From: Paenibacillus hemerocallicola
Lineage (GTDB): Bacteria; Bacillota; Bacilli; Paenibacillales; NBRC-103111
Direction of reading: 5' to 3'
Assembly: GCF_006265175.1 (NCBI RefSeq)
Contig: NZ_VDCQ01000042.1
Span: forward strand, 1 to 64,000
DNA length: 64,000 nucleotides
The notes beneath the pieces are model-generated. The model worked only from the letters and a program-made list of their open reading frames with translations. It was not told the DNA's origin and ran no database searches. Numbering within the stretch: position 1 is the stretch's first letter; every line of letters begins with the position of its first letter. The position numbers and the translations under genes were made by a program. Below are positions 1 through 64,000 of this stretch, piece by piece.

Positions 1-345
1 CGCAATTAACGGCACGTAGTTCCGTTATTTCGACGGGATGGTGCGAAGCCCTGCGAATAGCGGAACTGGCTTCCGCTATTCAACCGCTGCCGATATTTGC
101 GGCGCAATAATTCGCAATTAACGGCACGTAGTTCCGTTATTTCGACGGGATGGCGCCAAGCTTTGCGAATAGCGGAACTGGCTTCCGCTATTCAACCTTT
201 GCGCCGGAACACTTCCGGGCTTCGGGCATATTCGCTGCCGATATTTATCGGCGCAATAATTCGCAATTAACGGCACATAGTTCCGTTATTTCGACGGGAT
301 GGCACGAAGCCCTGCGAATAGCGGAACTGGCTTCCGCTATTTTCC
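1..345. repeat. Array of three palindrome-containing repeat units
   Basis: Three direct units begin at about 1, 113 and 262 with the same opening (CGCAATTAACGGCAC). Each carries two inverted repeats: AACGGCACGTAGTTCCGTT, and AATAGCGGAA-CTGGC-TTCCGCTATT with perfect 10-bp arms. The second unit has about 37 extra bases. The AGCGGAA/TTCCGCT palindrome recurs elsewhere in the window (12494-12516, 33176-33375 and inside the elements near 39, 49 and 57 kb). No coding frame is credible here. Intergenic REP-like repeat array; its function is unknown. Confidence 0.8.
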
Positions 346-350
346 TTCCG

Positions 351-420
351 ACTCCGAAGTCCGCACCTTTCTGCTAATGAAGGCTCTGACTCCGAAGTCC
401 GCACCCTTTCGCCGCTAATG
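351..420. repeat. Imperfect direct repeat duplicating the 3' end of the VWA gene
   Basis: ACTCCGAAGTCCGCACC followed by a T-rich stretch and GCTAATG occurs at 351-379 and again at 389-420. The second copy contains the stop codon of the minus-strand VWA gene (CTA at 415-417). The first therefore looks like a short duplication of sequence just beyond the gene end. Confidence 0.6.
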
Positions 421-2196
421 GATATATTCGAGCCATATCGATTTGCTGGCGTTTTGCAGCGTAATTTTGACGCGATCGTTTTTCTTGAGCTCCTTCGCTT
501 TGGAGGCGTCGAACGCTCTGCCCGATTTCTCGATCAGGCACGGCGAATGATTGGCGATCCATATCGAATCGCTGCCGGGCGTAAAGACGATTTGCTCGGT
601 CTCGGCAAACTCCGGCGCGAGCTGGAGCAGCTGGTGCAGCTTGATTTTGCCCTTGAAGCCGTTCAGCTTCTTGTATTGCGGGCTCGTCCGCTCGCCCGTA
701 TCCTCATCGAGGATCTCGATAACCATTTGCCCGTAAAACCCTTTGTTCGCCTGCTTGACTTTGCTCATCACGAACAGGAGCGCCGCCAGCAGCAGGGCAA
801 GCAGGAGAGCTCCCCCGGCCACCGGCTTCCACGGAAACGGCTTGTCCTCCTCGGCGGGGGCCGGCGCGGGGTTACCCTGCGTCTGCGTCTGCTGCGATGC
901 CGGCTTCGCGCTGATCGTAACCGGATTCGTCTCCCGGAAAAAGCTCGCATCCTCCACCCGCACTTTTACCTCGTAATCGTACGGCCCGCCGACGGTGAAG
1001 GAGCCGGTGAAGTCTTTGCCGCTGTTCGTTAACGCGATTTCCTTCGTTTGCTTCGCGTCCAAATCGGTAAGCAGCAGCGTAGCCTTGAGATTTTTATATA
1101 AATCCGCATCGGCCACCGTCTGGCCGTTCGACTCGAGGCGGGCGCTCACTTGGACGGCGTCGCCCGGCTTGTACGTTTTGTTCAGCGGATTCATGACGAG
1201 CGCCAGATCGTAGTTGTAGACGAGATTGATGTTGATTTTGTCCTGATTGATCCCCTTGATCTGCAGCTTCCAGTCGCCCTGGGCCGGCTTGACCAGCTTG
1301 ACGAGCGAATAGGCGGCCGATTTCGAATAGACGACTCCGTCGGACGGAACCTTCCTCTCCTGCCCGGCAGGGTCGATCAATTTGACTTCCACGGGGCGGC
1401 TCGACATAATGGACACATTCGCTTCCATGACATTGCCGTTCGGGATGGACACGGTCACGTCCTGATAGTCCCCGTTAGCCGTGAAGCCCGTCAGCGGCAC
1501 GACCTTCAGCTTCAAATGGTTGGCGAAAATTTCGCTCAAAATTTGCGGGAGCGTGTCGGCGGTGCTCGTGACGAACAGCTTCCCGCCGGTTTCCCGGGAA
1601 ATATTCTCCAGCACGTCCTTGTTGAGCTGACCGTCCGCATTCAAGCCGATCGTATAGATCGGAATGCTCTGATCCTTCGCCTTTTTCACGGCCGCCTGCA
1701 ATTCCTGGTTCGACTGCTCCTGCGTGCGTCCCTGCTTAAGCGAGTTGTTGCCGTCCGAGAGCAGCACGATGAGCGGATAATGGCCGGCTTCCTTGCCCGA
1801 CTCCAAAATTTTCACCGCTTCGCCGACGCCGACCGCTATGTCCGTATACGGTCCTCTGGCCAACTGGTCGATGAACGATTTCAGTTCGTCTTTATCGGCC
1901 GCGGAATTGATTTTGAGCAGAGCCTTCTCCCTGACGATTTGGTCGGTGTACGAAAGAAGGCCGATTTTGTCGCCGCTTATCGAGGCCATATCGACAAACA
2001 TTTTCATCGCTTCGTTGGCCACTTTGTTTTTGTCGCTATCGTTCATCGAGGTGCTCGCGTCCATCGCCAGCACGGCATCCATCTGTTGCGTCGCGCCTGA
2101 CGCGGCGTGAAGGACGGGGGTGCCGGCCACGAGAACAAACAAGACCATGCAGATGGACAAAAGCCGGAGTTTGATGCGTAATCGATGCTTAATCAT
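415..2196 (-). CDS. VWA-domain membrane protein with signal peptide and C-terminal cytoplasmic domain
   Basis: A 593-residue secreted or membrane-anchored von Willebrand factor A protein. Residues 1-32 form a signal peptide. The VWA domain starts near residue 39 and has an intact MIDAS motif, DASTS at 46-50, with a later SDGNNS loop, so metal-dependent ligand binding is expected. A beta-rich middle region (about 240-430) is followed by a Pro/Gln-rich linker, one membrane helix near 455-478 and a charged C-terminal domain of about 110 residues. The start has a GGAGG site 8 nt upstream. It is divergent from a small operon encoding a membrane zinc-ribbon protein and a TPR-like lipoprotein. A shared envelope complex is an inference from gene position only; the ligand is unknown. 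Confidence 0.88.
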   Translation of the reverse strand: MIKHRLRIKLRLLSICMVLFVLVAGTPVLHAASGATQQMDAVLAMDASTSMNDSDKNKVANEAMKMFVDMASISGDKIGLLSYTDQIVREKALLKINSAADKDELKSFIDQLARGPYTDIAVGVGEAVKILESGKEAGHYPLIVLLSDGNNSLKQGRTQEQSNQELQAAVKKAKDQSIPIYTIGLNADGQLNKDVLENISRETGGKLFVTSTADTLPQILSEIFANHLKLKVVPLTGFTANGDYQDVTVSIPNGNVMEANVSIMSSRPVEVKLIDPAGQERKVPSDGVVYSKSAAYSLVKLVKPAQGDWKLQIKGINQDKININLVYNYDLALVMNPLNKTYKPGDAVQVSARLESNGQTVADADLYKNLKATLLLTDLDAKQTKEIALTNSGKDFTGSFTVGGPYDYEVKVRVEDASFFRETNPVTISAKPASQQTQTQGNPAPAPAEEDKPFPWKPVAGGALLLALLLAALLFVMSKVKQANKGFYGQMVIEILDEDTGERTSPQYKKLNGFKGKIKLHQLLQLAPEFAETEQIVFTPGSDSIWIANHSPCLIEKSGRAFDASKAKELKKNDRVKITLQNASKSIWLEYIH

Positions 2197-2573
2197 GATT
2201 CCTACCTCCGCATTCGTCGGATTTACTCGGTTCCCCCAAAAGTGAAGCGATCCTTCGCAGCTTATTCCGTCGGAACAGCTTGCCGGGCTCGCGACAATCG
2301 CATCCCTAATACACGAATGTATTTCATCGAACGACTTCGATCGGGCGATTGCCAGTATTTCCGGGGGAGCCCCCGTTGGTGGTGCGCGCCAAGCGGCTTA
2401 ACCGGAAACAAGTAGTCAAACCGCAAGTCTGATAGTAGAATAATGGTGAAAATGATAGTTTTTACATGGTTAATGATACCTTTTCGACGCGGCTATTGCC
2501 ATACCTTTCAGGTATAAACGCAATCGCTGTATAATATTGCCGAAACTTGAAGAACAGGAGAATGCACAAGCCC
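2197..2573. other. Divergent intergenic region between the VWA gene and the zinc-ribbon operon
   Basis: About 375 bases with no credible gene. It must hold both promoters of the divergent pair. The stretch from about 2430 to 2540 is AT-rich compared with its surroundings. No repeat of the window's families was recognised here. Confidence 0.6.
2530..2535 (+). promoter_or_regulatory. Candidate -10 element of the 2574-5629 operon
   Basis: A perfect TATAAT lies about 27 bases before the AGGAG site of the first gene. The best upstream partner, TTTCAG at 2506-2511 with an 18-bp spacer, is weak. Transcription would begin near 2541, which argues against the TTG at 2547 as a start codon. Confidence 0.45.
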
Positions 2574-2729
2574 ATGATCACATACGGCCTGCTTATCGTA
2601 GCCGCGGTATATTTATCGGCAAAATGGATCAAGCATCATGCCTATAAAAAGAAGGCGATGACCCTGGAACAAATCGATGCCGCGCTGATCGAACGACTGA
2701 ACCGGACGGAGGGATCGCATGCAGACTAA
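2574..2729 (+). CDS. Small single-pass membrane protein, unknown function
   Basis: Not a recognised family. From the ATG at 2574 it is about 51 residues: one N-terminal membrane helix (MITYGLLIVAAVYLSAKW), a basic stretch and an amphipathic tail. AGGAG at 2556-2560 sits 13 nt from this ATG. An ATG at 2562 is only 1 nt from it, and a TTG at 2547 has no site, so the start is uncertain by up to nine codons. Its last 11 bases overlap the zinc-ribbon gene, which implies translational coupling and a common role. Confidence 0.6.
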   Translation: MITYGLLIVAAVYLSAKWIKHHAYKKKAMTLEQIDAALIERLNRTEGSHAD

Positions 2730-3660
2730 GCTGGCCGTACAGTTCCGCAAAAGCCGGACGACAGTCACCGCCTTCGAGCGCCTGAAGTTATGCAAACGAT
2801 GCGGCGCCTACTCGGTCCTGTTCGACAACAGCTGCAAGTCGTGCGGCGCCCGGGACAAATTTATCCCCGTTACCGAATACGCCTCCGCGCTGAACCGGAT
2901 CCTGCCATGGGCGGAAGCGTTCGGAGCGATCGCTCTCGTGCTGCTGGCCGTCGTGTTCGCTGACACGCTGGCGCAAATGGCCGCTGCGGCAGCCGGCGGA
3001 GCCGTTCTCCTGTTCCTGCTGTTCCTGCTCCGCAAAACGTACAAGCCTTACGCCGAAAGCAATCGGCTGCACAAGCTGCTGGTCGACCATACACCCGAAA
3101 TCCTGAGGGGATTGAGGGCGGATCTGCAGGAGGCGCTCGAGGACATGGAGGCCGACAAACCGAAGGAAGCCTACGAGAAGCTGCGGGAAATCGGCCATTT
3201 CCTCCGCGGCGATTCGATCAAAGCCCGCAAGGTCGTCTGCCTGAACCGCTTCTTTATCCGCAAGGATATGGACCTGGAGCTGGAGCAGCTGATCCCCGCC
3301 TCGTTCAGCGAGCCGTTCGTGCTGTACTTGTGGGAAGCGGTCAAGGTCAACAAACGGCTCGTCCGGCGCGGCGTGCTGGATTACGTCTTGGCATACCGGT
3401 ACCACATCGCCTCGATGCCTCACGGCAAAGACATATTGGCGCTGATCGCCGGTGCCGCCGTACGCATGAAATCGTATGTGAAAATGTACCCATATTTTAT
3501 TGTCGATTACTTAGACGAATTGCCCAAAGAAAGGTTTCATCGCCTGTGCATGCTGATGGCGGCGACGCCGGCGGAGGAACGGACGATCCTGTACGACAAA
3601 TGCAAGGAGCTGGCGCGGAGCCGCTACGGCTTCGATCCCGATTTCCAAAATATGTTCTAA
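2719..3660 (+). CDS. Zinc-ribbon membrane protein with helical C-terminal domain
   Basis: A 313-residue protein. An N-terminal zinc ribbon has two CxxC knuckles (C25, C28, C39, C42). Two hydrophobic helices (about 58-78 and 83-105) follow, then roughly 200 mostly helical, charged residues that may form HEAT/TPR-like repeats. The ribbon and the large domain would both face the cytoplasm if the two helices form a hairpin. It overlaps the upstream small membrane protein by 11 bases and is followed by a TPR-like lipoprotein. I do not recognise a named family. A scaffold role beside the VWA protein is an inference from context. Confidence 0.8.
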   Translation: MQTKLAVQFRKSRTTVTAFERLKLCKRCGAYSVLFDNSCKSCGARDKFIPVTEYASALNRILPWAEAFGAIALVLLAVVFADTLAQMAAAAAGGAVLLFLLFLLRKTYKPYAESNRLHKLLVDHTPEILRGLRADLQEALEDMEADKPKEAYEKLREIGHFLRGDSIKARKVVCLNRFFIRKDMDLELEQLIPASFSEPFVLYLWEAVKVNKRLVRRGVLDYVLAYRYHIASMPHGKDILALIAGAAVRMKSYVKMYPYFIVDYLDELPKERFHRLCMLMAATPAEERTILYDKCKELARSRYGFDPDFQNMF

Positions 3661-3703
3661 AAGTCCAGAGCAAACGGCAGCCCTCCGCCAAGCCATTCGC
3701 CAG

Positions 3704-3830
3704 CTGTAAAACATGCAGTTAAATGCAGGAAAAAAGCGAAATTGGCCGATTTAACTGGAAATCATCCATTTGAATCAATGAAAAACCGGAAAAATGGCGA
3801 AACGCGCGGAAATAACTGTACTTTTTACAG
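3704..3830. repeat. Intergenic repeat, ATGCAGTT family (intact copy)
   Basis: Sequence built from CTGTAAAACATGCAGTT (3704-3720), a GGAAAAA tract, TTTAACTGGAAAT and ATAACTGTACTTTTTACAGC (3811-3830). The same string of motifs lies at 12691-12703 plus 12907-13085, where it is interrupted by a MITE. The motifs AACTGGAAAA and CATGCAGTT are partly complementary and form weak hairpins. No gene is visible between 3661 and 3979. Confidence 0.65.
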
Positions 3831-3979
3831 CCGACCGCACTGGATAAATGTTTTCTTCTCTGTTTACCTGCATATTTGCATTTAGTCCGAGCTACTCAAT
3901 TCGATTCGATTGCTCACCGTACACTGTCGGACAACTTGCACTGTACAGCTCCAATTATTTGCGAAAGGAACGGCTGTTC

Positions 3980-5629
3980 ATGATGACTACCCCCTCATAC
4001 AAGGACGTCTATCGTTTGAGGGCTGTGGCTCTAGCGCTCATGCTGGCCCTTGTCGTCGCGGCCTGCTGCAAGCTGTACAACGGCGGCATGAAAGTACGCG
4101 ATTACGCCCGGGCGGAGCAGTTCTATGCGGACGGGGATTGGGTGCAGGCCGAGCATTACTTCAGCAAAGCCGGCGCTAACGGCTGGTTGCGCTACAACGA
4201 AGAGACCACCTCCCGGAGGATGGCCGAATTGAAGCACGTGACGGAGATCCGGACCGCCCTGCTGACGATCGGCGCCGATACGGAAGAAGCGGTCAAGCTG
4301 GAAAGCTATGAATCGTTGTTGGACGCATTCCACGATTACACGGAAAAGAAAAAGCAGTCGGACGCCAGCAAAGGCATGGAAGCCGCCATTTTCTCGGAGC
4401 TGTCCGCACAATATAAAATCGGGGACGGACTGACGGGTGCGCTGCGCCGCATAGAAGAAAAGGCAGCCAGGCAGCTGGAGTCGGACATGAAGAAAAAGGC
4501 GTTCGCCGACGAGGCCGCCGTCGTTCTGCTCCGGCTCCCTGCGGGATACTTCGGCGACGAACGGAAACGTAGCGAGGAGGTCCGCTCCCGGCTGGAGCCT
4601 TACGACGAAGCCCGGATCGAGGCGTTGAATGCCGGCGGCCAAAGCTTGGCCGCCTTGCTGGCCGAGGGCATCCGGCTGAGCAAGCTGTACGAGCAGTATG
4701 GCCTCAAGTCGGCGTGGCTGTTTCAGCAAGTCGACCGGAGCGTTCAGGAGCGGCTCGCGGCCTCGCTCGGGAAAAACGATTTGGAATCGTTTCTGCGCAA
4801 CGCCAAGCTGTACGAGGAAACGAAGGGTTGGCCATCTTCCGGCTCGGCGGTCTCGACCTATATCCGGGAAAGCTACGGCAAGCAATTGGCGGCGGCCGAC
4901 CGGTTGGTGTCCGAGCGGAAATTTGCCGAAGCGATCGCGCTGTATGAAAAGCTCGCGGCTTACCGCGACACCCGCGCAAAAATACGCGACGCCGAGCTGG
5001 CCTGGACGGCCGCGCAGCCGGACCAGCTCTTGCTGCGGGCGATGCCCGGCGCGACGTTCACGAACGTCATAGCCGGGTCGTCGCAGTTCGGAGCGGTTGC
5101 GTATGCGGCCGGGATTACGGGCGGCGCCGATGGGCGAGCCGAGAACGGCGGCAGCGCAACCGGCAGCAGCTATGAAGGCGCTGGCGACGGGAGCCCAGAC
5201 GCTGGGAGCCGTGGCGAGAACGGCAACGGCGGGGGCGCTGGAAGTCAAGGCGGGAGCACCGGCGGCAAGAACGGTGCCAAGCTCGTGCTCGTCCGGCTTA
5301 TGGCCGACAGGACGATCGATATGAAGGAAGCGGACTTGGGTACGGATGTCACGGTCAAGGAGCTTCGCACGGTACCGAACCTTGGCTCACAGGGGACGCC
5401 TGCCCTATTGGTCCAAGCCTCCTCCCCGATTCGGTCGTCGCGCTATATCGCATTCGATTCGCTGCAGTCCGGATTGCGCAAGCTGTTCGACTTTGAAGCG
5501 GACGGCTACCGGCTGGACCGGCCGGGCGTCCTGCTGGTCGAAAACGACAACGGAAAAGGCGCGGGGCACCAGTCGTACTATGAATACCGCAACGGTCAAT
5601 ACGGATTCGGCAAAGTTAAGGCCGATTAG
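3980..5629 (+). CDS. TPR-like lipoprotein or membrane-anchored protein with Gly-rich linker
   Basis: A 549-residue protein from the ATG at 3980, chosen because a GAAAGGAA site lies about 10 nt upstream. The frame stays open to 3848, but the added residues look non-coding. Residues 15-28 are a hydrophobic signal followed by VAAC (C29), a plausible lipobox. Helical repeats resembling TPR units follow, with Y/A/F spacing such as ARAEQFYADGDW and ADRLVSERKFAEAIALYEK. A Gly/Ser/Asn-rich linker encoded at about 5105-5270 leads to a C-terminal beta-rich domain of about 115 residues. It is the last gene of the operon and is followed by a strong terminator. Function unknown; likely an extracytoplasmic partner of the VWA and zinc-ribbon proteins. 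Confidence 0.8.
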   Translation: MMTTPSYKDVYRLRAVALALMLALVVAACCKLYNGGMKVRDYARAEQFYADGDWVQAEHYFSKAGANGWLRYNEETTSRRMAELKHVTEIRTALLTIGADTEEAVKLESYESLLDAFHDYTEKKKQSDASKGMEAAIFSELSAQYKIGDGLTGALRRIEEKAARQLESDMKKKAFADEAAVVLLRLPAGYFGDERKRSEEVRSRLEPYDEARIEALNAGGQSLAALLAEGIRLSKLYEQYGLKSAWLFQQVDRSVQERLAASLGKNDLESFLRNAKLYEETKGWPSSGSAVSTYIRESYGKQLAAADRLVSERKFAEAIALYEKLAAYRDTRAKIRDAELAWTAAQPDQLLLRAMPGATFTNVIAGSSQFGAVAYAAGITGGADGRAENGGSATGSSYEGAGDGSPDAGSRGENGNGGGAGSQGGSTGGKNGAKLVLVRLMADRTIDMKEADLGTDVTVKELRTVPNLGSQGTPALLVQASSPIRSSRYIAFDSLQSGLRKLFDFEADGYRLDRPGVLLVENDNGKGAGHQSYYEYRNGQYGFGKVKAD

Positions 5630-5636
5630 CGCAGGT

Positions 5637-5663
5637 CCCCCTTTGCGGCTAACGCGAAGGGGG
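5637..5663 (+). terminator. Stem-loop just after the TPR lipoprotein gene
   Basis: CCCCCTTTGCG pairs with CGCGAAGGGGG around a 5-base loop, 8 bases after the stop codon. It has no U-tract, so it may stabilise the 3' end or pause polymerase ahead of the intrinsic terminator that follows. Confidence 0.5.
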
Positions 5664-5690
5664 CGTTGGTTGCCATTCCGAGTACTTGTC

Positions 5691-5713
5691 GGGCCCTATT
5701 GGGCCCTTTTTTT
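5691..5713 (+). terminator. Intrinsic terminator of the 2574-5629 operon
   Basis: GGGCCC-TATT-GGGCCC followed directly by seven T residues. A textbook Rho-independent terminator on the plus strand. Confidence 0.85.
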
Positions 5714-5964
5714 GCCCGCTGTACGTGGGATGCCCTTGGATACGAGCGAATTTTAGCGAAAAAGCTTTATTTCGCCAAGCCGTTCAATAGGCTTCGGCAC
5801 ATAGGGAACCCAATTTCATTAACCGTATACTCAAGTTTGCTAATAGCAAAATCAAGCGAGGAGTACGAGAGGGAACAAGTAATGCAAGCGGGGATGTAAC
5901 ACGCCAAAATCGTAGTTTGTGTTCAATCGCCACCACGTAATGCGTTGCGTCTGCTGGAATAGTC

Positions 5965-5997
5965 GAAAGCCCGCGGCCATTCGGCAGCGGGCTTTTC
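5965..5997. terminator. Hairpin between convergent genes
   Basis: GAAAGCCCGC and GCGGGCTTTTC form a 10-bp stem with flanking A/T runs, between the end of the giant helicase gene (minus strand, stop at 6085) and the preceding plus-strand operon. Probably the helicase terminator. The rest of 5714-6084 holds no credible gene. Confidence 0.6.
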
Positions 5998-6084
5998 GTT
6001 CGAGTTTATCGGGTTATCGGGGTCACCGGGGTCTCCTGCATCCCCAATTTTCTGCTTAGCCGTTTTCGCAGCAGCACATCGCAG

Positions 6085-9000
6085 CTACGCTTTGTAAACG
6101 ATCCTGCCTTGGTCGTCCGCAAAGGCGAATCCGCGCGTTATGGCGCAAGCGATTCCGCTTCTCGCCGCTTTGTCGAGCGCCGCGCCGGAGCGGACGTAGC
6201 CGAGCAGCTTGACGACTTGCTTGATCAAGTCATCCTCGGGAAGGCTGATCTGCGCGGCCAGAACGGTACGCACCGCATTGGCGATTTCCTCCGGCGGCAA
6301 GTCTTCGGCGTTCCGGCGCTGAGCCTCGTCGGCAGCGATACGCCATGTCGCCCATTGCTCCGGATCGTTCCCTTCCGGCCAGTAAAACTCCGTGCCGTCC
6401 CACGTAGTTGCAGTAAGCCTCATTTTCGCCAGCAGCTCGGTAAAATGCCGGTCAAGCTTAGCCCCCATGCGCGAAATGCCCCAAGCGGTCAGCACGCGCT
6501 TCGCCAGCAAGCCGCGGCTGATCGGTCCTTCCTCGCTCACGACCTTCGCGATCTGCTCGCAAATGATCCGCGTATATTCCGGCGCGTAGAAAGCATCGGT
6601 TCCGGCCGCTATGCTATCGAGCAAGCACGGACGATAAGGCTCCGCATTGTCCGGAAGACCTCCTGTCTGCGGGACGTCCGCGTCGGGCCGACCGGCGCTG
6701 TCCGGTGCCGACCGTCCTCCCGAAGCTGTCGGAGCCGCTGCCGGTTCCGCCGGTTCGCCTCCGGCTGCCGGTTCCGCTGCCGATTCAGACGCAGCACGGA
6801 TTGCCGCTGCGGTGTCGGCTGTCTCGACGCCGCTCACTCTCTCCGCAGCACCCCCGCTCCTGCCGGCGGCTCCACTCCCGCCGCTTGCACGACTGTCGCC
6901 GATACCGGCATCATCGGCATCCGGAGCGGAAGCTTGCACCGTTCGCTCCAGCGCCTGCCTGATCTTGCGGATCTCGGCCCCGCGATTGTCCCACCAGTCC
7001 GGCATCCATAGCCGGTGCAGCCTCCAGCCGAGCTGCTCCAGTACACTGTCCCGCAATATGTCCCGGTCGCGGGCCGTCTTGGCGTTCCGGTACATCAGCC
7101 CGTCGAGCAAAATGCCCAGCCTATACGTTCCGGGCTGCCCGGGATCTTTGACGGCCAGATCGATCCGGTATCCCGACGTTCCGACGTACAGATCGGCCTC
7201 GTAACCAAGCCGCTCCAGCTCGGCCGCCACATTTCGGTGGATATCGGCATTGTCGGAAATGCCGCGCGCCGCCTCGGCGGCAGGCAATGCCTGCTTTCCT
7301 TTCTCCGCATAGTCGAGGAACGCTTTCAGTCCGAGCACGCCCTGCGCGCTCGTCCGGCTGGCGCTCAACTGGTGGGCCTGCAGCGTGGAGAACACGTGCA
7401 TCTCCCGCCTTGCCCTCGATACGGCCACATTGAGACGCCGCCAGCCCCCTTGCCGGTTAAGCGGTCCGAAGTTCAGGCTGACCTTGCCCGCAGCATCCGG
7501 GCCGTAGCCGATCGAGAACAAAATGACGTCCCGCTCGTCCCCTTGCACGTTTTCCAGGTTTTTGACGAATATCGGCTCAGGCAGCTCCGCGATCAGCAGC
7601 TCCAGGTCGGTCTCGCGCTTCAAAGCCTCGTCCAGCAAATCCTCGATCAGCGATTGCTGGATCGAGCTGAATGTCACTACGCCGATGCTGTGCCGGCGAA
7701 GTCGGTCGTCCCTCAGACGGCGCGCGATTTCCGCCACGACGGCCTCGCCCTCGGCCCGGTTTTGCTTCGTCCGCCCCCGGTCGTACACCCCCTCGACGGG
7801 ATTCCACTTGACGCAGGAAACCGGCTCGTCCGGCGACGGGAACGTCATCAGCCTGTTGTCGTAATATTGCGCGTTGCTGAACGCGATCAGGCTCTCATGC
7901 CTGCTGCGGTAATGCCAGGACAAATGCATCTGCGGCATTCCGATGGCGAGGCAGTCGTCCAGGATGCTTTCCAAATCATCGCTTACGCCGTGCTCCTCCT
8001 CCGACTCGTCATTCATTCTGGAGAAAAAGCTGGTCGGCGGCAACTGCTTCGGATCGCCCACGATGACCGCCTGACGACCGCGCGCAAGCGCTCCGACCGC
8101 CTGAGCGGTTGGAACTTGGGACGCTTCGTCGAAAATGACAAGGTCGAATTTGGGACCGGTCGGGTCCAAATACTGCGCGACGGAAATCGGACTCATCAGC
8201 ATGCACGGCGTCAATCTCGGCAGCAGGTGCGGAATTTGCTCGAACAGTCTGCGTATCGATATCGAACGCCCGCCGCTGCGTACGGCGCGCTGCAAGATGC
8301 CCGCCTCGGAGCTTTGGGCGGCTTCCTGCGTCATGTGCGGTACCCGTGCGGCCAGCCTGGCGGCGATTTCCCGCCGGGTCAGCTCTTCGAATACGCGGTC
8401 CGTCTCCGCAAACCGTCCGATCTTCTCCTCGAACAGGCTGCCGGAAAAAGAGCCCAACCGTTCGTCCTTCTCCATAATGAAATTGGCGCAAGCTTTGTAG
8501 AGCCCCCGTTCAAAGGCCGGAACGAGCTGACCGTTCGCAAGCTCGCCACGTTCGTAGGGCAGGATTAACGGAAGAAGGCCCGCGGCCGCCCCTTCGTCGC
8601 GCACTTTGCGCCAAGCGCACCAATTGCGCAGAGCATCCAGGCTTGCTTCCCATACGGCCGCTTTTTGCCTCATGAACCGGAAACGATCTTCTGACTCCGC
8701 CGCGATTACGAGACTCTCCCGATCGACCAGCAGCAGCCGGAACAGCTCCTCCTCGGCGGCCTTCATGCTCCGATACCGCTCCGCCGCCTCCCGGAGCAGG
8801 CTGCTCCGAGCCTCGAATTCCGCTCTTCCGTTACGCAGAAGCTCGGCGAATCGCCGCCTTACTGCCGGGGCTTCCGGACCGAATGAAGCAACGAGCAGAG
8901 CGTTCAGCTCCAACAGCCATTCGTTCGCCGCTTCGACGTCATCCCATCTGCCGTTATCTTCGTCCCACAAATCGCCGCCCAGCAGCGTACTCGCGAACGC

Positions 9001-12000
9001 CCCGGCCTCCCGCAGCTTTTTCTCTTCATCCTGCCAGCGGATCATTCCGCTCAAATGCGCTTTGACGTCCTGCTTGGCGATGCTCTTGCCGGGCAGGACG
9101 AACGACTTGAGCAGCTTGACGATTCTGTTTTGTCCAAGCCATTTCGGCAAAAACCACTCCAGCTCCGTCTTCGTCCATTCCGACAGGGTCAGCGCGGCGT
9201 CGAACCGGAGCGCTTCCGCGGAGAAAACCGAACAAACCCGTCGCCTCGCTTCGTCCCTTCTCCGGCCTTGCTCGACCGCCTTCTTCAGCCGTTTCGCGTC
9301 CTCCTCGGGCTGCGGGGATTCCAGCGTCGCGGGCTTCAAGTCGGGCATGCGCAGCAGGAAATCGCACAACCGCACGAGCCGGTCGCACGCCTCGCCGGTG
9401 TAAGCCTGCGCATCCAGCCGAAGATATTCCGCCGCCTTAGCCAGCGCTTCCCGGCTATCGGACAACGTCGGCGCGTAGCGCCCCAGCGCTTGCTCCACTT
9501 CCGCTTTTAGCGACTGCGAATAAGCGGTGACGCGGGCTTCGCTCCACGGGTGACCCGCGGGACTGCCGCATTCCTCGCCCGCGGCCCGGATTTGGGAAGC
9601 CAGATCCCGCCATACGGAAACGGTCTCCGGCATAAGCCGCTCGATCGCTTCCGGCTCGAAGCGCACGGCGTCCGACTGCATCCCCGCCCGCTCGTAACCG
9701 GCTATCGCCTCATACAAGGAGAACCCGAAAGGCTGCCTCGCATGCAGGGCGGCCACGTACCCGTTCAACTCGCCGCGCAATAGGGATAAACGGTCGGCCT
9801 GAGCTTTCCATTCCTCCGGAGGCATCGTTCTCGGCGCTTCCAATGCCGCATTCAATTGGTCCAGTACGGCCTTCTTCGTGCTTTTGTTGGAATGCAGCTC
9901 CAGGCAATACGGATCCAGACCGATCTTGGCGAGCCGGGTCTGCACGACGGTGAGGGCGGCCATCTTCTCCGCGACGAACAGGACTCGTTTCCCGTTCGCC
10001 AGCGCCGTCGCGATCATATTCGTGATCGTCTGCGATTTGCCGGTGCCGGGCGGACCGTGGAGCACGAAGCTGCACCCTTCCGCCGCCGCCCGGATCGCTG
10101 CCAGCTGGGAGGAATCGGCGCTGACCGGAACGGGTAGCGCGGCCGGATGCGCTTCGTCAAGCGTCGCGTCGGCGCCTTCCTCCGGCTCCCGCAGTCCTTT
10201 CAGCCGGCCGTCCATCAGGCTTGCTACGATATCGTTCTGCGCCAGCTCCCCGGAGCGGGTGCGGATATCGTTCCACATGACGAACTGGCCGAACGAGAAC
10301 AAGCCGAGATAAGCGGTCTCTTCCACGTCCCACCGCGTCATCTGCATGAGAGCGTGACGGAATGCGCCGAATATTTGCTTCAAGTCGATTCCGTTCGCAT
10401 CTTTCGGCAGCGGGTCCAAGCCGCCGATACCGATACCGTAATCCTGGCGCAGCATTTCCAGCAAAGTGATGTTTGCCTGCGGCTCTTCGTCCCGCACGCG
10501 AATGACGTAACCGGCCCGCGACGATTTCTTCAAAATGTCGACGGGAATAAGTACGATCGGAGCGCGTCTCGGCATTTCGCTGACGGGCGACTCGTACCAT
10601 TTCAGCAAGCCGAGCGCCAAGTACAGCGTGTTGGCGCCATTCTCCTCCAGCGCGACGCGTGCGCTCCGATACAGATGAACAAGCCTTTTGTCGAGCTCGG
10701 GCGGACTCAGGTCGGCGCGCAGCCGTTTCTTCGTGAACTCCTCTTTCAGCAGGGCGGCGAGCGGATGACCAGCACCGATCGTCTGGTACAGCTCCGGGCT
10801 GCGCCCGTCGTCCTGCCAATCGCCGGGCTTCGCCATGAGCTGGAATTCCTCCCGCTCGGCAAGCGCATCCTCCAAATCCGCAAGCTGAACCGCCATCAAT
10901 GGAACGCTCGACTTCGACAAACGGAAATTGATCAGCGCATTGCGGAGCGACAAATCGAGCAGCCGCCGTTCCCACAGCTTCTGTCTCGTGATCGGGATCG
11001 ACTCCGCATCGGCCGGCCGCCCCACTACATCCAACAGCTCGGGGGCGGCCGTCTCCGGCAAAGGCCGCACGGGCGTCTGCGAGTCGATCTCCCAGCCTTG
11101 CGGCGTCGCAACGCGCACAGGCAGCGGACGTATCGCACCGGCGCGAGCCCGCCTGACATCGACGACGCAGTCGAACTTGGCCGGGTCGGCCAACCGGGCG
11201 GCGGCCATCGACACCGCCTCCTCGAAGCCGGCCGTGCTTCCTTCGACGAAAGCGGTCGATTCGATAACGCAAATCTCGTGAATACCGGGTGCGATCCGTT
11301 TCGTGAGCAGCGACATGTCGTCCTGTACGCTTTCGGGAAACGTTTCTTCCACGAGCCATAGCCCGACGAAGGCGTGCTTCTCCACGAAAACGAGCAACGG
11401 ATGCAAACCGACCGCCTCCAAACAGGCGGCGTACAGGAGCGACAAATCGAGGCAGTTGCCCATGCGGTGGGCGAACACCGTCTCCGGCAGGCGGACGCGC
11501 TGGCCGATTTGCTCGAAGCTCGGAGGCGCCACGCTGTAGGCGACGCCCCTGTTCTGCAGCGCCGCATAAACCGCCGCCGCCTGGATTTTCGCCCGATTCG
11601 GATCTTTGCTCTGGTAGGCGGTAAAGGACGGGCTTCCGCTCCATTTGCCCAATATATCCGCCGCCTCGCGAACGATCTGCGACACTTGGGGATGATTGGG
11701 CGTAACGAAGGCCGCCGCCATTTCGGGCAGAACGGCTAGCCCGCTCCACTCGTCGAACGCGAGTACCGTAATGGGGGCGCTCGCCTCATAAACCGGCGAC
11801 TGCCCTTGAAGCACGGACAGCTTGAGCATCCCCGTCATCCGTTCGGACAGACCGGCCAAATAAGCGGACGACAGCTGCAGACGGACCGCGCCCAAATCGA
11901 TCGATTGGCCGGCCGGGAGCAGGTCGTACGCGTTGCTCCATTCATAGGCAAACTCCGGCTCGGCATTCAGCCTGACGGTTAGTCCGCGAATATCTTCGGA

Positions 12001-12108
12001 CGTTCTATTGGTCAAGACGATTCGTTTTACGATAGGAACATGATTTTGCTGCATCGCATAATTGACGGTTTCGCTATAGATCCATTCGCAGCTCATTCGA
12101 TCGTTCAA
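6085..12108 (-). CDS. Giant DUF4011 / SF1 helicase / Vsr-like nuclease / DUF3320 protein, candidate antiphage factor
   Basis: About 2007 residues. I start at the TTG at 12108, because GGAGGAG (12117-12123) lies 8 nt upstream; the frame runs open to an ATG at 12165 that has no site. Order of parts: a beta-rich N-terminus; a transglutaminase-like segment (GNCLDLSLLYAACLEAVGL, then KHAFVG) near residues 217-250; a DUF4011 region from about 380; an SF1 helicase core with Walker A GPPGTGKS near 685 and Walker B FDEAS near 1326, then GDPKQLPP; a Vsr/MTES_1575-like nuclease around 1640 (GYRIDLAV, ILLDG); an Ala/Gly/Ser-rich linker at about 1735-1822; and a DUF3320-like C-terminus. Large proteins of this order are linked to phage defence. 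It stands alone in its transcription unit, so if it is a defence system it is a single-gene one. Domain names are from memory of the families. Confidence 0.88.
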   Translation of the reverse strand: MNDRMSCEWIYSETVNYAMQQNHVPIVKRIVLTNRTSEDIRGLTVRLNAEPEFAYEWSNAYDLLPAGQSIDLGAVRLQLSSAYLAGLSERMTGMLKLSVLQGQSPVYEASAPITVLAFDEWSGLAVLPEMAAAFVTPNHPQVSQIVREAADILGKWSGSPSFTAYQSKDPNRAKIQAAAVYAALQNRGVAYSVAPPSFEQIGQRVRLPETVFAHRMGNCLDLSLLYAACLEAVGLHPLLVFVEKHAFVGLWLVEETFPESVQDDMSLLTKRIAPGIHEICVIESTAFVEGSTAGFEEAVSMAAARLADPAKFDCVVDVRRARAGAIRPLPVRVATPQGWEIDSQTPVRPLPETAAPELLDVVGRPADAESIPITRQKLWERRLLDLSLRNALINFRLSKSSVPLMAVQLADLEDALAEREEFQLMAKPGDWQDDGRSPELYQTIGAGHPLAALLKEEFTKKRLRADLSPPELDKRLVHLYRSARVALEENGANTLYLALGLLKWYESPVSEMPRRAPIVLIPVDILKKSSRAGYVIRVRDEEPQANITLLEMLRQDYGIGIGGLDPLPKDANGIDLKQIFGAFRHALMQMTRWDVEETAYLGLFSFGQFVMWNDIRTRSGELAQNDIVASLMDGRLKGLREPEEGADATLDEAHPAALPVPVSADSSQLAAIRAAAEGCSFVLHGPPGTGKSQTITNMIATALANGKRVLFVAEKMAALTVVQTRLAKIGLDPYCLELHSNKSTKKAVLDQLNAALEAPRTMPPEEWKAQADRLSLLRGELNGYVAALHARQPFGFSLYEAIAGYERAGMQSDAVRFEPEAIERLMPETVSVWRDLASQIRAAGEECGSPAGHPWSEARVTAYSQSLKAEVEQALGRYAPTLSDSREALAKAAEYLRLDAQAYTGEACDRLVRLCDFLLRMPDLKPATLESPQPEEDAKRLKKAVEQGRRRDEARRRVCSVFSAEALRFDAALTLSEWTKTELEWFLPKWLGQNRIVKLLKSFVLPGKSIAKQDVKAHLSGMIRWQDEEKKLREAGAFASTLLGGDLWDEDNGRWDDVEAANEWLLELNALLVASFGPEAPAVRRRFAELLRNGRAEFEARSSLLREAAERYRSMKAAEEELFRLLLVDRESLVIAAESEDRFRFMRQKAAVWEASLDALRNWCAWRKVRDEGAAAGLLPLILPYERGELANGQLVPAFERGLYKACANFIMEKDERLGSFSGSLFEEKIGRFAETDRVFEELTRREIAARLAARVPHMTQEAAQSSEAGILQRAVRSGGRSISIRRLFEQIPHLLPRLTPCMLMSPISVAQYLDPTGPKFDLVIFDEASQVPTAQAVGALARGRQAVIVGDPKQLPPTSFFSRMNDESEEEHGVSDDLESILDDCLAIGMPQMHLSWHYRSRHESLIAFSNAQYYDNRLMTFPSPDEPVSCVKWNPVEGVYDRGRTKQNRAEGEAVVAEIARRLRDDRLRRHSIGVVTFSSIQQSLIEDLLDEALKRETDLELLIAELPEPIFVKNLENVQGDERDVILFSIGYGPDAAGKVSLNFGPLNRQGGWRRLNVAVSRARREMHVFSTLQAHQLSASRTSAQGVLGLKAFLDYAEKGKQALPAAEAARGISDNADIHRNVAAELERLGYEADLYVGTSGYRIDLAVKDPGQPGTYRLGILLDGLMYRNAKTARDRDILRDSVLEQLGWRLHRLWMPDWWDNRGAEIRKIRQALERTVQASAPDADDAGIGDSRASGGSGAAGRSGGAAERVSGVETADTAAAIRAASESAAEPAAGGEPAEPAAAPTASGGRSAPDSAGRPDADVPQTGGLPDNAEPYRPCLLDSIAAGTDAFYAPEYTRIICEQIAKVVSEEGPISRGLLAKRVLTAWGISRMGAKLDRHFTELLAKMRLTATTWDGTEFYWPEGNDPEQWATWRIAADEAQRRNAEDLPPEEIANAVRTVLAAQISLPEDDLIKQVVKLLGYVRSGAALDKAARSGIACAITRGFAFADDQGRIVYKA

Positions 12109-12690
12109 CGGTACAACTCCTCCTGCTCGCGTAAATGCCGGGCCCGCCGACAGACAAGCCCGCATAAAGGTTTCATAGCTGTATCATAGCATTATATTCG
12201 CGCCGTTGCGCGGTTTTTCGACCCGATGGGCGAAAAGGCGCCGGTTTGCGACAGCGTGAAAGGGCGTAGGGAAGCAACGGGAGCAGGTTATCGGCAAGAG
12301 GAGCGGGAACGCGGTAGGAAAGGAGGTGGGCCGGGTACACAAGCGCGACGGGACCGCATGCAGCGCTAGCGGTACGCGGGCAAGAGCCTTGCACGAGGAA
12401 ATTTTTGCAACCGGAATGCTATTGCCGGGTCCTCCCTTCGCTTCTGGAACAAAAAGTTCCGATATTATCGGAAAAGGCCGGCATATCGGGGCCTAGCGGA
12501 ACGATTTTTTCCGCTAACCCGTTCCGTTCCTGCCGCTCCGAGTTAGATTTGTTTTCACCGAACGGCCGACCGCCGTCATGCAGCGCAACACCGCGCGCCG
12601 GGAGCTTTGCACGGTTCGATAACGGACCTGAATGTTCCGTTTGGCCCTGGAAATCCGATGAGTAGCCGGAAGCTCGTCCCCAACCGACTA
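12109..12690. other. Non-coding region upstream of the helicase gene
   Basis: No credible gene in either strand. It contains the helicase promoter region and, at 12494-12516, one more copy of the window-wide palindrome (TAGCGGAA-N7-TTCCGCTA). Short inverted repeats such as GGAACAAAAAGTTCC are also present. Confidence 0.6.
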
Positions 12691-13090
12691 CCTGTAAAAT
12701 ATGAGGCTGTTGAAAAAGTCTGCAAAGAGAGGAAGCGCCGGGAGACAAGAGGCGGGGGAATGCGCTCCACATCCGTTAAAATCGTGTTGTTTATATGATT
12801 TTAGCGGTTACAACACGATTTTAAAGTCAACCGCTTCGCTTTCCGCACATTTCCCCCACCTCTTTTTGTATGACAATTCTCTCTTTTTGACTTTTTCAAC
12901 AACCTGAAAATATGCAGTTATATTTAGGAAAAACAAGAAATTCGCTGAAATAACTGGAAAACATGCAGGCAAATTACCGCCAGATCGTAAAATGAGCGAA
13001 AACGAACGAGAATAACTGTATATTTTCCAGTTCTCTACCATAGCGAGGCAAGTGTTCACCGAAATAACTGCATGTTTTCCAGTTCGTTCG
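12691..13090. repeat. Second copy of the ATGCAGTT repeat family, split by a MITE
   Basis: CCTGTAAAATATG (12691-12703) continues after the MITE as CAGTT...GGAAAAA...AACTGGAAAACATGCAG and ends with further copies of AATAACTGTATATTTTCCAGTT-like units up to about 13085. Rejoining the two parts gives CTGTAAAATATGCAGTT, one base different from the uninterrupted copy at 3704-3720. Confidence 0.75.
12704..12906. mobile_element. 203-bp MITE with 17-bp terminal inverted repeats and 8-bp target duplication
   Basis: The left end AGGCTGTTGAAAAAGTC (12704-12720) and the complement of the right end (12889-12905) agree in 16 of 17 bases. AAAATATG flanks it on both sides (12696-12703 and 12907-12914), consistent with an 8-bp target-site duplication. 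The inside is one long imperfect hairpin, including a perfect 15-bp inverted repeat (12776-12790 with 12810-12824). It has no coding capacity, so it would be moved by a transposase encoded elsewhere. Ends of this kind occur on DDE insertion sequences of Firmicutes; the exact family cannot be set from here. Confidence 0.85.
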
Positions 13091-13201
13091 AGCTATTCGA
13101 CGGCCTTTTAGATACCGGCAGGCTTCCGTAAAGGAACTTTTAGTCCCCCGATCCGTGTGAAGCACATCCGAGCTCTAGAGGTTGCTTTTCTCGGTAAAGA
13201 A

Positions 13202-13239
13202 AGGTTCATTTCGCTGTAGTACTTTAGCGAAGTGAACCT
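13202..13239. repeat. Imperfect inverted repeat downstream of the beta-helix gene
   Basis: AGGTTCATTTCGCT pairs with AGCGAAGTGAACCTT around a 9-base loop. The GTTCA/TGAAC core resembles GTGAACC-type sequences near 44245 and 56285, but the similarity is short. It has no U-tract. Confidence 0.4.
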
Positions 13240-13250
13240 TCTTTATGGTT

Positions 13251-13280
13251 CGAAAAAGCTTGATTTCTCAAGCTTTTTCG
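13251..13280. terminator. Bidirectional-looking terminator of the carbohydrate operon
   Basis: CGAAAAAGCTTGA and TCAAGCTTTTTCG form a perfect 13-bp stem around a 4-base loop. It lies about 120 bases past the stop of the beta-helix gene on the minus strand, with no gene between. Confidence 0.65.
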
Positions 13281-13398
13281 GAATTGGCATAATGGGCGGC
13301 TTCGTGTCGATAGACCTCAGCGTCGTCGCCGGACATGCCCACGATATCGCACTATCGGAGGCACTACTCGCTGTAGAAGCATCGTCGACTTGTTGTCT

Positions 13399-15138
13399 TT
13401 AGATGCCCATCGGGATCGTAAACATCTCCGGCGCCGCCGAATACGACACGACCAGCTCGTCTCCCGACGCCAGCGTATACAGATTGTTGGCCGGCAGCCC
13501 GGACGAGCCCCCGCCGACGATGGTCTGATCCGTCCCCCGCTTGAACAGCACCTGCGTCACGGTTCCTCCCCGTACGGCCACTTGCTGGAGGAGTCCGCCG
13601 TTATTCGTATACGTAAACGGCGTGGCGCCGACGGCAATTCCCGCCCTGGGCTTTTTGACATATAGAAACTGGTTGGCATCATGGTCGAAAATATCGCGGA
13701 TCGTCGAATCTTCCCCGTTGTCGTACACCCCGCCGGCCGACGTATTCCAATAATTGACGGTCAGCTTCTCGATCCGCGTATGACGGGCGCCCGCATCGGT
13801 CTGAATGCGCTCATGCAAGCCGCCGCTGACCTCGGCATTCAGCGAGCCTACGGCGAAATGCAGCTTTCTCGCCGAATAGCAATTGATCAGCTTCGTAAAT
13901 TGCCCTTGGTCCATCACGTCGTCGGTCCCGTTTCCCTCGAAGCCGAGTCCGCTGAACGAATTGAATCGCGAGCCCGGGGCGACGACGACGCCGTGGATGC
14001 CGATCGCCTCCGAGGTGCCGCCGACGAACGTATTCTGGTCGCCGTCGGCAATCCGGATGCCGATGCCGGTCAACCCCTCGATGATCGGGTTGATAAACGT
14101 GTTGCAGGTCGAGCGGAGATTGCGCGACGGCGATTTGCCGATATGGATGCCGGTATACGGTCTATTCGTCATCGGCTGCTCGTTGACCGAGCACGTCACG
14201 CTTTCGAATACGCTGGCCACCGTCCAGAGCAGCTTGAGCGCGGTCCCGGTCGCCGAATTCGCTTCGCGCAAATTGACGTTGCGGATGACGAGATGCGACG
14301 CGTTCTCCGTGAACAATAAGTCGGTGATTCCGGCGTTTCCTTCGATCGTCAAGTCCTCGACGGATATTCCATAGATGACGGAAGGGCCGAACGGACTCCC
14401 GTCGATCGTAAACGCTCTGCCCGAGCCGGTATATTTCAGAACGGTATCGTGCTTGCCCGCCCCCCGGACCGACAAATACGAATACCCCCAGTTCGGGCTC
14501 GCGGATGTGGCGCACACGCCCTTCGGCAGTACGATCGATCGTCTGCCGCTGGATACGGCATACGCGATCGCCGCGGAGAGCGGCACGCCGTTGTCGGTCG
14601 TGCCGTCCATGATCGCCCCGAACCACGTCGGATTGACCGCGCCGCCGGACACCCTGACCCAGCAGCCGTTCCCCGTCGGATTCGTCTCGCCCCCGCCCGC
14701 CAGAAAGGCCGGCAAGCCGGCCACGGTTCCGCTCCACGGAACGGTAGCGCTGATGACAACCCCGCCGTTGTGACCCGACTTGGGCGCAGAAGCTTTCCAG
14801 ACGAATTCGCCGCCGCCGTTCGCGTCCATCGGCAAGGAAAGGGCCGACGCCCCGCCGGGGTAAGTGGCAAATACGGACAGTACCCTGACGATTTGCCCGT
14901 CGTCCAGCAAGGTCGTATCCAGCGCGAGGAGAGCGGTGACGGAAGGAACGGCTATGATGCAGTCATCGTCGGTTTTTTTGTCCTTTGCATAAGCGGTTCG
15001 CCCTCCCGGAATTCCGGCGGCGGCCAGCGCGACCCCCGCCATCCCTATGGAGGCCAACAGCTTTCTGCGGCTCGTACGGACCGCCGGAGCCTGCGGTCCG
15101 ATCCGCTCTTGCTCTTCTTGCTCGAATCGGTTATCCAT
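13399..15138 (-). CDS. Tat-exported right-handed beta-helix (pectate-lyase-fold) protein
   Basis: 579 residues from the ATG at 15138, which has GGGAGGG 7 nt upstream; the frame is open to 15339 without support. A twin-arginine signal (SRRKLL at 23-28, then a hydrophobic stretch ending AYA near 51) indicates folded export. The middle holds many short beta-strand and turn repeats with the GxxIRIAD / NTFVGGTS / NSFSGLGF pattern of parallel beta-helix enzymes of the pectate lyase superfamily (also seen in GH55-like and phage tailspike proteins). It is the last gene of a four-gene operon with a glycosidase and two solute-binding proteins, so it likely cuts or binds an extracellular polysaccharide. 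The substrate is unknown, and catalytic residues cannot be assigned by eye. Confidence 0.82.
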   Translation of the reverse strand: MDNRFEQEEQERIGPQAPAVRTSRRKLLASIGMAGVALAAAGIPGGRTAYAKDKKTDDDCIIAVPSVTALLALDTTLLDDGQIVRVLSVFATYPGGASALSLPMDANGGGEFVWKASAPKSGHNGGVVISATVPWSGTVAGLPAFLAGGGETNPTGNGCWVRVSGGAVNPTWFGAIMDGTTDNGVPLSAAIAYAVSSGRRSIVLPKGVCATSASPNWGYSYLSVRGAGKHDTVLKYTGSGRAFTIDGSPFGPSVIYGISVEDLTIEGNAGITDLLFTENASHLVIRNVNLREANSATGTALKLLWTVASVFESVTCSVNEQPMTNRPYTGIHIGKSPSRNLRSTCNTFINPIIEGLTGIGIRIADGDQNTFVGGTSEAIGIHGVVVAPGSRFNSFSGLGFEGNGTDDVMDQGQFTKLINCYSARKLHFAVGSLNAEVSGGLHERIQTDAGARHTRIEKLTVNYWNTSAGGVYDNGEDSTIRDIFDHDANQFLYVKKPRAGIAVGATPFTYTNNGGLLQQVAVRGGTVTQVLFKRGTDQTIVGGGSSGLPANNLYTLASGDELVVSYSAAPEMFTIPMGI

Positions 15139-15173
15139 TTTATTCCCTCCCGGATTCGTTGCTTGCTCGGATC

Positions 15174-17234
15174 TTATTCGATATCCTCGAGTACCGCCAT
15201 CGCGTGCAGCCCGACCTCGGGAATCGTAAACACGATGCCGTCCTCCTCTTCCGAGAAAGGGAGCGGCTCCAGCTGCGGCGCCAAGTAGACGCGGGCGGGC
15301 TTCCTCCGGATGCGCACCGTAATATTGTAGAGCGGCCATATTTCTTCAATGAACGTTTTGGAGCCGCCTGCCTTCTCCTCGCGCACCTGCACCAGATGAA
15401 CGATCCACCGGCTTCCTTGGCGCATCAGGTTGACCTCCACGCCGATCGGCGCATCGACCTCGATCAGCGGCTTCGGGCGTAGCAGCTTGTAGCCGTCCAT
15501 ATAGATCCGGCGAAGCCAAGGCGAGCCCGTCTTCCAGTACGACGCCTCGATGGGGGCGGATATATACAGACACGCGCCCTTGCCGTAAGGATGTAACGTA
15601 ATGGCCGGATCGCCGGTCTTTACAGCCGGATGGGCGTGCTGATGGTATACGTGGCGGTGCGTCTTCGTTTCCATCGCAGGCTCCATATAAACGGACAGCA
15701 GCCGCGCGCTCGCGGAAGGACGAACCTTCAGCACCGGCGCATTCGTGCCCTTGAGGAGCACCGGCATATCCGGAACGTCGGGAAACAGGTCCCGATCCAA
15801 GCCGGACATGTACGCCACGCTGTATCTGGACGTATCGTCAAAGTCGGCGCCGAACACGTCGGCCAGCCCGAAATTCGCTTTTCGGATTCCGTCCTCTCCG
15901 TACAAGGACGTTCTATGCGTCGCAATCAGCAGGCCGCCGTCGCGTACGAACTTCCGTACCGCTTCCTCCGCCTCCGGCGATACGCAAGCCTGGTCCGGCA
16001 TTGCAAGCACGGCATACTTGTCGAGGCGCTTAAGCAAATCTCGCTCCGACATCACGTCGAAATGAACGTTCCCTTCGATCAGCATCCGGTTGATTCCGTT
16101 CAAACCGTCATCGGCGTGGTTCGGAAGCGAAGTCGCTTCGAGCATGCGCCTGTTGCCGACGCCGTGCAGCACCGCCATATCGGCAACACTCTCCGCCCCG
16201 AGCAGCCATTCCTCGCGTTCCCGGACGAATGCATTCGCTTCCTTCATCGCATCCACGACCGGCGGGGGCAGCGCGCCTCCCAGCGCACCCGACGGGAGCG
16301 GCACGTGGCCGAAACTGATCGAACCGCCCCCGGATACCGCAATCGCCGCGGCGGCCGTAAGCGTAGCGGCGGGCGCAAGCGTCCACTCCCCCCAGCTGCC
16401 CATCTCGCTCGGCATCATCAGCTCGAACGGCTTGCCCTTCGTCCGCTTCCATTTGGCCAGCAGGCTTCCGTACAAATAAATCGGCGGATGAAATTCCGAG
16501 GTCAAGTAGTCCGCATGCTCATCCGGCTCCATATGGGCAAACGCCAAATCCCCGGCGTGATTCCAGCCGATCTGCAGGTTCGGATCGAGCTTTTTCAGCC
16601 GTCCGGTTATAAAGCGCAAAAAGTCGGCGCGCATGTCCCGTTGGAACTGCTGCCATCTGCGCAGCTCGACGGATCCCGGTTGCGGAGAGACCGGCGGAGT
16701 TTGCCCGTACTTCTCCACATACCATTTCCGGCAATAATCGCAATGGCATGAGGACGGCCAGACGTACGTAATATCGAAGAAAAATCCGTCCACCCCATAC
16801 CGCTCCGCAATTTCCGTCAGTTGGGCGGCGACGTAATCCCGGTACGGGGAATTGAGACAGAGCAGGTCGTAAAAGCCGAACGCATTCGTCACCGGCGCGC
16901 CGTCTTTATCCCGCTGACGGTAGTCGGGGTTCGCGCCCGCGACGTAGCTGTTCAGTCCGACGTTGTAATAGGCGATCAAGCGAATGCCGTAACGCTGCGC
17001 CTCCCTTACCGCTTCCTCGAGCAAATCTTTGCCCAGCTTCGCGTTTTTCTTTCCGATGCGGGTATCGTAATACGATGTCCCGAAAGCGTCCTTGGTCATG
17101 AACGTCAGCGTCTGCATGCCGGCCTCCGCCATATCCCGCATATAACGCGGGACATCGAACGCGATTTCCGGTACCGCTTCCCCGATATGGAAATCGAGCA
17201 GCCCTCTTCGAAGTGTCTTATGATACAAGCTCAT
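15174..17234 (-). CDS. Glycosidase of the GHL6 / GH42-like alpha-beta barrel type
   Basis: 686 residues; start at 17234 with GGAGAG about 8 nt upstream. An N-terminal (beta/alpha)8 barrel includes GVDGFFFDITYVW, where D154 is the likely catalytic acid of the strand-end motif, followed by a CHCDYC cysteine cluster at 163-168. A beta-galactosidase-type trimerisation/GATase-like domain (about 360-550) and a C-terminal beta domain follow. This layout fits the hypothetical glycosyl hydrolase 6 group rather than a characterised enzyme. No signal peptide is visible, so it should act in the cytoplasm on an imported oligosaccharide. The downstream beta-helix gene begins 35 bases later and the upstream binding protein ends 78 bases before. 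Substrate unknown. Confidence 0.8.
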   Translation of the reverse strand: MSLYHKTLRRGLLDFHIGEAVPEIAFDVPRYMRDMAEAGMQTLTFMTKDAFGTSYYDTRIGKKNAKLGKDLLEEAVREAQRYGIRLIAYYNVGLNSYVAGANPDYRQRDKDGAPVTNAFGFYDLLCLNSPYRDYVAAQLTEIAERYGVDGFFFDITYVWPSSCHCDYCRKWYVEKYGQTPPVSPQPGSVELRRWQQFQRDMRADFLRFITGRLKKLDPNLQIGWNHAGDLAFAHMEPDEHADYLTSEFHPPIYLYGSLLAKWKRTKGKPFELMMPSEMGSWGEWTLAPAATLTAAAAIAVSGGGSISFGHVPLPSGALGGALPPPVVDAMKEANAFVREREEWLLGAESVADMAVLHGVGNRRMLEATSLPNHADDGLNGINRMLIEGNVHFDVMSERDLLKRLDKYAVLAMPDQACVSPEAEEAVRKFVRDGGLLIATHRTSLYGEDGIRKANFGLADVFGADFDDTSRYSVAYMSGLDRDLFPDVPDMPVLLKGTNAPVLKVRPSASARLLSVYMEPAMETKTHRHVYHQHAHPAVKTGDPAITLHPYGKGACLYISAPIEASYWKTGSPWLRRIYMDGYKLLRPKPLIEVDAPIGVEVNLMRQGSRWIVHLVQVREEKAGGSKTFIEEIWPLYNITVRIRRKPARVYLAPQLEPLPFSEEEDGIVFTIPEVGLHAMAVLEDIE

Positions 17235-17312
17235 CCGCTAAAACTCTCCATTCCTTCTGTTTGGTCCGAATCCGAATCCGAGTCCGGCATCAATCGCCCC
17301 GCGCCTCGCATT

Positions 17313-18656
17313 CTAGTTCCGCTTCGCTTCCGCCACGGCCTTGTCCGCCTCTTCCGCCGCTTCGCGGAGCGCCGTATTCAGATCGACAGTACCTTTGACA
17401 ATATCGGGAATCCGCTTTGTCAGCATTCCTTCCACGGATAGCTGGTATTTGGATTTGGACGCGATCGGCGCAGGCTTGTTGTAGAAAATCGCGTTCCAAT
17501 TTTTATCCTTGAAGGCGGATTCCTGAGCATACGCTTTCTTCACCTGATCGTCCTCGATGACGGGCATGATGCCTTGCTTGGAGAAATTCATTTGCTGCTC
17601 CGGAGACGCCAAATATTTGATCACTTCCATCGCCGCATCCTTATTCGGAGAAATCGAAGTAATGCCGAAGACGAACGGTGCCATCTGCGAGCCGATGCCG
17701 GGCTTATCCTTGAAGGTCGGCAGCGCGACGAGATCCCACTGGATTTTCTCCATGTCTTTCGGAACGGCGAACGGAAATTGCGAATGGAAGGCGAACATCG
17801 CAAGCTCCTGGCTGTTCGTAAGCTCCAGCCGGTACGGGACGGCCTTCAAGGCCGTCACCCGCTCCTTGTAGCCCTGATCCGCGGCGGGCTCCAGAAAATA
17901 AGCCGAGAGCATTTTTTTCCATGCGTCTCCCGTAAACGTCGCCTTCTCCGCGGCCGGGTCCAAATATGGCTGCGAGAGCTGGTTGTTTCCGAGCAAATGG
18001 GGAGCCGATGCGGCGAAGCCGAGGTACATTTTGTCCCCTTCCTTCCGCGTCAGCTTCCTGGCCAGCTCTATCGTATCGTCCCAGAACATGCCGTCCTTCG
18101 GGTAGGGGACGCCGAACTTGTCGAAAAGACCTTTGTTGTAATACATCACCTGTACCGTATTGGTGACCGGCAGCGCATGCAGCTTGCCTCCGCCGGAGCT
18201 GCGGATTCCGTCGATCAGCGTCTGCTGGAACGTCCCGAGATTCACCCCATGCTTTTTGACCAGCTCGGTCATATCGTACTGAAGACCGGACGTTTCCGAC
18301 AGCTGGGGGTAGTAGGCGATGGATTGGTACAAAATATCGATCTGCTGCTTTTGCGCCAGCAGCTCGGAGATCGATTTGCCCTGTCCGTGCGGTATATATT
18401 TGATCGTGTAGTCCGGAAATTTTTTGCGAAGCGCGTTGCCGTACTGACCGTTAAACATGTCTTCATTGTCGCCGCCATTGGAATGAATGACGATCTCGAC
18501 CGGTTCTCCGGGCTTGGCCGTATGTTGTCCGTCTCCTTCTTTGCCTGCGGAGCCGCTTCCGGCACCGCCCGTCCCGGCTCCGCCGTCTGTGCCGCCGCAC
18601 CCGGACAAAACGGCAAACGCCGTTAAACTGATCAAAGCCAGCTTCTTGTCAGCCAT
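17313..18656 (-). CDS. ABC transporter sugar-binding lipoprotein (family 1 SBP)
   Basis: 447 residues. A lipoprotein signal with lipobox LSGC (C20) is followed by a Gly/Ser-rich tether and an extracellular solute-binding protein of the carbohydrate uptake (CUT1) type. AAGGGGGA is placed well for the ATG at 18656. It lies 18 bases after another binding protein. It shares clear segments with the binding protein at 29376 (for example PYPKDGM followed by DDTIELA, and the DLNTALREA tail), so the two are paralogues. No permease or ATPase gene lies in the operon or anywhere else in the window; it must use components encoded elsewhere. The ligand is probably an oligosaccharide handled by the downstream glycosidase. 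Confidence 0.88.
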   Translation of the reverse strand: MADKKLALISLTAFAVLSGCGGTDGGAGTGGAGSGSAGKEGDGQHTAKPGEPVEIVIHSNGGDNEDMFNGQYGNALRKKFPDYTIKYIPHGQGKSISELLAQKQQIDILYQSIAYYPQLSETSGLQYDMTELVKKHGVNLGTFQQTLIDGIRSSGGGKLHALPVTNTVQVMYYNKGLFDKFGVPYPKDGMFWDDTIELARKLTRKEGDKMYLGFAASAPHLLGNNQLSQPYLDPAAEKATFTGDAWKKMLSAYFLEPAADQGYKERVTALKAVPYRLELTNSQELAMFAFHSQFPFAVPKDMEKIQWDLVALPTFKDKPGIGSQMAPFVFGITSISPNKDAAMEVIKYLASPEQQMNFSKQGIMPVIEDDQVKKAYAQESAFKDKNWNAIFYNKPAPIASKSKYQLSVEGMLTKRIPDIVKGTVDLNTALREAAEEADKAVAEAKRN

Positions 18657-18674
18657 CGAATGTCCCCCTTGAGA

Positions 18675-20411
18675 CTATTTGTGCAAGGATGATCCCCGCT
18701 TCCGATACCATTCGTTCACCTCATCCGTCATCTCCCGGCCGCCTGCCGATTTCCACTGCTCCGCGAACCGGTCGAATTCCTCGACAGGCAGCAGCCCGAC
18801 GACGATTTTCGTAAACGTTTCCGACTGCAGCCTGCCCAGCGCTTCGCTTTTGCGCTGCGTGATCGGCAGCGGGAGCGACGTGAACCGCTCGCGTTGATAC
18901 AGATCGTTTCTGCGGTAATAGTCCGCGACGGACAACGACCCGCCTTTGCTGAACATGTAGTTCCACATCCAGCCGTCAGCCCCGCCGTCGCGTAAATAAG
19001 TCTCGATTCTTTGCAGAACGCCCTTGTCCTCCGGATTCAGTCCGGAGCGGTCCTTCGTCTCCATCGCTTCGATAATCCGCAGGCTTTCGTCGACATTTTT
19101 ATACTGCTTGGCCAAAGAGACCACGGCCATTTTCCATACCGGATTATTGTCTCTGGACTGGTTGAATTCGTAATACGACTCCTCCGAGTCGTTCTCGTAG
19201 TAGGTCTCGATCCAGAAGTCGAGCAGCCGCAGCAATGCTTCCGGCTGCTTCGCCTCTTTGCTGACCACCCAATAGCCGCTTACATCCAAGGGCACCTGCG
19301 GGCGCGCCTTCCTGTCGTCGACCGAGGGAAGCGGATACGCTTTCCATTCCATGGACGGGTCCCGCTTCTTTGCCTGCTGCAGAGGAAAGGAGCCCGCGAA
19401 CGGAGAACCGTAGAACATCCCGATCTTGCCGAACGCGATGGACTCGTATACGCCCGCTTCATCCTTGATGCCGAAGTCCGGGTCGATTTGACCGGACGCA
19501 TACATCTCTCGCAGAAGGGCCAGCGCTTCCTTCATCTCCGGCTGAACCGTTCCGTAGGCCAGCTCCTTGCCCGACTCGATCCAAATGTTGCGGTAGGCAT
19601 GCAAGCCGTTGAAGAAGCCTGCGGCCAGGTTGAAATTCCGATCCAGAGCCAGACCGTATGTGTCGCGTATTCCGTTCCCGTCGGGGTCCGAGGCCGTAAA
19701 TGCCGAGCTGATCGTCAGCACGTCCCCGATCGACCGGGGCTCCGGCAAATTCAGCTTCTTGAGCCAGTCCGTCCTGACGTGAAGCACCGACGCCGCTTCC
19801 GTAAGCGTGCTCGTCCAAGGAATGGCCATCAGCCTGCCGTCTATCGTCGCCAACGAGATCGGCTCGGGCCCTCTGTCGTCCAGAAGCTTCTTGGCGCGAT
19901 CGGAAACGTTCGCGGCATATACGTCCGTCAAGTCGGCTATCAATCCGCTCTCGGCCAATTGCTGCAGTTGGGCGCCGTTAACCCGAAAAAAATCGGGAAT
20001 ATCGCCGGAGGCGATCATCAGGTCCAGCTTCCGGTTGTACTGGCCGCCATCGTCGGACCATAACGTCTCGACCCGGATACCGAGCTGCTTCTCGTAAGCG
20101 CGTGTCCACGGATTGTTATTGTAGGAATCTCCCGGCGCGAATTTCATGCCCGGCTCATTGACCCGGATCGTCGTCAGCGTAACCGGAGGATCATAACGGA
20201 CATAGTCGCGCGAACCTCTGCCGCCGTTTCCCGGAGCTTCCGCCCCCCGGTGCGGCGCACCGGACAAACTGCCGCTGCTCTCCGCTTCTTGAGCAACGCG
20301 TTCCGAAGCGGCTTCACATGCGCCCAACAGAAAGACAGGCAGCAGCAACATGACGGCGCCCGACTTCCGGCACACCTTTGAGGCGTTCATCAGCCGATTG
20401 CTTTTTCGCAT
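18675..20411 (-). CDS. Large solute-binding lipoprotein of the LplA type
   Basis: 578 residues from the ATG at 20411 (GGAG 5 nt upstream); the track frame extends to 20546 but those codons lack a site. A basic N-terminus and hydrophobic core end in the lipobox LGAC (C32). The body matches the large LplA-like family 1 binding proteins common in Paenibacillus (NPWTRAYEKQLGIRVE, SGDIPDFFRV, PDGNGIRDTYGL). It heads the operon of binding protein, second binding protein, glycosidase and beta-helix protein. The AraC-type sensor gene starts about 235 bases away on the other strand and is the likely regulator. As with its neighbour, no permease genes accompany it. Confidence 0.88.
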   Translation of the reverse strand: MRKSNRLMNASKVCRKSGAVMLLLPVFLLGACEAASERVAQEAESSGSLSGAPHRGAEAPGNGGRGSRDYVRYDPPVTLTTIRVNEPGMKFAPGDSYNNNPWTRAYEKQLGIRVETLWSDDGGQYNRKLDLMIASGDIPDFFRVNGAQLQQLAESGLIADLTDVYAANVSDRAKKLLDDRGPEPISLATIDGRLMAIPWTSTLTEAASVLHVRTDWLKKLNLPEPRSIGDVLTISSAFTASDPDGNGIRDTYGLALDRNFNLAAGFFNGLHAYRNIWIESGKELAYGTVQPEMKEALALLREMYASGQIDPDFGIKDEAGVYESIAFGKIGMFYGSPFAGSFPLQQAKKRDPSMEWKAYPLPSVDDRKARPQVPLDVSGYWVVSKEAKQPEALLRLLDFWIETYYENDSEESYYEFNQSRDNNPVWKMAVVSLAKQYKNVDESLRIIEAMETKDRSGLNPEDKGVLQRIETYLRDGGADGWMWNYMFSKGGSLSVADYYRRNDLYQRERFTSLPLPITQRKSEALGRLQSETFTKIVVGLLPVEEFDRFAEQWKSAGGREMTDEVNEWYRKRGSSLHK

Positions 20412-20645
20412 CGTTCTCCATCTCCTCTTTGGTATCCCATCCCCCCCGAAGTCCGTTTGCCGGCACCTGTAGAATAGCCGACCCGCGTACGCTACGGAAG
20501 CCGCAAGTTCCCATCTTTCCTGCCCGGTTTGGGAAAAAGCGAACAAATGTGAAACGGGGAATAATTGATGAAAATCAGTTATGGTTTAAATTATATATAA
20601 TGTTTTATATAATAAAAATGAAAACATGCAAGGGGGAGATCGGTT

Positions 20646-22979
20646 ATGACCGCAGGCTGGAAAGCAGGCCGGAACTCTTTTTTCACCAAGCTTCTGCTCG
20701 CCTTTCTGGTTGTAGGGGCGGTTCCGTTTCTATTCCATATATCCGCTTCGAACTTCTATATCGGAAGCATCCGTTCGGAAATCGTCAAGAACACCGATCT
20801 GCGGATGAACTATACCGTCGCCAAATACGAGGACCATTTGAGTAAGCTGGAGGAGGCCGTCGCCCCCTTTCTCAACGGCGCCAAAGCGGCAGCGATTACC
20901 GGAAAGGCCGACAAATACGACTTCTTCGCCGCCGTCAACGCATTTCGCGACGAATTCGCCAAACTGTCCTCCGCCTCCAACAACCTGTACGTGCACAATA
21001 TGTTCATCGCTTTCGAGCAGGAAGCGGTCGTGATCGACAAAACGGGACTTATTCCCATGAACGACTTGTTCACGCGCCGATACGTTCATTCCGAATACGG
21101 AAAGGCGTTCTGGTCGGAACCGTTCGGCGCCGGGTACCGGACGCGCGTATTTCCCGCCGTACGTTTCGACAAGGAGCAGTTGGACGGCTCGTTCGAGAAA
21201 ACCGGCCTTTACTTTCCCGTCGTTTTTAAACACAAAATCAATCATGATTTCTATATCGGCGTCTTTCTGGACGCCGAGGCGCTGTTTCGGGGATATTCAT
21301 TATCGGGCGGCGACGTGTTTCAAATTGCCGGCCACGAAGGACAGCTGCTCTATAGCTCCGATCCCGCTTACATGGAGAATGGCGCCGCCCCGCTCTCCCG
21401 ACCGCCTTCGGGCTTGGGTCGCGGATTTTTTGCCGACAGCGGCAGCTATTTGTTCCAAAGCAAAGGGGCCGCCTCGGGCTTGACGTACGTCAACTACGTG
21501 TCTAATGAACAAATCGCCGCTCAGCTGTCCAGGCTGAATGCGGTACTGCTCTCCCTGCTCGTTTTGTCCGTACTGCTAAGTCTCCTTCTCTCCGTCATCT
21601 TAAGCTTCAAGTTCAAGCAGCCTATTCAGAGACTCGTCCATTCGCTGCAGCGGAGCAGCCCGAACGTTCAATTGCGCAGTACGATTTCCGAATTCAAGCT
21701 GATCGGCGATCGCCTCCACGAATTGATCGTATCCGGGGACCGGGTTCGCGACGACCTGCATAAAAAAACGAAGCTGCTCGAGAAATACGGCTATCTCGAT
21801 CTGATGAAACGAATCAACGTCAACCATAAGGACGTCCATTCGCTGGTCGACACGTCGAAGCCGTTTTATTTCATCCTGTTCCAGATCGATCGGACGCGGC
21901 GTTTCCGCGAGCTCGGAATCGGCGACCAAGGATTGACGAATTATATCGTGGAGTACATTAATCTGTGCATGCAGCAGCGGTTTCCGGGGGCAATTACCGC
22001 CCAGAGCGAGAAGGACCTCGTTTTTAGTATCGTGTTCGCGGAAAAAACAGACGGCGGAGAGGCGGGCGGCAATGTTCCGCGCGGGGACGTTGACGGCGTC
22101 GGCATCAGCGGCGGACTGTCGGAGCTGCTCGCCCGGATGAAGCGGGTGTTCGACCGCGATCTGGACTTTTATTTTTTGACGGTCGCCTTCAATCCGATCG
22201 TGCGCAGCGCAAGCGGGTTCACCGCCGCCTACGAAGACGGGATGGAGCTGCTGCGCCAGCGCCCACTGAATGGGGAAACGCAGATCGTTATGGAGAGACG
22301 TCCCGTCCGGCACGATCTTCATTTCAGTCCGTCGGAGGAACGCGAGTTCGCGTCTTCCCTGCAGTCCGGCAATGCGCCGGCGGCGATCGATCTCGTCAGG
22401 AGAATGATGCACCGGCTGGGCAAAGCCGACGCTTCGGCCTGGCAATACCGGCAGTTCGCTCAGGAGATGGTGTCCAAGCTGCTTATGGCGCTTACGGTGC
22501 AGAAGATCGACCCGGAGGAATGGATCGGGGAAAGGCCCTTATATGAGCAGGCCAAAGATTTGCTCGCCGTGGAGGAATATGCCGAATTTCTGGAAACGTG
22601 GGTTGGTCGGACGGCTTCGCTCATCGCCGGGAAACTGACCGAGAAAGATCCGATCCTCGACTATATCCGCCATTACGTCGAATCTCATTACGGGGAAGAT
22701 ATTCAGCAGGAGGCTGTCGCAACCAAGCTGAACATCTCCAGCGGCTATATGTGCAACTATATCAAAAGCCGCAGCGGCGGAACGTTCACCGACCTGTTGA
22801 ACGACATCCGCGTCAGCAAAGCGAAACAAATTCTCGAAGCGACCGACTGCAAAATCCACGAGGTCGCCTCGCAGGTCGGCTACCGGAACGCCAACTCTTT
22901 CACCCGCATGTTCCGCAAGCTGACCGGACAGACGCCGCTCGAATACCGTCGGGGAAGTCGGATGGCGGCGGAAGGGTAG
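20646..22979 (+). CDS. Membrane-sensor AraC-family transcriptional regulator
   Basis: 777 residues, with GGGGGAG ahead of the ATG. One membrane helix at about 14-36, an extracytoplasmic sensor region (about 40-290, dCACHE-like), a second helix at about 298-320, a cytoplasmic linker, and a C-terminal AraC HTH (about 670-770: DYIRHYVESHYGEDI, then VASQVGYRNANSFTRMFRK). This form of regulator controls carbohydrate uptake loci in Paenibacillaceae by sensing an extracellular ligand directly. It is divergent from the binding-protein operon at 13399-20411, its probable target. The promoter region between them is very AT-rich, with overlapping TATAAT sequences at 20596-20601 and 20608-20613. Confidence 0.9.
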   Translation: MTAGWKAGRNSFFTKLLLAFLVVGAVPFLFHISASNFYIGSIRSEIVKNTDLRMNYTVAKYEDHLSKLEEAVAPFLNGAKAAAITGKADKYDFFAAVNAFRDEFAKLSSASNNLYVHNMFIAFEQEAVVIDKTGLIPMNDLFTRRYVHSEYGKAFWSEPFGAGYRTRVFPAVRFDKEQLDGSFEKTGLYFPVVFKHKINHDFYIGVFLDAEALFRGYSLSGGDVFQIAGHEGQLLYSSDPAYMENGAAPLSRPPSGLGRGFFADSGSYLFQSKGAASGLTYVNYVSNEQIAAQLSRLNAVLLSLLVLSVLLSLLLSVILSFKFKQPIQRLVHSLQRSSPNVQLRSTISEFKLIGDRLHELIVSGDRVRDDLHKKTKLLEKYGYLDLMKRINVNHKDVHSLVDTSKPFYFILFQIDRTRRFRELGIGDQGLTNYIVEYINLCMQQRFPGAITAQSEKDLVFSIVFAEKTDGGEAGGNVPRGDVDGVGISGGLSELLARMKRVFDRDLDFYFLTVAFNPIVRSASGFTAAYEDGMELLRQRPLNGETQIVMERRPVRHDLHFSPSEEREFASSLQSGNAPAAIDLVRRMMHRLGKADASAWQYRQFAQEMVSKLLMALTVQKIDPEEWIGERPLYEQAKDLLAVEEYAEFLETWVGRTASLIAGKLTEKDPILDYIRHYVESHYGEDIQQEAVATKLNISSGYMCNYIKSRSGGTFTDLLNDIRVSKAKQILEATDCKIHEVASQVGYRNANSFTRMFRKLTGQTPLEYRRGSRMAAEG

Positions 22980-23024
22980 TCCGCCAGCCGGGCGGCGAGC
23001 GGCCGCGGAATGCGAACGGCGTAT

Positions 23025-26000
23025 TTAATACCGATCCTTGGCATAATCCGGTCCTTTATACGGTTCCGCCTTCGCCAGCAATTCGCCCAATTTGCCCATG
23101 TTGACGGCGACTCCGTCGTCCGGGTCAAGCTCGAGCCGTTTGTCCGCCATCCGGCGCAATTGCCCGTCGTATGCCCGGAGCTCGTCCAGCTTCAGGCCGA
23201 GCGATTTCCGCTTCTTCTTGGCGACGCTTCTCCGCTCGGCCGTTCCGTCTCCCGCGATAGTCTCGTCGAGCGACTTCAGCTCCTCTTCGAGCCTTAGCAG
23301 TCGCCGCTGCACGTAATCGTCGCGGATTGTCGAAAGCGTCGTTCGATCATAACGGTGCATATAGACAAGGCAGGCAAAAGCTTTATGCTTGCCCGAGCTG
23401 AACAGCCAGTAAATCGGCTTTTTCCTGTAAGCCAGCGCATGGTCGCGGAAGAAGCTTGCCGCAAAGTACGACCCGATCGCCGCCCTGGCGGACTCGCCGT
23501 CTTTCTTGCCGAGCGATTCGGCGATATATTCCACATTTTCAGCCAGACGTTCTGATCCGAAAGCCGCTTTGACGAACCCGATAAACCTCGATGCGATGTC
23601 GTCGTCCTCTTCCCCATGACCGCTCGGCAAGAGCGGAACGATATTGTCGCGAACGGCGGAAAACGTCCGGTAGCGGTCCGGGTCGAAAACGCCTCCGGCG
23701 TATGCAAGCCCCGCCGCATCGAGAGAGTACCTGCCGAACATGCAGCCCGCCGCATAGGAGAGGAACGATTCGATATCCTTCTCCCTGTCCGCATCGGCAA
23801 TCGTAAGCTCGTCATCGTCTACGGCCGGCGATACGGCATGCCCGAGTCCGTAACGGTCGATGAAGATGGCATTGAGCCGTTCCTCGCTTTTCTTCAGCAG
23901 CTCCCGCTCTCGACGTTTGAACGACGCCCATTCGGCAAAAGCATCCTCCACGAGGCCGGACCCCGTTCTGAACGTCAGCAGCGGATGGGTCGAAAATTGC
24001 CACGATCTTTCATAAAAATCCCAATCCCGCTTGGCGATGTCGATGCATCGCTTGCATAGCGATACGATCGGCTCGCGACGGTCCGGGATCAGCGCGGGAA
24101 CGGCCATAATCTTGTTCAGCTTGAAATCGAGCGTCGGAGCCAGAGCGCGCAAATAATATTGCGAGACGGCCGTATTCAGCAGCGCCAGCGCGACATGCAG
24201 ATCGGATTCGTCGCGGAAAAACCCCATAGCCCCTTTGGCATCGAACATAAATCCGCCGGGAGCGTACCTTGCACCGAATTTTCCCGAGCTGACCGTCGGG
24301 AAGGTGATTCCTTCCCTGAACCCGTAGTCGCCGTTGTAGTTGTGGGAGCGAATCCGGCCGGTATCCGGATCGACGTTGCTTCTGATGGCGGCACCATCGC
24401 TTGCCCAATCGACTACTTTCGTCGAATTGCCGTACCATTTCCGGTGCGCCCCTCCTTTCAGATAAGGGAACCATCGCTTGCCCGATTGCACCGCTTCCTC
24501 GTTGTTCCGGATGCCGAAGCCTATGCGAGAGAACGAAACCTCGTGCCATTCCCGCAAAAACTTGTCGTTATCCGCCGTAGTCATGCCTTCCCTGGTCGCG
24601 ATCAGCCCGGCCAGCCGGGGACCGTCAAACAGCCGCAGCGCCTTTTGGTCCAGCCAGTATACGATCAGATTGCCCGGAACTTTCCCGAACGTCTCGGCAT
24701 GCGCGGAATATCTGTAGCCGACGGAAGGATCGCGTACGGCTTCCCTTGCTTTCACGGGCTGCATGTGTGCCCCGACAAAATCGGACAGCTTCACGTATTC
24801 CCCGCTCGCTCCGATTTTGCCGTTAGATAACGTAAACGCGCAGATCGGTACGGTCGCATCCTCGAACGCCGAATATTCGAGCTGGATCAGGCTGCTTATC
24901 GTCGTATCGCGGAGGATCCGCTTCCTGAGCGGTTCGTACGCCGCTATGAACATCCATACGAACGGAGTCATGAACCCGAGTTGCCCGTTCGGCATCGCCC
25001 GGCGAAAGCACATCTCCACAAAAGCGGAGAACAGGTCGGACTTCGTCTCGGGATAATGGTTTTTCAAGAAGCCGGACAACCGATCGTTCATATAGGCGCT
25101 TCCCATAAAGGGGGGATTCGTGACGATAACCGGATACGACGCGTTCAGAAGATCCGCCTGCTTCAGCAGCTGCGGCAGCAGCTCGGCCCATTTCCGTCCG
25201 GAACGCTCGTCGCCCGAGCGCACGGCCGGATTGTCCTTGATTTGCCGCAATCTTTGTTCCAGGAAGCATTTGTCGTATTCCTCCGCTTGGATCAAAGAAC
25301 CGAACGTCTTGGCGTTCCTGAACCGCTCGACGAATCTTTTCGTCGCCCGAACATTTTCCACGCCGCTTTCCCCGGCCAAATAACCGATATCCCGGTCGTC
25401 CAGCCGATCCGTTTCCTGAATGGAGGCCAAGTGGAGCGACAATCCGTCTCTCTCTATGCGCTCGAGGAAGCTACGGTCGTATTGCAGCGCTTTCATGACG
25501 ACCGAGAAACAAGCGAGCCGGCATGCCGTGTCATCGATATCGAGCCCGTACAAATTATGCTCCAGAATCAGCCGCGGAATCCGATGCTCCGAATAACCGC
25601 GCCTGCGGTAAATTTCGAACAATACGTCGAACAGGTACACCAGTATATGTCCGCTGCCCATCGCGGGGTCGAAGCATTTGAGCTGCTCCGGCTTCAGTTC
25701 CGGATCCGCGCGGGGAGCGTACTGCCGCTCCAAGTCTCCCTCCGGCTGCGGACGTTCGAGGTAAAACTCCCATCCGCGGAGCAATTCCCTGTCTTCCGGA
25801 TGCGATTCGAGCCAATATCGTCCGAGCGAGTTTTGCACCATATAACGGACGATCCATTCCGGTGTGAACAACTGGGTGGCGACCGGAATTTGTGCGGGCG
25901 CATATTTTTTCTTCGCTTTGATGGCGCGGTCTTTCTGTTCCGTCATGTAATATTGGTACAGCCAGCCGACGATCTCGACCCTCTTCCAGACGGATTCCGG

Positions 26001-26594
26001 CATCGCTTCCGTATCGGTCAACCGCCCGACGAAACCGTCCTTCCCCAACATTCCGTCCGGAAGCAGCAGCTCCAGATCGTCTCCGTCCGCTTCGAACAAA
26101 AACGAAAGAACCCGGTTCAAATGGCCGCACAGCCGCAGCAGCAAATAGCGGAACAGCCGTTCCGTATCGCGGTTAGCCAGAAGCTCGTTCACGAGCCTCT
26201 TGTCGACTTCCCAGCCGACCGACAACGGTTCCCGGACCATGTCCGGCTGCCTGCGATCCGTATCGTTGGAGGAGAGCACCCCTGCCTTCGCCGGAAGATA
26301 GCCGTTTACCTCCATAAACCGCAGCGCGGTGAAACGATTGAACCAGGTGCAGGCCGCGTCCTCCACGACCCGATCGTACCCGTCTTCCCGCATGCGGCGA
26401 AGGATCGACTCTCTTTGCCCGGTCTCCACGACGGTTAGCGGCCTGCCGTCGAAATGGACGACATCCCGACTTTCGCGCCGAGCTTTCTTGATGCTATGCG
26501 GCGTTATTCCGATTTTGTGCGCCTTTTCCCCGATTTTCCGGATCAGCTCTCTCCGTGCGCTCATCGCGAAGCTTCTCCATGCCGTTTTATTCAT
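23025..26594 (-). CDS. pglX: BREX-type adenine-specific DNA methyltransferase PglX, orphan
   Basis: 1189 residues, the usual length for BREX-1 PglX (about 1200). The N-terminus (MNKTAWRSFAMSARREL) and the QLFTPEWIVRYMVQNSLG segment are typical of PglX. SAM-binding motif I is FDPAMGSGHI (308-317) and the catalytic motif IV is NPPF (493-496), so N6-adenine methylation is expected. The C-terminal half carries the target recognition region and ends in coiled, charged helices. PglX normally works with BrxA, BrxB, BrxC, PglZ and BrxL; none of these is in the window. The gene is convergent with the AraC gene (46-bp gap) and follows a DUF1232 gene by about 120 bp. It may be a relic of a lost island or a stand-alone methyltransferase. 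Confidence 0.88.
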   Translation of the reverse strand: MNKTAWRSFAMSARRELIRKIGEKAHKIGITPHSIKKARRESRDVVHFDGRPLTVVETGQRESILRRMREDGYDRVVEDAACTWFNRFTALRFMEVNGYLPAKAGVLSSNDTDRRQPDMVREPLSVGWEVDKRLVNELLANRDTERLFRYLLLRLCGHLNRVLSFLFEADGDDLELLLPDGMLGKDGFVGRLTDTEAMPESVWKRVEIVGWLYQYYMTEQKDRAIKAKKKYAPAQIPVATQLFTPEWIVRYMVQNSLGRYWLESHPEDRELLRGWEFYLERPQPEGDLERQYAPRADPELKPEQLKCFDPAMGSGHILVYLFDVLFEIYRRRGYSEHRIPRLILEHNLYGLDIDDTACRLACFSVVMKALQYDRSFLERIERDGLSLHLASIQETDRLDDRDIGYLAGESGVENVRATKRFVERFRNAKTFGSLIQAEEYDKCFLEQRLRQIKDNPAVRSGDERSGRKWAELLPQLLKQADLLNASYPVIVTNPPFMGSAYMNDRLSGFLKNHYPETKSDLFSAFVEMCFRRAMPNGQLGFMTPFVWMFIAAYEPLRKRILRDTTISSLIQLEYSAFEDATVPICAFTLSNGKIGASGEYVKLSDFVGAHMQPVKAREAVRDPSVGYRYSAHAETFGKVPGNLIVYWLDQKALRLFDGPRLAGLIATREGMTTADNDKFLREWHEVSFSRIGFGIRNNEEAVQSGKRWFPYLKGGAHRKWYGNSTKVVDWASDGAAIRSNVDPDTGRIRSHNYNGDYGFREGITFPTVSSGKFGARYAPGGFMFDAKGAMGFFRDESDLHVALALLNTAVSQYYLRALAPTLDFKLNKIMAVPALIPDRREPIVSLCKRCIDIAKRDWDFYERSWQFSTHPLLTFRTGSGLVEDAFAEWASFKRRERELLKKSEERLNAIFIDRYGLGHAVSPAVDDDELTIADADREKDIESFLSYAAGCMFGRYSLDAAGLAYAGGVFDPDRYRTFSAVRDNIVPLLPSGHGEEDDDIASRFIGFVKAAFGSERLAENVEYIAESLGKKDGESARAAIGSYFAASFFRDHALAYRKKPIYWLFSSGKHKAFACLVYMHRYDRTTLSTIRDDYVQRRLLRLEEELKSLDETIAGDGTAERRSVAKKKRKSLGLKLDELRAYDGQLRRMADKRLELDPDDGVAVNMGKLGELLAKAEPYKGPDYAKDRY

Positions 26595-26667
26595 GACCGC
26601 CTGCCACCTGCCTGTTCTCGAAATGCCTGTACGACAAAAAGGAGAATCGTAACGGGGTAACGCGGAA

Positions 26668-26693
26668 AGCCCGGCGCCGCATGGCGTCGGGCT
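26668..26693 (-). terminator. Hairpin between the DUF1232 gene and pglX
   Basis: AGCCCGGCGCC pairs with GGCGTCGGGCT around a 4-base loop, just past the stop of the DUF1232 gene and about 75 bases before the pglX start. The following TTTCC is a poor U-tract, so read-through into pglX is possible. Confidence 0.5.
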
Positions 26694-26716
26694 GCTGAAG
26701 GTGGTCCGTTATCGCG

Positions 26717-27154
26717 TCATTGAAACTTCTTCTTGAGCTTGGCCCACAAACCGCTGCCAAGCATCTCGTCGGCGCCTTTAATGATTTGCCGGATGACGTG
26801 AAGGACATCGCCGTCGCCTGCCCAATGCTTCTCCACCAACGCCTTGTCCGTATTGTTGACGATGCCGTTCAGCACGTATGCCGCAACGGCGATGTCGTCG
26901 AGATAACCCAGCGGTCCGGTTATGATTTCCGGCAGCAGATCGACCGGCGATACGAAGTAGGCGATCGCTCCGGCCAGCTTCGCCTTCTCCTTGATCGGCA
27001 CCTCGTCGTCCAAAGACAGCTTGCACAGCAGATGGAACAAATCCGGGCCGAACATCAGATACTCGCCGAACTTGTTCGTCTTTCCTTCCTCCGTGGTCAG
27101 CCAGCCTCTCATCTTCTCGCGAAAATTTTGGTAGAAATCTTCCTTTATCGTCAT
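26717..27154 (-). CDS. YkvA-like DUF1232 protein
   Basis: 145 residues. The ATG at 27154 is chosen because AGGAGTGG lies about 8 nt upstream; it overlaps the stop of the preceding frame as ATGA, a coupling junction. The central segment [21 protein letters not shown], followed by YLDDIAVAA, is the DUF1232 (YkvA) signature: a helical, probably membrane-associated domain of unknown function. The upstream coupled frame is a remnant of an ADP-ribosylglycohydrolase. pglX follows on the same strand, so the two may be co-transcribed. No function is assigned. Confidence 0.8.
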
Positions 27155-27424
27155 AGCGGTCCACTCCTGTCGATTTGTATGTTTACAGCGACATGGAACA
27201 GCTTCCCGGCCAACTCCAGAATCGTTTCCTTCATCGCGAGCTTGTCCAGCCATGTGGCGGGTATGGAAGAAATTCCGTAGAACGCGCCCGCCAATTGACC
27301 GTACACGGCTCCCGTCGTATCGGAATCTTCCCCCAGATTGACCGCCAGCAGAAGTCCTTCCTTGAAGCTGTCGCTGTTGTGAAACGCCCGCAAGGCCGCT
27401 TCCAGGCACTCCCTTCCCCTTCAT
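27151..27424 (-). pseudogene. C-terminal fragment of an ADP-ribosylglycohydrolase
   Basis: The frame reads [18 protein letters not shown], then [19 protein letters not shown] and QLAGAFYGI. This is the conserved C-terminal metal-site region of the ADP-ribosylglycohydrolase (ARH/DraG) family. Only about 85 of roughly 250-300 residues remain. A TGA sits five codons before this segment and no start codon has a good site. The break lies next to the stop of the metallophosphoesterase gene (27430), so the 5' part was probably lost by deletion. Its stop overlaps the DUF1232 start, so the two genes were once coupled. Confidence 0.75.
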
Positions 27425-27429
27425 TTCCG

Positions 27430-28278
27430 TTACTTGTACCGTTTCCCGATTGGAACGTCGGTCGATTGATCCGCCGCCGTCCCGGCAGCCTTTTCCGGAG
27501 GTACCCGGTGAAAGCTGGGAAACCTGTCCATGCTTTGCCCGGCCAGCTCATCCAGCTGCGCATCGTTCAAATTAGTCGTGCCGACGGTGACGGCGTCATC
27601 CGCGATAACGATTTCCCGCCAGCATGGCAAGCATAGAACCGACGCGGTTTGAACAAACGTCCACGAATCTTTGCGAACGATCGAGTGAATATGGTTATGG
27701 CCGTTAAACCAAAGACAAGGCCCTGCCGCTTCGTTCATGACTCCGATCAGAGGGGAGGCCTCTTCGATTCTCATCATGGTCGTATCCGATAAAGCCGTAG
27801 TGTCCGGGAGCGGATGGTGAGCGAATACGAGCACCGGCTTGCCTTTCGCCGCGCTTAGCTTGCTCCGGAGCAGTTCCGTTTGCGCCTGGCCGATACGGCC
27901 GCCCCAGTCGAGCGGCTTTCCGGTCTGACACGTGTTAAGGAATAAAAGCGTCGCCGCGTCGGTGTCCACGCAACCGTTGCCTTCGGAAACGGGCGGAGTG
28001 CTTCCCCAACGCTCGGTCTGTCCGGCATCGACTTGGAGCAAGTCATGATTGCCCGGGACGTGAAGAAAGCGGTCCCTGATCCCGAACGAATCGATCATGC
28101 CGAATGCGCCCCTGTACTCTCGCTCCGTCCCGTTTTGCGTCAAATCGCCCAAAGATACATAGTAATCGGCTTCGGGTCCTTCCCCGAAGAAACGTTTTAT
28201 ATATTCCTTATAAAACAAATCCTCGGCTTGACCTGCGTGCAGCGCGTAATGAAAATCGGTCATGATTCGTATGCGCAT
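27430..28278 (-). CDS. Calcineurin-like metallophosphoesterase
   Basis: 282 residues from the ATG at 28278 (GGGGGAG site upstream); the open frame to 28374 lacks a site. The metal-binding motifs are present in order: DFH at 8-10, SLGDLTQNG, PGNHD, FAHHPLP and GHNHIHS. This marks a cytoplasmic binuclear metal phosphoesterase, perhaps acting on a phosphodiester or nucleotide. No signal peptide. It lies between an AraC-type regulator and the ADP-ribosylglycohydrolase remnant, all on the minus strand. Substrate not predictable from sequence. Confidence 0.87.
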   Translation of the reverse strand: MRIRIMTDFHYALHAGQAEDLFYKEYIKRFFGEGPEADYYVSLGDLTQNGTEREYRGAFGMIDSFGIRDRFLHVPGNHDLLQVDAGQTERWGSTPPVSEGNGCVDTDAATLLFLNTCQTGKPLDWGGRIGQAQTELLRSKLSAAKGKPVLVFAHHPLPDTTALSDTTMMRIEEASPLIGVMNEAAGPCLWFNGHNHIHSIVRKDSWTFVQTASVLCLPCWREIVIADDAVTVGTTNLNDAQLDELAGQSMDRFPSFHRVPPEKAAGTAADQSTDVPIGKRYK

Positions 28279-28396
28279 CTTATCGGCTCCCCCGCGTGAA
28301 ATTCTGGATGTAATAAAATTACCATGCCGCGGAAGCGCGGGGCAATCCAAATTTTTTCCTCTTTCATCGAGCATAACCTTATTCGTATCCCGCTTC

Positions 28397-29242
28397 CTAC
28401 TTCGCGTTCAAAAACTGCTTGCGAAATTCGCGGGGGGTCATGCCCTCGTTCCGCTTGAACAGCTTGATGAAATAGCTCGCGCTGTCATAGCCGGCGCGTC
28501 TGCCGACCTCGTTCACGGACAAGTCCGGCTCCCGCAGCAACAGCTCCTTGGCCTTTCGCAGCCGCACCCCGGTTATGTACTCGAACGGACGCATCCCCAG
28601 CGTCAGTTGAAAGAGGACGCACGCATATTGGGGGGTTACCGACAATTTGCCGGCCAATTCGTCCAATGTAACCGGCTGGTGGGAATTGTATTCGATATAA
28701 CGCAGGGCGGGAGCCATCTGATCGAAATAGTGCTGCTTGGAGCGCAAGTCCAGATCGAAGCCGTACCGGTATAGCCCCAGCACGAGGTTGTACAGGATGG
28801 AGGAGCATAACAGACTCTTGAGAGGATCGGTCGATTCGGCGGCCGAGATCAGGTCGTACATCTGCTTCAGCACCGGATCGGGATTGGCCAGCGTAATAAT
28901 CCGGGAACCGGCGAATTCCAAAGAACGGAGCATCTCTGCCGCACCCGTCCCGTTGAATGCCGCCCACCGCACTTCCCAAGGCTCGATGCGCGCATAATAC
29001 TGGTGAGGCTCTTCGGGAAAGAGAAGCATTCCTTGTCGCGCCCCGACCGTATACTCGGTCCCGTTAATGTCCAGAATTCCTTGGCCGGACGTGCATTGAA
29101 TCCACTGAAAATCGGCATAGCCCTCCTTCCGCTCGATACGGTATTGGTTATGCCACCTGCCAACGCATGTCAAATAGATCGGAAGCTTCCGCTCCAAATC
29201 GGTGATCGTCATGTAAACGTTGCCATGCCGGATGGCGTCCAC
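28397..29242 (-). CDS. AraC-family transcriptional regulator with cupin sensor domain
   Basis: 281 residues. A GTG start at 29242 is supported by AAAGGAGG about 9 nt upstream. An AraC-type arabinose-binding/cupin domain (about 20-160, with HQYYARIEPWEVRW) precedes two helix-turn-helix motifs (about 180-280, ending ASYFIKLFKRNEGMTPREFR). It is divergent from the binding protein at 29376 across about 130 bases of AT-rich DNA and is the likely regulator of that gene. Confidence 0.88.
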   Translation of the reverse strand: MDAIRHGNVYMTITDLERKLPIYLTCVGRWHNQYRIERKEGYADFQWIQCTSGQGILDINGTEYTVGARQGMLLFPEEPHQYYARIEPWEVRWAAFNGTGAAEMLRSLEFAGSRIITLANPDPVLKQMYDLISAAESTDPLKSLLCSSILYNLVLGLYRYGFDLDLRSKQHYFDQMAPALRYIEYNSHQPVTLDELAGKLSVTPQYACVLFQLTLGMRPFEYITGVRLRKAKELLLREPDLSVNEVGRRAGYDSASYFIKLFKRNEGMTPREFRKQFLNAK

Positions 29243-29375
29243 GGCTTGCCGCCTCCTTTCATCTTCATATCGTTATATATGTTGAATATCATTAGATTGA
29301 TAATCGGGAAAGAGCCGCCCTATACTATTCATATCGTATTATACCGTAATCCGATGGAGAGGGATGGTGTTTCGT

Positions 29376-30683
29376 ATGAACAAGACCGTTCGTGCCGCAC
29401 TTATGACCGTTTTGGCCGCCTTCGTACTCGCAGGCTGCGCGAAGCCGGATGCAGGCGGAGGAGGAGAAGCCGCTTCCGGACAACCCGCAGAGCCGGCCCA
29501 ACCGCTTGAGCCCGTTACGTTGAAAATGTATCAAATCCAGTCGCTTTGGACCGAGAAGGATGTAAGCGATCTCATTATAGACCGGGTGAAGAAAAAGTAT
29601 CCGCACATCACCGTCGTGTTCGAGTCGAAGGGCAATGTCGAGAAAGCTTTGACGGCCGGCGAGGAAATGGATTTGATCGCCGTATGGAACGGAAACATGC
29701 CTTATTATATGGATTTTGACATTTTCGAAAATATTTCTCCGCTCGCTCAGAAAATGAATATCGATCTGACCCGTTTCGATCAAGGCGCACTCGATTCCAT
29801 TAAAGCGCTTTCCCAAAAAGGCGAGCTGATCGGCCTGCCGAATATGCTGCAGTTCAACGCCCTGTACTACAATAAAGAAATATTCGACCGCTTCGGCGCC
29901 CCTTATCCGAAAGACGGCATGACGTGGGAGGATACGATCGAGCTGGCCAAAAAAGTTACCCGCCCGGACGGCGGAACGGCGTATCTCGGCTTGGATCCGG
30001 ACTATTTGACCCGGCTGCTCACGCCCATGTCCCTGAACATCGTGGACAGCAAGACGAACAAATCCAACGTTGGCAGCGAAGCGTACAGGAAAGTATTCGA
30101 AATCGGCAAGGCGATTTACGACATTCCGGGCAACAAGCCTGCAGCAGGCGTCATGAAAGGAAGCGCCGCGGACCGTTTTATCAAGGAACGCACCGTGGCC
30201 ATGCTTACGACGGTCAATCTGTTGGACCGGTTGAAGCAAACTCCCGATCTGAATTGGGACGTTGCGCAATTTCCGAGCTTCAAGGAACGTCCGAACCTGT
30301 ACGGCATGTACGATCTTCACGTCATGACGGTCAGCAAAACGAGCAAGCACAAGGAAGACGCGATGCGCGTCCTGGAAGTGCTGTTCTCCGACGAGGTACA
30401 GCTGATGAGCTCGAAATCGGCGGGCAAGCTGCCGGTCATGAAGGACCCGAAATTCAATCAGGCTTTTCTGCAGGATACTCCGGAATTGAAGAGCAAGCAG
30501 ATCCAAAGCATGTTCAAAAGCAAACCGGCGCCGGCACCGGCATACTCGATGCACTACAGCAAGGCGAGAGGCATTCTGGTCAACAACTTCGTCGAATATG
30601 TCAACGGTACGAAGGATGTCAATACGGCGCTGAGAGAGTCGGATGAAGCGATTAACCAAATGATCGAAGCCGAGAAGAAATAG
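29376..30683 (+). CDS. ABC transporter sugar-binding lipoprotein
   Basis: About 435 residues from the ATG at 29376; GGAGAGGG at 29356-29363 is 12 nt upstream and too close to the alternative ATG at 29364. Lipobox LAGC (C21). A CUT1-type binding protein paralogous to the one at 17313-18656 (shared PYPKDGMTWEDTIELAKK pattern and TKDVNTALRES tail). The next gene starts immediately after the stop. No permease genes follow; instead there is a broken metallo-beta-lactamase-fold gene, so the usual permease neighbours may have been lost or lie elsewhere. Confidence 0.87.
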   Translation: MNKTVRAALMTVLAAFVLAGCAKPDAGGGGEAASGQPAEPAQPLEPVTLKMYQIQSLWTEKDVSDLIIDRVKKKYPHITVVFESKGNVEKALTAGEEMDLIAVWNGNMPYYMDFDIFENISPLAQKMNIDLTRFDQGALDSIKALSQKGELIGLPNMLQFNALYYNKEIFDRFGAPYPKDGMTWEDTIELAKKVTRPDGGTAYLGLDPDYLTRLLTPMSLNIVDSKTNKSNVGSEAYRKVFEIGKAIYDIPGNKPAAGVMKGSAADRFIKERTVAMLTTVNLLDRLKQTPDLNWDVAQFPSFKERPNLYGMYDLHVMTVSKTSKHKEDAMRVLEVLFSDEVQLMSSKSAGKLPVMKDPKFNQAFLQDTPELKSKQIQSMFKSKPAPAPAYSMHYSKARGILVNNFVEYVNGTKDVNTALRESDEAINQMIEAEKK

Positions 30684-31115
30684 ATGAGGAATAAGCTGTT
30701 CGAGCGTACGTTCTGTGTCCTTCTTGTCCTATGTCTTGTTCTGGCCGGCTGCGGGATGTCCCGCAGGCCGGTCCCGGCGGACATGCCGGCCGCCTCGGAT
30801 ACGGCGCTATTGTCGCCTGGGGATCGGATTTTTGCGACCAAGCCCTATCGAGGCTTGCTCACGGTACGGTATTTGGATTTGCAGCATGCGGAAGCGAGCG
30901 GGGACAGCATTGTCGTGCAGTCGCCGGACGGGAAGACGATGCTGATCGATGCCGGCACTCCGGCTGTCGGACCGCAGGTGGTAACCTATTTGGACCGGCT
31001 CGGCATCGACAAAATCGACATTGCCGTAAACACGCATCCACACCCGGATCATATCGGAGGATTCGAAAGCGTCTTCCGGGCGAAAACCGTCGATTTGTTT
31101 TACCTGGAAACCTGA
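30684..31115 (+). pseudogene. Truncated metallo-beta-lactamase-fold lipoprotein (ComEC-like hydrolase domain)
   Basis: 143 residues. Signal with lipobox LAGC (C23), then the start of a beta-lactamase-fold domain with MLIDAGTP and the metal motif NTHPHPDHIGGFE, and a stop soon after. The remaining half, with the later metal ligands, is absent in all frames: the +1 frame stops after a few codons. The 3' part was therefore lost rather than frameshifted. The ATG abuts the binding-protein stop, with only a weak purine-rich stretch as a site. Confidence 0.75.
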
Positions 31116-31411
31116 AGCCCGCGTGCCCATAAGCTGACCGTGCGCGGCCTTCTGCGGAAGCAGCTCGTCCCGTTCATCTGAATATCATCGGCGACCCTCC
31201 TTTATTCCTCCACGCGGTAAGCGGACGGCAAATACTTGCTCAGGAACGTCCCTGCGAATTGCTCGAACAGGCTGTTCAAGTTGTGCCCATCATGGATATG
31301 CACTATAGTGAGAATAAAATCGGAAGCCGACCTTTGATGTGCGTAAATGTCGATCCATGCATGCAAAATGTCGCCTGCTATTCCGCGACCCGGAGAGGAC
31401 GAACTCAAGTC
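31116..31411. other. Non-coding gap before capA
   Basis: About 300 bases without a convincing gene. A minus-strand frame ending at 31202 (tail FAGTFLSKYLPSAYRVEE) looks protein-like over roughly 30 codons but has no start or family match that I can make; it may be debris. Confidence 0.4.
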
Positions 31412-32638
31412 ATGAATCCTTATCGAAAGCGGAGTTCGCTCCTCTTTGTCATAGCGATCGTATGGCTGGCCATTACCGGCTGCAAGCAGCATCAAGCGGT
31501 ACAACCGCCGCAAACGGCGGAGGATAGTCGGCCTCCATCGGCATCGCCGGCACCGGAGCCTCCGCCTCCCGGCAAACAGCAAGACGCCGATCCAAGCCCA
31601 AGCTCCAACCCGGCCGCCCCAGAGGAGAAATCGTTCAAGGTCAAGCTGTCCGCGGTCGGGGACGTGCTCATCCACAGTTCCGTATACAAGGACGCGCAAA
31701 CACCGGAAGGCTATGATTTCAAACCGATGTTCGAACCGGTCAAACGGTATATCGAAGATGCGGATATCGCGCTGGCCAACCAGGAGAGCATGATCGGCGG
31801 GGAGGAGCTCGGCCTGTCCGATTATCCGCGATTCAACGGACCTGCCGAGGTCGGAGATGCGTTGAAGGACGCCGGATTCGATGTCGTGAACTTGGCCAAC
31901 AACCATACGCTCGACCGCGGCGAGCAAGCCGTACTGAATACGATCCGCCGTTATAAGGATCTCGGCATGGTGTATACGGGCGCTTATATGTCGGACGACG
32001 ACCGGAGACAGCTGCGAACGCTGGACAAAAATGGGATATCGTTCGCCTTCCTGTCCTATACGTATGGGACCAACGGGATTCCGGTGCCGGAAGGCAAAGA
32101 GTACCTGCTCAATATCATCGATTTGCCGAAAATCCGGAAAGAGGTCGCGGAAGCCCGCAAGCAGGCGGACGTTGTCGTCGTCAGCTTCCATTTCGGGCAG
32201 GAATACGCCGATATGCCGAACGACGAGCAGAAAGAAGTCGCCCGTGCGGCCGCGGAAGCGGGGGCGGCGGTCGTCATCGGGCATCATCCGCACGTGCTGC
32301 AGCCGGCGGAGTGGATCGGGACGGCTGACGGCCGCCAAGCTTTTGTCGTCTACTCGCTCGGCAATTTTATAGCCGCGCAGGAAGGCGATCGCAAAAGAAT
32401 CGGCGGCATTATTCAACTGGAGGTAGAGAAGACGGTGAAGGGCGACGACATTCGCATTCAGGTGAAGCGGCCCTCCTTTATTCCGACTTGGATTCATAGG
32501 GTCAACTGGCGGAAGTACAAAGTCGAGCCTTTGCGGACGGTAGAGGAAAGCCAGCTTCCCCATGCGGGAGCGGCATGGCGGGAGATCGCCGACCATATGA
32601 AGCAATGGATGCCCGAGCTGGACTTTCCCGCGAGTTGA
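31412..32638 (+). CDS. CapA-family (poly-gamma-glutamate capsule type) lipoprotein
   Basis: 408 residues from the ATG at 31412, with GGAGAGGA about 12 nt upstream; the longer frame from 31259 lacks a site. Lipobox ITGC (C24) and a Pro-rich tether precede a CapA/PgsA-type phosphoesterase-like domain. Motifs: SAVGDVLIHS, NQESMIGG, VVNLANNHTLDRG, VVSFHFGQEY and VIGHHPHVLQ, with the His/Asn/Asp ligand set of this metallo-dependent family. These proteins take part in capsule polymer synthesis or other surface polymer chemistry. No capB/capC genes are in the window, so its role here is open. Confidence 0.88.
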   Translation: MNPYRKRSSLLFVIAIVWLAITGCKQHQAVQPPQTAEDSRPPSASPAPEPPPPGKQQDADPSPSSNPAAPEEKSFKVKLSAVGDVLIHSSVYKDAQTPEGYDFKPMFEPVKRYIEDADIALANQESMIGGEELGLSDYPRFNGPAEVGDALKDAGFDVVNLANNHTLDRGEQAVLNTIRRYKDLGMVYTGAYMSDDDRRQLRTLDKNGISFAFLSYTYGTNGIPVPEGKEYLLNIIDLPKIRKEVAEARKQADVVVVSFHFGQEYADMPNDEQKEVARAAAEAGAAVVIGHHPHVLQPAEWIGTADGRQAFVVYSLGNFIAAQEGDRKRIGGIIQLEVEKTVKGDDIRIQVKRPSFIPTWIHRVNWRKYKVEPLRTVEESQLPHAGAAWREIADHMKQWMPELDFPAS

Positions 32639-32763
32639 ATAAAGACGGAAGGCTCGTTGCAAATCCGGTAAGCATTTCATGGGCTGCAGGCCGCGAAACC
32701 TTCACCTTGCACCAACGTATTTACATGAGATGGAAAAAATACATACGCAAGGAAGTGGATCGA

Positions 32764-32931
32764 ATGGGCTTCAGCACCTCCTCCGTACTGGTAACGCCTA
32801 TTTTCTTTTTGTACCTGGCTTTCATCGCCCTCGGCTTTTATTGCTTGATTCTGTTCGTCCGCCTGGCCCACAGAGGGATTAAAGCTCTGGACCTGTATAT
32901 TCAAGCGAAGAATCGGCAAGATCGATATTAG
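32764..32931 (+). CDS. Small membrane protein, unknown function
   Basis: 55 residues with one long hydrophobic segment (TPIFFLYLAFIALGFYCLIL) and a basic C-terminal tail. AAGGAAG lies about 8 nt before the ATG at 32764; the frame is open to 32575 without support. It follows capA by 125 bases on the same strand. Not a recognised family. The clean site and composition make it a plausible gene. Confidence 0.6.
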   Translation: MGFSTSSVLVTPIFFLYLAFIALGFYCLILFVRLAHRGIKALDLYIQAKNRQDRY

Positions 32932-33010
32932 CCCGGCATTCCTGAATATATGGCCGCAGGTTCGGCATCCCCAATCGCGGCAGGCGTTTTTCCGGTCTTG
33001 GCGAAGGGGC

Positions 33011-33082
33011 TTCGGGGCTTCGGGGCTTCGGGGCTTCGGGGCTTCGGGGCTTCGGGGCTTCGGGGCTTCGGAGCTTCGGGGC
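33011..33082. repeat. Short tandem repeat, nine units of TTCGGGGC
   Basis: Nine consecutive 8-bp units, the eighth carrying one change (TTCGGAGC). Eight bases is not a multiple of three and no gene spans it. The flanks are also rich in decayed GCTT-GGGG-like units up to about 33125. Confidence 0.9.
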
Positions 33083-33175
33083 GCTTAGGGGCTTAGTGGC
33101 TATCGGGGCGCGCGCGGCTTTGGGGCTCTCTTGAGCTCCGGAGCTCCCATAAGATGCGGCAGCCGGCGCATCCGA

Positions 33176-33375
33176 CCAATAGCGGAACGCAGTTCTTCTA
33201 TTGGCTGGATTTCCTTTTATTTACCGGAAATAAAGGAACCGTTTTCCGCTATTGTCTCGGCCCGAGGGTAAGCTTGCTCTATATGAGCCGGATAACGGAA
33301 CAGAGTTCCTTTAATGTTCTCGCGGACTTCATTTTCATGCGAATAACGTACTTCTTTTCCGCTATTCCCCATATC
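33176..33375. repeat. Cluster of four palindromes of the AGCGGAA/TTCCGCT family
   Basis: Imperfect inverted repeats at 33176-33203, 33228-33253, 33291-33315 and 33340-33367, each about 25 bases with a GGAA...TTCC core and A/T-rich ends (for example AATAAAGGAAC...TTCCGCTATT). They lie in the 600-base gap between the small membrane protein and the PAP2 gene, which holds no gene. Confidence 0.7.
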
Positions 33376-33536
33376 TGCGGCACTTTTCCTGCAACAGCCC
33401 CGATTCATCCATTCGACCGATCTTTCCCTTATTCCTCGGCCAATCGATTTGCACTTGAAATATATTGCAGGACTAGGTCAAATCCGGTATTGTAAACATA
33501 TTGTGAAGAAGCAGAGATTAGAGGGGGATAAGGGGC

Positions 33537-34481
33537 TTGACTGCAAGAACCGGATATATGACGTTTTTGGTCGCGGCCGCCGCGGCTATTATTTTTGCGA
33601 TTACGCGGGTGGAGAACTGGGGAATTTTATGCCTGCTCGTGCTGGCGTTGGCGCTGATCGGCGCGGGGAAAGACGCCAAGGCGATATCGTGGGGACAGTT
33701 CATGCCGCTCGGGATCGTCGTGCTGTTCGTTTTTTTCCTCATCTATCATTATGCCAATCCGATGTGGCACCGGGTTGTCGGCTACCAGACGGCCAATCTC
33801 CGCCACATCTTTCAATGGAACGACATCTTCAATTCGATTCCGTTCAATGATGCCCGCTACTTCCGCTTTTGGCAGCCGGACTGGCTGACGACTTATTTCC
33901 AATGGGTATACAATTACGGGTTTGCGCTTTCGTATTGGATATGCGTCATCCGCGCCTTCTTTACGAAGGATGTGCAGAAGTTCGGTCGCTACTCGCTTGC
34001 CGGATATTTGCTGCAGGTGCCGCTCATCCTGCCGTTTTACAACCTCGTCCTGCTGCAAGAGGTATGGTTTGTGCAGGGGACCCCGGATTTGCTGGAACGG
34101 GCACTGACTCCCGAGCAGCAATTTTCCACGACGATGAATTGCTTCCCGAGCATGCATACGTCGATCGCCTTCGCCGCCTTCCTTCTCGCCATGCGAGAGA
34201 AAAGCGCCTGGTACCGCTGGTGGATCGGCACATACTGCATTTCCATCATCGTCTCCACCATGTATTTGAAAATCCATTGGATCATCGACGTGTTCGCGGG
34301 CATGGCTTTCGCTTACGGTTGCGTCAAGCTGGCCGACTGGATCGTGGGCACCCGGCTGTACGCCTCGTTTACCGCATGGTTCGAAGGACTGGGCGGACGA
34401 TTGCAGGAACGGTTCATGACGCCAAAGGCGCCGCAGGCGGCAAAGCCCGTCCAATCGGATCAAAGCACGCTGCACGGCTAA
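33537..34481 (+). CDS. PAP2-superfamily membrane phosphatase
   Basis: 314 residues starting at a TTG supported by GAGGGGG 9 nt upstream. About six or more membrane helices. The phosphatase motifs are in the C-terminal half: NCFPSMHTS, and later STMYLKIHWIIDVFAG, with the catalytic His/His/Asp. The form resembles the larger PAP2 proteins (inositolphosphorylceramide-synthase-like branch) more than a small BcrC. Substrates could be phosphatidate or a polyprenyl diphosphate. It precedes a lipid-linked glycosylation operon, though an oppositely oriented gene lies between. Confidence 0.85.
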   Translation: MTARTGYMTFLVAAAAAIIFAITRVENWGILCLLVLALALIGAGKDAKAISWGQFMPLGIVVLFVFFLIYHYANPMWHRVVGYQTANLRHIFQWNDIFNSIPFNDARYFRFWQPDWLTTYFQWVYNYGFALSYWICVIRAFFTKDVQKFGRYSLAGYLLQVPLILPFYNLVLLQEVWFVQGTPDLLERALTPEQQFSTTMNCFPSMHTSIAFAAFLLAMREKSAWYRWWIGTYCISIIVSTMYLKIHWIIDVFAGMAFAYGCVKLADWIVGTRLYASFTAWFEGLGGRLQERFMTPKAPQAAKPVQSDQSTLHG

Positions 34482-34542
34482 TGGCGGCCGCCCTCCCTAA
34501 TCGGAGAAGGCGGCTTTTTCGTTTCTTCAAGTCCGAATGCCA

Positions 34543-35511
34543 TCAGAGCCTGACCGGACGACCTTCCTCCGCGGAGATGTTGGCCGCCGCCGTTACTTCG
34601 AACGAACGGAAAGCATCGGCATAGTCCGACCGTATCCGGGACGTATCCCCAGTTCGCACCGCATGCAGGAAAGCGGCGTTTTCCAGCACATAAGGGTCGG
34701 TTCCGTTCCGGTATTCGGTCGTACGATCCCGGCCGATCGCCTTCAATCCGGCGGAGCGGATCTCCAGCACGCCGGAGCTCGTATACAAATCCAACCCCGT
34801 ATGATGCCCTCTCGGCAGCATGCACGTATTGGAAATCGTCGCGACGATGCCGCCGGCAAGCTTCATCGTGACCGAACCGACATCGGCCACGTCCGCTCCT
34901 TCATAAGATTCGTGAACGATACGCCGGCCGAACGCCGCATATACTTCCTCTACTTCGCCGCATAAATACCGGACCAGATCGACGAGATGCGTCGACTGCT
35001 CCACGAATTGCCCGCCGGACCCTTCCCGCCGTCTCCACCACGGCGTCGACGGCATACCTCCCATCCAATAGCCCAATGCCAAGCCGGTCGTGGCATTTTG
35101 CTGCAGCTCGCGGGCTTTCGCCACGGAATCGAGATACCGCCAATTGTATCCGACTGCCGTAACGAGCCGTTGCCCGGCCACCTTGTCCCGTACCGCCGCA
35201 ATCGTCTCGGTTTTGATGGCAAGCGGCTTCTCGACGAAAAAAGGAATGCCGCGTTCGGCCAAGCTCATCTCGATCTCCCCGTGCGCCATCGGCGGAACGC
35301 ATATGTAGACGGCGTCCGGCTTGCATTCGTCCAGCATCTGCTCCGTATTGCCATAAGCCTTCGCATCCGGCCATTGTATCGCCGACCGCTCTGCGCTTTC
35401 CAACGTTCTGCCGCAAATGGCGGCAGTCGTTACGCCTTCCATCTGCGATACGATGCGCTGATGTTTCTCGGCGAATTTGCCCGTTCCGACAAAACCTATA
35501 CGAAGTTCCAT
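34543..35511 (-). CDS. Gfo/Idh/MocA-family oxidoreductase
   Basis: 322 residues with the N-terminal Rossmann motif GFVGTGKFAEKH and the family EKPLAIK segment (catalytic Lys of the EKP motif). The C-terminal alpha/beta domain has WRYLDSVAKAREL and QSTHLVDLVRYLCG. Acts as an NAD(P)-dependent dehydrogenase on a sugar, inositol or similar polyol. A single gene, convergent with the PAP2 gene. Two operator-like repeats lie directly upstream (35542-35579). Substrate unknown. Confidence 0.88.
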   Translation of the reverse strand: MELRIGFVGTGKFAEKHQRIVSQMEGVTTAAICGRTLESAERSAIQWPDAKAYGNTEQMLDECKPDAVYICVPPMAHGEIEMSLAERGIPFFVEKPLAIKTETIAAVRDKVAGQRLVTAVGYNWRYLDSVAKARELQQNATTGLALGYWMGGMPSTPWWRRREGSGGQFVEQSTHLVDLVRYLCGEVEEVYAAFGRRIVHESYEGADVADVGSVTMKLAGGIVATISNTCMLPRGHHTGLDLYTSSGVLEIRSAGLKAIGRDRTTEYRNGTDPYVLENAAFLHAVRTGDTSRIRSDYADAFRSFEVTAAANISAEEGRPVRL

Positions 35512-35541
35512 AGAGCCCTCCCGGTTTTAAGGCTATATATT

Positions 35542-35579
35542 GTTCTGTATTAAAGAATATCGTTCTATATTAGAATACA
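35542..35579. promoter_or_regulatory. Two direct operator-like repeats upstream of the Gfo/Idh/MocA gene
   Basis: GTTCTGTATTAAAGAATA (35542-35559) and GTTCTATATTAGAATACA (35562-35579) are spaced one helical double turn (20 bp) apart. The second contains a perfect palindrome, TTCTA-TAT-TAGAA. They lie 30-70 bases before the start codon of the gene ending at 34543. A regulator site is likely; the protein is unknown. Confidence 0.45.
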
Positions 35580-35826
35580 CTTCCTAAATGTCCCATCAAT
35601 GAAAGTTTTGGCGAATGAAGGGGACAAAACCGTCGAAGACTTGCGGTGACCGGATTCATGCGGGAGAGCTCCCCCGTATTCTTACTACACGACTCTAATT
35701 TTTTCTTTGGCTCAAAAAACGACCCGCCCCTCGTAAATCGGCACAAGACTTTAGGCAAAACGCCCCCTCCCCGCATCTGCAAGTTCAAGCCGCAAGCCCC
35801 GAGGCAAGCGGTTTTTCCATTTGCAT

Positions 35827-35854
35827 TTGATTTTCTTGTCAATAATCGTATCAT
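35827..35854 (+). promoter_or_regulatory. Candidate promoter of the gtr operon
   Basis: TTGATT (35827-35832), 16 bases, then TATCAT (35849-35854), about 40 bases before the start codon at 35893. The rest of 35580-35826 shows nothing I can name. Confidence 0.4.
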
Positions 35855-35892
35855 AGAGAGAGGTAAAATTGGGTAACGGAGGACACGTTCAT

Positions 35893-36933
35893 ATGCACAC
35901 GCAAGGGGCTTTACCCGTACTAGGCATCGTCGTACCTTGCTATAACGAGGAAGAAGTACTGCCCGAAACGATCGTACGTCTGACGCGCGTGCTCGATCGG
36001 CTTGTCGGGGAACGGCTGGCGTCCCCCGGCAGCTTCATGCTGTTCGTCGATGACGGGAGCCGGGACAAGACGTGGGAGCTGATCGAGAGCTTCCGTCATT
36101 CGAATCCGCGGGTCGCCGGTCTGAAGCTGGCCCGTAATGCGGGACACCAGAGCGCCCTGCTGGCAGGGCTGAACCGCGCCCGTCTGACGGCGGATTGCGC
36201 GGTATCGATCGACGCCGATTTGCAGGACGATCCGGATGCGATTCTCGAATTTATGGCCAAATATCACGAAGGCTACGATATTGTATACGGCATCCGGCAA
36301 AGCCGGACGACCGACACCGCGTTCAAACGCGGAACGGCGCAGTCGTTCTACAAGCTGATGAGCAAGCTCGGAGCCAAAATCGAATACAACCACGCAGACT
36401 ATCGGCTCATGAGCCGTCGCGCGCTCGAGCAGCTTGACCGGTTCAAGGAGGTCAACCTGTTTCTGCGGGGCATCGTGCCGATGATCGGCTTCAAGAGCAC
36501 CCGTGTATATTATGACCGGCACGAACGTTTCGCGGGGGAGTCGAAGTATCCGCTGAAGAAAATGCTTTCGTTCGCCTGGGACGGCATTACCGCATTGAGC
36601 GTGACGCCGATCCGGTTCGTCACCTTGGCCGGCTTCCTCCTGTTCGTGGTCAGTCTGGTCGCGGCGCTGTACGCGATCGTCCAGAAGCTGGCCGGCAATA
36701 CCGTTTCCGGCTGGACTTCGCTTATGCTCTCGATCTGGTTTGTCGGCGGCATTCAGTTGATCAGCCTCGGGCTTATCGGTGAATATATAGGAAAGATTTA
36801 CAAGGAAGTAAAGCGTCGTCCGCTGTACATCGTGGAAACCGATCTTGCCGCGCAATCCGAAGCTCCCGGCGGGACAAAACCGGATGCATCCGATAAAGCC
36901 GTCGCCAAGGCGGCGCAGGAGACGCTGCGATGA
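35893..36933 (+). CDS. GtrB/DPM1-type polyprenyl-phosphate glycosyltransferase (GT2)
   Basis: 346 residues from the ATG at 35893, with GGAGG 9 nt upstream. An N-terminal GT2 domain (VVPCYNEEEVLPE, then DDGSRDKT, and the metal site DADLQDDPDA) and two C-terminal membrane helices (about 235-260 and 275-300). Enzymes of this type move a hexose from a nucleotide sugar to undecaprenyl phosphate at the inner face of the membrane. The next gene (GtrA-type) overlaps by 4 bases, so the lipid-linked sugar is presumably flipped by it. Confidence 0.9.
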   Translation: MHTQGALPVLGIVVPCYNEEEVLPETIVRLTRVLDRLVGERLASPGSFMLFVDDGSRDKTWELIESFRHSNPRVAGLKLARNAGHQSALLAGLNRARLTADCAVSIDADLQDDPDAILEFMAKYHEGYDIVYGIRQSRTTDTAFKRGTAQSFYKLMSKLGAKIEYNHADYRLMSRRALEQLDRFKEVNLFLRGIVPMIGFKSTRVYYDRHERFAGESKYPLKKMLSFAWDGITALSVTPIRFVTLAGFLLFVVSLVAALYAIVQKLAGNTVSGWTSLMLSIWFVGGIQLISLGLIGEYIGKIYKEVKRRPLYIVETDLAAQSEAPGGTKPDASDKAVAKAAQETLR

Positions 36934-37400
36934 GACTTCTGCTCGCTGCCAAGCTGCCGGCAATACTTACCGGCTCATTCCTTCGATTTCTGCTGGTGGG
37001 AGTATTCAATACGATAGTCGGGCTGTCCATCATGGCCTTTCTGCTGCACGTCGCCGGAATCGGCTACTGGGCCTCCACTTTTCTGGGCAATGCGGTAGGC
37101 GCGCTGGTCAGTTATATGCTGAACAAACGGTTCACGTTCCGTTCCAAAGCGAAGGTAGCCGGCAGCTTATGGAAGTTTCTTCTCGTCACCTTGGTTTGCT
37201 ACGGCTTGTCTTACGGGATCGGCTTATACGGCGGCCTGCTGATCGCGGCCGTTCTGCCCTGGTTTCCCGACAACCGCGTGCATGACGCGGCGACTTTGCT
37301 CGGAACGGGCCTGTACACGATAACCAACTATTTGGGACATAAATATTTCAGCTTTCGGACGGAGCCTTCCGTTCGGAGTCAGGCGGGTGAGTCCTCTTGA
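36930..37400 (+). CDS. GtrA-family membrane protein (candidate lipid-linked sugar flippase)
   Basis: 156 residues, four membrane helices with the GtrA signature (FLRFLLVGVFNTIVGL near the start; YMLNKRFTFRSK). The start overlaps the GtrB-type gene (ATGA) and its stop overlaps the TTG start of the next gene, so the three are translationally coupled. GtrA proteins are thought to flip polyprenyl-phosphate hexose across the membrane. Confidence 0.9.
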   Translation: MRLLLAAKLPAILTGSFLRFLLVGVFNTIVGLSIMAFLLHVAGIGYWASTFLGNAVGALVSYMLNKRFTFRSKAKVAGSLWKFLLVTLVCYGLSYGIGLYGGLLIAAVLPWFPDNRVHDAATLLGTGLYTITNYLGHKYFSFRTEPSVRSQAGESS

Positions 37401-38848
37401 GAAGAATACCAGGCTTTACCTTCTGGACGATGGCCGCAGCGTTGGTCGTCATGGTGTACGTGCTGTTCGTGAGACCGATCGTCGGCATCGCCGACAACGG
37501 CGACTTTTTGCGCATCATGGCCTCGTCCGGTCTGGACTACCTGGATCCAAATCTCTCCTACGAAGATAAATATTTCGGCAACTTTATACGCGAGTTCAAG
37601 CTGACCTCGCTAGGGATCGGCGGTTACGCCTCGACGCAGGTGCCGCTCGTCATTATCGCCACTTGGCTGAACAAGCTGGCCCACAGCAGAGAAGTATTCG
37701 ACATGCGCTTCATGGCCGTCGTGTACGGGCTGCTGCTGCTCGCCGCTTTCTGGGCCGCCACCCGTTACCACCGGACGCTTCCGCTCGCCAGCCGGATTGC
37801 GCTCGGGCTGCTGCTCGTGTTCGTATTTGCCGATGTGGGGTATATCGGCTATTTCAATTCGCTGTTCGGCGAGCCGGTGTCGCTCGTGTTTCTGCTGCTG
37901 ACCGTCGCTCTGGCGCTCGCCGCAGCTACCCGGGACAGGCCGTCGCGCAAGCTGCTTATCGCCTTCTTTATATGCGCGATCTTTTTGACCGGCTCGAAGG
38001 TGCAGAACGCTCCCGTCGGCATCCTGATCGCCCTGCTCGGCTTGCGTTTTCTGCGGCTTCGCGGCGATTCGGCTTGGCGCAGGACGGTGATCGGCTTCTC
38101 CGCTTTTCTGGCGTTGGGCTCGCTGGCCATGTACCTGTTCGCTCCCAAGCAGCTCAAAGAGATCAATATGTATCAAACCGTATTTTACGGCGTAGTGAAG
38201 GATTCGCCCACCCCGGAGGAAGACTTGGAAGAGCTCGGCGTATCGAAAGAGCTTGCGGTTCTGGCCGGCACAAACTTCTTCACCCCGGACACGCCGATTC
38301 CGCAGCGCGATCCGCGGATGTACGACCTGTTCTACGACCATATGAGCCACGGCAAAATAGCGCTGTTTTACTTGAAGCACCCCGGTCGGTTTTTCGGGAA
38401 GCTCGAAATAGCGGCCGAGAACGGGATGACGATCCGCCCGTACTACTTGGGCACCTACGAGAAAAGCGAAGGAATGCCGAGAGGCGCCGTCTCGAACAAA
38501 TTCGGCTTATGGAGCGAATGGAAGCGGACTTTGCTGCCGAATACGCTCTGGTTCCTTCTCCCGTTCAGTCTGCTGTACTATTTCGTTCTGTGGATGGAGT
38601 GGCGGAATGCCTCGTCGCTCGGGGGACGAATCTATGCGGAGACGTTCGCCCTCGTCGGGCTGATCGGCATCGTGTCGTTTCTTATCCCGGTCATCGGGGA
38701 TGGGGAGGCCGATTTGAGCAAGCATCTGTTCCTGTTCAACGTCTGCTTCGACCTGATGTTCGTCGCCAGCGTGCTCTGGATCGTGCATAAGGCGGCGGTC
38801 GCTTTGGGCGGTCGACCCTCTTATGTCCGGTACGACTCGTGGCGGTAG
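37397..38848 (+). CDS. Polytopic GT-C-like membrane protein, candidate hexosyltransferase (WsfD-like)
   Basis: 483 residues with about ten membrane helices. The TTG start overlaps the GtrA-type stop, with GGTGAG 5 nt upstream. After the first helix comes VGIADNGDFLRIMASSG, an acidic extracytoplasmic loop of the kind found in GT-C glycosyltransferases. It resembles the membrane proteins annotated as glycan biosynthesis hexose transferase WsfD in S-layer glycan clusters, but I make this match from memory. As third gene of the GtrB-GtrA operon it would use the flipped lipid-linked hexose on an outer-surface glycan. The acceptor is unknown. Confidence 0.8.
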   Translation: MRRIPGFTFWTMAAALVVMVYVLFVRPIVGIADNGDFLRIMASSGLDYLDPNLSYEDKYFGNFIREFKLTSLGIGGYASTQVPLVIIATWLNKLAHSREVFDMRFMAVVYGLLLLAAFWAATRYHRTLPLASRIALGLLLVFVFADVGYIGYFNSLFGEPVSLVFLLLTVALALAAATRDRPSRKLLIAFFICAIFLTGSKVQNAPVGILIALLGLRFLRLRGDSAWRRTVIGFSAFLALGSLAMYLFAPKQLKEINMYQTVFYGVVKDSPTPEEDLEELGVSKELAVLAGTNFFTPDTPIPQRDPRMYDLFYDHMSHGKIALFYLKHPGRFFGKLEIAAENGMTIRPYYLGTYEKSEGMPRGAVSNKFGLWSEWKRTLLPNTLWFLLPFSLLYYFVLWMEWRNASSLGGRIYAETFALVGLIGIVSFLIPVIGDGEADLSKHLFLFNVCFDLMFVASVLWIVHKAAVALGGRPSYVRYDSWR

Positions 38849-39045
38849 GGAGTAGCCGTCCAACAGCCTTCTTTAGGGAGGCATCCGCTGACTGAGCGCT
38901 TGGATCGTATGATTCGCGCCTCGAGACGACAGCTCAGCGGTCCGGCATACATTTGTATGCGAGGCCAAGGGTATGGCCGGCGGATTTACGGAACTAGCTG
39001 CCGCGGCCGACAAGCCATGGGAATCAGAAACCTGGTCGGTAGACC

Positions 39046-39086
39046 AAAAAACATCCAAGCCTCACGTGAGGTATTGGATGTTTTTT
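39046..39086. terminator. Strong bidirectional terminator
   Basis: AAAAAACATCCAA and TTGGATGTTTTTT form a 13-bp stem enclosing the palindrome CCTCACGTGAGG. T-runs lie on both sides, so it can end transcription in either direction. It is about 200 bases past the end of the gtr operon and abuts the ~350-bp element at 39091. Confidence 0.8.
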
Positions 39087-39090
39087 GTAT

Positions 39091-39435
39091 TGCGGCATAA
39101 TCCGCATACAACTTGGAGGCGTTTCGGTCGGCGTGAGTATGACGTTGCTCGCTAATAGAAGAGCTGTATTCCGCTATTGCCCCAAATTCCGGTAAATTCT
39201 GGACGATAACGGAACAGGCCTCCGCTATTCCGATATTCGGGGTGAAAATGGATAGTGAACTACGGATTAGCGGAACGTTTTTCCGTTATATTGCTATCGA
39301 CACAAGAACTCGGCCCCATAACGTACGCCGGTTCCGCTATTTCATGGATTCGCGGTCCCCAATCCCCGGAAAAACAGCCAGTCTTCACCGATTACGCGGT
39401 ACATGCGTTTCAGCACGCGATTGAGGTTCTCGCAG
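39091..39435. mobile_element. Copy 1 of a ~350-bp repeat element with terminal inverted repeats
   Basis: The left end carries GCATAATCCGCATACAA (39095-39111). The middle has three GGAA/TTCC palindromes, a GGTGAAAATGGATAGTGAAC segment and CCGGTTCCGCTATT; the right end (GTACATGCG...CGCGATTGAGG...CTCGCAG) is decayed. Copies 2 and 3 at 48965 and 56529 share the whole order of parts. No coding capacity and no clear target duplication. Confidence 0.7.
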
Positions 39436-39552
39436 TTTGTGGCGGACGGCCTCCCGACCGGAGCTGTCGCAGTTTTCTTGCGGACGGTTTCCCGGTCCAA
39501 GCGGCGGCTCAAAACCTCAATCTCCGGGACAACCCCATGGCAATCGCGCAAG

Positions 39553-40773
39553 CTATGCCGCCTCCGCCTTCCGATCCTTCGGCAGCAGGATGGCCAATAC
39601 GCCGAGCAGCGGCAAATACGCGCAAAGCTTCATAATGTAAGCGATGCTGGTAGCGTCCGCAATCCAGCCGAGCACGACCGAGCCGAGACCGCCCAGTCCG
39701 AAGGCAAGTCCGAAGAACAGGCCGGACACGAGCCCTACATTGCCGGGCAGCAGCTCCTGGGCATAGACGACGATGATCGAGAAGGCCGAGGAGAGGACGA
39801 AGCCTGCGCATACGCACAGCACGCCCGACCAGAACAAATCGGCGTACGGCAGCGCGATGGAGAACGGCGCCGTCCCGAGGATGGACAGCCAGATGATGTT
39901 GCGTCTGCCGAACCGGTCCGCGAGCGGTCCGCCGAAAAACGTTCCCGCCGCCGTAGCGACCAGGAATGCAAACAGAAACAGCTGCGCATGCTCGACCGTT
40001 ACCCCGTAATCGTCGATCAGGTAAAACGTATAGAAGCTTGTAATGCTGGACATATACACATGCTTCGAGAATACGAGAAATACTAAAATGACGATCGCCG
40101 ATACGATCTGGAACCGGGAAAGCGCGCCTATCCGTTCCCCCGGGCCATTGCGCTTCGTCGACGAGCGGGGCGCGACGTTTTGCCGCTTGTACCAGCGTGC
40201 CACGTAATACTGGATCGCGATGCCCGCCAATGCGACGAACGTAAACCAGATGACGCCGAACTGGCCGAGCGGGACGAACAGCACCGCCGTCATAATCGGA
40301 CCGAGCGAGCTGCCGATATTGCCGCCCACTTGGAAAATGGACTGGGCCAGCCCTCGCCTCGCGCCGGCGGCCAAGTAAGCGACCCGGGACGACTCCGGAT
40401 GGAAAATCGCCGAGCCGATACCCATGGCCGTAACCGCCAGCAGGATAGTCGCGAAATTCGGAGCAAGCGCAAGCGCCACGATACCGACCAAGGTAAAGCC
40501 GACGCCGATCGGCAGTATGTACGGCCTCGGGCGAATATCCGCATACGTGCCCACTATCGGCTGCAAAATCGATGCGGTGATGTTCATCGCGAAGGCGATG
40601 AAGCCGATCTGGGTGTAAGACAAGCTGAGCGAGTCCCGCAATATCGGAAACAGCGCCGTCACGGTCGACTGCATCGAATCGTTCAGCAGGTGGACGATGC
40701 TGATCGCGAACAAAATCGGAAATACGGTTGTGGATACGGGTGCAGCCTGTGCGGCGGCGGCGGTTCTTGCCAC
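39553..40773 (-). CDS. MFS transporter of the fosmidomycin-resistance (Fsr) type
   Basis: About 406 residues, twelve membrane helices. I start at the GTG at 40773, because GGGAG lies 9 nt upstream; the nearby ATG at 40782 directly abuts that site and the frame runs to 40836. HLLNDSMQSTVTALFPIL, then IGFIAFAMNITASILQPIVG, and HPESSRVAYLAAGARRG match Fsr-like drug exporters. Likely a proton-coupled efflux pump; the substrate is not predictable. Monocistronic. Confidence 0.85.
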   Translation of the reverse strand: MARTAAAAQAAPVSTTVFPILFAISIVHLLNDSMQSTVTALFPILRDSLSLSYTQIGFIAFAMNITASILQPIVGTYADIRPRPYILPIGVGFTLVGIVALALAPNFATILLAVTAMGIGSAIFHPESSRVAYLAAGARRGLAQSIFQVGGNIGSSLGPIMTAVLFVPLGQFGVIWFTFVALAGIAIQYYVARWYKRQNVAPRSSTKRNGPGERIGALSRFQIVSAIVILVFLVFSKHVYMSSITSFYTFYLIDDYGVTVEHAQLFLFAFLVATAAGTFFGGPLADRFGRRNIIWLSILGTAPFSIALPYADLFWSGVLCVCAGFVLSSAFSIIVVYAQELLPGNVGLVSGLFFGLAFGLGGLGSVVLGWIADATSIAYIMKLCAYLPLLGVLAILLPKDRKAEAA

Positions 40774-41030
40774 TGTTGTCATCTCCCTAAGGTGTTTGGA
40801 AGGAACGGTCGGGTTCCTGCCTACTCGGTATTCCATATTTGAGCGATTATAGCACGATAAGGCGGGAAGGCGTCAATACCGAAATTAGTGTAAACGTTCC
40901 CTTATGGAGGCGGATACGGCCGAGGCGTTTCGGGGAGTGCCCTGCGTTCACTGATCCGTCAATACGGCTGAAGCCCGCGAAATCGTCGATTCGATTTCAC
41001 AGACTCTTGGTTCGGTACAACGACGCAAGG
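40774..41030. other. Promoter region of the MFS gene, no other gene seen
   Basis: About 260 bases between the MFS start and a hairpin beyond the YjfB-like gene. No credible frame or repeat of the window's families. Confidence 0.5.
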
Positions 41031-41062
41031 AGGCCGTTTCTCCCGAAAGGGAAAAACGGCCT
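41031..41062 (-). terminator. Stem-loop after the YjfB-like gene
   Basis: AGGCCGTTT and AAACGGCCT pair around an inner TCCC-GAAA-GGGA hairpin, 28 bases beyond the stop on the minus strand. It has no long U-tract; a terminator or transcript end signal. Confidence 0.5.
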
Positions 41063-41089
41063 TGGCTTCCTTCGCCGGCCCGTTACGCG

Positions 41090-41272
41090 CTACGCGCGAA
41101 TATCGAGGCTGCCGCCCAAATGGGGCTGCACGCTTTGCTGCAGCATTTGCGCCAGCTGCGCCCCTTGCGCTTCCGCCGATTCCTTCACCTTGCTGAGCAT
41201 TTGGATGCCGACCGCAAGCGGAAGATCGCTTTTGCTGAATTGGGAATACGCCGCGTTTAACGATACGCTCAT
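41090..41272 (-). CDS. YjfB-family small protein (putative motility-related)
   Basis: 60 residues from the ATG at 41272, with AGGAGG 7 nt upstream. LPLAVGIQMLSKVKESAEAQG, then QLAQMLQQSVQPHLGGSLDI, matches the YjfB family of small soluble proteins, which have been described as putative motility proteins but whose function is not established. No flagellar genes are nearby. The GNAT gene ends about 100 bases upstream on the same strand. Confidence 0.8.
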   Translation of the reverse strand: MSVSLNAAYSQFSKSDLPLAVGIQMLSKVKESAEAQGAQLAQMLQQSVQPHLGGSLDIRA

Positions 41273-41378
41273 GACAGATCCTCCTGACGATTGGTTGTCC
41301 ATTTCCCTACAAACCCGATCATACCACGCTGCCCGACGCCCGAACAACCATAAATTAGCAAATATAGGCCCCGAGCAG

Positions 41379-41870
41379 TCAAGCCAGATCGAGCCTCATC
41401 TTGACCGTATGAAGCGCATATCCGTAAAACAGCTCCTCCGTCTCCCCGACGACCCGGAATCGTTTGGCGTCGTAGAAGGCGCGGCCCGTCCGATTCGTCT
41501 TTTCGACATTGACGAACAGACGCTTCGTGCCTTGGAGCCGTTCTATCCCTTCCTTCAGCAGCATCGTGCCGATTCCCGCTCCTTGCGCCTCCGGCATAAT
41601 GTAGATCGCGCCAAGCTCCGCTTCCTCCGGGTCGCCCCGGGACTTGAAAAAGTTGCCGAAGCCTACGATCGTGCCGTCCCGCTCCGCGATCAGCAGCAGC
41701 GAATTGTCCAATCTTCGCTTCAGCGCCTCGTCGGAGTAGAAGGAATCCAGAAACCGGACGCGCACCGGTTCCGGTATCGTGTAAGCATACGTATGGTGCC
41801 AAGTCGTGCGGGCAACCTTCCGTACGTCGGCGATGTCCTTTTCCTCCATGCTACGAATGATGACCCCCAC
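41379..41870 (-). CDS. GNAT-family N-acetyltransferase
   Basis: About 163 residues. The GTG at 41870 is preferred over the TTG at 41885 because of the GGGGTGGAG stretch before it. The acetyl-CoA loop is present as QGAGIGTMLL, preceded by the beta-4 strand AELGAIYIMPEA. A RimI-like small-molecule or protein acetyltransferase. Acceptor unknown. Confidence 0.83.
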   Translation of the reverse strand: MGVIIRSMEEKDIADVRKVARTTWHHTYAYTIPEPVRVRFLDSFYSDEALKRRLDNSLLLIAERDGTIVGFGNFFKSRGDPEEAELGAIYIMPEAQGAGIGTMLLKEGIERLQGTKRLFVNVEKTNRTGRAFYDAKRFRVVGETEELFYGYALHTVKMRLDLA

Positions 41871-41985
41871 AGCTCCACCCCGCAAACATCTCTTTGGTCA
41901 ACAGTGTACCAAAATGCCGCCCATTCCGTAAGACGGTATTGCGGCCGATCGGCCGAAACACGGCTTCGCCGCAACAATGCCGGGT

Positions 41986-42780
41986 TCAAAACAATCGCGC
42001 AACCGCTCCGACCCATAAGGTCGCCGGCAAAAATAGGGCTTGCGCGAGTAGCGTTCCGCACAGCCGCGATATCATCATGAGGCCGAACATGCGTCCGAGC
42101 TTGTGCTTCTCTTTCGGGTCGGCCAGCGCCCGGTCCGTATGAATCGCCACCTGCGGATCGATGAATATCGTCAGCAGCACGGTCGCCAGCCCGTTGATCA
42201 AGCCCGACGATTGCGAAATCGATACGAGATTTTCCGGATGCAGGTACGAAGCGTACAGGGTCGACAAAACCCCGATCGTATAAATGGCGGTCACCGTCAT
42301 ATTGAGCAGCAAAAACCGTTTCGGAATGCCGTAAAGCCGCAGCTCCCGGATCATCGACAAGGTCGGCCTGCGCAAATGGGACTTGGCGGAACGAAGCTTG
42401 TCCACCGTCACGCCGCCGAGCAGCTTCGGAATCGAGCCCGCCGCCTCCAGATGGACAACCGCCCGGGAAAACAAACGGACGAATGAAGGAAACAACGCGA
42501 TAGCGATCAGCGTCCCGACCGACGATGCGCCGATAACCATCCTCAGGGACGATTCCAGCTCAAATCCCGGATCTTTCAATGCCCGGTCGACCATGCCGCC
42601 GGTCAACGGCGCCTGAGCCAGGTTCGCCGTCCGGGCCACGAGCACGATCACCCCTGCCAGCGAAAGGGCGACGGCCAGCTTGCCCGTACGCACCCCGGCG
42701 AACCGGACCGAGTAAGACAACGTTTCCGCCGCATGGATCAGCACGGTCAGCATGCACACGATCAGCAAGTTCACCGCCAT
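41986..42780 (-). CDS. amj: Amj-type lipid II flippase
   Basis: About 264 residues from the ATG at 42780; a longer frame with a GTG at 42912 would add 44 polar residues not expected in the family. Around six to seven membrane helices, with LIHAAETLSYSVRFAGVRTG near the N-terminus, LAQAPLTGGMVDRAL and LRLYGIPKRFLLLNM, which match Amj (YdaH, DUF2837). In Bacillus subtilis Amj is an alternative lipid II flippase that can replace MurJ. A MurJ/SpoVB-like flippase gene lies 3 kb away. Confidence 0.85.
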   Translation of the reverse strand: MAVNLLIVCMLTVLIHAAETLSYSVRFAGVRTGKLAVALSLAGVIVLVARTANLAQAPLTGGMVDRALKDPGFELESSLRMVIGASSVGTLIAIALFPSFVRLFSRAVVHLEAAGSIPKLLGGVTVDKLRSAKSHLRRPTLSMIRELRLYGIPKRFLLLNMTVTAIYTIGVLSTLYASYLHPENLVSISQSSGLINGLATVLLTIFIDPQVAIHTDRALADPKEKHKLGRMFGLMMISRLCGTLLAQALFLPATLWVGAVARLF

Positions 42781-42969
42781 GTCCGCACCCTGCCGATCGT
42801 AAGCCGCAAATCCATATAGATTCCTCCTCGTTTGCGGCCGGACTGCTGCAGGAGTCGAATCCCGCGTATGATCAGCCTTGGAGCCGTCCGCGTCGTATAC
42901 AGATTTTGACACGTGCAGCCCGTTTCCTGCAAGCGGCTTGTATTGTTACTTCCCGGGATCTTCCGCCGC

Positions 42970-43785
42970 CTAGCCCCCGGCTTGCCTGTTCCGCTCCATC
43001 CAACATACGCCGTAATCGACCAACGGCTTTTGCGGCATCAGCATGGCCATCGCATTGGCGATGCGCCCAGACCGGACAAGTCCGGTATGCTTCGCGAAAT
43101 CGCGTCCGATCGCCTCGAAATCCGACGAATCGTAGTCAAGCTCCCGGAAGCTCGCCCACTCCCTGATGCCGTCGCGAACGATCGGGGCTTTGGCGGTCAT
43201 CTCCGTTTTGCCGGGAAAATCGGCACGCATTTCCGCGAGATGCAGCGAAGTGTTGTTGCCGTGCCCGACCCCGAGCAGCAGCACCCAACCTTCCGCCTCA
43301 TAGATGCGGGCGAGCGGCGAGCGCTCCCCCATTCCGAACTCCAGCGGATGATCGGCAACGATGTCTTGGACTCGGTTGCCCCGGGCGGCGAAGGAAAGCT
43401 GCGGATGAAGGCTGCGAACGGCCCCTTTCTGCTTGCGGAAGCATTCGGGAATCGCCCCCATGTTGCGGGTCGGCGTCAAATCCGGGTCGTACGCCGGCAT
43501 CGTCCTTCGGATCGGCTCCCACCACGATTCCCGGACAGGCGGCATGCTCCAGCCGCCGGGATCGGACAAACCGCTCGTATGCGTCGGCATGACCAGCGTG
43601 CCTTCCGGCCCGAGCACTTGCTCCAGCGCCAAAACGACGTCGACCGGCCCCCCGGGCATCCAGCCTCCCATCGCCTTCATGGACGAATGGACGAGAAGCG
43701 TCATACCCGCGCTTACCCCCATAGCGGTCAGGTCCTCGACTAAAGTTTCGATCGTAATCAGGTCTCCCTGAATTTCCTGCTGCAC
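42970..43785 (-). CDS. AAC(3)-family aminoglycoside N-acetyltransferase-like protein
   Basis: 271 residues from the GTG at 43785, chosen because GGGGAGG at 43794-43800 lies 8 nt upstream; the frame is open to 43941. LLVHSSMKAMGGWMPGG, then TLVMPTHT and the SLHPQLSFAARG segment with its conserved His are typical of the AAC(3)/YokD antibiotic acetyltransferases. Known members transfer acetyl from acetyl-CoA to aminoglycosides, but many chromosomal Bacillales copies have no proven drug activity. Confidence 0.87.
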   Translation of the reverse strand: MQQEIQGDLITIETLVEDLTAMGVSAGMTLLVHSSMKAMGGWMPGGPVDVVLALEQVLGPEGTLVMPTHTSGLSDPGGWSMPPVRESWWEPIRRTMPAYDPDLTPTRNMGAIPECFRKQKGAVRSLHPQLSFAARGNRVQDIVADHPLEFGMGERSPLARIYEAEGWVLLLGVGHGNNTSLHLAEMRADFPGKTEMTAKAPIVRDGIREWASFRELDYDSSDFEAIGRDFAKHTGLVRSGRIANAMAMLMPQKPLVDYGVCWMERNRQAGG

Positions 43786-44026
43786 CGTTTTGACCTCCCC
43801 AGTTTCCTTTTTCCTAATTATCCGCATCTCAGGCAGCGGCATGCCAGTGATTTTTTGACTATAGTCGATTAGCGCGAGCGAGAGGAAAGCGGCGAATGCC
43901 GTCCCATCGAAAGATGCGACCGTGTGGAGACGACTGTCCACCTACCGCGCATACTAGCGACTCAGTCCGAGTATGGCCTGCAACAAAAGCGCAGGACAGG
44001 AAGGAAGCCGACACAGGAACCCGAGC

Positions 44027-44208
44027 TAACGGACAGGAGCGACGTTACTAAACGAATCGCCCTCATTCAATCTTCGTAACGGACAGGAGCGCTGTTATGG
44101 GTGGGAAAACTTGTCTGAAAGAGCCTCGTGTCACGTGATAAGGTCTACGGTGTCCGTTACCTTCAACAAAGCCATTTCTCGCCCAATAAAGTCTATGGTG
44201 TCCGTTAC
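44027..44208. repeat. Four copies of a ~25-bp GTAACGGACA repeat in two orientations
   Basis: GCTAACGGACAGGAGCGACGTTA (from 44026) and CGTAACGGACAGGAGCGCTGTTATGG (44075-44100) are in direct orientation. GATAAGGTCTACGGTGTCCGTTAC (44137-44160) and AATAAAGTCTATGGTGTCCGTTAC (44185-44208) are inverted. They occupy the middle of the 680-base gap between the AAC(3)-like gene and the FGE gene, which holds no gene. Confidence 0.75.
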
Positions 44209-44409
44209 GCCGATCTTCCATCTCTTGGTACCTGAGTAGTAACAATGAGGTTCATTAACAAGCAAATTCGGTTCACTATTCACCGGCTGGCGCGATGGCG
44301 CCACTGCGGCATCCGTTCCAATACCGGTTTCCGGTTGCGATCAGCAAAATAGAGGGGCGCCTTAGTCACGCTCCCCCGCTATTAGTGAAGGAAATCTATC
44401 CATGACGGC

Positions 44410-44458
44410 AAAAAAAAGCCTACGCCCTGTTCGGTCCGAACGAACGGGCACAGGCTTT
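44410..44458 (-). terminator. Intrinsic terminator of the FGE gene
   Basis: AAAGCCT, GCCC and GTTCG pair with CGAAC, GGGC and AGGCTTT in a long stem. On the minus strand it is followed by eight T residues, 10 bases past the stop codon. Confidence 0.88.
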
Positions 44459-44467
44459 GCAATTCGC

Positions 44468-45520
44468 TTACACGATCTCCTGCGGGGCGTCCGCGACGCA
44501 GCGGAACCCGATGTTGCCTGCCGAGCTGTCCGGCGTATTCGAGTTGCGGGCGGCCACGCGATACCGGTTGCAGTACGATTTATGGCACAAATACGAGCCG
44601 CCGCGCATGCTGCGGCGCTCTCCCGAAGCCGGTCCCTTCGGGTTGTCCGCGGGTTCGTCGACATAAGCCGTCCGGCTGAACCAGTCGTTCACCCATTCCC
44701 ACACATTGCCCGACACGTTGTATAAGCCGTAGCCGTTCGGCTCGTACGACATGGCCGGGGCGGTACCGACGTAGCCGTCCCGCTTCGTGTTTTTCTCCGG
44801 AAACGTCCCTTGCCATATGTTGCACATATGCTTGCCTTCCGGGGTCAGCTCGTCTCCCCACGGGTACGTCTTCTGCCCCAGACCCCCGCGAGCGGCATAC
44901 TCCCACTCCGCTTCGGTCGGCAGCCGCTTGCCCGCCCATTTGCAATAAGCGGCGGCATCGTTCCAGGTCACATGCACGACAGGATGATCCATCCGCTCCT
45001 CTATGTCCGAGCCCGGCCCTTCCGGCTGAAACCAGAAGGCGCCCTTGACGCCGAACCACCACGGCGTCCCCTGCACACGGCCCATCAGATGGGGCGTCTG
45101 GCGAGCCGTCAAAAACATCTCGAATACGTAGGACCAGCCGAACTTCTCCGCTTCCGTCTTATAGCTCTTCGCATTTACGAATTCGGCGAATTGCCGGTTC
45201 GTGACGGTGCAGGCATCGATATAAAACGGCTTCAGCTTCACCGTGCGTACCGGGCCTTCGCCGTCGGCCGGAAAGCCGTCCTTGCTGCTGCCGTTGCCCA
45301 TACGGAATTCGCCGCCGGGCAAATAGATCATATCGGAGCGCCGATGCGGTTCGGCGTTCTCCGTCGGCACCTCGCGACTTTCAGGCTGGACGGCGCTGCC
45401 GCCTATCGCTTCGACGGACGCAGCAATATCCGGCCCGGTCGATTTTTTGAACGATTGCAGCTCGATACTCGCCCTGCCGGTCGAACAGCATGAGCCATTG
45501 CCCTTATGGTCTTCCGTCAC
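44468..45520 (-). CDS. Formylglycine-generating enzyme (copper FGE)
   Basis: 350 residues; GTG start with GAGGGG 7 nt upstream. A full SUMF1/FGE domain: MIYLPGGEFRMGNGSS, DHPVVHVTWNDAAAYCKWAG, RLPTEAEWEYAARGG and NVWEWVNDWF. The C-terminal GGSYLCHKSYC keeps both copper-binding active-site cysteines (C312, C317), and NTPDSSAGNIGFRC follows, so this is a true FGE that converts a Cys of CxPxR sulfatase motifs to formylglycine rather than a general SUMF1 relative. No sulfatase gene is in the window. The N-terminus carries CCSTGRAS, itself similar to a substrate motif. Monocistronic. Confidence 0.92.
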   Translation of the reverse strand: MTEDHKGNGSCCSTGRASIELQSFKKSTGPDIAASVEAIGGSAVQPESREVPTENAEPHRRSDMIYLPGGEFRMGNGSSKDGFPADGEGPVRTVKLKPFYIDACTVTNRQFAEFVNAKSYKTEAEKFGWSYVFEMFLTARQTPHLMGRVQGTPWWFGVKGAFWFQPEGPGSDIEERMDHPVVHVTWNDAAAYCKWAGKRLPTEAEWEYAARGGLGQKTYPWGDELTPEGKHMCNIWQGTFPEKNTKRDGYVGTAPAMSYEPNGYGLYNVSGNVWEWVNDWFSRTAYVDEPADNPKGPASGERRSMRGGSYLCHKSYCNRYRVAARNSNTPDSSAGNIGFRCVADAPQEIV

Positions 45521-45842
45521 TTCGATCCCCTCTTCCGCTCTCCTTGATGTCCTCTACCGTCAATTTTAACGAATAATCGGGACAGGGGCAAATCCGTTAG
45601 CTATCGTTCGACATGCGGGGAATAACCGGCCGAGCCTGCAAGCTCCGCACAGCGGAAATGCCGTACGGAGCTTGTTGCATGTTCCGGCGCTTGCGGTAAT
45701 GTTTGGCGCGGCGCCGGCCTCGTTTACGGTACGGGCAATGATATACCGCGGGGACGAACTGTCACACGGCTTGTTCGCATGTATTCGGTACAGCCGAATA
45801 TATATAGGAGAAACAACCATTCCACTTTAAAAGAGGCGGCTC
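45521..45842. other. Divergent promoter region, no gene seen
   Basis: About 320 bases between the divergent FGE and flippase genes. No credible frame, terminator or repeat; it should contain both promoters. Confidence 0.5.
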
Positions 45843-47411
45843 ATGCAAAAACAATCTTTTGTGCGGGGGACGTTCATCCTGACGGCGGCGTCCCTGACTA
45901 CGAGAATTCTCGGATTCGTAAGCGGCATCTTTTTGGCCCGTTCGCTCGGAGCGGAGGGAATCGGGCTGCTGATGATGGCCCATCCTCTCGTTCCGCTCGT
46001 TATTACGCTCACCGAATTGGGGCTGCCGGTCGCCATATCCAAGCTGGTGGCCGAGGCCGATGTCAAAGGGGATAAGCTGAAGGAGAAACGGATTTTGGCC
46101 GTTTCGCTCGTCATTACCGGGACGTTAAGCATCATCCTGACGCTGCTCGCCCTGCTGGGCTCCAAGTACATCGCGGCTTTGTTCCTGACCGACCAGAGGG
46201 CTTATTACGCCATGCTGGCGATCACGCCCATCGCCCCGATCGTCGCCATATCGGCGGTGCTGAAAGGCTATTTTCGCGGCAAGCAGCATATGATGTCGAT
46301 CGCCTTGTCCGACGTATTCGAGCATATCGCCCATATCGCGTGCATGCTCGCCCTCGTTCAGCTTTTGCTGCCATACGGCATCGAATACGCGGCGGCAGGC
46401 GCAATGGTCGGGGCTGTCGTGGGCGAAGGGGTAGGCTTGCTCTACTTGGTCACGAAATATAAATGGAACGGGCGGAACGACGGGCTGCGGCAAAAGGCGT
46501 CCGAGCATTTGCGCCACGGGAACGGAAAGCGCACCTTCGCGGAGCTGATGCGGATGGGCCTGCCGACGACCGGTCTCGGCTTCGTCCATTCGATCTACAG
46601 CGCCTTTCAGCCGATGCTCATTACGAAAAGCTTGGCGCTGTTCGGACTCGGCACCGCCATGGCGACCAAACAGTACGGGCTGCTCGTCGGTTATGCGTTC
46701 CCCTTGCTCGTTTTCCCGAGCTTCATTACGCATTCGTTGTCGACGGCGCTGATCCCGGCCGTAAGCGAGGCGATGGCCAACCGCAACGGGATGGACGTAC
46801 ACCGCAGGATGGACCAGGCGATGCGGATCGCCCTGTTCGTAGGCGCGCCGGCGACCGTCATTTTGTACATATGGGCGACTCCCTTGACGACTTTGCTCTA
46901 TAACGCGCCAGAGGCGGGCCCGCTGCTCAGGCTGCTAGCGCCCGTATTCTTCCTGCATTATTTCGAGGCTCCGCTGCACGCCGTCCTGCTCGGGCTCGGC
47001 AAAGCCGGCACGACGATGTGGAACTATATCGCCATGACGATCATGAAAGCGGCGGCGATTTATTTCATGGGCAGCCAGTTCGGCATTACCGGCGTCGTGC
47101 TCGGGATGAACTTCGGCATCTGCTTTATTACGCTGCTCAACTTTTTCTCGATATCGAGCTTGATCGGGTTTTATTTGGATCTCCGCCGATTTGTGAAAGT
47201 CGCTCTCTGCATGGCGGCGATGGCATTCGCCGGACAGTCCGCCTACTCGTATGCGCAGCATATCGGCATGCAGCCGTTGTGGAGTCTGCTGGGCTCGATC
47301 GGAATCGCGCTTGCCGCGTTCCTGCTGTCGCTCGTGCTGACGAATACGATTAACGGCAGAAACGTACTGCGTTTCGGCGGACCGGGCGGCATCGTTACTT
47401 TGCGCAAATAA
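45843..47411 (+). CDS. MOP-superfamily flippase (SpoVB/MurJ-like)
   Basis: 522 residues, about 14 membrane helices; GAGG lies 7 nt before the ATG. FILTAASLTTRILGFVSGIF and YFRGKQHMMSIALSDVFEHI are typical of the polysaccharide-transport/SpoVB branch. These proteins flip lipid-linked precursors; SpoVB acts in spore cortex formation, while YtgP-type members handle lipid II in growth. Which role applies here cannot be told from sequence alone. The gene is convergent with the aminotransferase gene, with a 12-bp gap. Confidence 0.88.
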   Translation: MQKQSFVRGTFILTAASLTTRILGFVSGIFLARSLGAEGIGLLMMAHPLVPLVITLTELGLPVAISKLVAEADVKGDKLKEKRILAVSLVITGTLSIILTLLALLGSKYIAALFLTDQRAYYAMLAITPIAPIVAISAVLKGYFRGKQHMMSIALSDVFEHIAHIACMLALVQLLLPYGIEYAAAGAMVGAVVGEGVGLLYLVTKYKWNGRNDGLRQKASEHLRHGNGKRTFAELMRMGLPTTGLGFVHSIYSAFQPMLITKSLALFGLGTAMATKQYGLLVGYAFPLLVFPSFITHSLSTALIPAVSEAMANRNGMDVHRRMDQAMRIALFVGAPATVILYIWATPLTTLLYNAPEAGPLLRLLAPVFFLHYFEAPLHAVLLGLGKAGTTMWNYIAMTIMKAAAIYFMGSQFGITGVVLGMNFGICFITLLNFFSISSLIGFYLDLRRFVKVALCMAAMAFAGQSAYSYAQHIGMQPLWSLLGSIGIALAAFLLSLVLTNTINGRNVLRFGGPGGIVTLRK

Positions 47412-47423
47412 TACCGGACTGCC

Positions 47424-48638
47424 TCAAGAACGCAACCGCACTGTATCCATCGCCCGACACAATAAATCGAGCATGGCGTCGATATCCTCCTCCGACACGA
47501 TCAAAGGCGGCATGAGACGGATCGTCGACGGATGAGGGGAGTTGATCAGCAAGCCTTCCCGCAAACAAGCCGCAACGAGCTCGGCGCCGCAGGGGACCGG
47601 GAGGTCGAAGGCGAGCAGCAGTCCTTTGCCCCGTATCGGGCTTAAGCGATAAGCTTCCGCGACTTCATTTATCCGACGCGTCAAGCATTCGCCCATCAAC
47701 TCCGCATTCCGGGCAAGCTGCCGGGTCACGATCTCTCGGACGACGGCTTGCCCGACCGCCATCGCGAGCGGCTGTCCGGTGTACGTTCCGCCTTGATCGC
47801 CGGGTTCGAACACATTGAACCGATCCCGGACGAGCAGCGCGGCCAAAGGGAAGCCTCCGCCGATGCCTTTGCCGAGCGTCATTACATCGGCCTGGATGCC
47901 GTAATGCCCGGATGCGAACATTTTCCCGGTTCTGCCAAGCCCGGTCTGGATTTCATCGAATATGAGCATGATGCCCCGCTCATCGCACAGCTCGCGCACT
48001 TTGCCCAAATAGTCCGCGTCAGCCGGATGAACTCCTCCCTCCCCTTGAACCAGTTCCAGCATAATCGCGCACGTATTGCCGTCGACGGCGGCCAGCAAGC
48101 CGTTCCAATCGTTCAGCGGAACGTGCTTGAACCCGGGCATGCTCGGGGCGAAAAGGCTTTGCCAGCGCGCTTTGCCCGTAGCCGACATCGTCGCCAGCGT
48201 ACGCCCGTGGAAGCTGCCCGTCATGGTGACGATCCCGTAAGCTCCGCCGAGATGAAGCGCACCGTGCTTTCTCGCCAATTTGATCGCTCCCTCGTTCGCT
48301 TCCGCGCCGCTGCTGGCGAAAAACGCTTTGTCGTAGCCGGACAATTCCGTCAGTTGCTTGGCAAATTCGATCATCGGCCTATTGTAGAAAGCCGGACTGG
48401 CATTCACCAGCATGGACGACTGGCTCGACAGCGCATCCCGGATCGCGGCGGGCGAATGGCCCAGACACGTGACGGCCCAGCCTCCGATGAAATCCAAATA
48501 GCGGGCACCGTCCGTGTCCCACAGGTACATCCCTTCTCCCCGCTCCATGACGATTCCGGGACGGACCGCCGTATGCATAATCGTTTGCTCCGCATCGGCC
48601 AGCAGCTGCGGCGTAGTTGTCTTCCGTACATGAATCAT
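47424..48638 (-). CDS. argD: Class III PLP aminotransferase, ArgD-like (acetylornithine type)
   Basis: 404 residues. GGAGGTGATCGC precedes the ATG at 48638 with ideal spacing. Fold-type I class III aminotransferase: SSGAEANEGAIKLARKH, MTGSFHGRTLA, FDEIQTGLGRTG and the PLP lysine in TLGKGIGGG. Similar to acetylornithine/ornithine aminotransferases. Two exact ARG-box matches lie just upstream, which supports a role in arginine metabolism. It is monocistronic and away from other arg genes, so a catabolic or second biosynthetic copy is possible. Confidence 0.85.
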   Translation of the reverse strand: MIHVRKTTTPQLLADAEQTIMHTAVRPGIVMERGEGMYLWDTDGARYLDFIGGWAVTCLGHSPAAIRDALSSQSSMLVNASPAFYNRPMIEFAKQLTELSGYDKAFFASSGAEANEGAIKLARKHGALHLGGAYGIVTMTGSFHGRTLATMSATGKARWQSLFAPSMPGFKHVPLNDWNGLLAAVDGNTCAIMLELVQGEGGVHPADADYLGKVRELCDERGIMLIFDEIQTGLGRTGKMFASGHYGIQADVMTLGKGIGGGFPLAALLVRDRFNVFEPGDQGGTYTGQPLAMAVGQAVVREIVTRQLARNAELMGECLTRRINEVAEAYRLSPIRGKGLLLAFDLPVPCGAELVAACLREGLLINSPHPSTIRLMPPLIVSEEDIDAMLDLLCRAMDTVRLRS

Positions 48639-48658
48639 GCGATCACCTCCGATAAATA

Positions 48659-48692
48659 TGAATTATTATACATAATTATGTATTTTTATTCA
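48659..48692 (-). promoter_or_regulatory. Two ARG boxes (ArgR/AhrC operator) upstream of the aminotransferase
   Basis: TGAATTATTATACA (48659-48672) and TGTATTTTTATTCA (48679-48692) both fit the ARG-box consensus TGNATWWWWATNCA without mismatch. Their centres are 20 bp apart, right for one ArgR hexamer. A 16-bp perfect palindrome, ATACATAATTATGTAT (48668-48683), links them. They lie 20-55 bases before the start codon, over the expected promoter. Confidence 0.75.
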
Positions 48693-48770
48693 ATATAAGT
48701 CCACCCGTATACGAATTAGAGCACTTGCAGCTTGCAGTCCTAATATCGGTTCAATCGGGCATTTCTGCAA

Positions 48771-48905
48771 AATAAGAGCGGTTCGGGGCTGTTATTTCCC
48801 GCCATTCCCTCATAAATCGGTGAAATGCCGGCGAATAAGAGCTGCAAGCAACTCTTATTTGCCGATAAGGTCGAGTCGACCGTTTAATAAGAGTTGGTTA
48901 AGACC
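48771..48905. repeat. Cluster of AATAAGAG-type inverted repeats
   Basis: AATAAGAG (48834-48841) and CTCTTATT (48852-48859) are a perfect 8-bp inverted repeat. Related units start at 48771 (AATAAGAGCGG) and about 48885 (AATAAGAGTTGG). No gene lies between 48639 and 49365. Confidence 0.6.
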
Positions 48906-48964
48906 GCTATCCTTCACCGCTCATACGGTTAACACCTCATGTATGCGGAGTAGGCAAATAAAAA

Positions 48965-49314
48965 CTACGACCGCATCATAATCCGCATACAAGCCGGAGG
49001 CGTACTTGCGGGCGTAATAAGATGCGCCAGAGTATAACGGCGCCGGATTCCGTTATTGCCTCGATTTTCGTTACACTCCTGAGTATAACGGCACAGGCTT
49101 CCGTTATTTCGATCTCACAAGGTGAAAATGGGTAGTAAACAGTGGAATAGAGGAATAGAATTCCGTTATTTTGCTGTCGGCACTGCTTTCCGGGTCCATA
49201 ACATACGTCAGTTCCGCTATTTTGTCGATACCCGGTCTCGCGAGCGTCGGAAAAGGCGGCAAGCGTTCAACGATCATGCGAGGTATGTACTTCTGTATGC
49301 GGATTAGGCTGCAC
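48965..49314. mobile_element. Copy 2 of the ~350-bp element
   Basis: The left end (48965-48992) includes TAATCCGCATACA and the right end (49291-49314) its exact 13-base complement, so the terminal inverted repeats are clear. Inside: GGAGGCG, ATAACGGCGCCGGATTCCGTTATT-like palindromes, GTTACACTC, GGTGAAAATG and ATAACATACG...AGTTCCGCTATTTT. This is the least decayed copy at its ends. The flanks contain a motif like the right end (TGTATGCGGAGTAGGC) just before the left end. Confidence 0.78.
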
Positions 49315-49365
49315 AAAAAACGAGCCCTCTTCATAGAAGGCCCATCCGTTCGTTTCGACTTTGAT

Positions 49366-50904
49366 TCAACTATTCTTTCTTATCTTGTAGCTTCGGCACG
49401 CTTGCAGCCAGCGCTCTACCATTCCCGGATTGGAGCCGAAATGGAAATGGACGTATCCCGCGACAAGATTGGCTGTCGCAAAGCCGTCGGGCTTTGTCCC
49501 CGAGCGTCCTGTCGTCGTATAAGCGGGAGAAGGGAACGCACCCCCGCGGGGCTGAAACGCGGAATAGTGAAACTCGTGGCCTCTCGCCGCTTCCCCTTCG
49601 CCGAGCAGGAAGTTTTGTTCCGTCCCGGCGATTTCCCGGTAGCCGAGCGCCGCCAGCTTCGGCTGCATCGTCACCGAGCCTTTGATCAGACCGACCATCG
49701 GATACTCGTTTCCATGCGTATCGCGGATCGCCTCGGTCAAATACATAAACCCTCCGCATTCCGCCAGCGTCGGCATCCCGCTCTCGATTCGCTCCCGTAC
49801 GGATGCCTTTACCTCCTCGAAGCCGGCCAGCCGTTCCGCAAACTCCTCGGGAAACCCTCCGCCGATATACAAGCCGTCCGCCTCCGCCGGTACGGATTCC
49901 CCGGCCAGAGGGGAGAAGAACCTGCATTCGGCTCCGTGCGCCTCCAGCAGCTCCAAATTTTCCGGGTAATAAAAATGGAAGGCCGGGTCCTTCGCCACGG
50001 CGATCACGATGCCGTTGTTCCGCGACGTCCTTGCGAATAGCGTCGGAGTGCAGGCCAAAGGCTTGCAAGCCGCTATCTCCATCAGCAAGTCGAGATCGAG
50101 CCGCTCCGCGATCAACGCCCCGAGCTTGTCGAACATGGGTCTTAGCTCGCCCCGCTCGATGGAAGGGACAAGTCCGAGATGCCTTTCCGGAATTTCGAGC
50201 TCCGTCTCCCGCTTCAAATAGCCGACGACCGGGATGCCGCATTCCTGCTCGATCGCCTCTTTCACGATCCGGTAATGCCCGTCGCTTCCCGCCTTATTGG
50301 CCACCACGCCGGCAATGCGGACAGAGGGGGAGAGACATTGAAAGCCTTTGACGACGGCGGCCGCACTGCGCGCCATGCTCTGCACATTGACGACGAGCAG
50401 AACCGGGGCTTCGATGATTTGGCTGATGTGCGCCGTACTGCCCTCGTCGGTCAACGGATCTTTCCCGTCGTACATCCCCATGACCCCTTCGATGACAGAG
50501 ATGTCCGCCCCGTCACTCCCCCGAATGAATATTTCCTTCACTGCCTCCGGGCCGAGCATCCAGCTGTCCAAATTGCGCGAAGGCCTGCCCGTAACGGCGG
50601 CATGATACGTCGGATCGATATAGTCCGGTCCGCACTTAAAGCCCTGTATCGCGTAGCCCTGCGCCTGCAGCGCCGCCATAATTCCGATCGTTACGGTCGT
50701 TTTGCCCGCTCCGCTGCCCGTACCCGCGATGACGAGTCTGCGATGTGAAGAGTGCGGCTGGCCGGCGTCGTCGGAGATAGCGGCATGTGCCGTTCGTTCG
50801 CCGTACCGTCGGCGTTCGCTTTCGCGCAGTTCGCGATCGCTCCGTTTCAATTCGTCAGTCTCGCTTTCATACGGCGATTTCGCTGACTGCCGTTCGCTCA
50901 TCAT
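49366..50904 (-). CDS. cbiA: Cobyrinate a,c-diamide synthase (CbiA/CobB)
   Basis: 512 residues. GGAGAGG lies 6 nt before the double ATG at 50904. An unusual charged extension of about 55 residues precedes the P-loop domain (VIAGTGSGAGKTT, residues 58-70; FKCGPDYIDPTYH; VIEGVMGMYDG). The C-terminal glutamine amidotransferase domain has LYIGGGFPEEF and the catalytic Cys in TLAECGGFMYL, with EFHYSAF near the end. It amidates cobyrinate side chains a and c in cobalamin synthesis. No other cobalamin gene or B12 riboswitch is nearby, so the rest of the pathway must lie elsewhere or the gene serves salvage. Confidence 0.92.
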   Translation of the reverse strand: MMSERQSAKSPYESETDELKRSDRELRESERRRYGERTAHAAISDDAGQPHSSHRRLVIAGTGSGAGKTTVTIGIMAALQAQGYAIQGFKCGPDYIDPTYHAAVTGRPSRNLDSWMLGPEAVKEIFIRGSDGADISVIEGVMGMYDGKDPLTDEGSTAHISQIIEAPVLLVVNVQSMARSAAAVVKGFQCLSPSVRIAGVVANKAGSDGHYRIVKEAIEQECGIPVVGYLKRETELEIPERHLGLVPSIERGELRPMFDKLGALIAERLDLDLLMEIAACKPLACTPTLFARTSRNNGIVIAVAKDPAFHFYYPENLELLEAHGAECRFFSPLAGESVPAEADGLYIGGGFPEEFAERLAGFEEVKASVRERIESGMPTLAECGGFMYLTEAIRDTHGNEYPMVGLIKGSVTMQPKLAALGYREIAGTEQNFLLGEGEAARGHEFHYSAFQPRGGAFPSPAYTTTGRSGTKPDGFATANLVAGYVHFHFGSNPGMVERWLQACRSYKIRKNS

Positions 50905-51020
50905 GGGGAACCTCTCCTATATCCAGGTTATGCGCCTTTGACCGGTACACGATGTTCGGCCATCCTTCCGAAATGATACCGCGAAATTGTCGAATCGTCC
51001 ATATGGCGAGCCGGACAAGC

Positions 51021-51749
51021 TCAACTCCGGTAGGCCGGCATGTCCAGCAGCTCGTCGAGACCGACCGGGCTGAGCCGCTTCCGCTGCAGCGACTCGATCA
51101 TGTGCGGCAGCGCCTTCGCCGTCTCTATACAGCCCGAATGGGAATGCATGAGGATGATCTCCCCGTTTCTGACGAAGGAATCCACGTTCCATCCGATGTG
51201 CGCCGCCTCCTTCTGAGACCAGTCCAGCGTATCGAGCGACCAAAGCACGGTAGAGCAGCCGGCCTGCGCCGCAGCGCGAAAAACGGTCTCGTCGGCATCT
51301 CCGAACGGAGGGCGGAACAGAGCGGGCTCCTTCCCGATGATGCACCGGATCGCGGCTTGCGTTTCATGAAAATCTAACTCCAGGCCGTCCGGGTCCAACG
51401 TCGTCAGCCGATCATGGTTATAGCTGTGGCCAAGCACGAGGTGGCCGGCCTCGTATACGGCCTTCACCACCTCCGGATGCTTCTGTGCTCTGCTGCCGAC
51501 GAAGAAAAAGCTTCCTCTCACGCCGTATCGGGTCAACGTTTCCGCGATCATCGGGGTGATGGAATCGTCCGGGCCGTCGTCGAACGTCAATGCGACCTTC
51601 GGCGTATCCGGGCCGTTCAACCGAACGAGCCCGGTATGACGTTTCGCCTGCAGCAGCGCCTTATCCCGCCATTGCAGCAGCCTTTCCCTCGCTTCGTCCG
51701 TCATCCGTTCGGAATAGCCTTCTATGTTCAGAAAGTAGTTTTTGTTCAT
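51021..51749 (-). CDS. Polysaccharide deacetylase (NodB/CE4)
   Basis: 242 residues from the ATG at 51749 (AAAGGAG 7 nt upstream); the frame is open to 51980. CE4 motifs: TFDDGPDD (metal and base Asp), GHSYNH (metal His pair), RPPFGD and ILMHSHSG near the end. No signal peptide is visible, which is unusual for enzymes acting on peptidoglycan or chitin; the N-terminus is short and charged. It may act on a cytoplasmic amidated sugar, or be exported by another route. Confidence 0.88.
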   Translation of the reverse strand: MNKNYFLNIEGYSERMTDEARERLLQWRDKALLQAKRHTGLVRLNGPDTPKVALTFDDGPDDSITPMIAETLTRYGVRGSFFFVGSRAQKHPEVVKAVYEAGHLVLGHSYNHDRLTTLDPDGLELDFHETQAAIRCIIGKEPALFRPPFGDADETVFRAAAQAGCSTVLWSLDTLDWSQKEAAHIGWNVDSFVRNGEIILMHSHSGCIETAKALPHMIESLQRKRLSPVGLDELLDMPAYRS

Positions 51750-52006
51750 AATAAGTCTCCTTTCAAGAAATTTTACTCCAAAATTACTATACCTCATCTC
51801 CGCAGCAAAGAGGACAAAACCTTTGCCTCGATTGATATGCACGTACGATGAGCGGACCATACATCCTGCATTATGTCCGGAAAAACGCAAAAGCCACACC
51901 CTGCTGTGCAACTTCAATACGCCGCTTGAAGCAATCGCCGGCTCCGTTGTGGCGATCGGCAGCAAAGGAACGGCATGCATGCCGATAATAAAGGCAACAT
52001 ATTCTT

Positions 52007-52318
52007 ATGATGCCGGAGGGCAAAGGGATAGGTTTTCACTCGCCCGCCGACAACGGCTTCCGCAGGTTCTTATCGGACGACCGGATGCTGTCGGCAGACG
52101 GAGTCGCATTCGACCAAAAAGGGTCTATCCTCTTCAACAACAACCGGCTGCACCAAATGTTCGATGAAGACGGCTCGGATATCGATTGGAACAATCCGTA
52201 CTATTTGATCATATGGGAAGCATATGTCGGACCCGATGTAAAATCATATTTGTATGCGAGATGCAGGCGGACGCGATCTTGTTCGCCCGCAAGCTGGGCA
52301 AAGCCCTATGAACAATAA
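52007..52318 (+). pseudogene. Possible C-terminal fragment of a yellow/royal-jelly-type protein
   Basis: A 103-codon frame with a protein-like run (FHSPADNGFRRFL, SADGVAFDQKG, LFNNNRLHQMFD, then VKSYLYA). The pattern recalls the C-terminal part of the yellow/major royal jelly (L-dopachrome tautomerase-like) beta-propeller family, but the match is weak and from memory. The Shine-Dalgarno site is poor and the stop runs into a strong terminator, as expected for a 3' remnant of a plus-strand gene that lost its 5' part. Confidence 0.35.
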
Positions 52319-52351
52319 AACCCCGCCACGGATTCGTCCGGACGGGGTTTT
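52317..52351. terminator. Bidirectional terminator between convergent genes
   Basis: AAAACCCCG and CGGGGTTTT, with inner pairing around GGATTCGTCC, give a stem with A/T runs on both sides. It serves the plus-strand remnant and the minus-strand lipoprotein gene ending at 52383. Confidence 0.85.
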
Positions 52352-52382
52352 GCAGCTATTCGGCTAATCAGGCGCCGACCAA

Positions 52383-52946
52383 TCAGGCGCCGACCATGGA
52401 CAGGTCGGCAATGTCGACTCTATCCGGCAAAGCTTTTTTGGATATGCGGATGAGCGAGGTAACGAACACGTCTCCCGCGCTTCCGTCCGGAACCGGTTCG
52501 TTGTCCCGCGGCTTGACCGCGATCGTCAAGAGCGGACGCCCTTCCGGCGCAGCCTCGGACAACCGGACGGCTTCGATCTCGAAGCCTTCGCTTGCCGAGA
52601 GCTTTCGGCCGACGCTGACGCAAATAAAGTAATAATCCGCGTCCTCTTTCACGAGAAAGCCGCCGGGCACCGATTTGCGGTAACGTTCATAAGCGGTGCG
52701 CAAACCGTCGTCCAACCGTCGGTCCGCAGGAAGCGATTCCCATGCGTAGCGGTCGGAGTATTTCGCATACAGCATGCTTTCATAAGCTACGGCGATACTT
52801 GCCGGAGCGGCCGAAGCCGACCCGCCCCCGATCGCTTCCGTAATCGATTTCGCTTCGATCGCCGAATTGTCGCTGGAACAGCCGGCCAGCAAACCGGAGG
52901 TCAGGAGCGCGGCTCCGGCCCATATCGTGAAACGGCATATTCTCAT
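52383..52946 (-). CDS. Lipoprotein of unknown function
   Basis: 187 residues with a signal and lipobox LAGC (C23). The remainder is an alpha/beta region without a family I recognise (VAYESMLYAKYSDRYAWES; DYYFICVSVGRKLS). Its ATG overlaps the stop of the upstream membrane protein gene by 4 bases, so the two are coupled and probably act together at the membrane. Confidence 0.75.
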   Translation of the reverse strand: MRICRFTIWAGAALLTSGLLAGCSSDNSAIEAKSITEAIGGGSASAAPASIAVAYESMLYAKYSDRYAWESLPADRRLDDGLRTAYERYRKSVPGGFLVKEDADYYFICVSVGRKLSASEGFEIEAVRLSEAAPEGRPLLTIAVKPRDNEPVPDGSAGDVFVTSLIRISKKALPDRVDIADLSMVGA

Positions 52947-53410
52947 TTCAGCTCGGACACCTTTCCGCTGACCGGATTGACGATATATTCGACCTGTGTG
53001 CCCCGATCGGGAACGACAATCACGTAGCCTCTCGATATAAACGGGTTCGAGACGCCTTCCAGCGTCACATACCTTTTACCGCCATCCGCGATCGGTTCGG
53101 CGTCGTCCTGTCTGTGGGAGCGCACCAAATCTACCGCTTCCTCATACGAGACGTTCGGTTGGAACCCGGCATACACGATCGGCGGCAGCAGGAACAACAT
53201 CGCTTGCAGCGCGACGAACAGCTTGAGCCGACGCGGCGCCTCGCGCTTGAACAGCATGATGCTTTGGAGGAAGCCGAGCAGGGGCAGCGTGACGAGAAAG
53301 CCGATGCTCATCGCACCGTCATATAGGAAAAGAGCGGCGACGCCTGCGGCTAGCTCGGCGGCAAAGAGCAAAGTCATCGCGATACGCAGTCTCGGGATGG
53401 CTTGTTTCAT
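52943..53410 (-). CDS. Small membrane protein with extracytoplasmic tail
   Basis: 155 residues from the ATG at 53410, with three membrane helices in the first 90 residues. A soluble tail includes GFQPNVSYEEAVDLV and ends YIVNPVSGKVSELK, which resembles PepSY-like tail sequences but is too short to call. The longer frame to 53449 has no better site. Coupled to the lipoprotein downstream. Confidence 0.72.
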   Translation of the reverse strand: MKQAIPRLRIAMTLLFAAELAAGVAALFLYDGAMSIGFLVTLPLLGFLQSIMLFKREAPRRLKLFVALQAMLFLLPPIVYAGFQPNVSYEEAVDLVRSHRQDDAEPIADGGKRYVTLEGVSNPFISRGYVIVVPDRGTQVEYIVNPVSGKVSELK

Positions 53411-53499
53411 CGCTTCACATCCTGAACCTATTTTTCCACTCCGATCCATTGTACCATACTCGGCTCGAGCTCGTTACCGCCGCCGGCCCGTTCCGCCGT

Positions 53500-53886
53500 C
53501 TACGGAATATAAGCTATGCACTCGATCTCCACGGTCATGCCCGGCGGAAACTTGCCGATTTCGACCGTGCTGCGCGCGGGAGGTTCATGAGCGAACGTCT
53601 CCGCATATACCCGGTCATAAGCTTTGAAGTCGTCCAGGTCGCGCAGAAACGACGTTACCTTGACCACATGCTCGATGGAAGTTCCGGACGCCCGCAAAAT
53701 CTCGCCCATATAATGCAGGACGAGTCGGGTCTGCTCCACGATATCGTCCGGATACAGCACTTTGCCCGTTCCGAGCTCGAACGGGCACGTTCCCGCCACA
53801 TACACCATATTGCCGAGCTTGACGGCTTGGGAGTATTTCCCCCCGGGGGCGGGAGCCCTGTCCGTCGCAATAATTTCTTTTCTCAT
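53500..53886 (-). CDS. RidA/YjgF-family protein
   Basis: 128 residues. Matches the Rid family: YSQAVKLGNMVYVAGTCP, VVKVTSFLRDLDDF and RSTVEIGKFPPGMTVEIECIA, with the conserved Arg and Glu of the enamine/imine site. True RidA hydrolyses reactive 2-aminoacrylate; operon-linked relatives often hydrolyse other imines. It follows an SDR gene by 40 bases in a three-gene catabolic operon. Confidence 0.9.
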   Translation of the reverse strand: MRKEIIATDRAPAPGGKYSQAVKLGNMVYVAGTCPFELGTGKVLYPDDIVEQTRLVLHYMGEILRASGTSIEHVVKVTSFLRDLDDFKAYDRVYAETFAHEPPARSTVEIGKFPPGMTVEIECIAYIP

Positions 53887-53926
53887 TTGACGTAACCTCC
53901 TTTTGTTCGTATGCTTTTTGAATCGT

Positions 53927-54700
53927 TCAGGCGTTTTTGCCGAAAACGGCGCCTCCGTCGATATACAACGGCGAGCCCATCATGAATTTCGATTCGTCCG
54001 ACGCGAGAAACAGCGCCGCCTTGGCCACATCCTCGGGCCGGCCGAGCTCCTCGCTCAGCTGGCGCTTCTTGATCGATTCGAGTCCGGCCTCCGGATCGTC
54101 GTACGAATTGCGCAAATACGTTTCCACGAACGGGGTCAATATCGTTCCGGGCAGCAGGGCGTTAACCCGGATGCCGTACGGCGCGTAGTCCACCTGCATC
54201 GACTTCGTCAGCGCCAGCACCGCCCCTTTCGTCGCCGCATAGGACGCCCGCCTCGCAAGACCGATCTCGGCTACGCAGGACGACATGTTGATGATCGTGC
54301 CCTGCCTGCGCTCCATCATGTGCGGGACGATATATTTGCTCGGCAAATATACTCCTTTAATATTGATGCTCATGATCCGGTCCCAGGCGTCCGGCTCCAC
54401 CTCGTGCAGCATGCCGACCCCGCTAATGCCGGCGTTGTTGAACAACGCGTCGATCCGGCCGAAGCGGGCAAGCGCCCGCTCCGTCATCGCGCTCACCTCG
54501 TCCGGCCTGGTGACGTCCGCGCGTATGTACAGCGCGGTCCCGCCTGCGGCCTCGATTCGGCTGACGGTGTCCTGTCCTTTCCCGTCGTCGAGGTCGTTCA
54601 CGATTACGGCCGCTCCCTCGGCGGCGAACAGCGCGGCCGTGCTTTGCCCGATGCCGGAGCCCGCTCCGGTAATCAGGCATACTTTATCGCGCAATCTCAT
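53927..54700 (-). CDS. Short-chain dehydrogenase/reductase
   Basis: 257 residues, classical SDR. Cofactor motif TGAGSGIGQS (12 residues in), an acidic loop VNDLDDG suggesting NAD preference, the NNAGISG segment and the active-site YAATK. The C-terminus GSPLYIDGGAVFG is typical. Middle gene of an operon with a Gfo/Idh/MocA oxidoreductase and a RidA-type protein. Likely oxidises a sugar acid or hydroxy acid; the substrate is unknown. Confidence 0.9.
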   Translation of the reverse strand: MRLRDKVCLITGAGSGIGQSTAALFAAEGAAVIVNDLDDGKGQDTVSRIEAAGGTALYIRADVTRPDEVSAMTERALARFGRIDALFNNAGISGVGMLHEVEPDAWDRIMSINIKGVYLPSKYIVPHMMERRQGTIINMSSCVAEIGLARRASYAATKGAVLALTKSMQVDYAPYGIRVNALLPGTILTPFVETYLRNSYDDPEAGLESIKKRQLSEELGRPEDVAKAALFLASDESKFMMGSPLYIDGGAVFGKNA

Positions 54701-54741
54701 GTCCGTTCCCTCCCGGTCTTATGATGATGATGGACATTCGC

Positions 54742-55743
54742 TCACGCCTGCGGGCGCTCTTCCTGTCCGCTCGCGCACGAACGGATAATCGCTTCGGCTA
54801 CCGCGATGCCGTGCACCGCATCGTCGAACGACGTATATTCGGGCTTCGTCCCGTTCGCCACGCAGGCGCTTATATAGGTCAGCTGCTCGCGGAGCACGCC
54901 GTACGAGCTTCCGTTTAACGTATGATGGATAAAATAGTCCGGCGACGTTCTGCCCCGCGCATCCCACAGCTGCAAATTGGAGCCGCTGTTGGCGAATTGC
55001 GCCGTCCCTTCCGTGCCGATCACCTCCGCGGCGTCGTTCATGACGATGCCCGCTTCGTCCGGCGTCATCCAGTTGCTGTGCAGGAAGGCGATCGTCCCGT
55101 TCTCGAACTGGAGGCACGACCACAATATATCCGGCACGACATCGTCGTTGACCGCTTTGCCGTACGCTTTGACCGATTTGACCCGGCTGCCCGCATACCA
55201 GATCGCGATGTCCAGGTCGTGCACCGTCAGCTCGAACACCGTGTGCGTCCGCTTGTACGTGCGGAACATGCCTTTCGTCCGTCCCCGCTTCAAGAACATG
55301 CTTTGCGGCGCGCCGATCCGGCCCGAATGAATCGCGTTGTAGATGTCCGCGTACCGCGGCTCGAACCGCAGCAGATGGCCGGCGAAAATAAACTTCCCGT
55401 GCTCCTCCGCCGTCTTGGCCATGGCCGCGGCTTCCTCGAGCTTGGTCGATACCGGCTTTTCCACAAGCACATGCTTGCCCGATTTCAACGCCGCTACCGC
55501 TGGCCCGAAATGCTCGTGCTCGAACGTCGCGATGCTGACCAGATCGATATCCGTCCGCTCCAGCAGCTCTTCGCTGCGGCTGTACGCATGGGGTACGGAG
55601 AATTGCTCCGCAAGCTGCCTGACCCGTTCTTCGTTGCGGTCGCAGAGCGCCACGACTTCTACCTGCGGCATCGAATGAAACGCTTCCAAATGGCAGCTTC
55701 CCCAGCTGCCCAATCCGATAATGCCCACCCTGACTTTGTTCAT
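54742..55743 (-). CDS. Gfo/Idh/MocA-family oxidoreductase
   Basis: 333 residues from the ATG at 55743 (GGGAG about 11 nt upstream). Rossmann motif IGLGSWGSCHLEAF and the EKPVSTKLEEAAAMAK segment with the conserved Lys, followed by the C-terminal domain (VFELTVHDLDIAIWYAG). First gene of the minus-strand operon with the SDR and RidA-type genes. The region just upstream is AT-rich (about 55790-55830) and should hold the promoter. Confidence 0.9.
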   Translation of the reverse strand: MNKVRVGIIGLGSWGSCHLEAFHSMPQVEVVALCDRNEERVRQLAEQFSVPHAYSRSEELLERTDIDLVSIATFEHEHFGPAVAALKSGKHVLVEKPVSTKLEEAAAMAKTAEEHGKFIFAGHLLRFEPRYADIYNAIHSGRIGAPQSMFLKRGRTKGMFRTYKRTHTVFELTVHDLDIAIWYAGSRVKSVKAYGKAVNDDVVPDILWSCLQFENGTIAFLHSNWMTPDEAGIVMNDAAEVIGTEGTAQFANSGSNLQLWDARGRTSPDYFIHHTLNGSSYGVLREQLTYISACVANGTKPEYTSFDDAVHGIAVAEAIIRSCASGQEERPQA

Positions 55744-55966
55744 ATTCGTTCCCGCTCCCATCTTCCGAGTTTGCTTCCGCAAGAGTTGTTCATTTTATAT
55801 ATTATATATAATACATGCAATAGAATTATATCGTCTAATGGCGAGCGTTTCAACCGCAAAAGCAAAATACTTGTCGCATCGCACTTCTCTTCTCCGTCGC
55901 GCTCGAAACTCAGGCGCTTATTGAAACCGCCGCATGGCGGTCGGTCGAGCCCTGCATCGCTCCTGC

Positions 55967-56160
55967 AGCTTGTTCACGACGATCAGGGCCAGCGAAGAGA
56001 ATCGCGTCCTGATTATTACGAAGCCGAAGTCATTGCTGGAAAGTAATACCCGGTATGCCCAAGGCGGTATTGCCGCAGCAATATCGGACGCGAAGCGCCC
56101 GGCACGCGTTGGCGCGACGTGACGACGGCCTAAACACAGGTGTCCATACGGCAGTCGAAC
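55967..56160 (+). pseudogene. nadB: Fragment of nadB (L-aspartate oxidase)
   Basis: The frame reads IRASEENRVLIITKPKSLLE, then SNTRYAQGGIAAAISD, which matches the region after the FAD-binding motif of L-aspartate oxidase. After that the similarity moves to another frame (GLNTGVHTA) and ends. Neither the N-terminal GxGxxG nor the rest of the roughly 530-residue enzyme is present. A working nadB or another NAD route would have to be elsewhere. The remainder of 55744-56528 shows no gene. Confidence 0.65.
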
Positions 56161-56528
56161 TTCATGCGATCGTCCGGCACGCGCCTCCAGCTCTCGATGC
56201 CGCCATCCTGTGCGATTGGGCTTGCTTGCGTATCTGTATGTAGCGTTTATGAATGTGGACGGGAGCCCGCTTGCGTTGGATTAGTGAACCTTATTCTTAT
56301 TTCATTAATTTCCCTCTATTTCGGGAATCGCGCAAAACATCGAACCCCATTTTATTGTGAACTTAGGTTCGGTAACAGTAAATTTTGGTGCACTAATTAC
56401 GCTTAGCCAGTTAAAATCTACAAATTAATGGAATGGTGTTCACTGTCTGTATACTTGAGCTCACTATTTATTTCCTTTCCCGCCGGGTGTGCCGATTTCC
56501 TTCCAGATCGTTTCGTTTAGAAAAAAAA

Positions 56529-56882
56529 CTGCGACAGCATAATCCGCATACAACCTGGAGGCCTCACGATGAAGCGGGAGCGACATGTTGCCGTAAATAG
56601 AGGAACTGAATTCCGTTATTGTCCCGAATCCCGTTACACTCTTGAAGATTACGGAACAGGATTCCGCTATATCGATCTTTCGGGGTGAAAACGATCGTGA
56701 TCAGCGGAATAGCGGAGAGGTTTTCCCTTATTTTGCAATCAACAGAAGTACTCGGGTCAATAGCATACTCCAGTTCCGCTATTTTCTGGATTCGCGATCC
56801 CGCTAGGCACCGGCAAAGGCAGCCAGCCTTTCACCGATCAGTCGGTACATGCATGTTTGTACGCGAATTACGCAGTCGCAGA
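56529..56882. mobile_element. Copy 3 of the ~350-bp element
   Basis: The ends form 25-bp terminal inverted repeats (56529-56553 with 56858-56882) that differ at only four positions; shared core CTGCGAC-GC-TAAT-CGC-TACAA. Inside are palindromes ATAGAGGAACTGAATTCCGTTAT, ATTACGGAACAGGATTCCGC and related units, GTTACACTC and GGTGAAAA. Same orientation as copies 1 and 2. The right end runs into the terminator of the DUF3298 gene. Confidence 0.8.
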
Positions 56883-56921
56883 AAAAAAAGCCTTCTCCCG
56901 CCTCGAGGCGCAAAGAAGACT
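56883..56921 (-). terminator. Terminator of the DUF3298 gene
   Basis: On the minus strand AGAAG, GCCTCGAGGC (self-complementary) and CTTCT form a stem-loop followed by GGC and eight T residues, starting 7 bases after the stop. Confidence 0.75.
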
Positions 56922-56927
56922 TCGCAT

Positions 56928-57554
56928 TCATTGCATGACCGGCTGCAGCCGGCCGATCGGCCCCTTCGGGTCGATGATGTCGGAAATTTCCGAGTACGGA
57001 ATCGGGAACGTCGGGAACCCGTACGCATAAGGCGTATATTCGTACAGCTGGTAATAAACGACCAGCCCTTCAGGGGTCAAATAATAGTCCTGATTCGGCC
57101 CCACCCCTTTAAACGGGGTAGTTTCGAAAATCGGCACATCCTTCTCCTCGATCTGCTTCTGCAAAATCGCGTCGATCTCCCGCTTGTAGCCGCTGTCTTC
57201 GCGGAACAAATCGGCGAACCGGTACTCCCGCCCGTCCCATAAGTCCATCGTCAGCGACTTTTGCACCGTCACTCCATGCGCGGCTCCTTGCGCGTACGCG
57301 TAATTCCGGAACACGATGCTGATCAGCCCATGCCCGTTCAGCGTAATCTCGTACGTTCCCGTCATCTCCTTCGTCGGGTCCTGCACGTAGCCTTGATCGC
57401 GGATGAGCCGATATACCATCTGCATAATCCGGTCGTTGATGATCATCTGCGCCTTGCGGTTCGGCAATCCGGTCAATTGCGGGTACCGGATTTGCAGACG
57501 GGGCTTGATCATCACCTTTTTCGATATCGTAGCGGATACGTCACGAAACTCCAT
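56928..57554 (-). CDS. DUF3298 / RsiV-like domain protein
   Basis: About 208 residues from the ATG at 57554 (AGGAGG 13 nt upstream; a GTG at 57566 is too close to it). The layout fits a DUF4163 plus DUF3298 pair as in RsiV and PdaC C-terminal parts: QIRYPQLTGLPNRKAQMIIND, YEITLNGHGLISIVFRNYAYAQGAAHG, LTMDLWDGREYRFADLF and LTPEGLVVYYQLYEYTPYA. No signal peptide or membrane helix is visible. RsiV binds lysozyme through this domain; whether this protein binds a ligand is not known. Confidence 0.85.
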   Translation of the reverse strand: MEFRDVSATISKKVMIKPRLQIRYPQLTGLPNRKAQMIINDRIMQMVYRLIRDQGYVQDPTKEMTGTYEITLNGHGLISIVFRNYAYAQGAAHGVTVQKSLTMDLWDGREYRFADLFREDSGYKREIDAILQKQIEEKDVPIFETTPFKGVGPNQDYYLTPEGLVVYYQLYEYTPYAYGFPTFPIPYSEISDIIDPKGPIGRLQPVMQ

Positions 57555-57724
57555 GGTCGTCCGCACACCTCCTGCTCGCTGATAGTCGCCTACTACTACC
57601 CATATTCAGCAAAAAGAAAAAGGTGCGCGCCTCCGCGATTTTCGTTTATCGGCATACGTTGCCGTTCACGTTCAAACCTTCAAAAACAAAAAAGCTTCTC
57701 AACCGGAGCTGAAAAGCGGGCGCG

Positions 57725-57925
57725 TCAATGATTTTTGTATTCCTGGCAAGCCAGGCACGTATTGACATCCACGCAGGTAGGATGGATCGCTCCGGTAAAT
57801 TTGGTGCAATAGATCGGGGTTCTGAATTCCACGTTCGTGGAAATCATCGAGCAATATTTGCAGCCGCCGATCAGTTCGACGGTCAACCGGTGCAAATCGG
57901 TTTTCAGTTGCATCACTTCATCCAT
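57725..57925 (-). CDS. Small six-cysteine protein, putative metal binder
   Basis: 66 residues with cysteines at 22, 25, 40, 51, 57 and 60 (CKYC near the middle and CLAC near the end). GGGGGTGA lies 7 nt before the ATG at 57925. The spacing suggests one or two zinc or iron-sulfur sites, but I recognise no family. It lies alone between the DUF3298 and methyltransferase genes. Confidence 0.72.
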   Translation of the reverse strand: MDEVMQLKTDLHRLTVELIGGCKYCSMISTNVEFRTPIYCTKFTGAIHPTCVDVNTCLACQEYKNH

Positions 57926-58312
57926 CGCCGTATCACCCCCAACCCAATGGTCCCCCGTTTTTTAATCCCCGAAAGTGAAGAAAAGCGCAACTACTCAGGG
58001 GTAGATGACTCTATCAGAGCATGGCCTGCAGCAAGCTCTTTTCGACTTTCTCGACAAGCTATAAAAAACAAAAGAAGACGCCGCCCTATGGCGACGTCCG
58101 TCCGATTGACGTAAGTGCATCGATTCGAGGGCGGCCCGGCTGCCATTAGCATTTGAACAACAAATGCTTGTAGACCCGTAGCTTTGCGTCCCTGTCTTTC
58201 GAGCAGGTTTGCCTTTATCCGATTAGTCCGATATGACTAAGACCAGAGTAACATACGAACCCAATCTCATTAATAGGCATAAAGAACCATTTTGCTACTT
58301 ATGTCATGAAAT
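57926..58312. other. Intergenic region with a terminator, otherwise unremarkable
   Basis: About 390 bases with no credible gene. It holds a terminator at 58077-58098. A stretch near 58235-58300 (GAACCCAATCTCATTAATAGG) resembles 5808-5826 (GAACCCAATTTCATTAACCG), a short similarity of unclear meaning. Confidence 0.45.
58077..58098 (-). terminator. Probable terminator of the methyltransferase gene
   Basis: GACGTCGCC and GGCGGCGTC pair around a 4-base loop, followed on the minus strand by a T-rich stretch (TTCTTTTGTTTTTT). About 215 bases past the stop of the methyltransferase gene. Confidence 0.6.
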
Positions 58313-59113
58313 TCATCGCTCTTCATCTGCCCCTGGCGGCCTAAACGCAAGCACCCGCAGCCGCCAGTAATCGGCGATCCACTGCCCGTCGCGGAATAAA
58401 ACGGACTTCGCGAGACGATTCGTCTCCGCGTACGCTGCGCGTTTGTCCCGCTCCGTCAATCCGTCGAAAAAACCGGCGGCGAACATGTCGAGCCAGTGCT
58501 CCAAGCCGCGCTCGCCGTCGGCAAGCGGGGTCGGACGCGAGAAATGCAGCGCATACTCCACCCGAAAGCCCGCCGCCTCCAGCAGCGACGCGTATTCGCC
58601 GACGGAGGGGAAGTACCACGGATTGCGGGCTGCGGCATCTACGCCGAATCCGCGAAGCGCTTCGCTCAATGCAGCCACGATGCCGCCCACATTGTGCTTG
58701 CCGCCGAATTCGGCAACGAAGCGGCCTCCGGGCTTCAACGCGCCGCTCACCGAGCGGATCACCTCGGCAGGTCTGGTCATCCAGTGCAGCGCCGCATTGG
58801 AAAACACCGCGTCGAATCGGAGCCGGGCGGGATAGGCATGAGCGTCGGCGGCTTCGAACGACAAATCCGGATATTTGTCCCGCGCCGTGGCGATCATCTC
58901 TTCCGAATAATCGATGCCATGCGTCCGCGCTCCGCGGTCCGACAGCTCCCGGCACAAATCTCCCGTCCCGCAGCCGATATCCAACACCGTTTCCCCGGCT
59001 TGCACGTCAAGCATTTCGACGACGGATTTCCCGTATTCCGATACGAAGCCGATCCGCGAATCGTATAGCGAAGCGTTCCAATAATGGTTCGGTTGTTGCT
59101 GGCGTTGATTCAT
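58313..59113 (-). CDS. Class I SAM-dependent methyltransferase (Tam-like)
   Basis: 266 residues from the ATG at 59113 (GAGAGGA about 10 nt upstream); the frame is open to 59173. Motif I VLDIGCGTGDLCRELSD, motif II HGIDYSEEMIATAR, and motif IV FDAVFSNAALHWMTRP. The SNAALHW segment and LVEAGF-like end are characteristic of the trans-aconitate 2-methyltransferase-like group of small-molecule methyltransferases. Substrate not established. Confidence 0.87.
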   Translation of the reverse strand: MNQRQQQPNHYWNASLYDSRIGFVSEYGKSVVEMLDVQAGETVLDIGCGTGDLCRELSDRGARTHGIDYSEEMIATARDKYPDLSFEAADAHAYPARLRFDAVFSNAALHWMTRPAEVIRSVSGALKPGGRFVAEFGGKHNVGGIVAALSEALRGFGVDAAARNPWYFPSVGEYASLLEAAGFRVEYALHFSRPTPLADGERGLEHWLDMFAAGFFDGLTERDKRAAYAETNRLAKSVLFRDGQWIADYWRLRVLAFRPPGADEER

Positions 59114-59230
59114 GCATGCCACATCCTCTCGGTTAGTCGGCGAATAAGAACGAACGCCCTTATTTGCTTCCATATAAGCTCATTGTGAGGGATGATACTT
59201 CATTGGTCCAATATATAAAACAAATCCCGA

Positions 59231-60118
59231 TTATAGGATATTCCTATTACTACTCAATAATGGCTCCAACCGCCGTCGCAACTCCTCCGTAATCGGGGTT
59301 ATCGGCAGCCGCACCGCATCCGACCGAATGCAGCCCGTCTGGCGCAGCACCCATTTGAGCGGCGCCGGATTCGGCTCGGCGAACAGCAGCCTGATAAGCG
59401 GAAGCAGCCCGTCGAACGTCTCCTTCGCCTCCGCCAGCCGGTGACTTGCATAGGCTTCGTACACCTTCACGAACCGGTTCGTCCCTACGTTCGCGGAGGC
59501 GAGCATGCCTCCGCTTGCGCCGCTGCACAGAGCGGCGAAAAAGTACAGGTCGTCGCCGCACAGAAGCGCTTTGTCCGTCCGGCCTCCGAGCTCGATGAAG
59601 TTGCGGATGCCTCCGGAGCTTTCCTTGATTCCCGCGACGTTCCCGATCTCCAGAATTGCGGCCAGCTCGTCGGGGTTCAGCTCCAAGCCGGTCCGGTACG
59701 GGATATGGTAAGCGACGATCGGCAGTCCGACGTCGGCCACCCGCCTGTAATGCTCCAGCACGCCCTGAGCCGAAGGCCGGTTGTAGTACGGGGTGACCAC
59801 GAGCGCCCCGTCCGCTCCGAGAGATCGGGCCCGCTTCGTAAGGCGGACCGCTTCTCGGGTATCGTTCGAGCCGGTCCCGACTAGGATCGGAATGCTGCGG
59901 TTCGCTCTTATTTCGAGCGCGATGTCCACCATGCGGCTCGCCTCTGCCCAACTGACCGTCGGACATTCCCCCGTCGTTCCATGAATGACAAGTCCGTGCG
60001 CCCCCTGATCGAGCAGCGAGCGGACCAAGCTCCCGAAGCTCTCCGCATCCAGCTTATGATCCGCCGCAAAAGGGGCAATGACCGGTACGATGATGCCTTT
60101 AAGCCGTTGTGCCAACAT
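59231..60118 (-). CDS. Dihydrodipicolinate synthase-family aldolase
   Basis: 295 residues. Family motifs: HGTTGE (46-51), VVTPYYNRP with the relay Tyr, Y137 in YHIPYRTG with R142, and the Schiff-base lysine K165 in AGIKESSGG. The full catalytic set is present. The DapA family includes many aldolases beyond lysine synthesis, such as N-acetylneuraminate, KDG and hydroxyproline-pathway lyases. The divergent LysR gene suggests an inducible catabolic role rather than the housekeeping dapA. Confidence 0.88.
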   Translation of the reverse strand: MLAQRLKGIIVPVIAPFAADHKLDAESFGSLVRSLLDQGAHGLVIHGTTGECPTVSWAEASRMVDIALEIRANRSIPILVGTGSNDTREAVRLTKRARSLGADGALVVTPYYNRPSAQGVLEHYRRVADVGLPIVAYHIPYRTGLELNPDELAAILEIGNVAGIKESSGGIRNFIELGGRTDKALLCGDDLYFFAALCSGASGGMLASANVGTNRFVKVYEAYASHRLAEAKETFDGLLPLIRLLFAEPNPAPLKWVLRQTGCIRSDAVRLPITPITEELRRRLEPLLSSNRNIL

Positions 60119-60194
60119 GAATGATCACTCCCATCGATTGGTGCCGACGCGTCAAGACCGGCTATGCAACCAATGTAGCATAGAAATTCCAATC

Positions 60195-60222
60195 GGTGTT
60201 AGCTATAATTATTGATATAACC
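60195..60222. promoter_or_regulatory. Candidate LysR operator between the aldolase and LysR genes
   Basis: GGTGTTA and TATAACC form an interrupted inverted repeat in the 140-bp divergent region, in AT-rich DNA near both starts. CCAATCG occurs on each side. The layout suits a LysR-type binding site. Confidence 0.4.
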
Positions 60223-60259
60223 AATCGTTTTTTTCGATGAATTAGAGAGGACGGAGCAT

Positions 60260-61144
60260 ATGGACTTCATGCTGATGAAAACGTTCAAGGAAACCGCCAG
60301 GCTAATGAACATTACCCGCGCGGCCGATTCGCTCGGGTACGCGCAGTCGAGCGTCACCGCGCAAATCCGCAAGCTCGAGCAGCATTACGGCGTTCCGCTG
60401 TTCGAACGGAGCGGCCGCGGAATCCGGCTGACGCCGGGCGGCCGGCAGCTGCTGGAGTTCGCCGAGCGGTTTCTCGATTTGGCCGAGGAATCGATGCAGG
60501 CCGTCTCCGCCGAGACGGCCGGATCGATCACGATCGGTACGATCGAATCGATGGCGGCGTTTTACTTGCCGCCTTACGTAAGGGAGATGAAAGAGAAGTT
60601 TCCGTCAACGGGGCTGCTGCTGCAAACCGCAAACGAAGCCGAGCTGCTCCACGGCGTCCGTACGGGCGAATACGATGCGGGGATATGGCTCGAACGCGAC
60701 ATTGCGGATCCGGAGCTCGTCCGCGTCATCTTGAAGGAGGAACCGCTGCTGCTCGTCGCACGGCCCGACCATCCTTTGGCCGGCGCGCAAACCGTTCAGC
60801 TGGCGGATTTCGCCGGTCATGCCTGGGTCGCCCCGGAGCGGAGCTGCTCCTATCGGAGCATGCTCTCCGAACTGCTGGCCGAGCATGGCATCCGGCCGCA
60901 GCTGTCGTGCGAGCTCGGGAGCGTCGAAGCGATCAAACGCTGCGTCCTGCACGGACTCGGCATGTCGCTTCTTCCCGGCTGCGCGGTCGCCTCGGAAATC
61001 CGCGACGGCCGCCTGACCGTTCTCCCGTTCGCGCATCCGCGGCTGCGCATTTACGTACAGCTCGTCTACCCGGCGGGACGCTGGGTTTCCCGGACGCTTG
61101 CGGCCTTTATGTCCATGCTGCGGCAGCCGGCGCAGTCCGAGTAG
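60260..61144 (+). CDS. LysR-family transcriptional regulator
   Basis: 294 residues. N-terminal winged HTH (FKETARLMNITRAADSLGYAQ, then SSVTAQIRKLEQHYG) and a C-terminal effector domain of the periplasmic-binding type (ITIGTIESMAAFYLPPYVREM, DHPLAGAQTVQLADF). Divergent from the DapA-family aldolase gene and likely its regulator. A long frame in another phase on the same strand (60685-62778) is a composition artefact. Confidence 0.93.
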   Translation: MDFMLMKTFKETARLMNITRAADSLGYAQSSVTAQIRKLEQHYGVPLFERSGRGIRLTPGGRQLLEFAERFLDLAEESMQAVSAETAGSITIGTIESMAAFYLPPYVREMKEKFPSTGLLLQTANEAELLHGVRTGEYDAGIWLERDIADPELVRVILKEEPLLLVARPDHPLAGAQTVQLADFAGHAWVAPERSCSYRSMLSELLAEHGIRPQLSCELGSVEAIKRCVLHGLGMSLLPGCAVASEIRDGRLTVLPFAHPRLRIYVQLVYPAGRWVSRTLAAFMSMLRQPAQSE

Positions 61145-61194
61145 CTAACGGTCGGAGCCCTCGGTCGGTGCCCGGACTCCGCAAGCCGTTCGTT

Positions 61195-61959
61195 TTATTG
61201 CCGCCTATCGACCAGCTCGCTCTCGTCGCTATCCAGCAGACGCCTCAACCGGCCGGGATAATCGGTCATCATGCCGGATACGCCGCAATCGATCATCTTC
61301 CGCATCTCTTCTTCCTTGTTGACCGTCCATGGGTACACGCGAAATCCGCGATCGACTGCGGCGCGAACCTTCTGCCGATCGATGCGGGCCCAATGCGGAT
61401 GCAGCGAGTATACCGGACAATCGAGCAGCCCGGCCATGCGATAATGCTTCGACATACGATTATTGTACGGCAAGCCGATACGAGCCTCCGGTTCGAGCTC
61501 CTTCAGCAGCTCCAAATGGTCGTAGTCGAACGAGGATACGAATACGCCGGGCAAGCGGTCCTTCCGTTTCATCAGGCTGACGAGCGCAGGCACAATCGGG
61601 GCGACGCCGGCCTTCAGCTCCACATTGATTTGCACCTCCGGCGGAACAAGGTCGAATACCTCCTCCAGAAGCGGTATACGCTCGCCCTCGTAGCGTTCGT
61701 CGAACCAGCGCCCGGCATCGGCCGACTTCAGCTCCTTTACCGTAAACTCGCTGATCGCACCTTTGCGGTCGGTCGTCCGGTTCAGCGTCTTATCGTGACA
61801 AACGATAATTTCGCCGTCCTTGGACAAATGAATGTCCAGCTCGATAACGTCGCATCCTTGTTCGAGGCCCAAGGCGAACGATGCCAGCGTATTTTCCGGT
61901 GCTTCTCCGGCGGCGCCGCGATGCGCGATCACTATCAATTTGTCGTTGCCGGCCATCAA
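61195..61959 (-). CDS. Glycerophosphodiester phosphodiesterase (paralogue A)
   Basis: 254 residues. HRGAAGEAPENTLASF, ELDIHLSKDGEIIVCHD and ELKAG carry the catalytic His pair and the metal-binding Glu/Asp of the GDPD family. No signal peptide, so it should act in the cytoplasm on imported glycerophosphodiesters, giving glycerol 3-phosphate and an alcohol. It is closely similar along its whole length to the next gene (same opening, same PVYSLHPHW and VYPWTVNKEE segments), so the pair arose by tandem duplication. The two are separated by 57 bases. Confidence 0.92.
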   Translation of the reverse strand: MMAGNDKLIVIAHRGAAGEAPENTLASFALGLEQGCDVIELDIHLSKDGEIIVCHDKTLNRTTDRKGAISEFTVKELKSADAGRWFDERYEGERIPLLEEVFDLVPPEVQINVELKAGVAPIVPALVSLMKRKDRLPGVFVSSFDYDHLELLKELEPEARIGLPYNNRMSKHYRMAGLLDCPVYSLHPHWARIDRQKVRAAVDRGFRVYPWTVNKEEEMRKMIDCGVSGMMTDYPGRLRRLLDSDESELVDRRQ

Positions 61960-62016
61960 TCATCCCTCCTTCGACTGCTATCCATGCGAAGCGAAGCCCG
62001 TATGACGATAATCCCC

Positions 62017-62748
62017 TTAGCCTTCCAGCAGCTTCTTCAGACGTCCCGGATAATCGGTAATAATGCCGGATACGCCGCAGGCGATCATCTCCCGCATGCC
62101 CTCTTCCTTGTTGACGGTCCAAGGATAGACGTGCAAGCCGCGTCCCGTCGCTTCGCGAACCTTCTGTTTATCCATGCGGCTCCAGTGGGGATGGAGCGAG
62201 TAGACCGGGCAGTCCAGCAGATCGGCCATCCGGTAATGCTTCGACATGCGGATATTGTACAGCAATCCGATTTTCGCTTCCGGCTCCAGTCCCTTGAGAC
62301 GCTCCAATACATCGAAATCGAACGAGGAGACGAATACGTTCTCCACCCGGTTTTTCCGCTTCATCAAGCCGATCAGCGCAGGCACCAAATCGTCTACCCC
62401 GGCTTTGATTTCCACGTTGATTTGGACTTCCGGCGGAACGAGGTCGAATACTTCCTCCAGCAGCGGAACGCGCTCTCCCTCGAACCGTTCGTGGAACCAA
62501 CGGCCGGCGTCGGCCAGCTTCAGCTCCTCGACCGTCTGCTCGCTGATCGCTCCTTTGCGGTCGGTCGTCCGATCGAGCGTCGTATCGTGGCAGACGATAA
62601 TCTCGCCGTCCTTCGACAGATGAATATCCAGCTCGATTCCGGTACAGCCTTGCTCGAGACCGAGGGCAAAGGCCGCCAGCGTATTTTCCGGAGCTTCTCC
62701 CGCGGCGCCGCGATGCGCGATCACCATCAGTTGGTCGTTGTTCTTCAT
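62017..62748 (-). CDS. Glycerophosphodiester phosphodiesterase (paralogue B)
   Basis: 243 residues from the ATG at 62748; the frame extends to 62883 across the structured leader and is not likely to be translated there. The same GDPD motifs as paralogue A, with a divergent N- and C-terminus. First gene of the two-gene unit; the upstream 240 bases contain an attenuator-like leader and the glpP gene. Regulation by glycerol 3-phosphate through GlpP is likely by analogy with glpQ of Bacillus subtilis. Confidence 0.92.
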   Translation of the reverse strand: MKNNDQLMVIAHRGAAGEAPENTLAAFALGLEQGCTGIELDIHLSKDGEIIVCHDTTLDRTTDRKGAISEQTVEELKLADAGRWFHERFEGERVPLLEEVFDLVPPEVQINVEIKAGVDDLVPALIGLMKRKNRVENVFVSSFDFDVLERLKGLEPEAKIGLLYNIRMSKHYRMADLLDCPVYSLHPHWSRMDKQKVREATGRGLHVYPWTVNKEEGMREMIACGVSGIITDYPGRLKKLLEG

Positions 62749-62828
62749 CGTTCTCTCATCCTCTCGATTCGCGAATAGCGAAATATATGTAAATTTGATG
62801 TAGCCCATTGCAAATGTTTCCGGCAACG

Positions 62829-62925
62829 AAAAAAAGACCGCGGAATACCGGAAACGCCGGGAGACACCTTTTTCGCATGACAAAAAAAGTGCCGCCTCGG
62901 CCTTTCGGGTATTCTCTCGGTCTCC
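62829..62925 (-). promoter_or_regulatory. Attenuator-like leader upstream of the GDPD genes
   Basis: On the minus strand, GACCG and GAATACC (complement of 62918-62922 and 62908-62914) can pair with GGTATTC and CGGTC (complement of 62843-62849 and 62836-62840) in a 12-bp stem with a small internal loop. Seven T residues (62829-62835) follow directly: a large terminator. GGAGAC (complement of 62920-62925) can instead pair with GTCTCC (complement of 62860-62865), and this overlaps one terminator arm, so the two forms exclude each other. A second T-run lies at 62882-62888. The setting between glpP and GDPD genes suggests GlpP-controlled antitermination. Confidence 0.5.
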
Positions 62926-62987
62926 GCACCCAATCGGTCTCGTCTAACGTTCGTAATGGGACAGCCGCACTCAAACGGCTTATCGCC

Positions 62988-63545
62988 TTATTGCCATAAA
63001 TCGGGCGTACCTACGGACACGGCCAGCGCTCCCGCCTCCAAGCCATCGTCGATCTCCCGCTGGTTGCCCACCAGCCCTCCGGCAATGATCGGCAGCGGCG
63101 TCATGTTCGTCATCTCGCGGATAATCCGCGGCATAATGCCCGGCATCACTTCAATCGCGTCCGGGGAGCTTTGCTCCACCGCCTTGATTCCGCGCAGCAC
63201 CGCGTTGCGGTCGATCAGGAAAATGCGCTGGATGGCCGACAGTCCGCAATCTTTGGCCGCTTTAATCAGCGTGCTCTTCGTGGAGATGATTCCGGTAGGC
63301 CGGACATGCTGGGCTACGTACGCAACCCCGCTCCGGTCGGCGGCGATGCCTTCGATAAATTCCATATGCAAAAACACATGCTTGCCGGCTTCCTTGACCC
63401 GTCCGGTCAGCTCATGAACGTTGAGCAGCGAGCCCGTCAGCAAAAACACGACGTTCACCCTGCCCCGCAGCGCGGCGTCCAGATCGGCTTCTTTCTGCAC
63501 GGCGGCAATCGTTTGATGCTCCACGATATCGACGATCGGATACAT
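62988..63545 (-). CDS. glpP: Glycerol-3-phosphate-responsive antiterminator GlpP
   Basis: 185 residues from the ATG at 63545, for which GGAGGAG lies 6 nt upstream; an ATG at 63560 would add five residues. The whole sequence matches GlpP: IVFLLTGSLLN-like VVFLLTGSLLNVHELTG, FLHMEFIEGIAAD, GIISTKSTLIKAAK, EVMPGIMPRII and PIIAGGLV. GlpP binds mRNA leaders of glycerol genes in the presence of glycerol 3-phosphate and prevents termination. It is next to two GDPD genes with a structured leader between. Confidence 0.93.
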   Translation of the reverse strand: MYPIVDIVEHQTIAAVQKEADLDAALRGRVNVVFLLTGSLLNVHELTGRVKEAGKHVFLHMEFIEGIAADRSGVAYVAQHVRPTGIISTKSTLIKAAKDCGLSAIQRIFLIDRNAVLRGIKAVEQSSPDAIEVMPGIMPRIIREMTNMTPLPIIAGGLVGNQREIDDGLEAGALAVSVGTPDLWQ

Positions 63546-63626
63546 GGCATGCTCCTCCATAATTCCCCCCACAGACGTGGAGTGCTTGCGCAATCCCCAT
63601 TATACCACGGAAATACCGGTTTGCGG

Positions 63627-64000
63627 CTACAGGTCCACGATTTTTGCGATGCTCGGCAAAATGGTCCGGGGCCGGTCCGGTCCCGCTTCCGCCTCTTGCT
63701 CCGTACCGACTCCCGTCAACACGAGCACGGAATGCATGCCCGCCTCGTTGGCCATCCGGATGTCCGTCTCCAGCCGGTCGCCGATCACGAAGCAATCCTT
63801 GCAGTCGAGTCCGATGCGCTCCACCGCCGCCTCCGCCGCGATTCGCGAAGGCTTGCCCGCCACGACGACGGCACGCTTCCCGAGAGCGGTTTCAAGCGCC
63901 GCGATCATCGTTCCCGTATCCGGCACCTGCCCGCCCTCCAGCGGGCACGTCGCATCCGGATTCGAGGCGACGACCGTCGCCCCGCGCAAAGCCGACTGAT
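63627..64000 (-). CDS. HAD-IIA phosphatase (NagD/glycerol-phosphatase type), partial
   Basis: Only the C-terminal part is in the window; the 5' end lies beyond 64000, where the frame stays open. VVASNPDATCP, the GKPS lysine segment and the motif IGDRLETDI identify the HAD-IIA group (NagD, AraL, 2-phosphoglycolate or glycerol-phosphate phosphatases). The C-terminus ends VLTGVGT and a short tail. Its position next to glpP and the GDPD genes suggests it dephosphorylates a glycerol phosphate. Confidence 0.85.
   Translation of the reverse strand, partial: QSALRGATVVASNPDATCPLEGGQVPDTGTMIAALETALGKRAVVVAGKPSRIAAEAAVERIGLDCKDCFVIGDRLETDIRMANEAGMHSVLVLTGVGTEQEAEAGPDRPRTILPSIAKIVDL

Follow-up and report, generated by a model that had tools for sequence, protein, structure and literature searches.

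A ProA-family anti-phage protein of Paenibacillus hemerocallicola with an invariant transglutaminase-like triad and an eroded Vsr-like nuclease site

A stretch of 64,000 nucleotides from Paenibacillus hemerocallicola (hereafter the window) carries a proA-like gene whose product, judged by its profile score, is an equivalog-level member of the anti-phage protein family ProA (NCBIfam NF058533). The protein combines DUF4011, an SF1 helicase with intact ATPase motifs, a Vsr-like nuclease fold that has lost part of its active site, and an N-terminal transglutaminase/PNGase-like domain with a complete Cys-His-Glu triad. Since the helicase motifs are intact and the triad is invariant while the nuclease site has failed, a helicase-gated peptidase (or amidase) seems to be the most likely working principle, and the sequence points to the peptidase-like domain as the probable effector. 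The proposal as a whole, namely a stand-alone helicase-gated ProA defence protein with the putative peptidase/amidase domain as effector and with the Vsr-like fold kept in a non-cutting role, stands in our estimate at close to even chances.

The reading frame of the gene is single, uninterrupted and located on the minus strand, while the plus-strand frame over the same positions contains many stops; the initial annotation had the coordinates, the length and the intact frame right and gave no strand. The frame is open as far back as an ATG at 12165, which would yield 2026 residues, but the TTG at 12108 is considered the best start because a Shine-Dalgarno sequence lies 8 nt upstream of it. Residue numbers refer to the 2026-residue form (ATG 12165), named P0001. 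Details of the features are presented in Table 1. Terminators proposed to flank the gene are weakly indicated, with 10 terminator-like sites found against 9.3 expected in shuffles and one hairpin recognised by eye, the loop of which is too long for the terminator scan. The flanking repeats are real: a 15-mer from the inverted repeat of the MITE-like element occurs 25 times in the genome against 0 for the reversed control, and a dispersed 17-mer, AACTGGAAAACATGCAG, has four copies in the window at up to 2 mismatches (3702, 12952, 13016 and 13068) against 0 expected in shuffles. No structured RNA of a known family was found in or near the gene at the Rfam gathering threshold; the sole Rfam match of the window is a c-di-GMP-I-GGC riboswitch at 58126-58222 on the minus strand (59.7 bits, gathering 59).

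Table 1. Features of the proA-like gene and its flanks (window positions; residues in P0001 numbering).
Feature	Residues	Position	Strand	Basis or remark
proA-like gene		6085..12108	minus	TTG start, 2007 aa; NF058533 2270 bits, cut-off 1500
Shine-Dalgarno AGGAGGAG		12117..12124	minus	8 nt before TTG at 12108, read from sequence
Ig-like beta domain	~24-135	11761..12096	minus	
Transglutaminase/PNGase-like domain	~135-350	11116..11763	minus	triad, profile match, secondary-structure order, fold match
Triad Cys238, His264, Glu302	238, 264, 302	11452-11454, 11374-11376, 11260-11262	minus	conserved columns
DUF4011	401-572	10450..10965	minus	PF13195 163.6 bits, cut-off 22.2; position reconfirmed by second search
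SF1 (Upf1-like) helicase	~680-1610	7336..10128	minus	Pfam AAA_11 and AAA_12
Walker A GPPGTGKS	704-711	10033-10056	minus	alignment
Walker B FDEAS	1345-1349	8119-8133	minus	alignment
MTES_1575 (Vsr-like) nuclease fold	1644-1739	6949..7236	minus	Pfam 95.3 bits, cut-off 38.2; active site degraded
Lost Glu site (Leu1686)	1686	7108-7110	minus	alignment with relatives
Lost His site (Arg1693)	1693	7087-7089	minus	alignment with relatives
Ala/Gly/Pro/Ser-rich linker	~1745-1850	6616..6933	minus	by eye; varies between relatives
DUF3320 and winged-helix tail	~1857-2026	6088..6597	minus	PF11784 66.5 bits, cut-off 25, at 1857-1904; winged-helix fold matches
Hairpin AAAGCCCGC/GCGGGCTTT		5966..5996		downstream of stop; possible terminator, by eye
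MITE-like element		12704..12906		upstream of gene, outside the system; inverted repeat GGCTGTTGAAAAAGTC

P0001 scores 2270.3 bits against NF058533 (cut-off 1500), with residues 35-1992 covering the complete profile (1-1903). It also matches the PADLOC phage defence candidate PDC-S37 with 1279.6 bits over residues 398-2005; this match begins at DUF4011 and leaves the peptidase-like part uncovered. The proposal of a one-gene defence candidate was therefore right in kind but, the ProA family being already named, not new. NF058533 also takes in proteins that retain both the nuclease Glu and His (L165, 2330 bits; L180, 2324; L186, 2224; L184, 2193), whereas P0001 belongs to a branch that has lost both; five peptidase-bearing proteins that were tested, four with the Glu and one without, all exceed the ProA cut-off. 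ProA is possibly the 'Prometheus' system of DefenseFinder, judging from the name. Since the accessible literature searched (PMC12629846, PMC12390725, PMC12447246) uses only the system name Prometheus and gives no definition of ProA, and since no definition of ProA, Prometheus or PDC-S37 was found in the DefensePredictor paper (PMC13092281), this identity stays unproved.

Two further groups of proteins resemble P0001. Hhe (DUF4011-helicase-Vsr; NF042953, PADLOC PDLC02194) has the DUF4011, SF1 helicase and MTES_1575 nuclease fold in common with it, but the score of P0001 against Hhe (833.4 bits) lies below the curated cut-off of 2000, and L188 and L189, both annotated as Hhe, have an intact nuclease Glu/His and no peptidase domain. 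The giant HEPN-transglutaminase-SF1 helicase-Vsr-wHTH proteins typified by Microbacterium MTES_1575, for which protein cleavage has been proposed as a further line of defence, likewise bear a transglutaminase-like peptidase, an SF1 helicase, a Vsr domain and a wHTH on one chain, according to the accessible part of their description (PMC3710099, Biol Direct 2013). There, however, a HEPN part is present, whereas the Pfam scan of P0001 found no HEPN domain, and the Vsr DNase is treated as active, whereas its active site is degraded in P0001. No earlier report of a nuclease-degraded, peptidase-intact branch was found in the accessible literature searched, a scope that leaves most subscription papers and bioRxiv aside.

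The order DUF4011, AAA_11/AAA_12, MTES_1575 and DUF3320, which had been named from family knowledge, is borne out by Pfam HMM matches far above the cut-offs, but some 380 N-terminal residues ahead of it had been overlooked. The helicase is Upf1/SMUBP2-like by sequence, and its motifs I and II are separated by a variable insert of ~500 residues. Walker A (GPPGTGKS) and Walker B (FDEAS), already recognised in the initial annotation, are invariant in 78 of 78 aligned proteins, P0001 included, and the further SF1 motifs are nearly so, which places P0001 among the SF1 helicases. For this alignment six of 84 entries had been removed: the duplicates L130, L132 and L137, the distant L138, L071 (a copy of L070) and L109 (start cut off). 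The helicase motifs are the best-conserved part of the protein, with 36-39% of their columns conserved at >=98%. Such conservation would be in line with a purely helicase- or translocase-driven protein that displaces the replication or transcription complexes of the phage and uses its peptidase-like and nuclease-like domains as scaffolds, a reading that we consider rather improbable in view of the N-terminal triad.

The overlooked N-terminal part is predicted to consist of an Ig-like domain followed by a transglutaminase/PNGase-like fold (AlphaFold pLDDT 89). Every one of the 103 scored proteins that bear the peptidase-like domain (near-copies counted) has Cys238, His264 and Glu302, which would be unexpected for a scaffold. 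Besides the conservation of this triad, a profile match, the order of secondary structure elements and a fold match assign residues 135-350 to the transglutaminase-like group. The profile match is 87.5% (30 transglutaminase rows compared, one of which, L217, was read out of frame), and the predicted structure of the domain matches the folds of 3kd4 and 3esw. The best Foldseek matches of the whole N-terminal model are Ig-like, with transglutaminases at ranks 6, 7, 11 and lower, at E ~0.001 and with poor whole-model superposition; the peptidase-like fold is assigned from a separate fold search, in which two of the best 50 matches listed span the peptidase-like part. Pfam Transglut_core reaches 13.2 bits in this domain, below its curated cut-off of 23, and a sequence search for solved structures related to the N-terminal part gave nothing but one match at E 0.31, taken as chance. 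Extensions ahead of the Ig-like part occur in some relatives (L053, L062, L083 and L101), with DUF4145, which we take to be HEPN-like, in three of 10 scanned and TerB_N in one. Their presence suggests further interchangeable effectors or sensors.

The Vsr/MTES_1575-like nuclease described in the initial annotation is present as a fold and as a profile match, but its motif is incomplete. Relatives show an active-site set D...E-x-D...H, from which P0001 keeps Asp1669 and Asp1688 and has Leu1686 and Arg1693 in place of the Glu and the His. All 29 relatives that lack the peptidase-like domain have the Glu, as against 12 of the 103 that possess this domain (near-copies counted), and the Glu occurs in none of the 78 readable relatives retrieved with P0001 as the query, which represent its nearest relatives since retrieval was limited to the best 80 of 146. 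Columns of the nuclease domain were compared between 90 peptidase-bearing proteins without the Glu, 12 peptidase-bearing proteins with it and 29 peptidase-free proteins, L179 being left out; since the Glu serves to define the two peptidase-bearing groups, only other columns are informative for them, and for the Glu it is the peptidase-free group that is informative. Two members of the Glu-less branch, L145 and L146, keep the His.

The nuclease, the obvious effector at first sight, is demoted by this alignment, and the nuclease mechanism implied earlier finds no support in the P0001 branch. The chief rival to a peptidase effector is nonetheless a rewired nuclease, given that three acidic residues, Asp1669, Asp1688 and Asp1700, are invariant or almost invariant in the 78-protein alignment: the Vsr-like domain would still cut DNA through a metal site altered around these residues, and the transglutaminase-like domain would be regulatory or structural. 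P0001 also retains Asp1702 and Arg1705. However, it lacks four residues, the Glu and the His among them, that are 90-100% fixed in the Glu-bearing relatives, and no new near-invariant acid or base was seen among the columns listed. We therefore regard a cutting nuclease as unlikely.

The order of gain and loss was followed on a tree of 63 proteins, built from DUF4011 and helicase columns with the trait columns left out. These proteins (33 with the peptidase-like domain and no Glu, nine with both, and 21 peptidase-free, all with the Glu) were obtained by thinning 133 at 55% identity. The 133 include near-copies (L070/L071, L145/L146, L194/L196 with L186, and L048/L164, apparently one contig) and a piece of a split ORF, L080_1, that enters neither the tree nor the final count; 18 of the 22 DUF4011 matches outside the own genome were retrieved, the other four lying in frames of 97-400 aa. 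A single change, a gain with an SH-aLRT support of 100, suffices for the peptidase-like domain. For the Glu the tree needs two losses, both on the peptidase-bearing side: at the base of the P0001 clade, the sister of which (L165 of G524) has the Glu intact, and in L179, an Acinetobacter plasmid protein. A careful tree of 52 rows, with most long branches removed, gives the same change counts. This topology fits a course in which the peptidase-like domain came first and the nuclease was lost later, only where the former was present. As there are only two loss events, and the chance of both falling within the peptidase-bearing 41% of the tree length is p 0.17, no statistical association of nuclease loss with the acquisition of the peptidase-like domain is claimed.

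The ProA-like protein L179 (Acinetobacter soli plasmid pGFJ1) forms a separate branch and matches only positions 1-1710 of the 1903 in the profile; its gene adjoins a divergent AAA protein and toxin-antitoxin genes. In L177 (G019), L036 and L080 the ProA copy is broken into several ORFs, apparently as a pseudogene or through an error of assembly.

A housekeeping role, with P0001 as a DNA-repair or RNA helicase outside defence, would suit its Upf1/SMUBP2-like helicase, and in Pseudomonas aeruginosa a gene identified by its DUF4011 domain is core and flanks the defence hotspot cDHS1, according to the accessible text of PMC10250203. The distribution of ProA argues against it. Of 98 genomes in the family just 10 pass the cut-off, and of five in the genus two do, each count including the window's own genome; one of the 10, G084, is without the N-terminal part; copies are found on plasmids and, inside a mostly Bacillota clade, in Bacteroidota. 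DNA homology to the copy of G003, the nearest genome with one, stops at the gene borders (6125-12125), and that copy lies ~35 kb from homologues of the genes that neighbour ProA in the window. Within 0.5 kb after the G003 counterpart of the gene ending at 5628 comes the PglX-like gene, which in the window lies at 23025; in the stretch retrieved from G004, neither ProA nor the PglX-like gene follows this counterpart. Both genomes carry the sugar-gene block 13405-20546 on other contigs. The PglX-like gene (PglX-like / type IIG methyltransferase, 23025-26594, and 26717-27424, beside a DUF1232 gene) adds another gene of defence type to this variable junction, and no other PADLOC match was found among the nine window neighbours scanned together with it.

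Defence genes also adjoin the relatives. At 1e-20, 166 PADLOC models were matched among 128 neighbour proteins of 16 Paenibacillaceae copies against 20 among 85 control proteins, figures that count models and not proteins, and 18 of the 20 control models are PglX, type IIG or DrmMI, presumably one protein. Type I restriction-modification, Wadjet type III JetA-D, Lamassu LmuB, SoFic and a ZorD/DpdE-like helicase are among the 25 of these 166 matches that were listed. The neighbours scanned were 128 of 153, with the ProA of L051 and 24 genes from L134-L136 excluded and the neighbours of L051 taken around another large ORF; the controls, 85 of 86 proteins from five same-genus loci and the far part of the window, are few and not genome-matched, and the PglX gene that shares the variable site is among them. 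Across 81 loci no constant partner gene was found, in agreement with the absence of a partner noted initially: the commonest adjacent gene family is common to seven, a count that is approximate because in a few loci (L051, L078, L084 and L111 among them) another large ORF was taken as ProA. With the curated anti-phage family name, the PDC-S37 match, the patchy distribution, the lack of a constant partner and the defence genes near relatives as compared with controls, the single-protein defence system proposed at the outset is supported, and a housekeeping role appears very improbable.

It seems plausible that the helicase-gated peptidase works as follows. DUF4011 and the SF1 helicase would engage invading or replicating nucleic acid, assisted by the C-terminal winged helices, and this ATP-driven engagement would be the trigger that releases or activates the N-terminal transglutaminase/PNGase-like domain. 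The latter may then work as a cysteine peptidase or amidase with protein as its substrate, so that the infection or the infected cell is stopped; defence would depend on this activity. The Vsr-like domain of the P0001 branch, its usual active site lost, would be retained as a structural or DNA-binding part. More broadly, and tentatively, since we place it somewhat below even chances, a major ProA branch may have switched effector, with a nucleic-acid-sensing helicase gating a cysteine peptidase/amidase on the same chain and the ancestral nuclease persisting as a dead DNA-binding module.

Because NF058533 gives one equivalog name to proteins with intact and with degraded nucleases, a DNA-cutting mechanism deduced from annotation may be wrong for the P0001 branch. 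Should the peptidase-like domain prove to be the effector, ProA of this branch would be a single-gene, helicase-gated protease system. If the effector switch is true, it would represent a one-protein, protease-based innate immune sensor, mainly of Bacillota and also of Bacteroidota.
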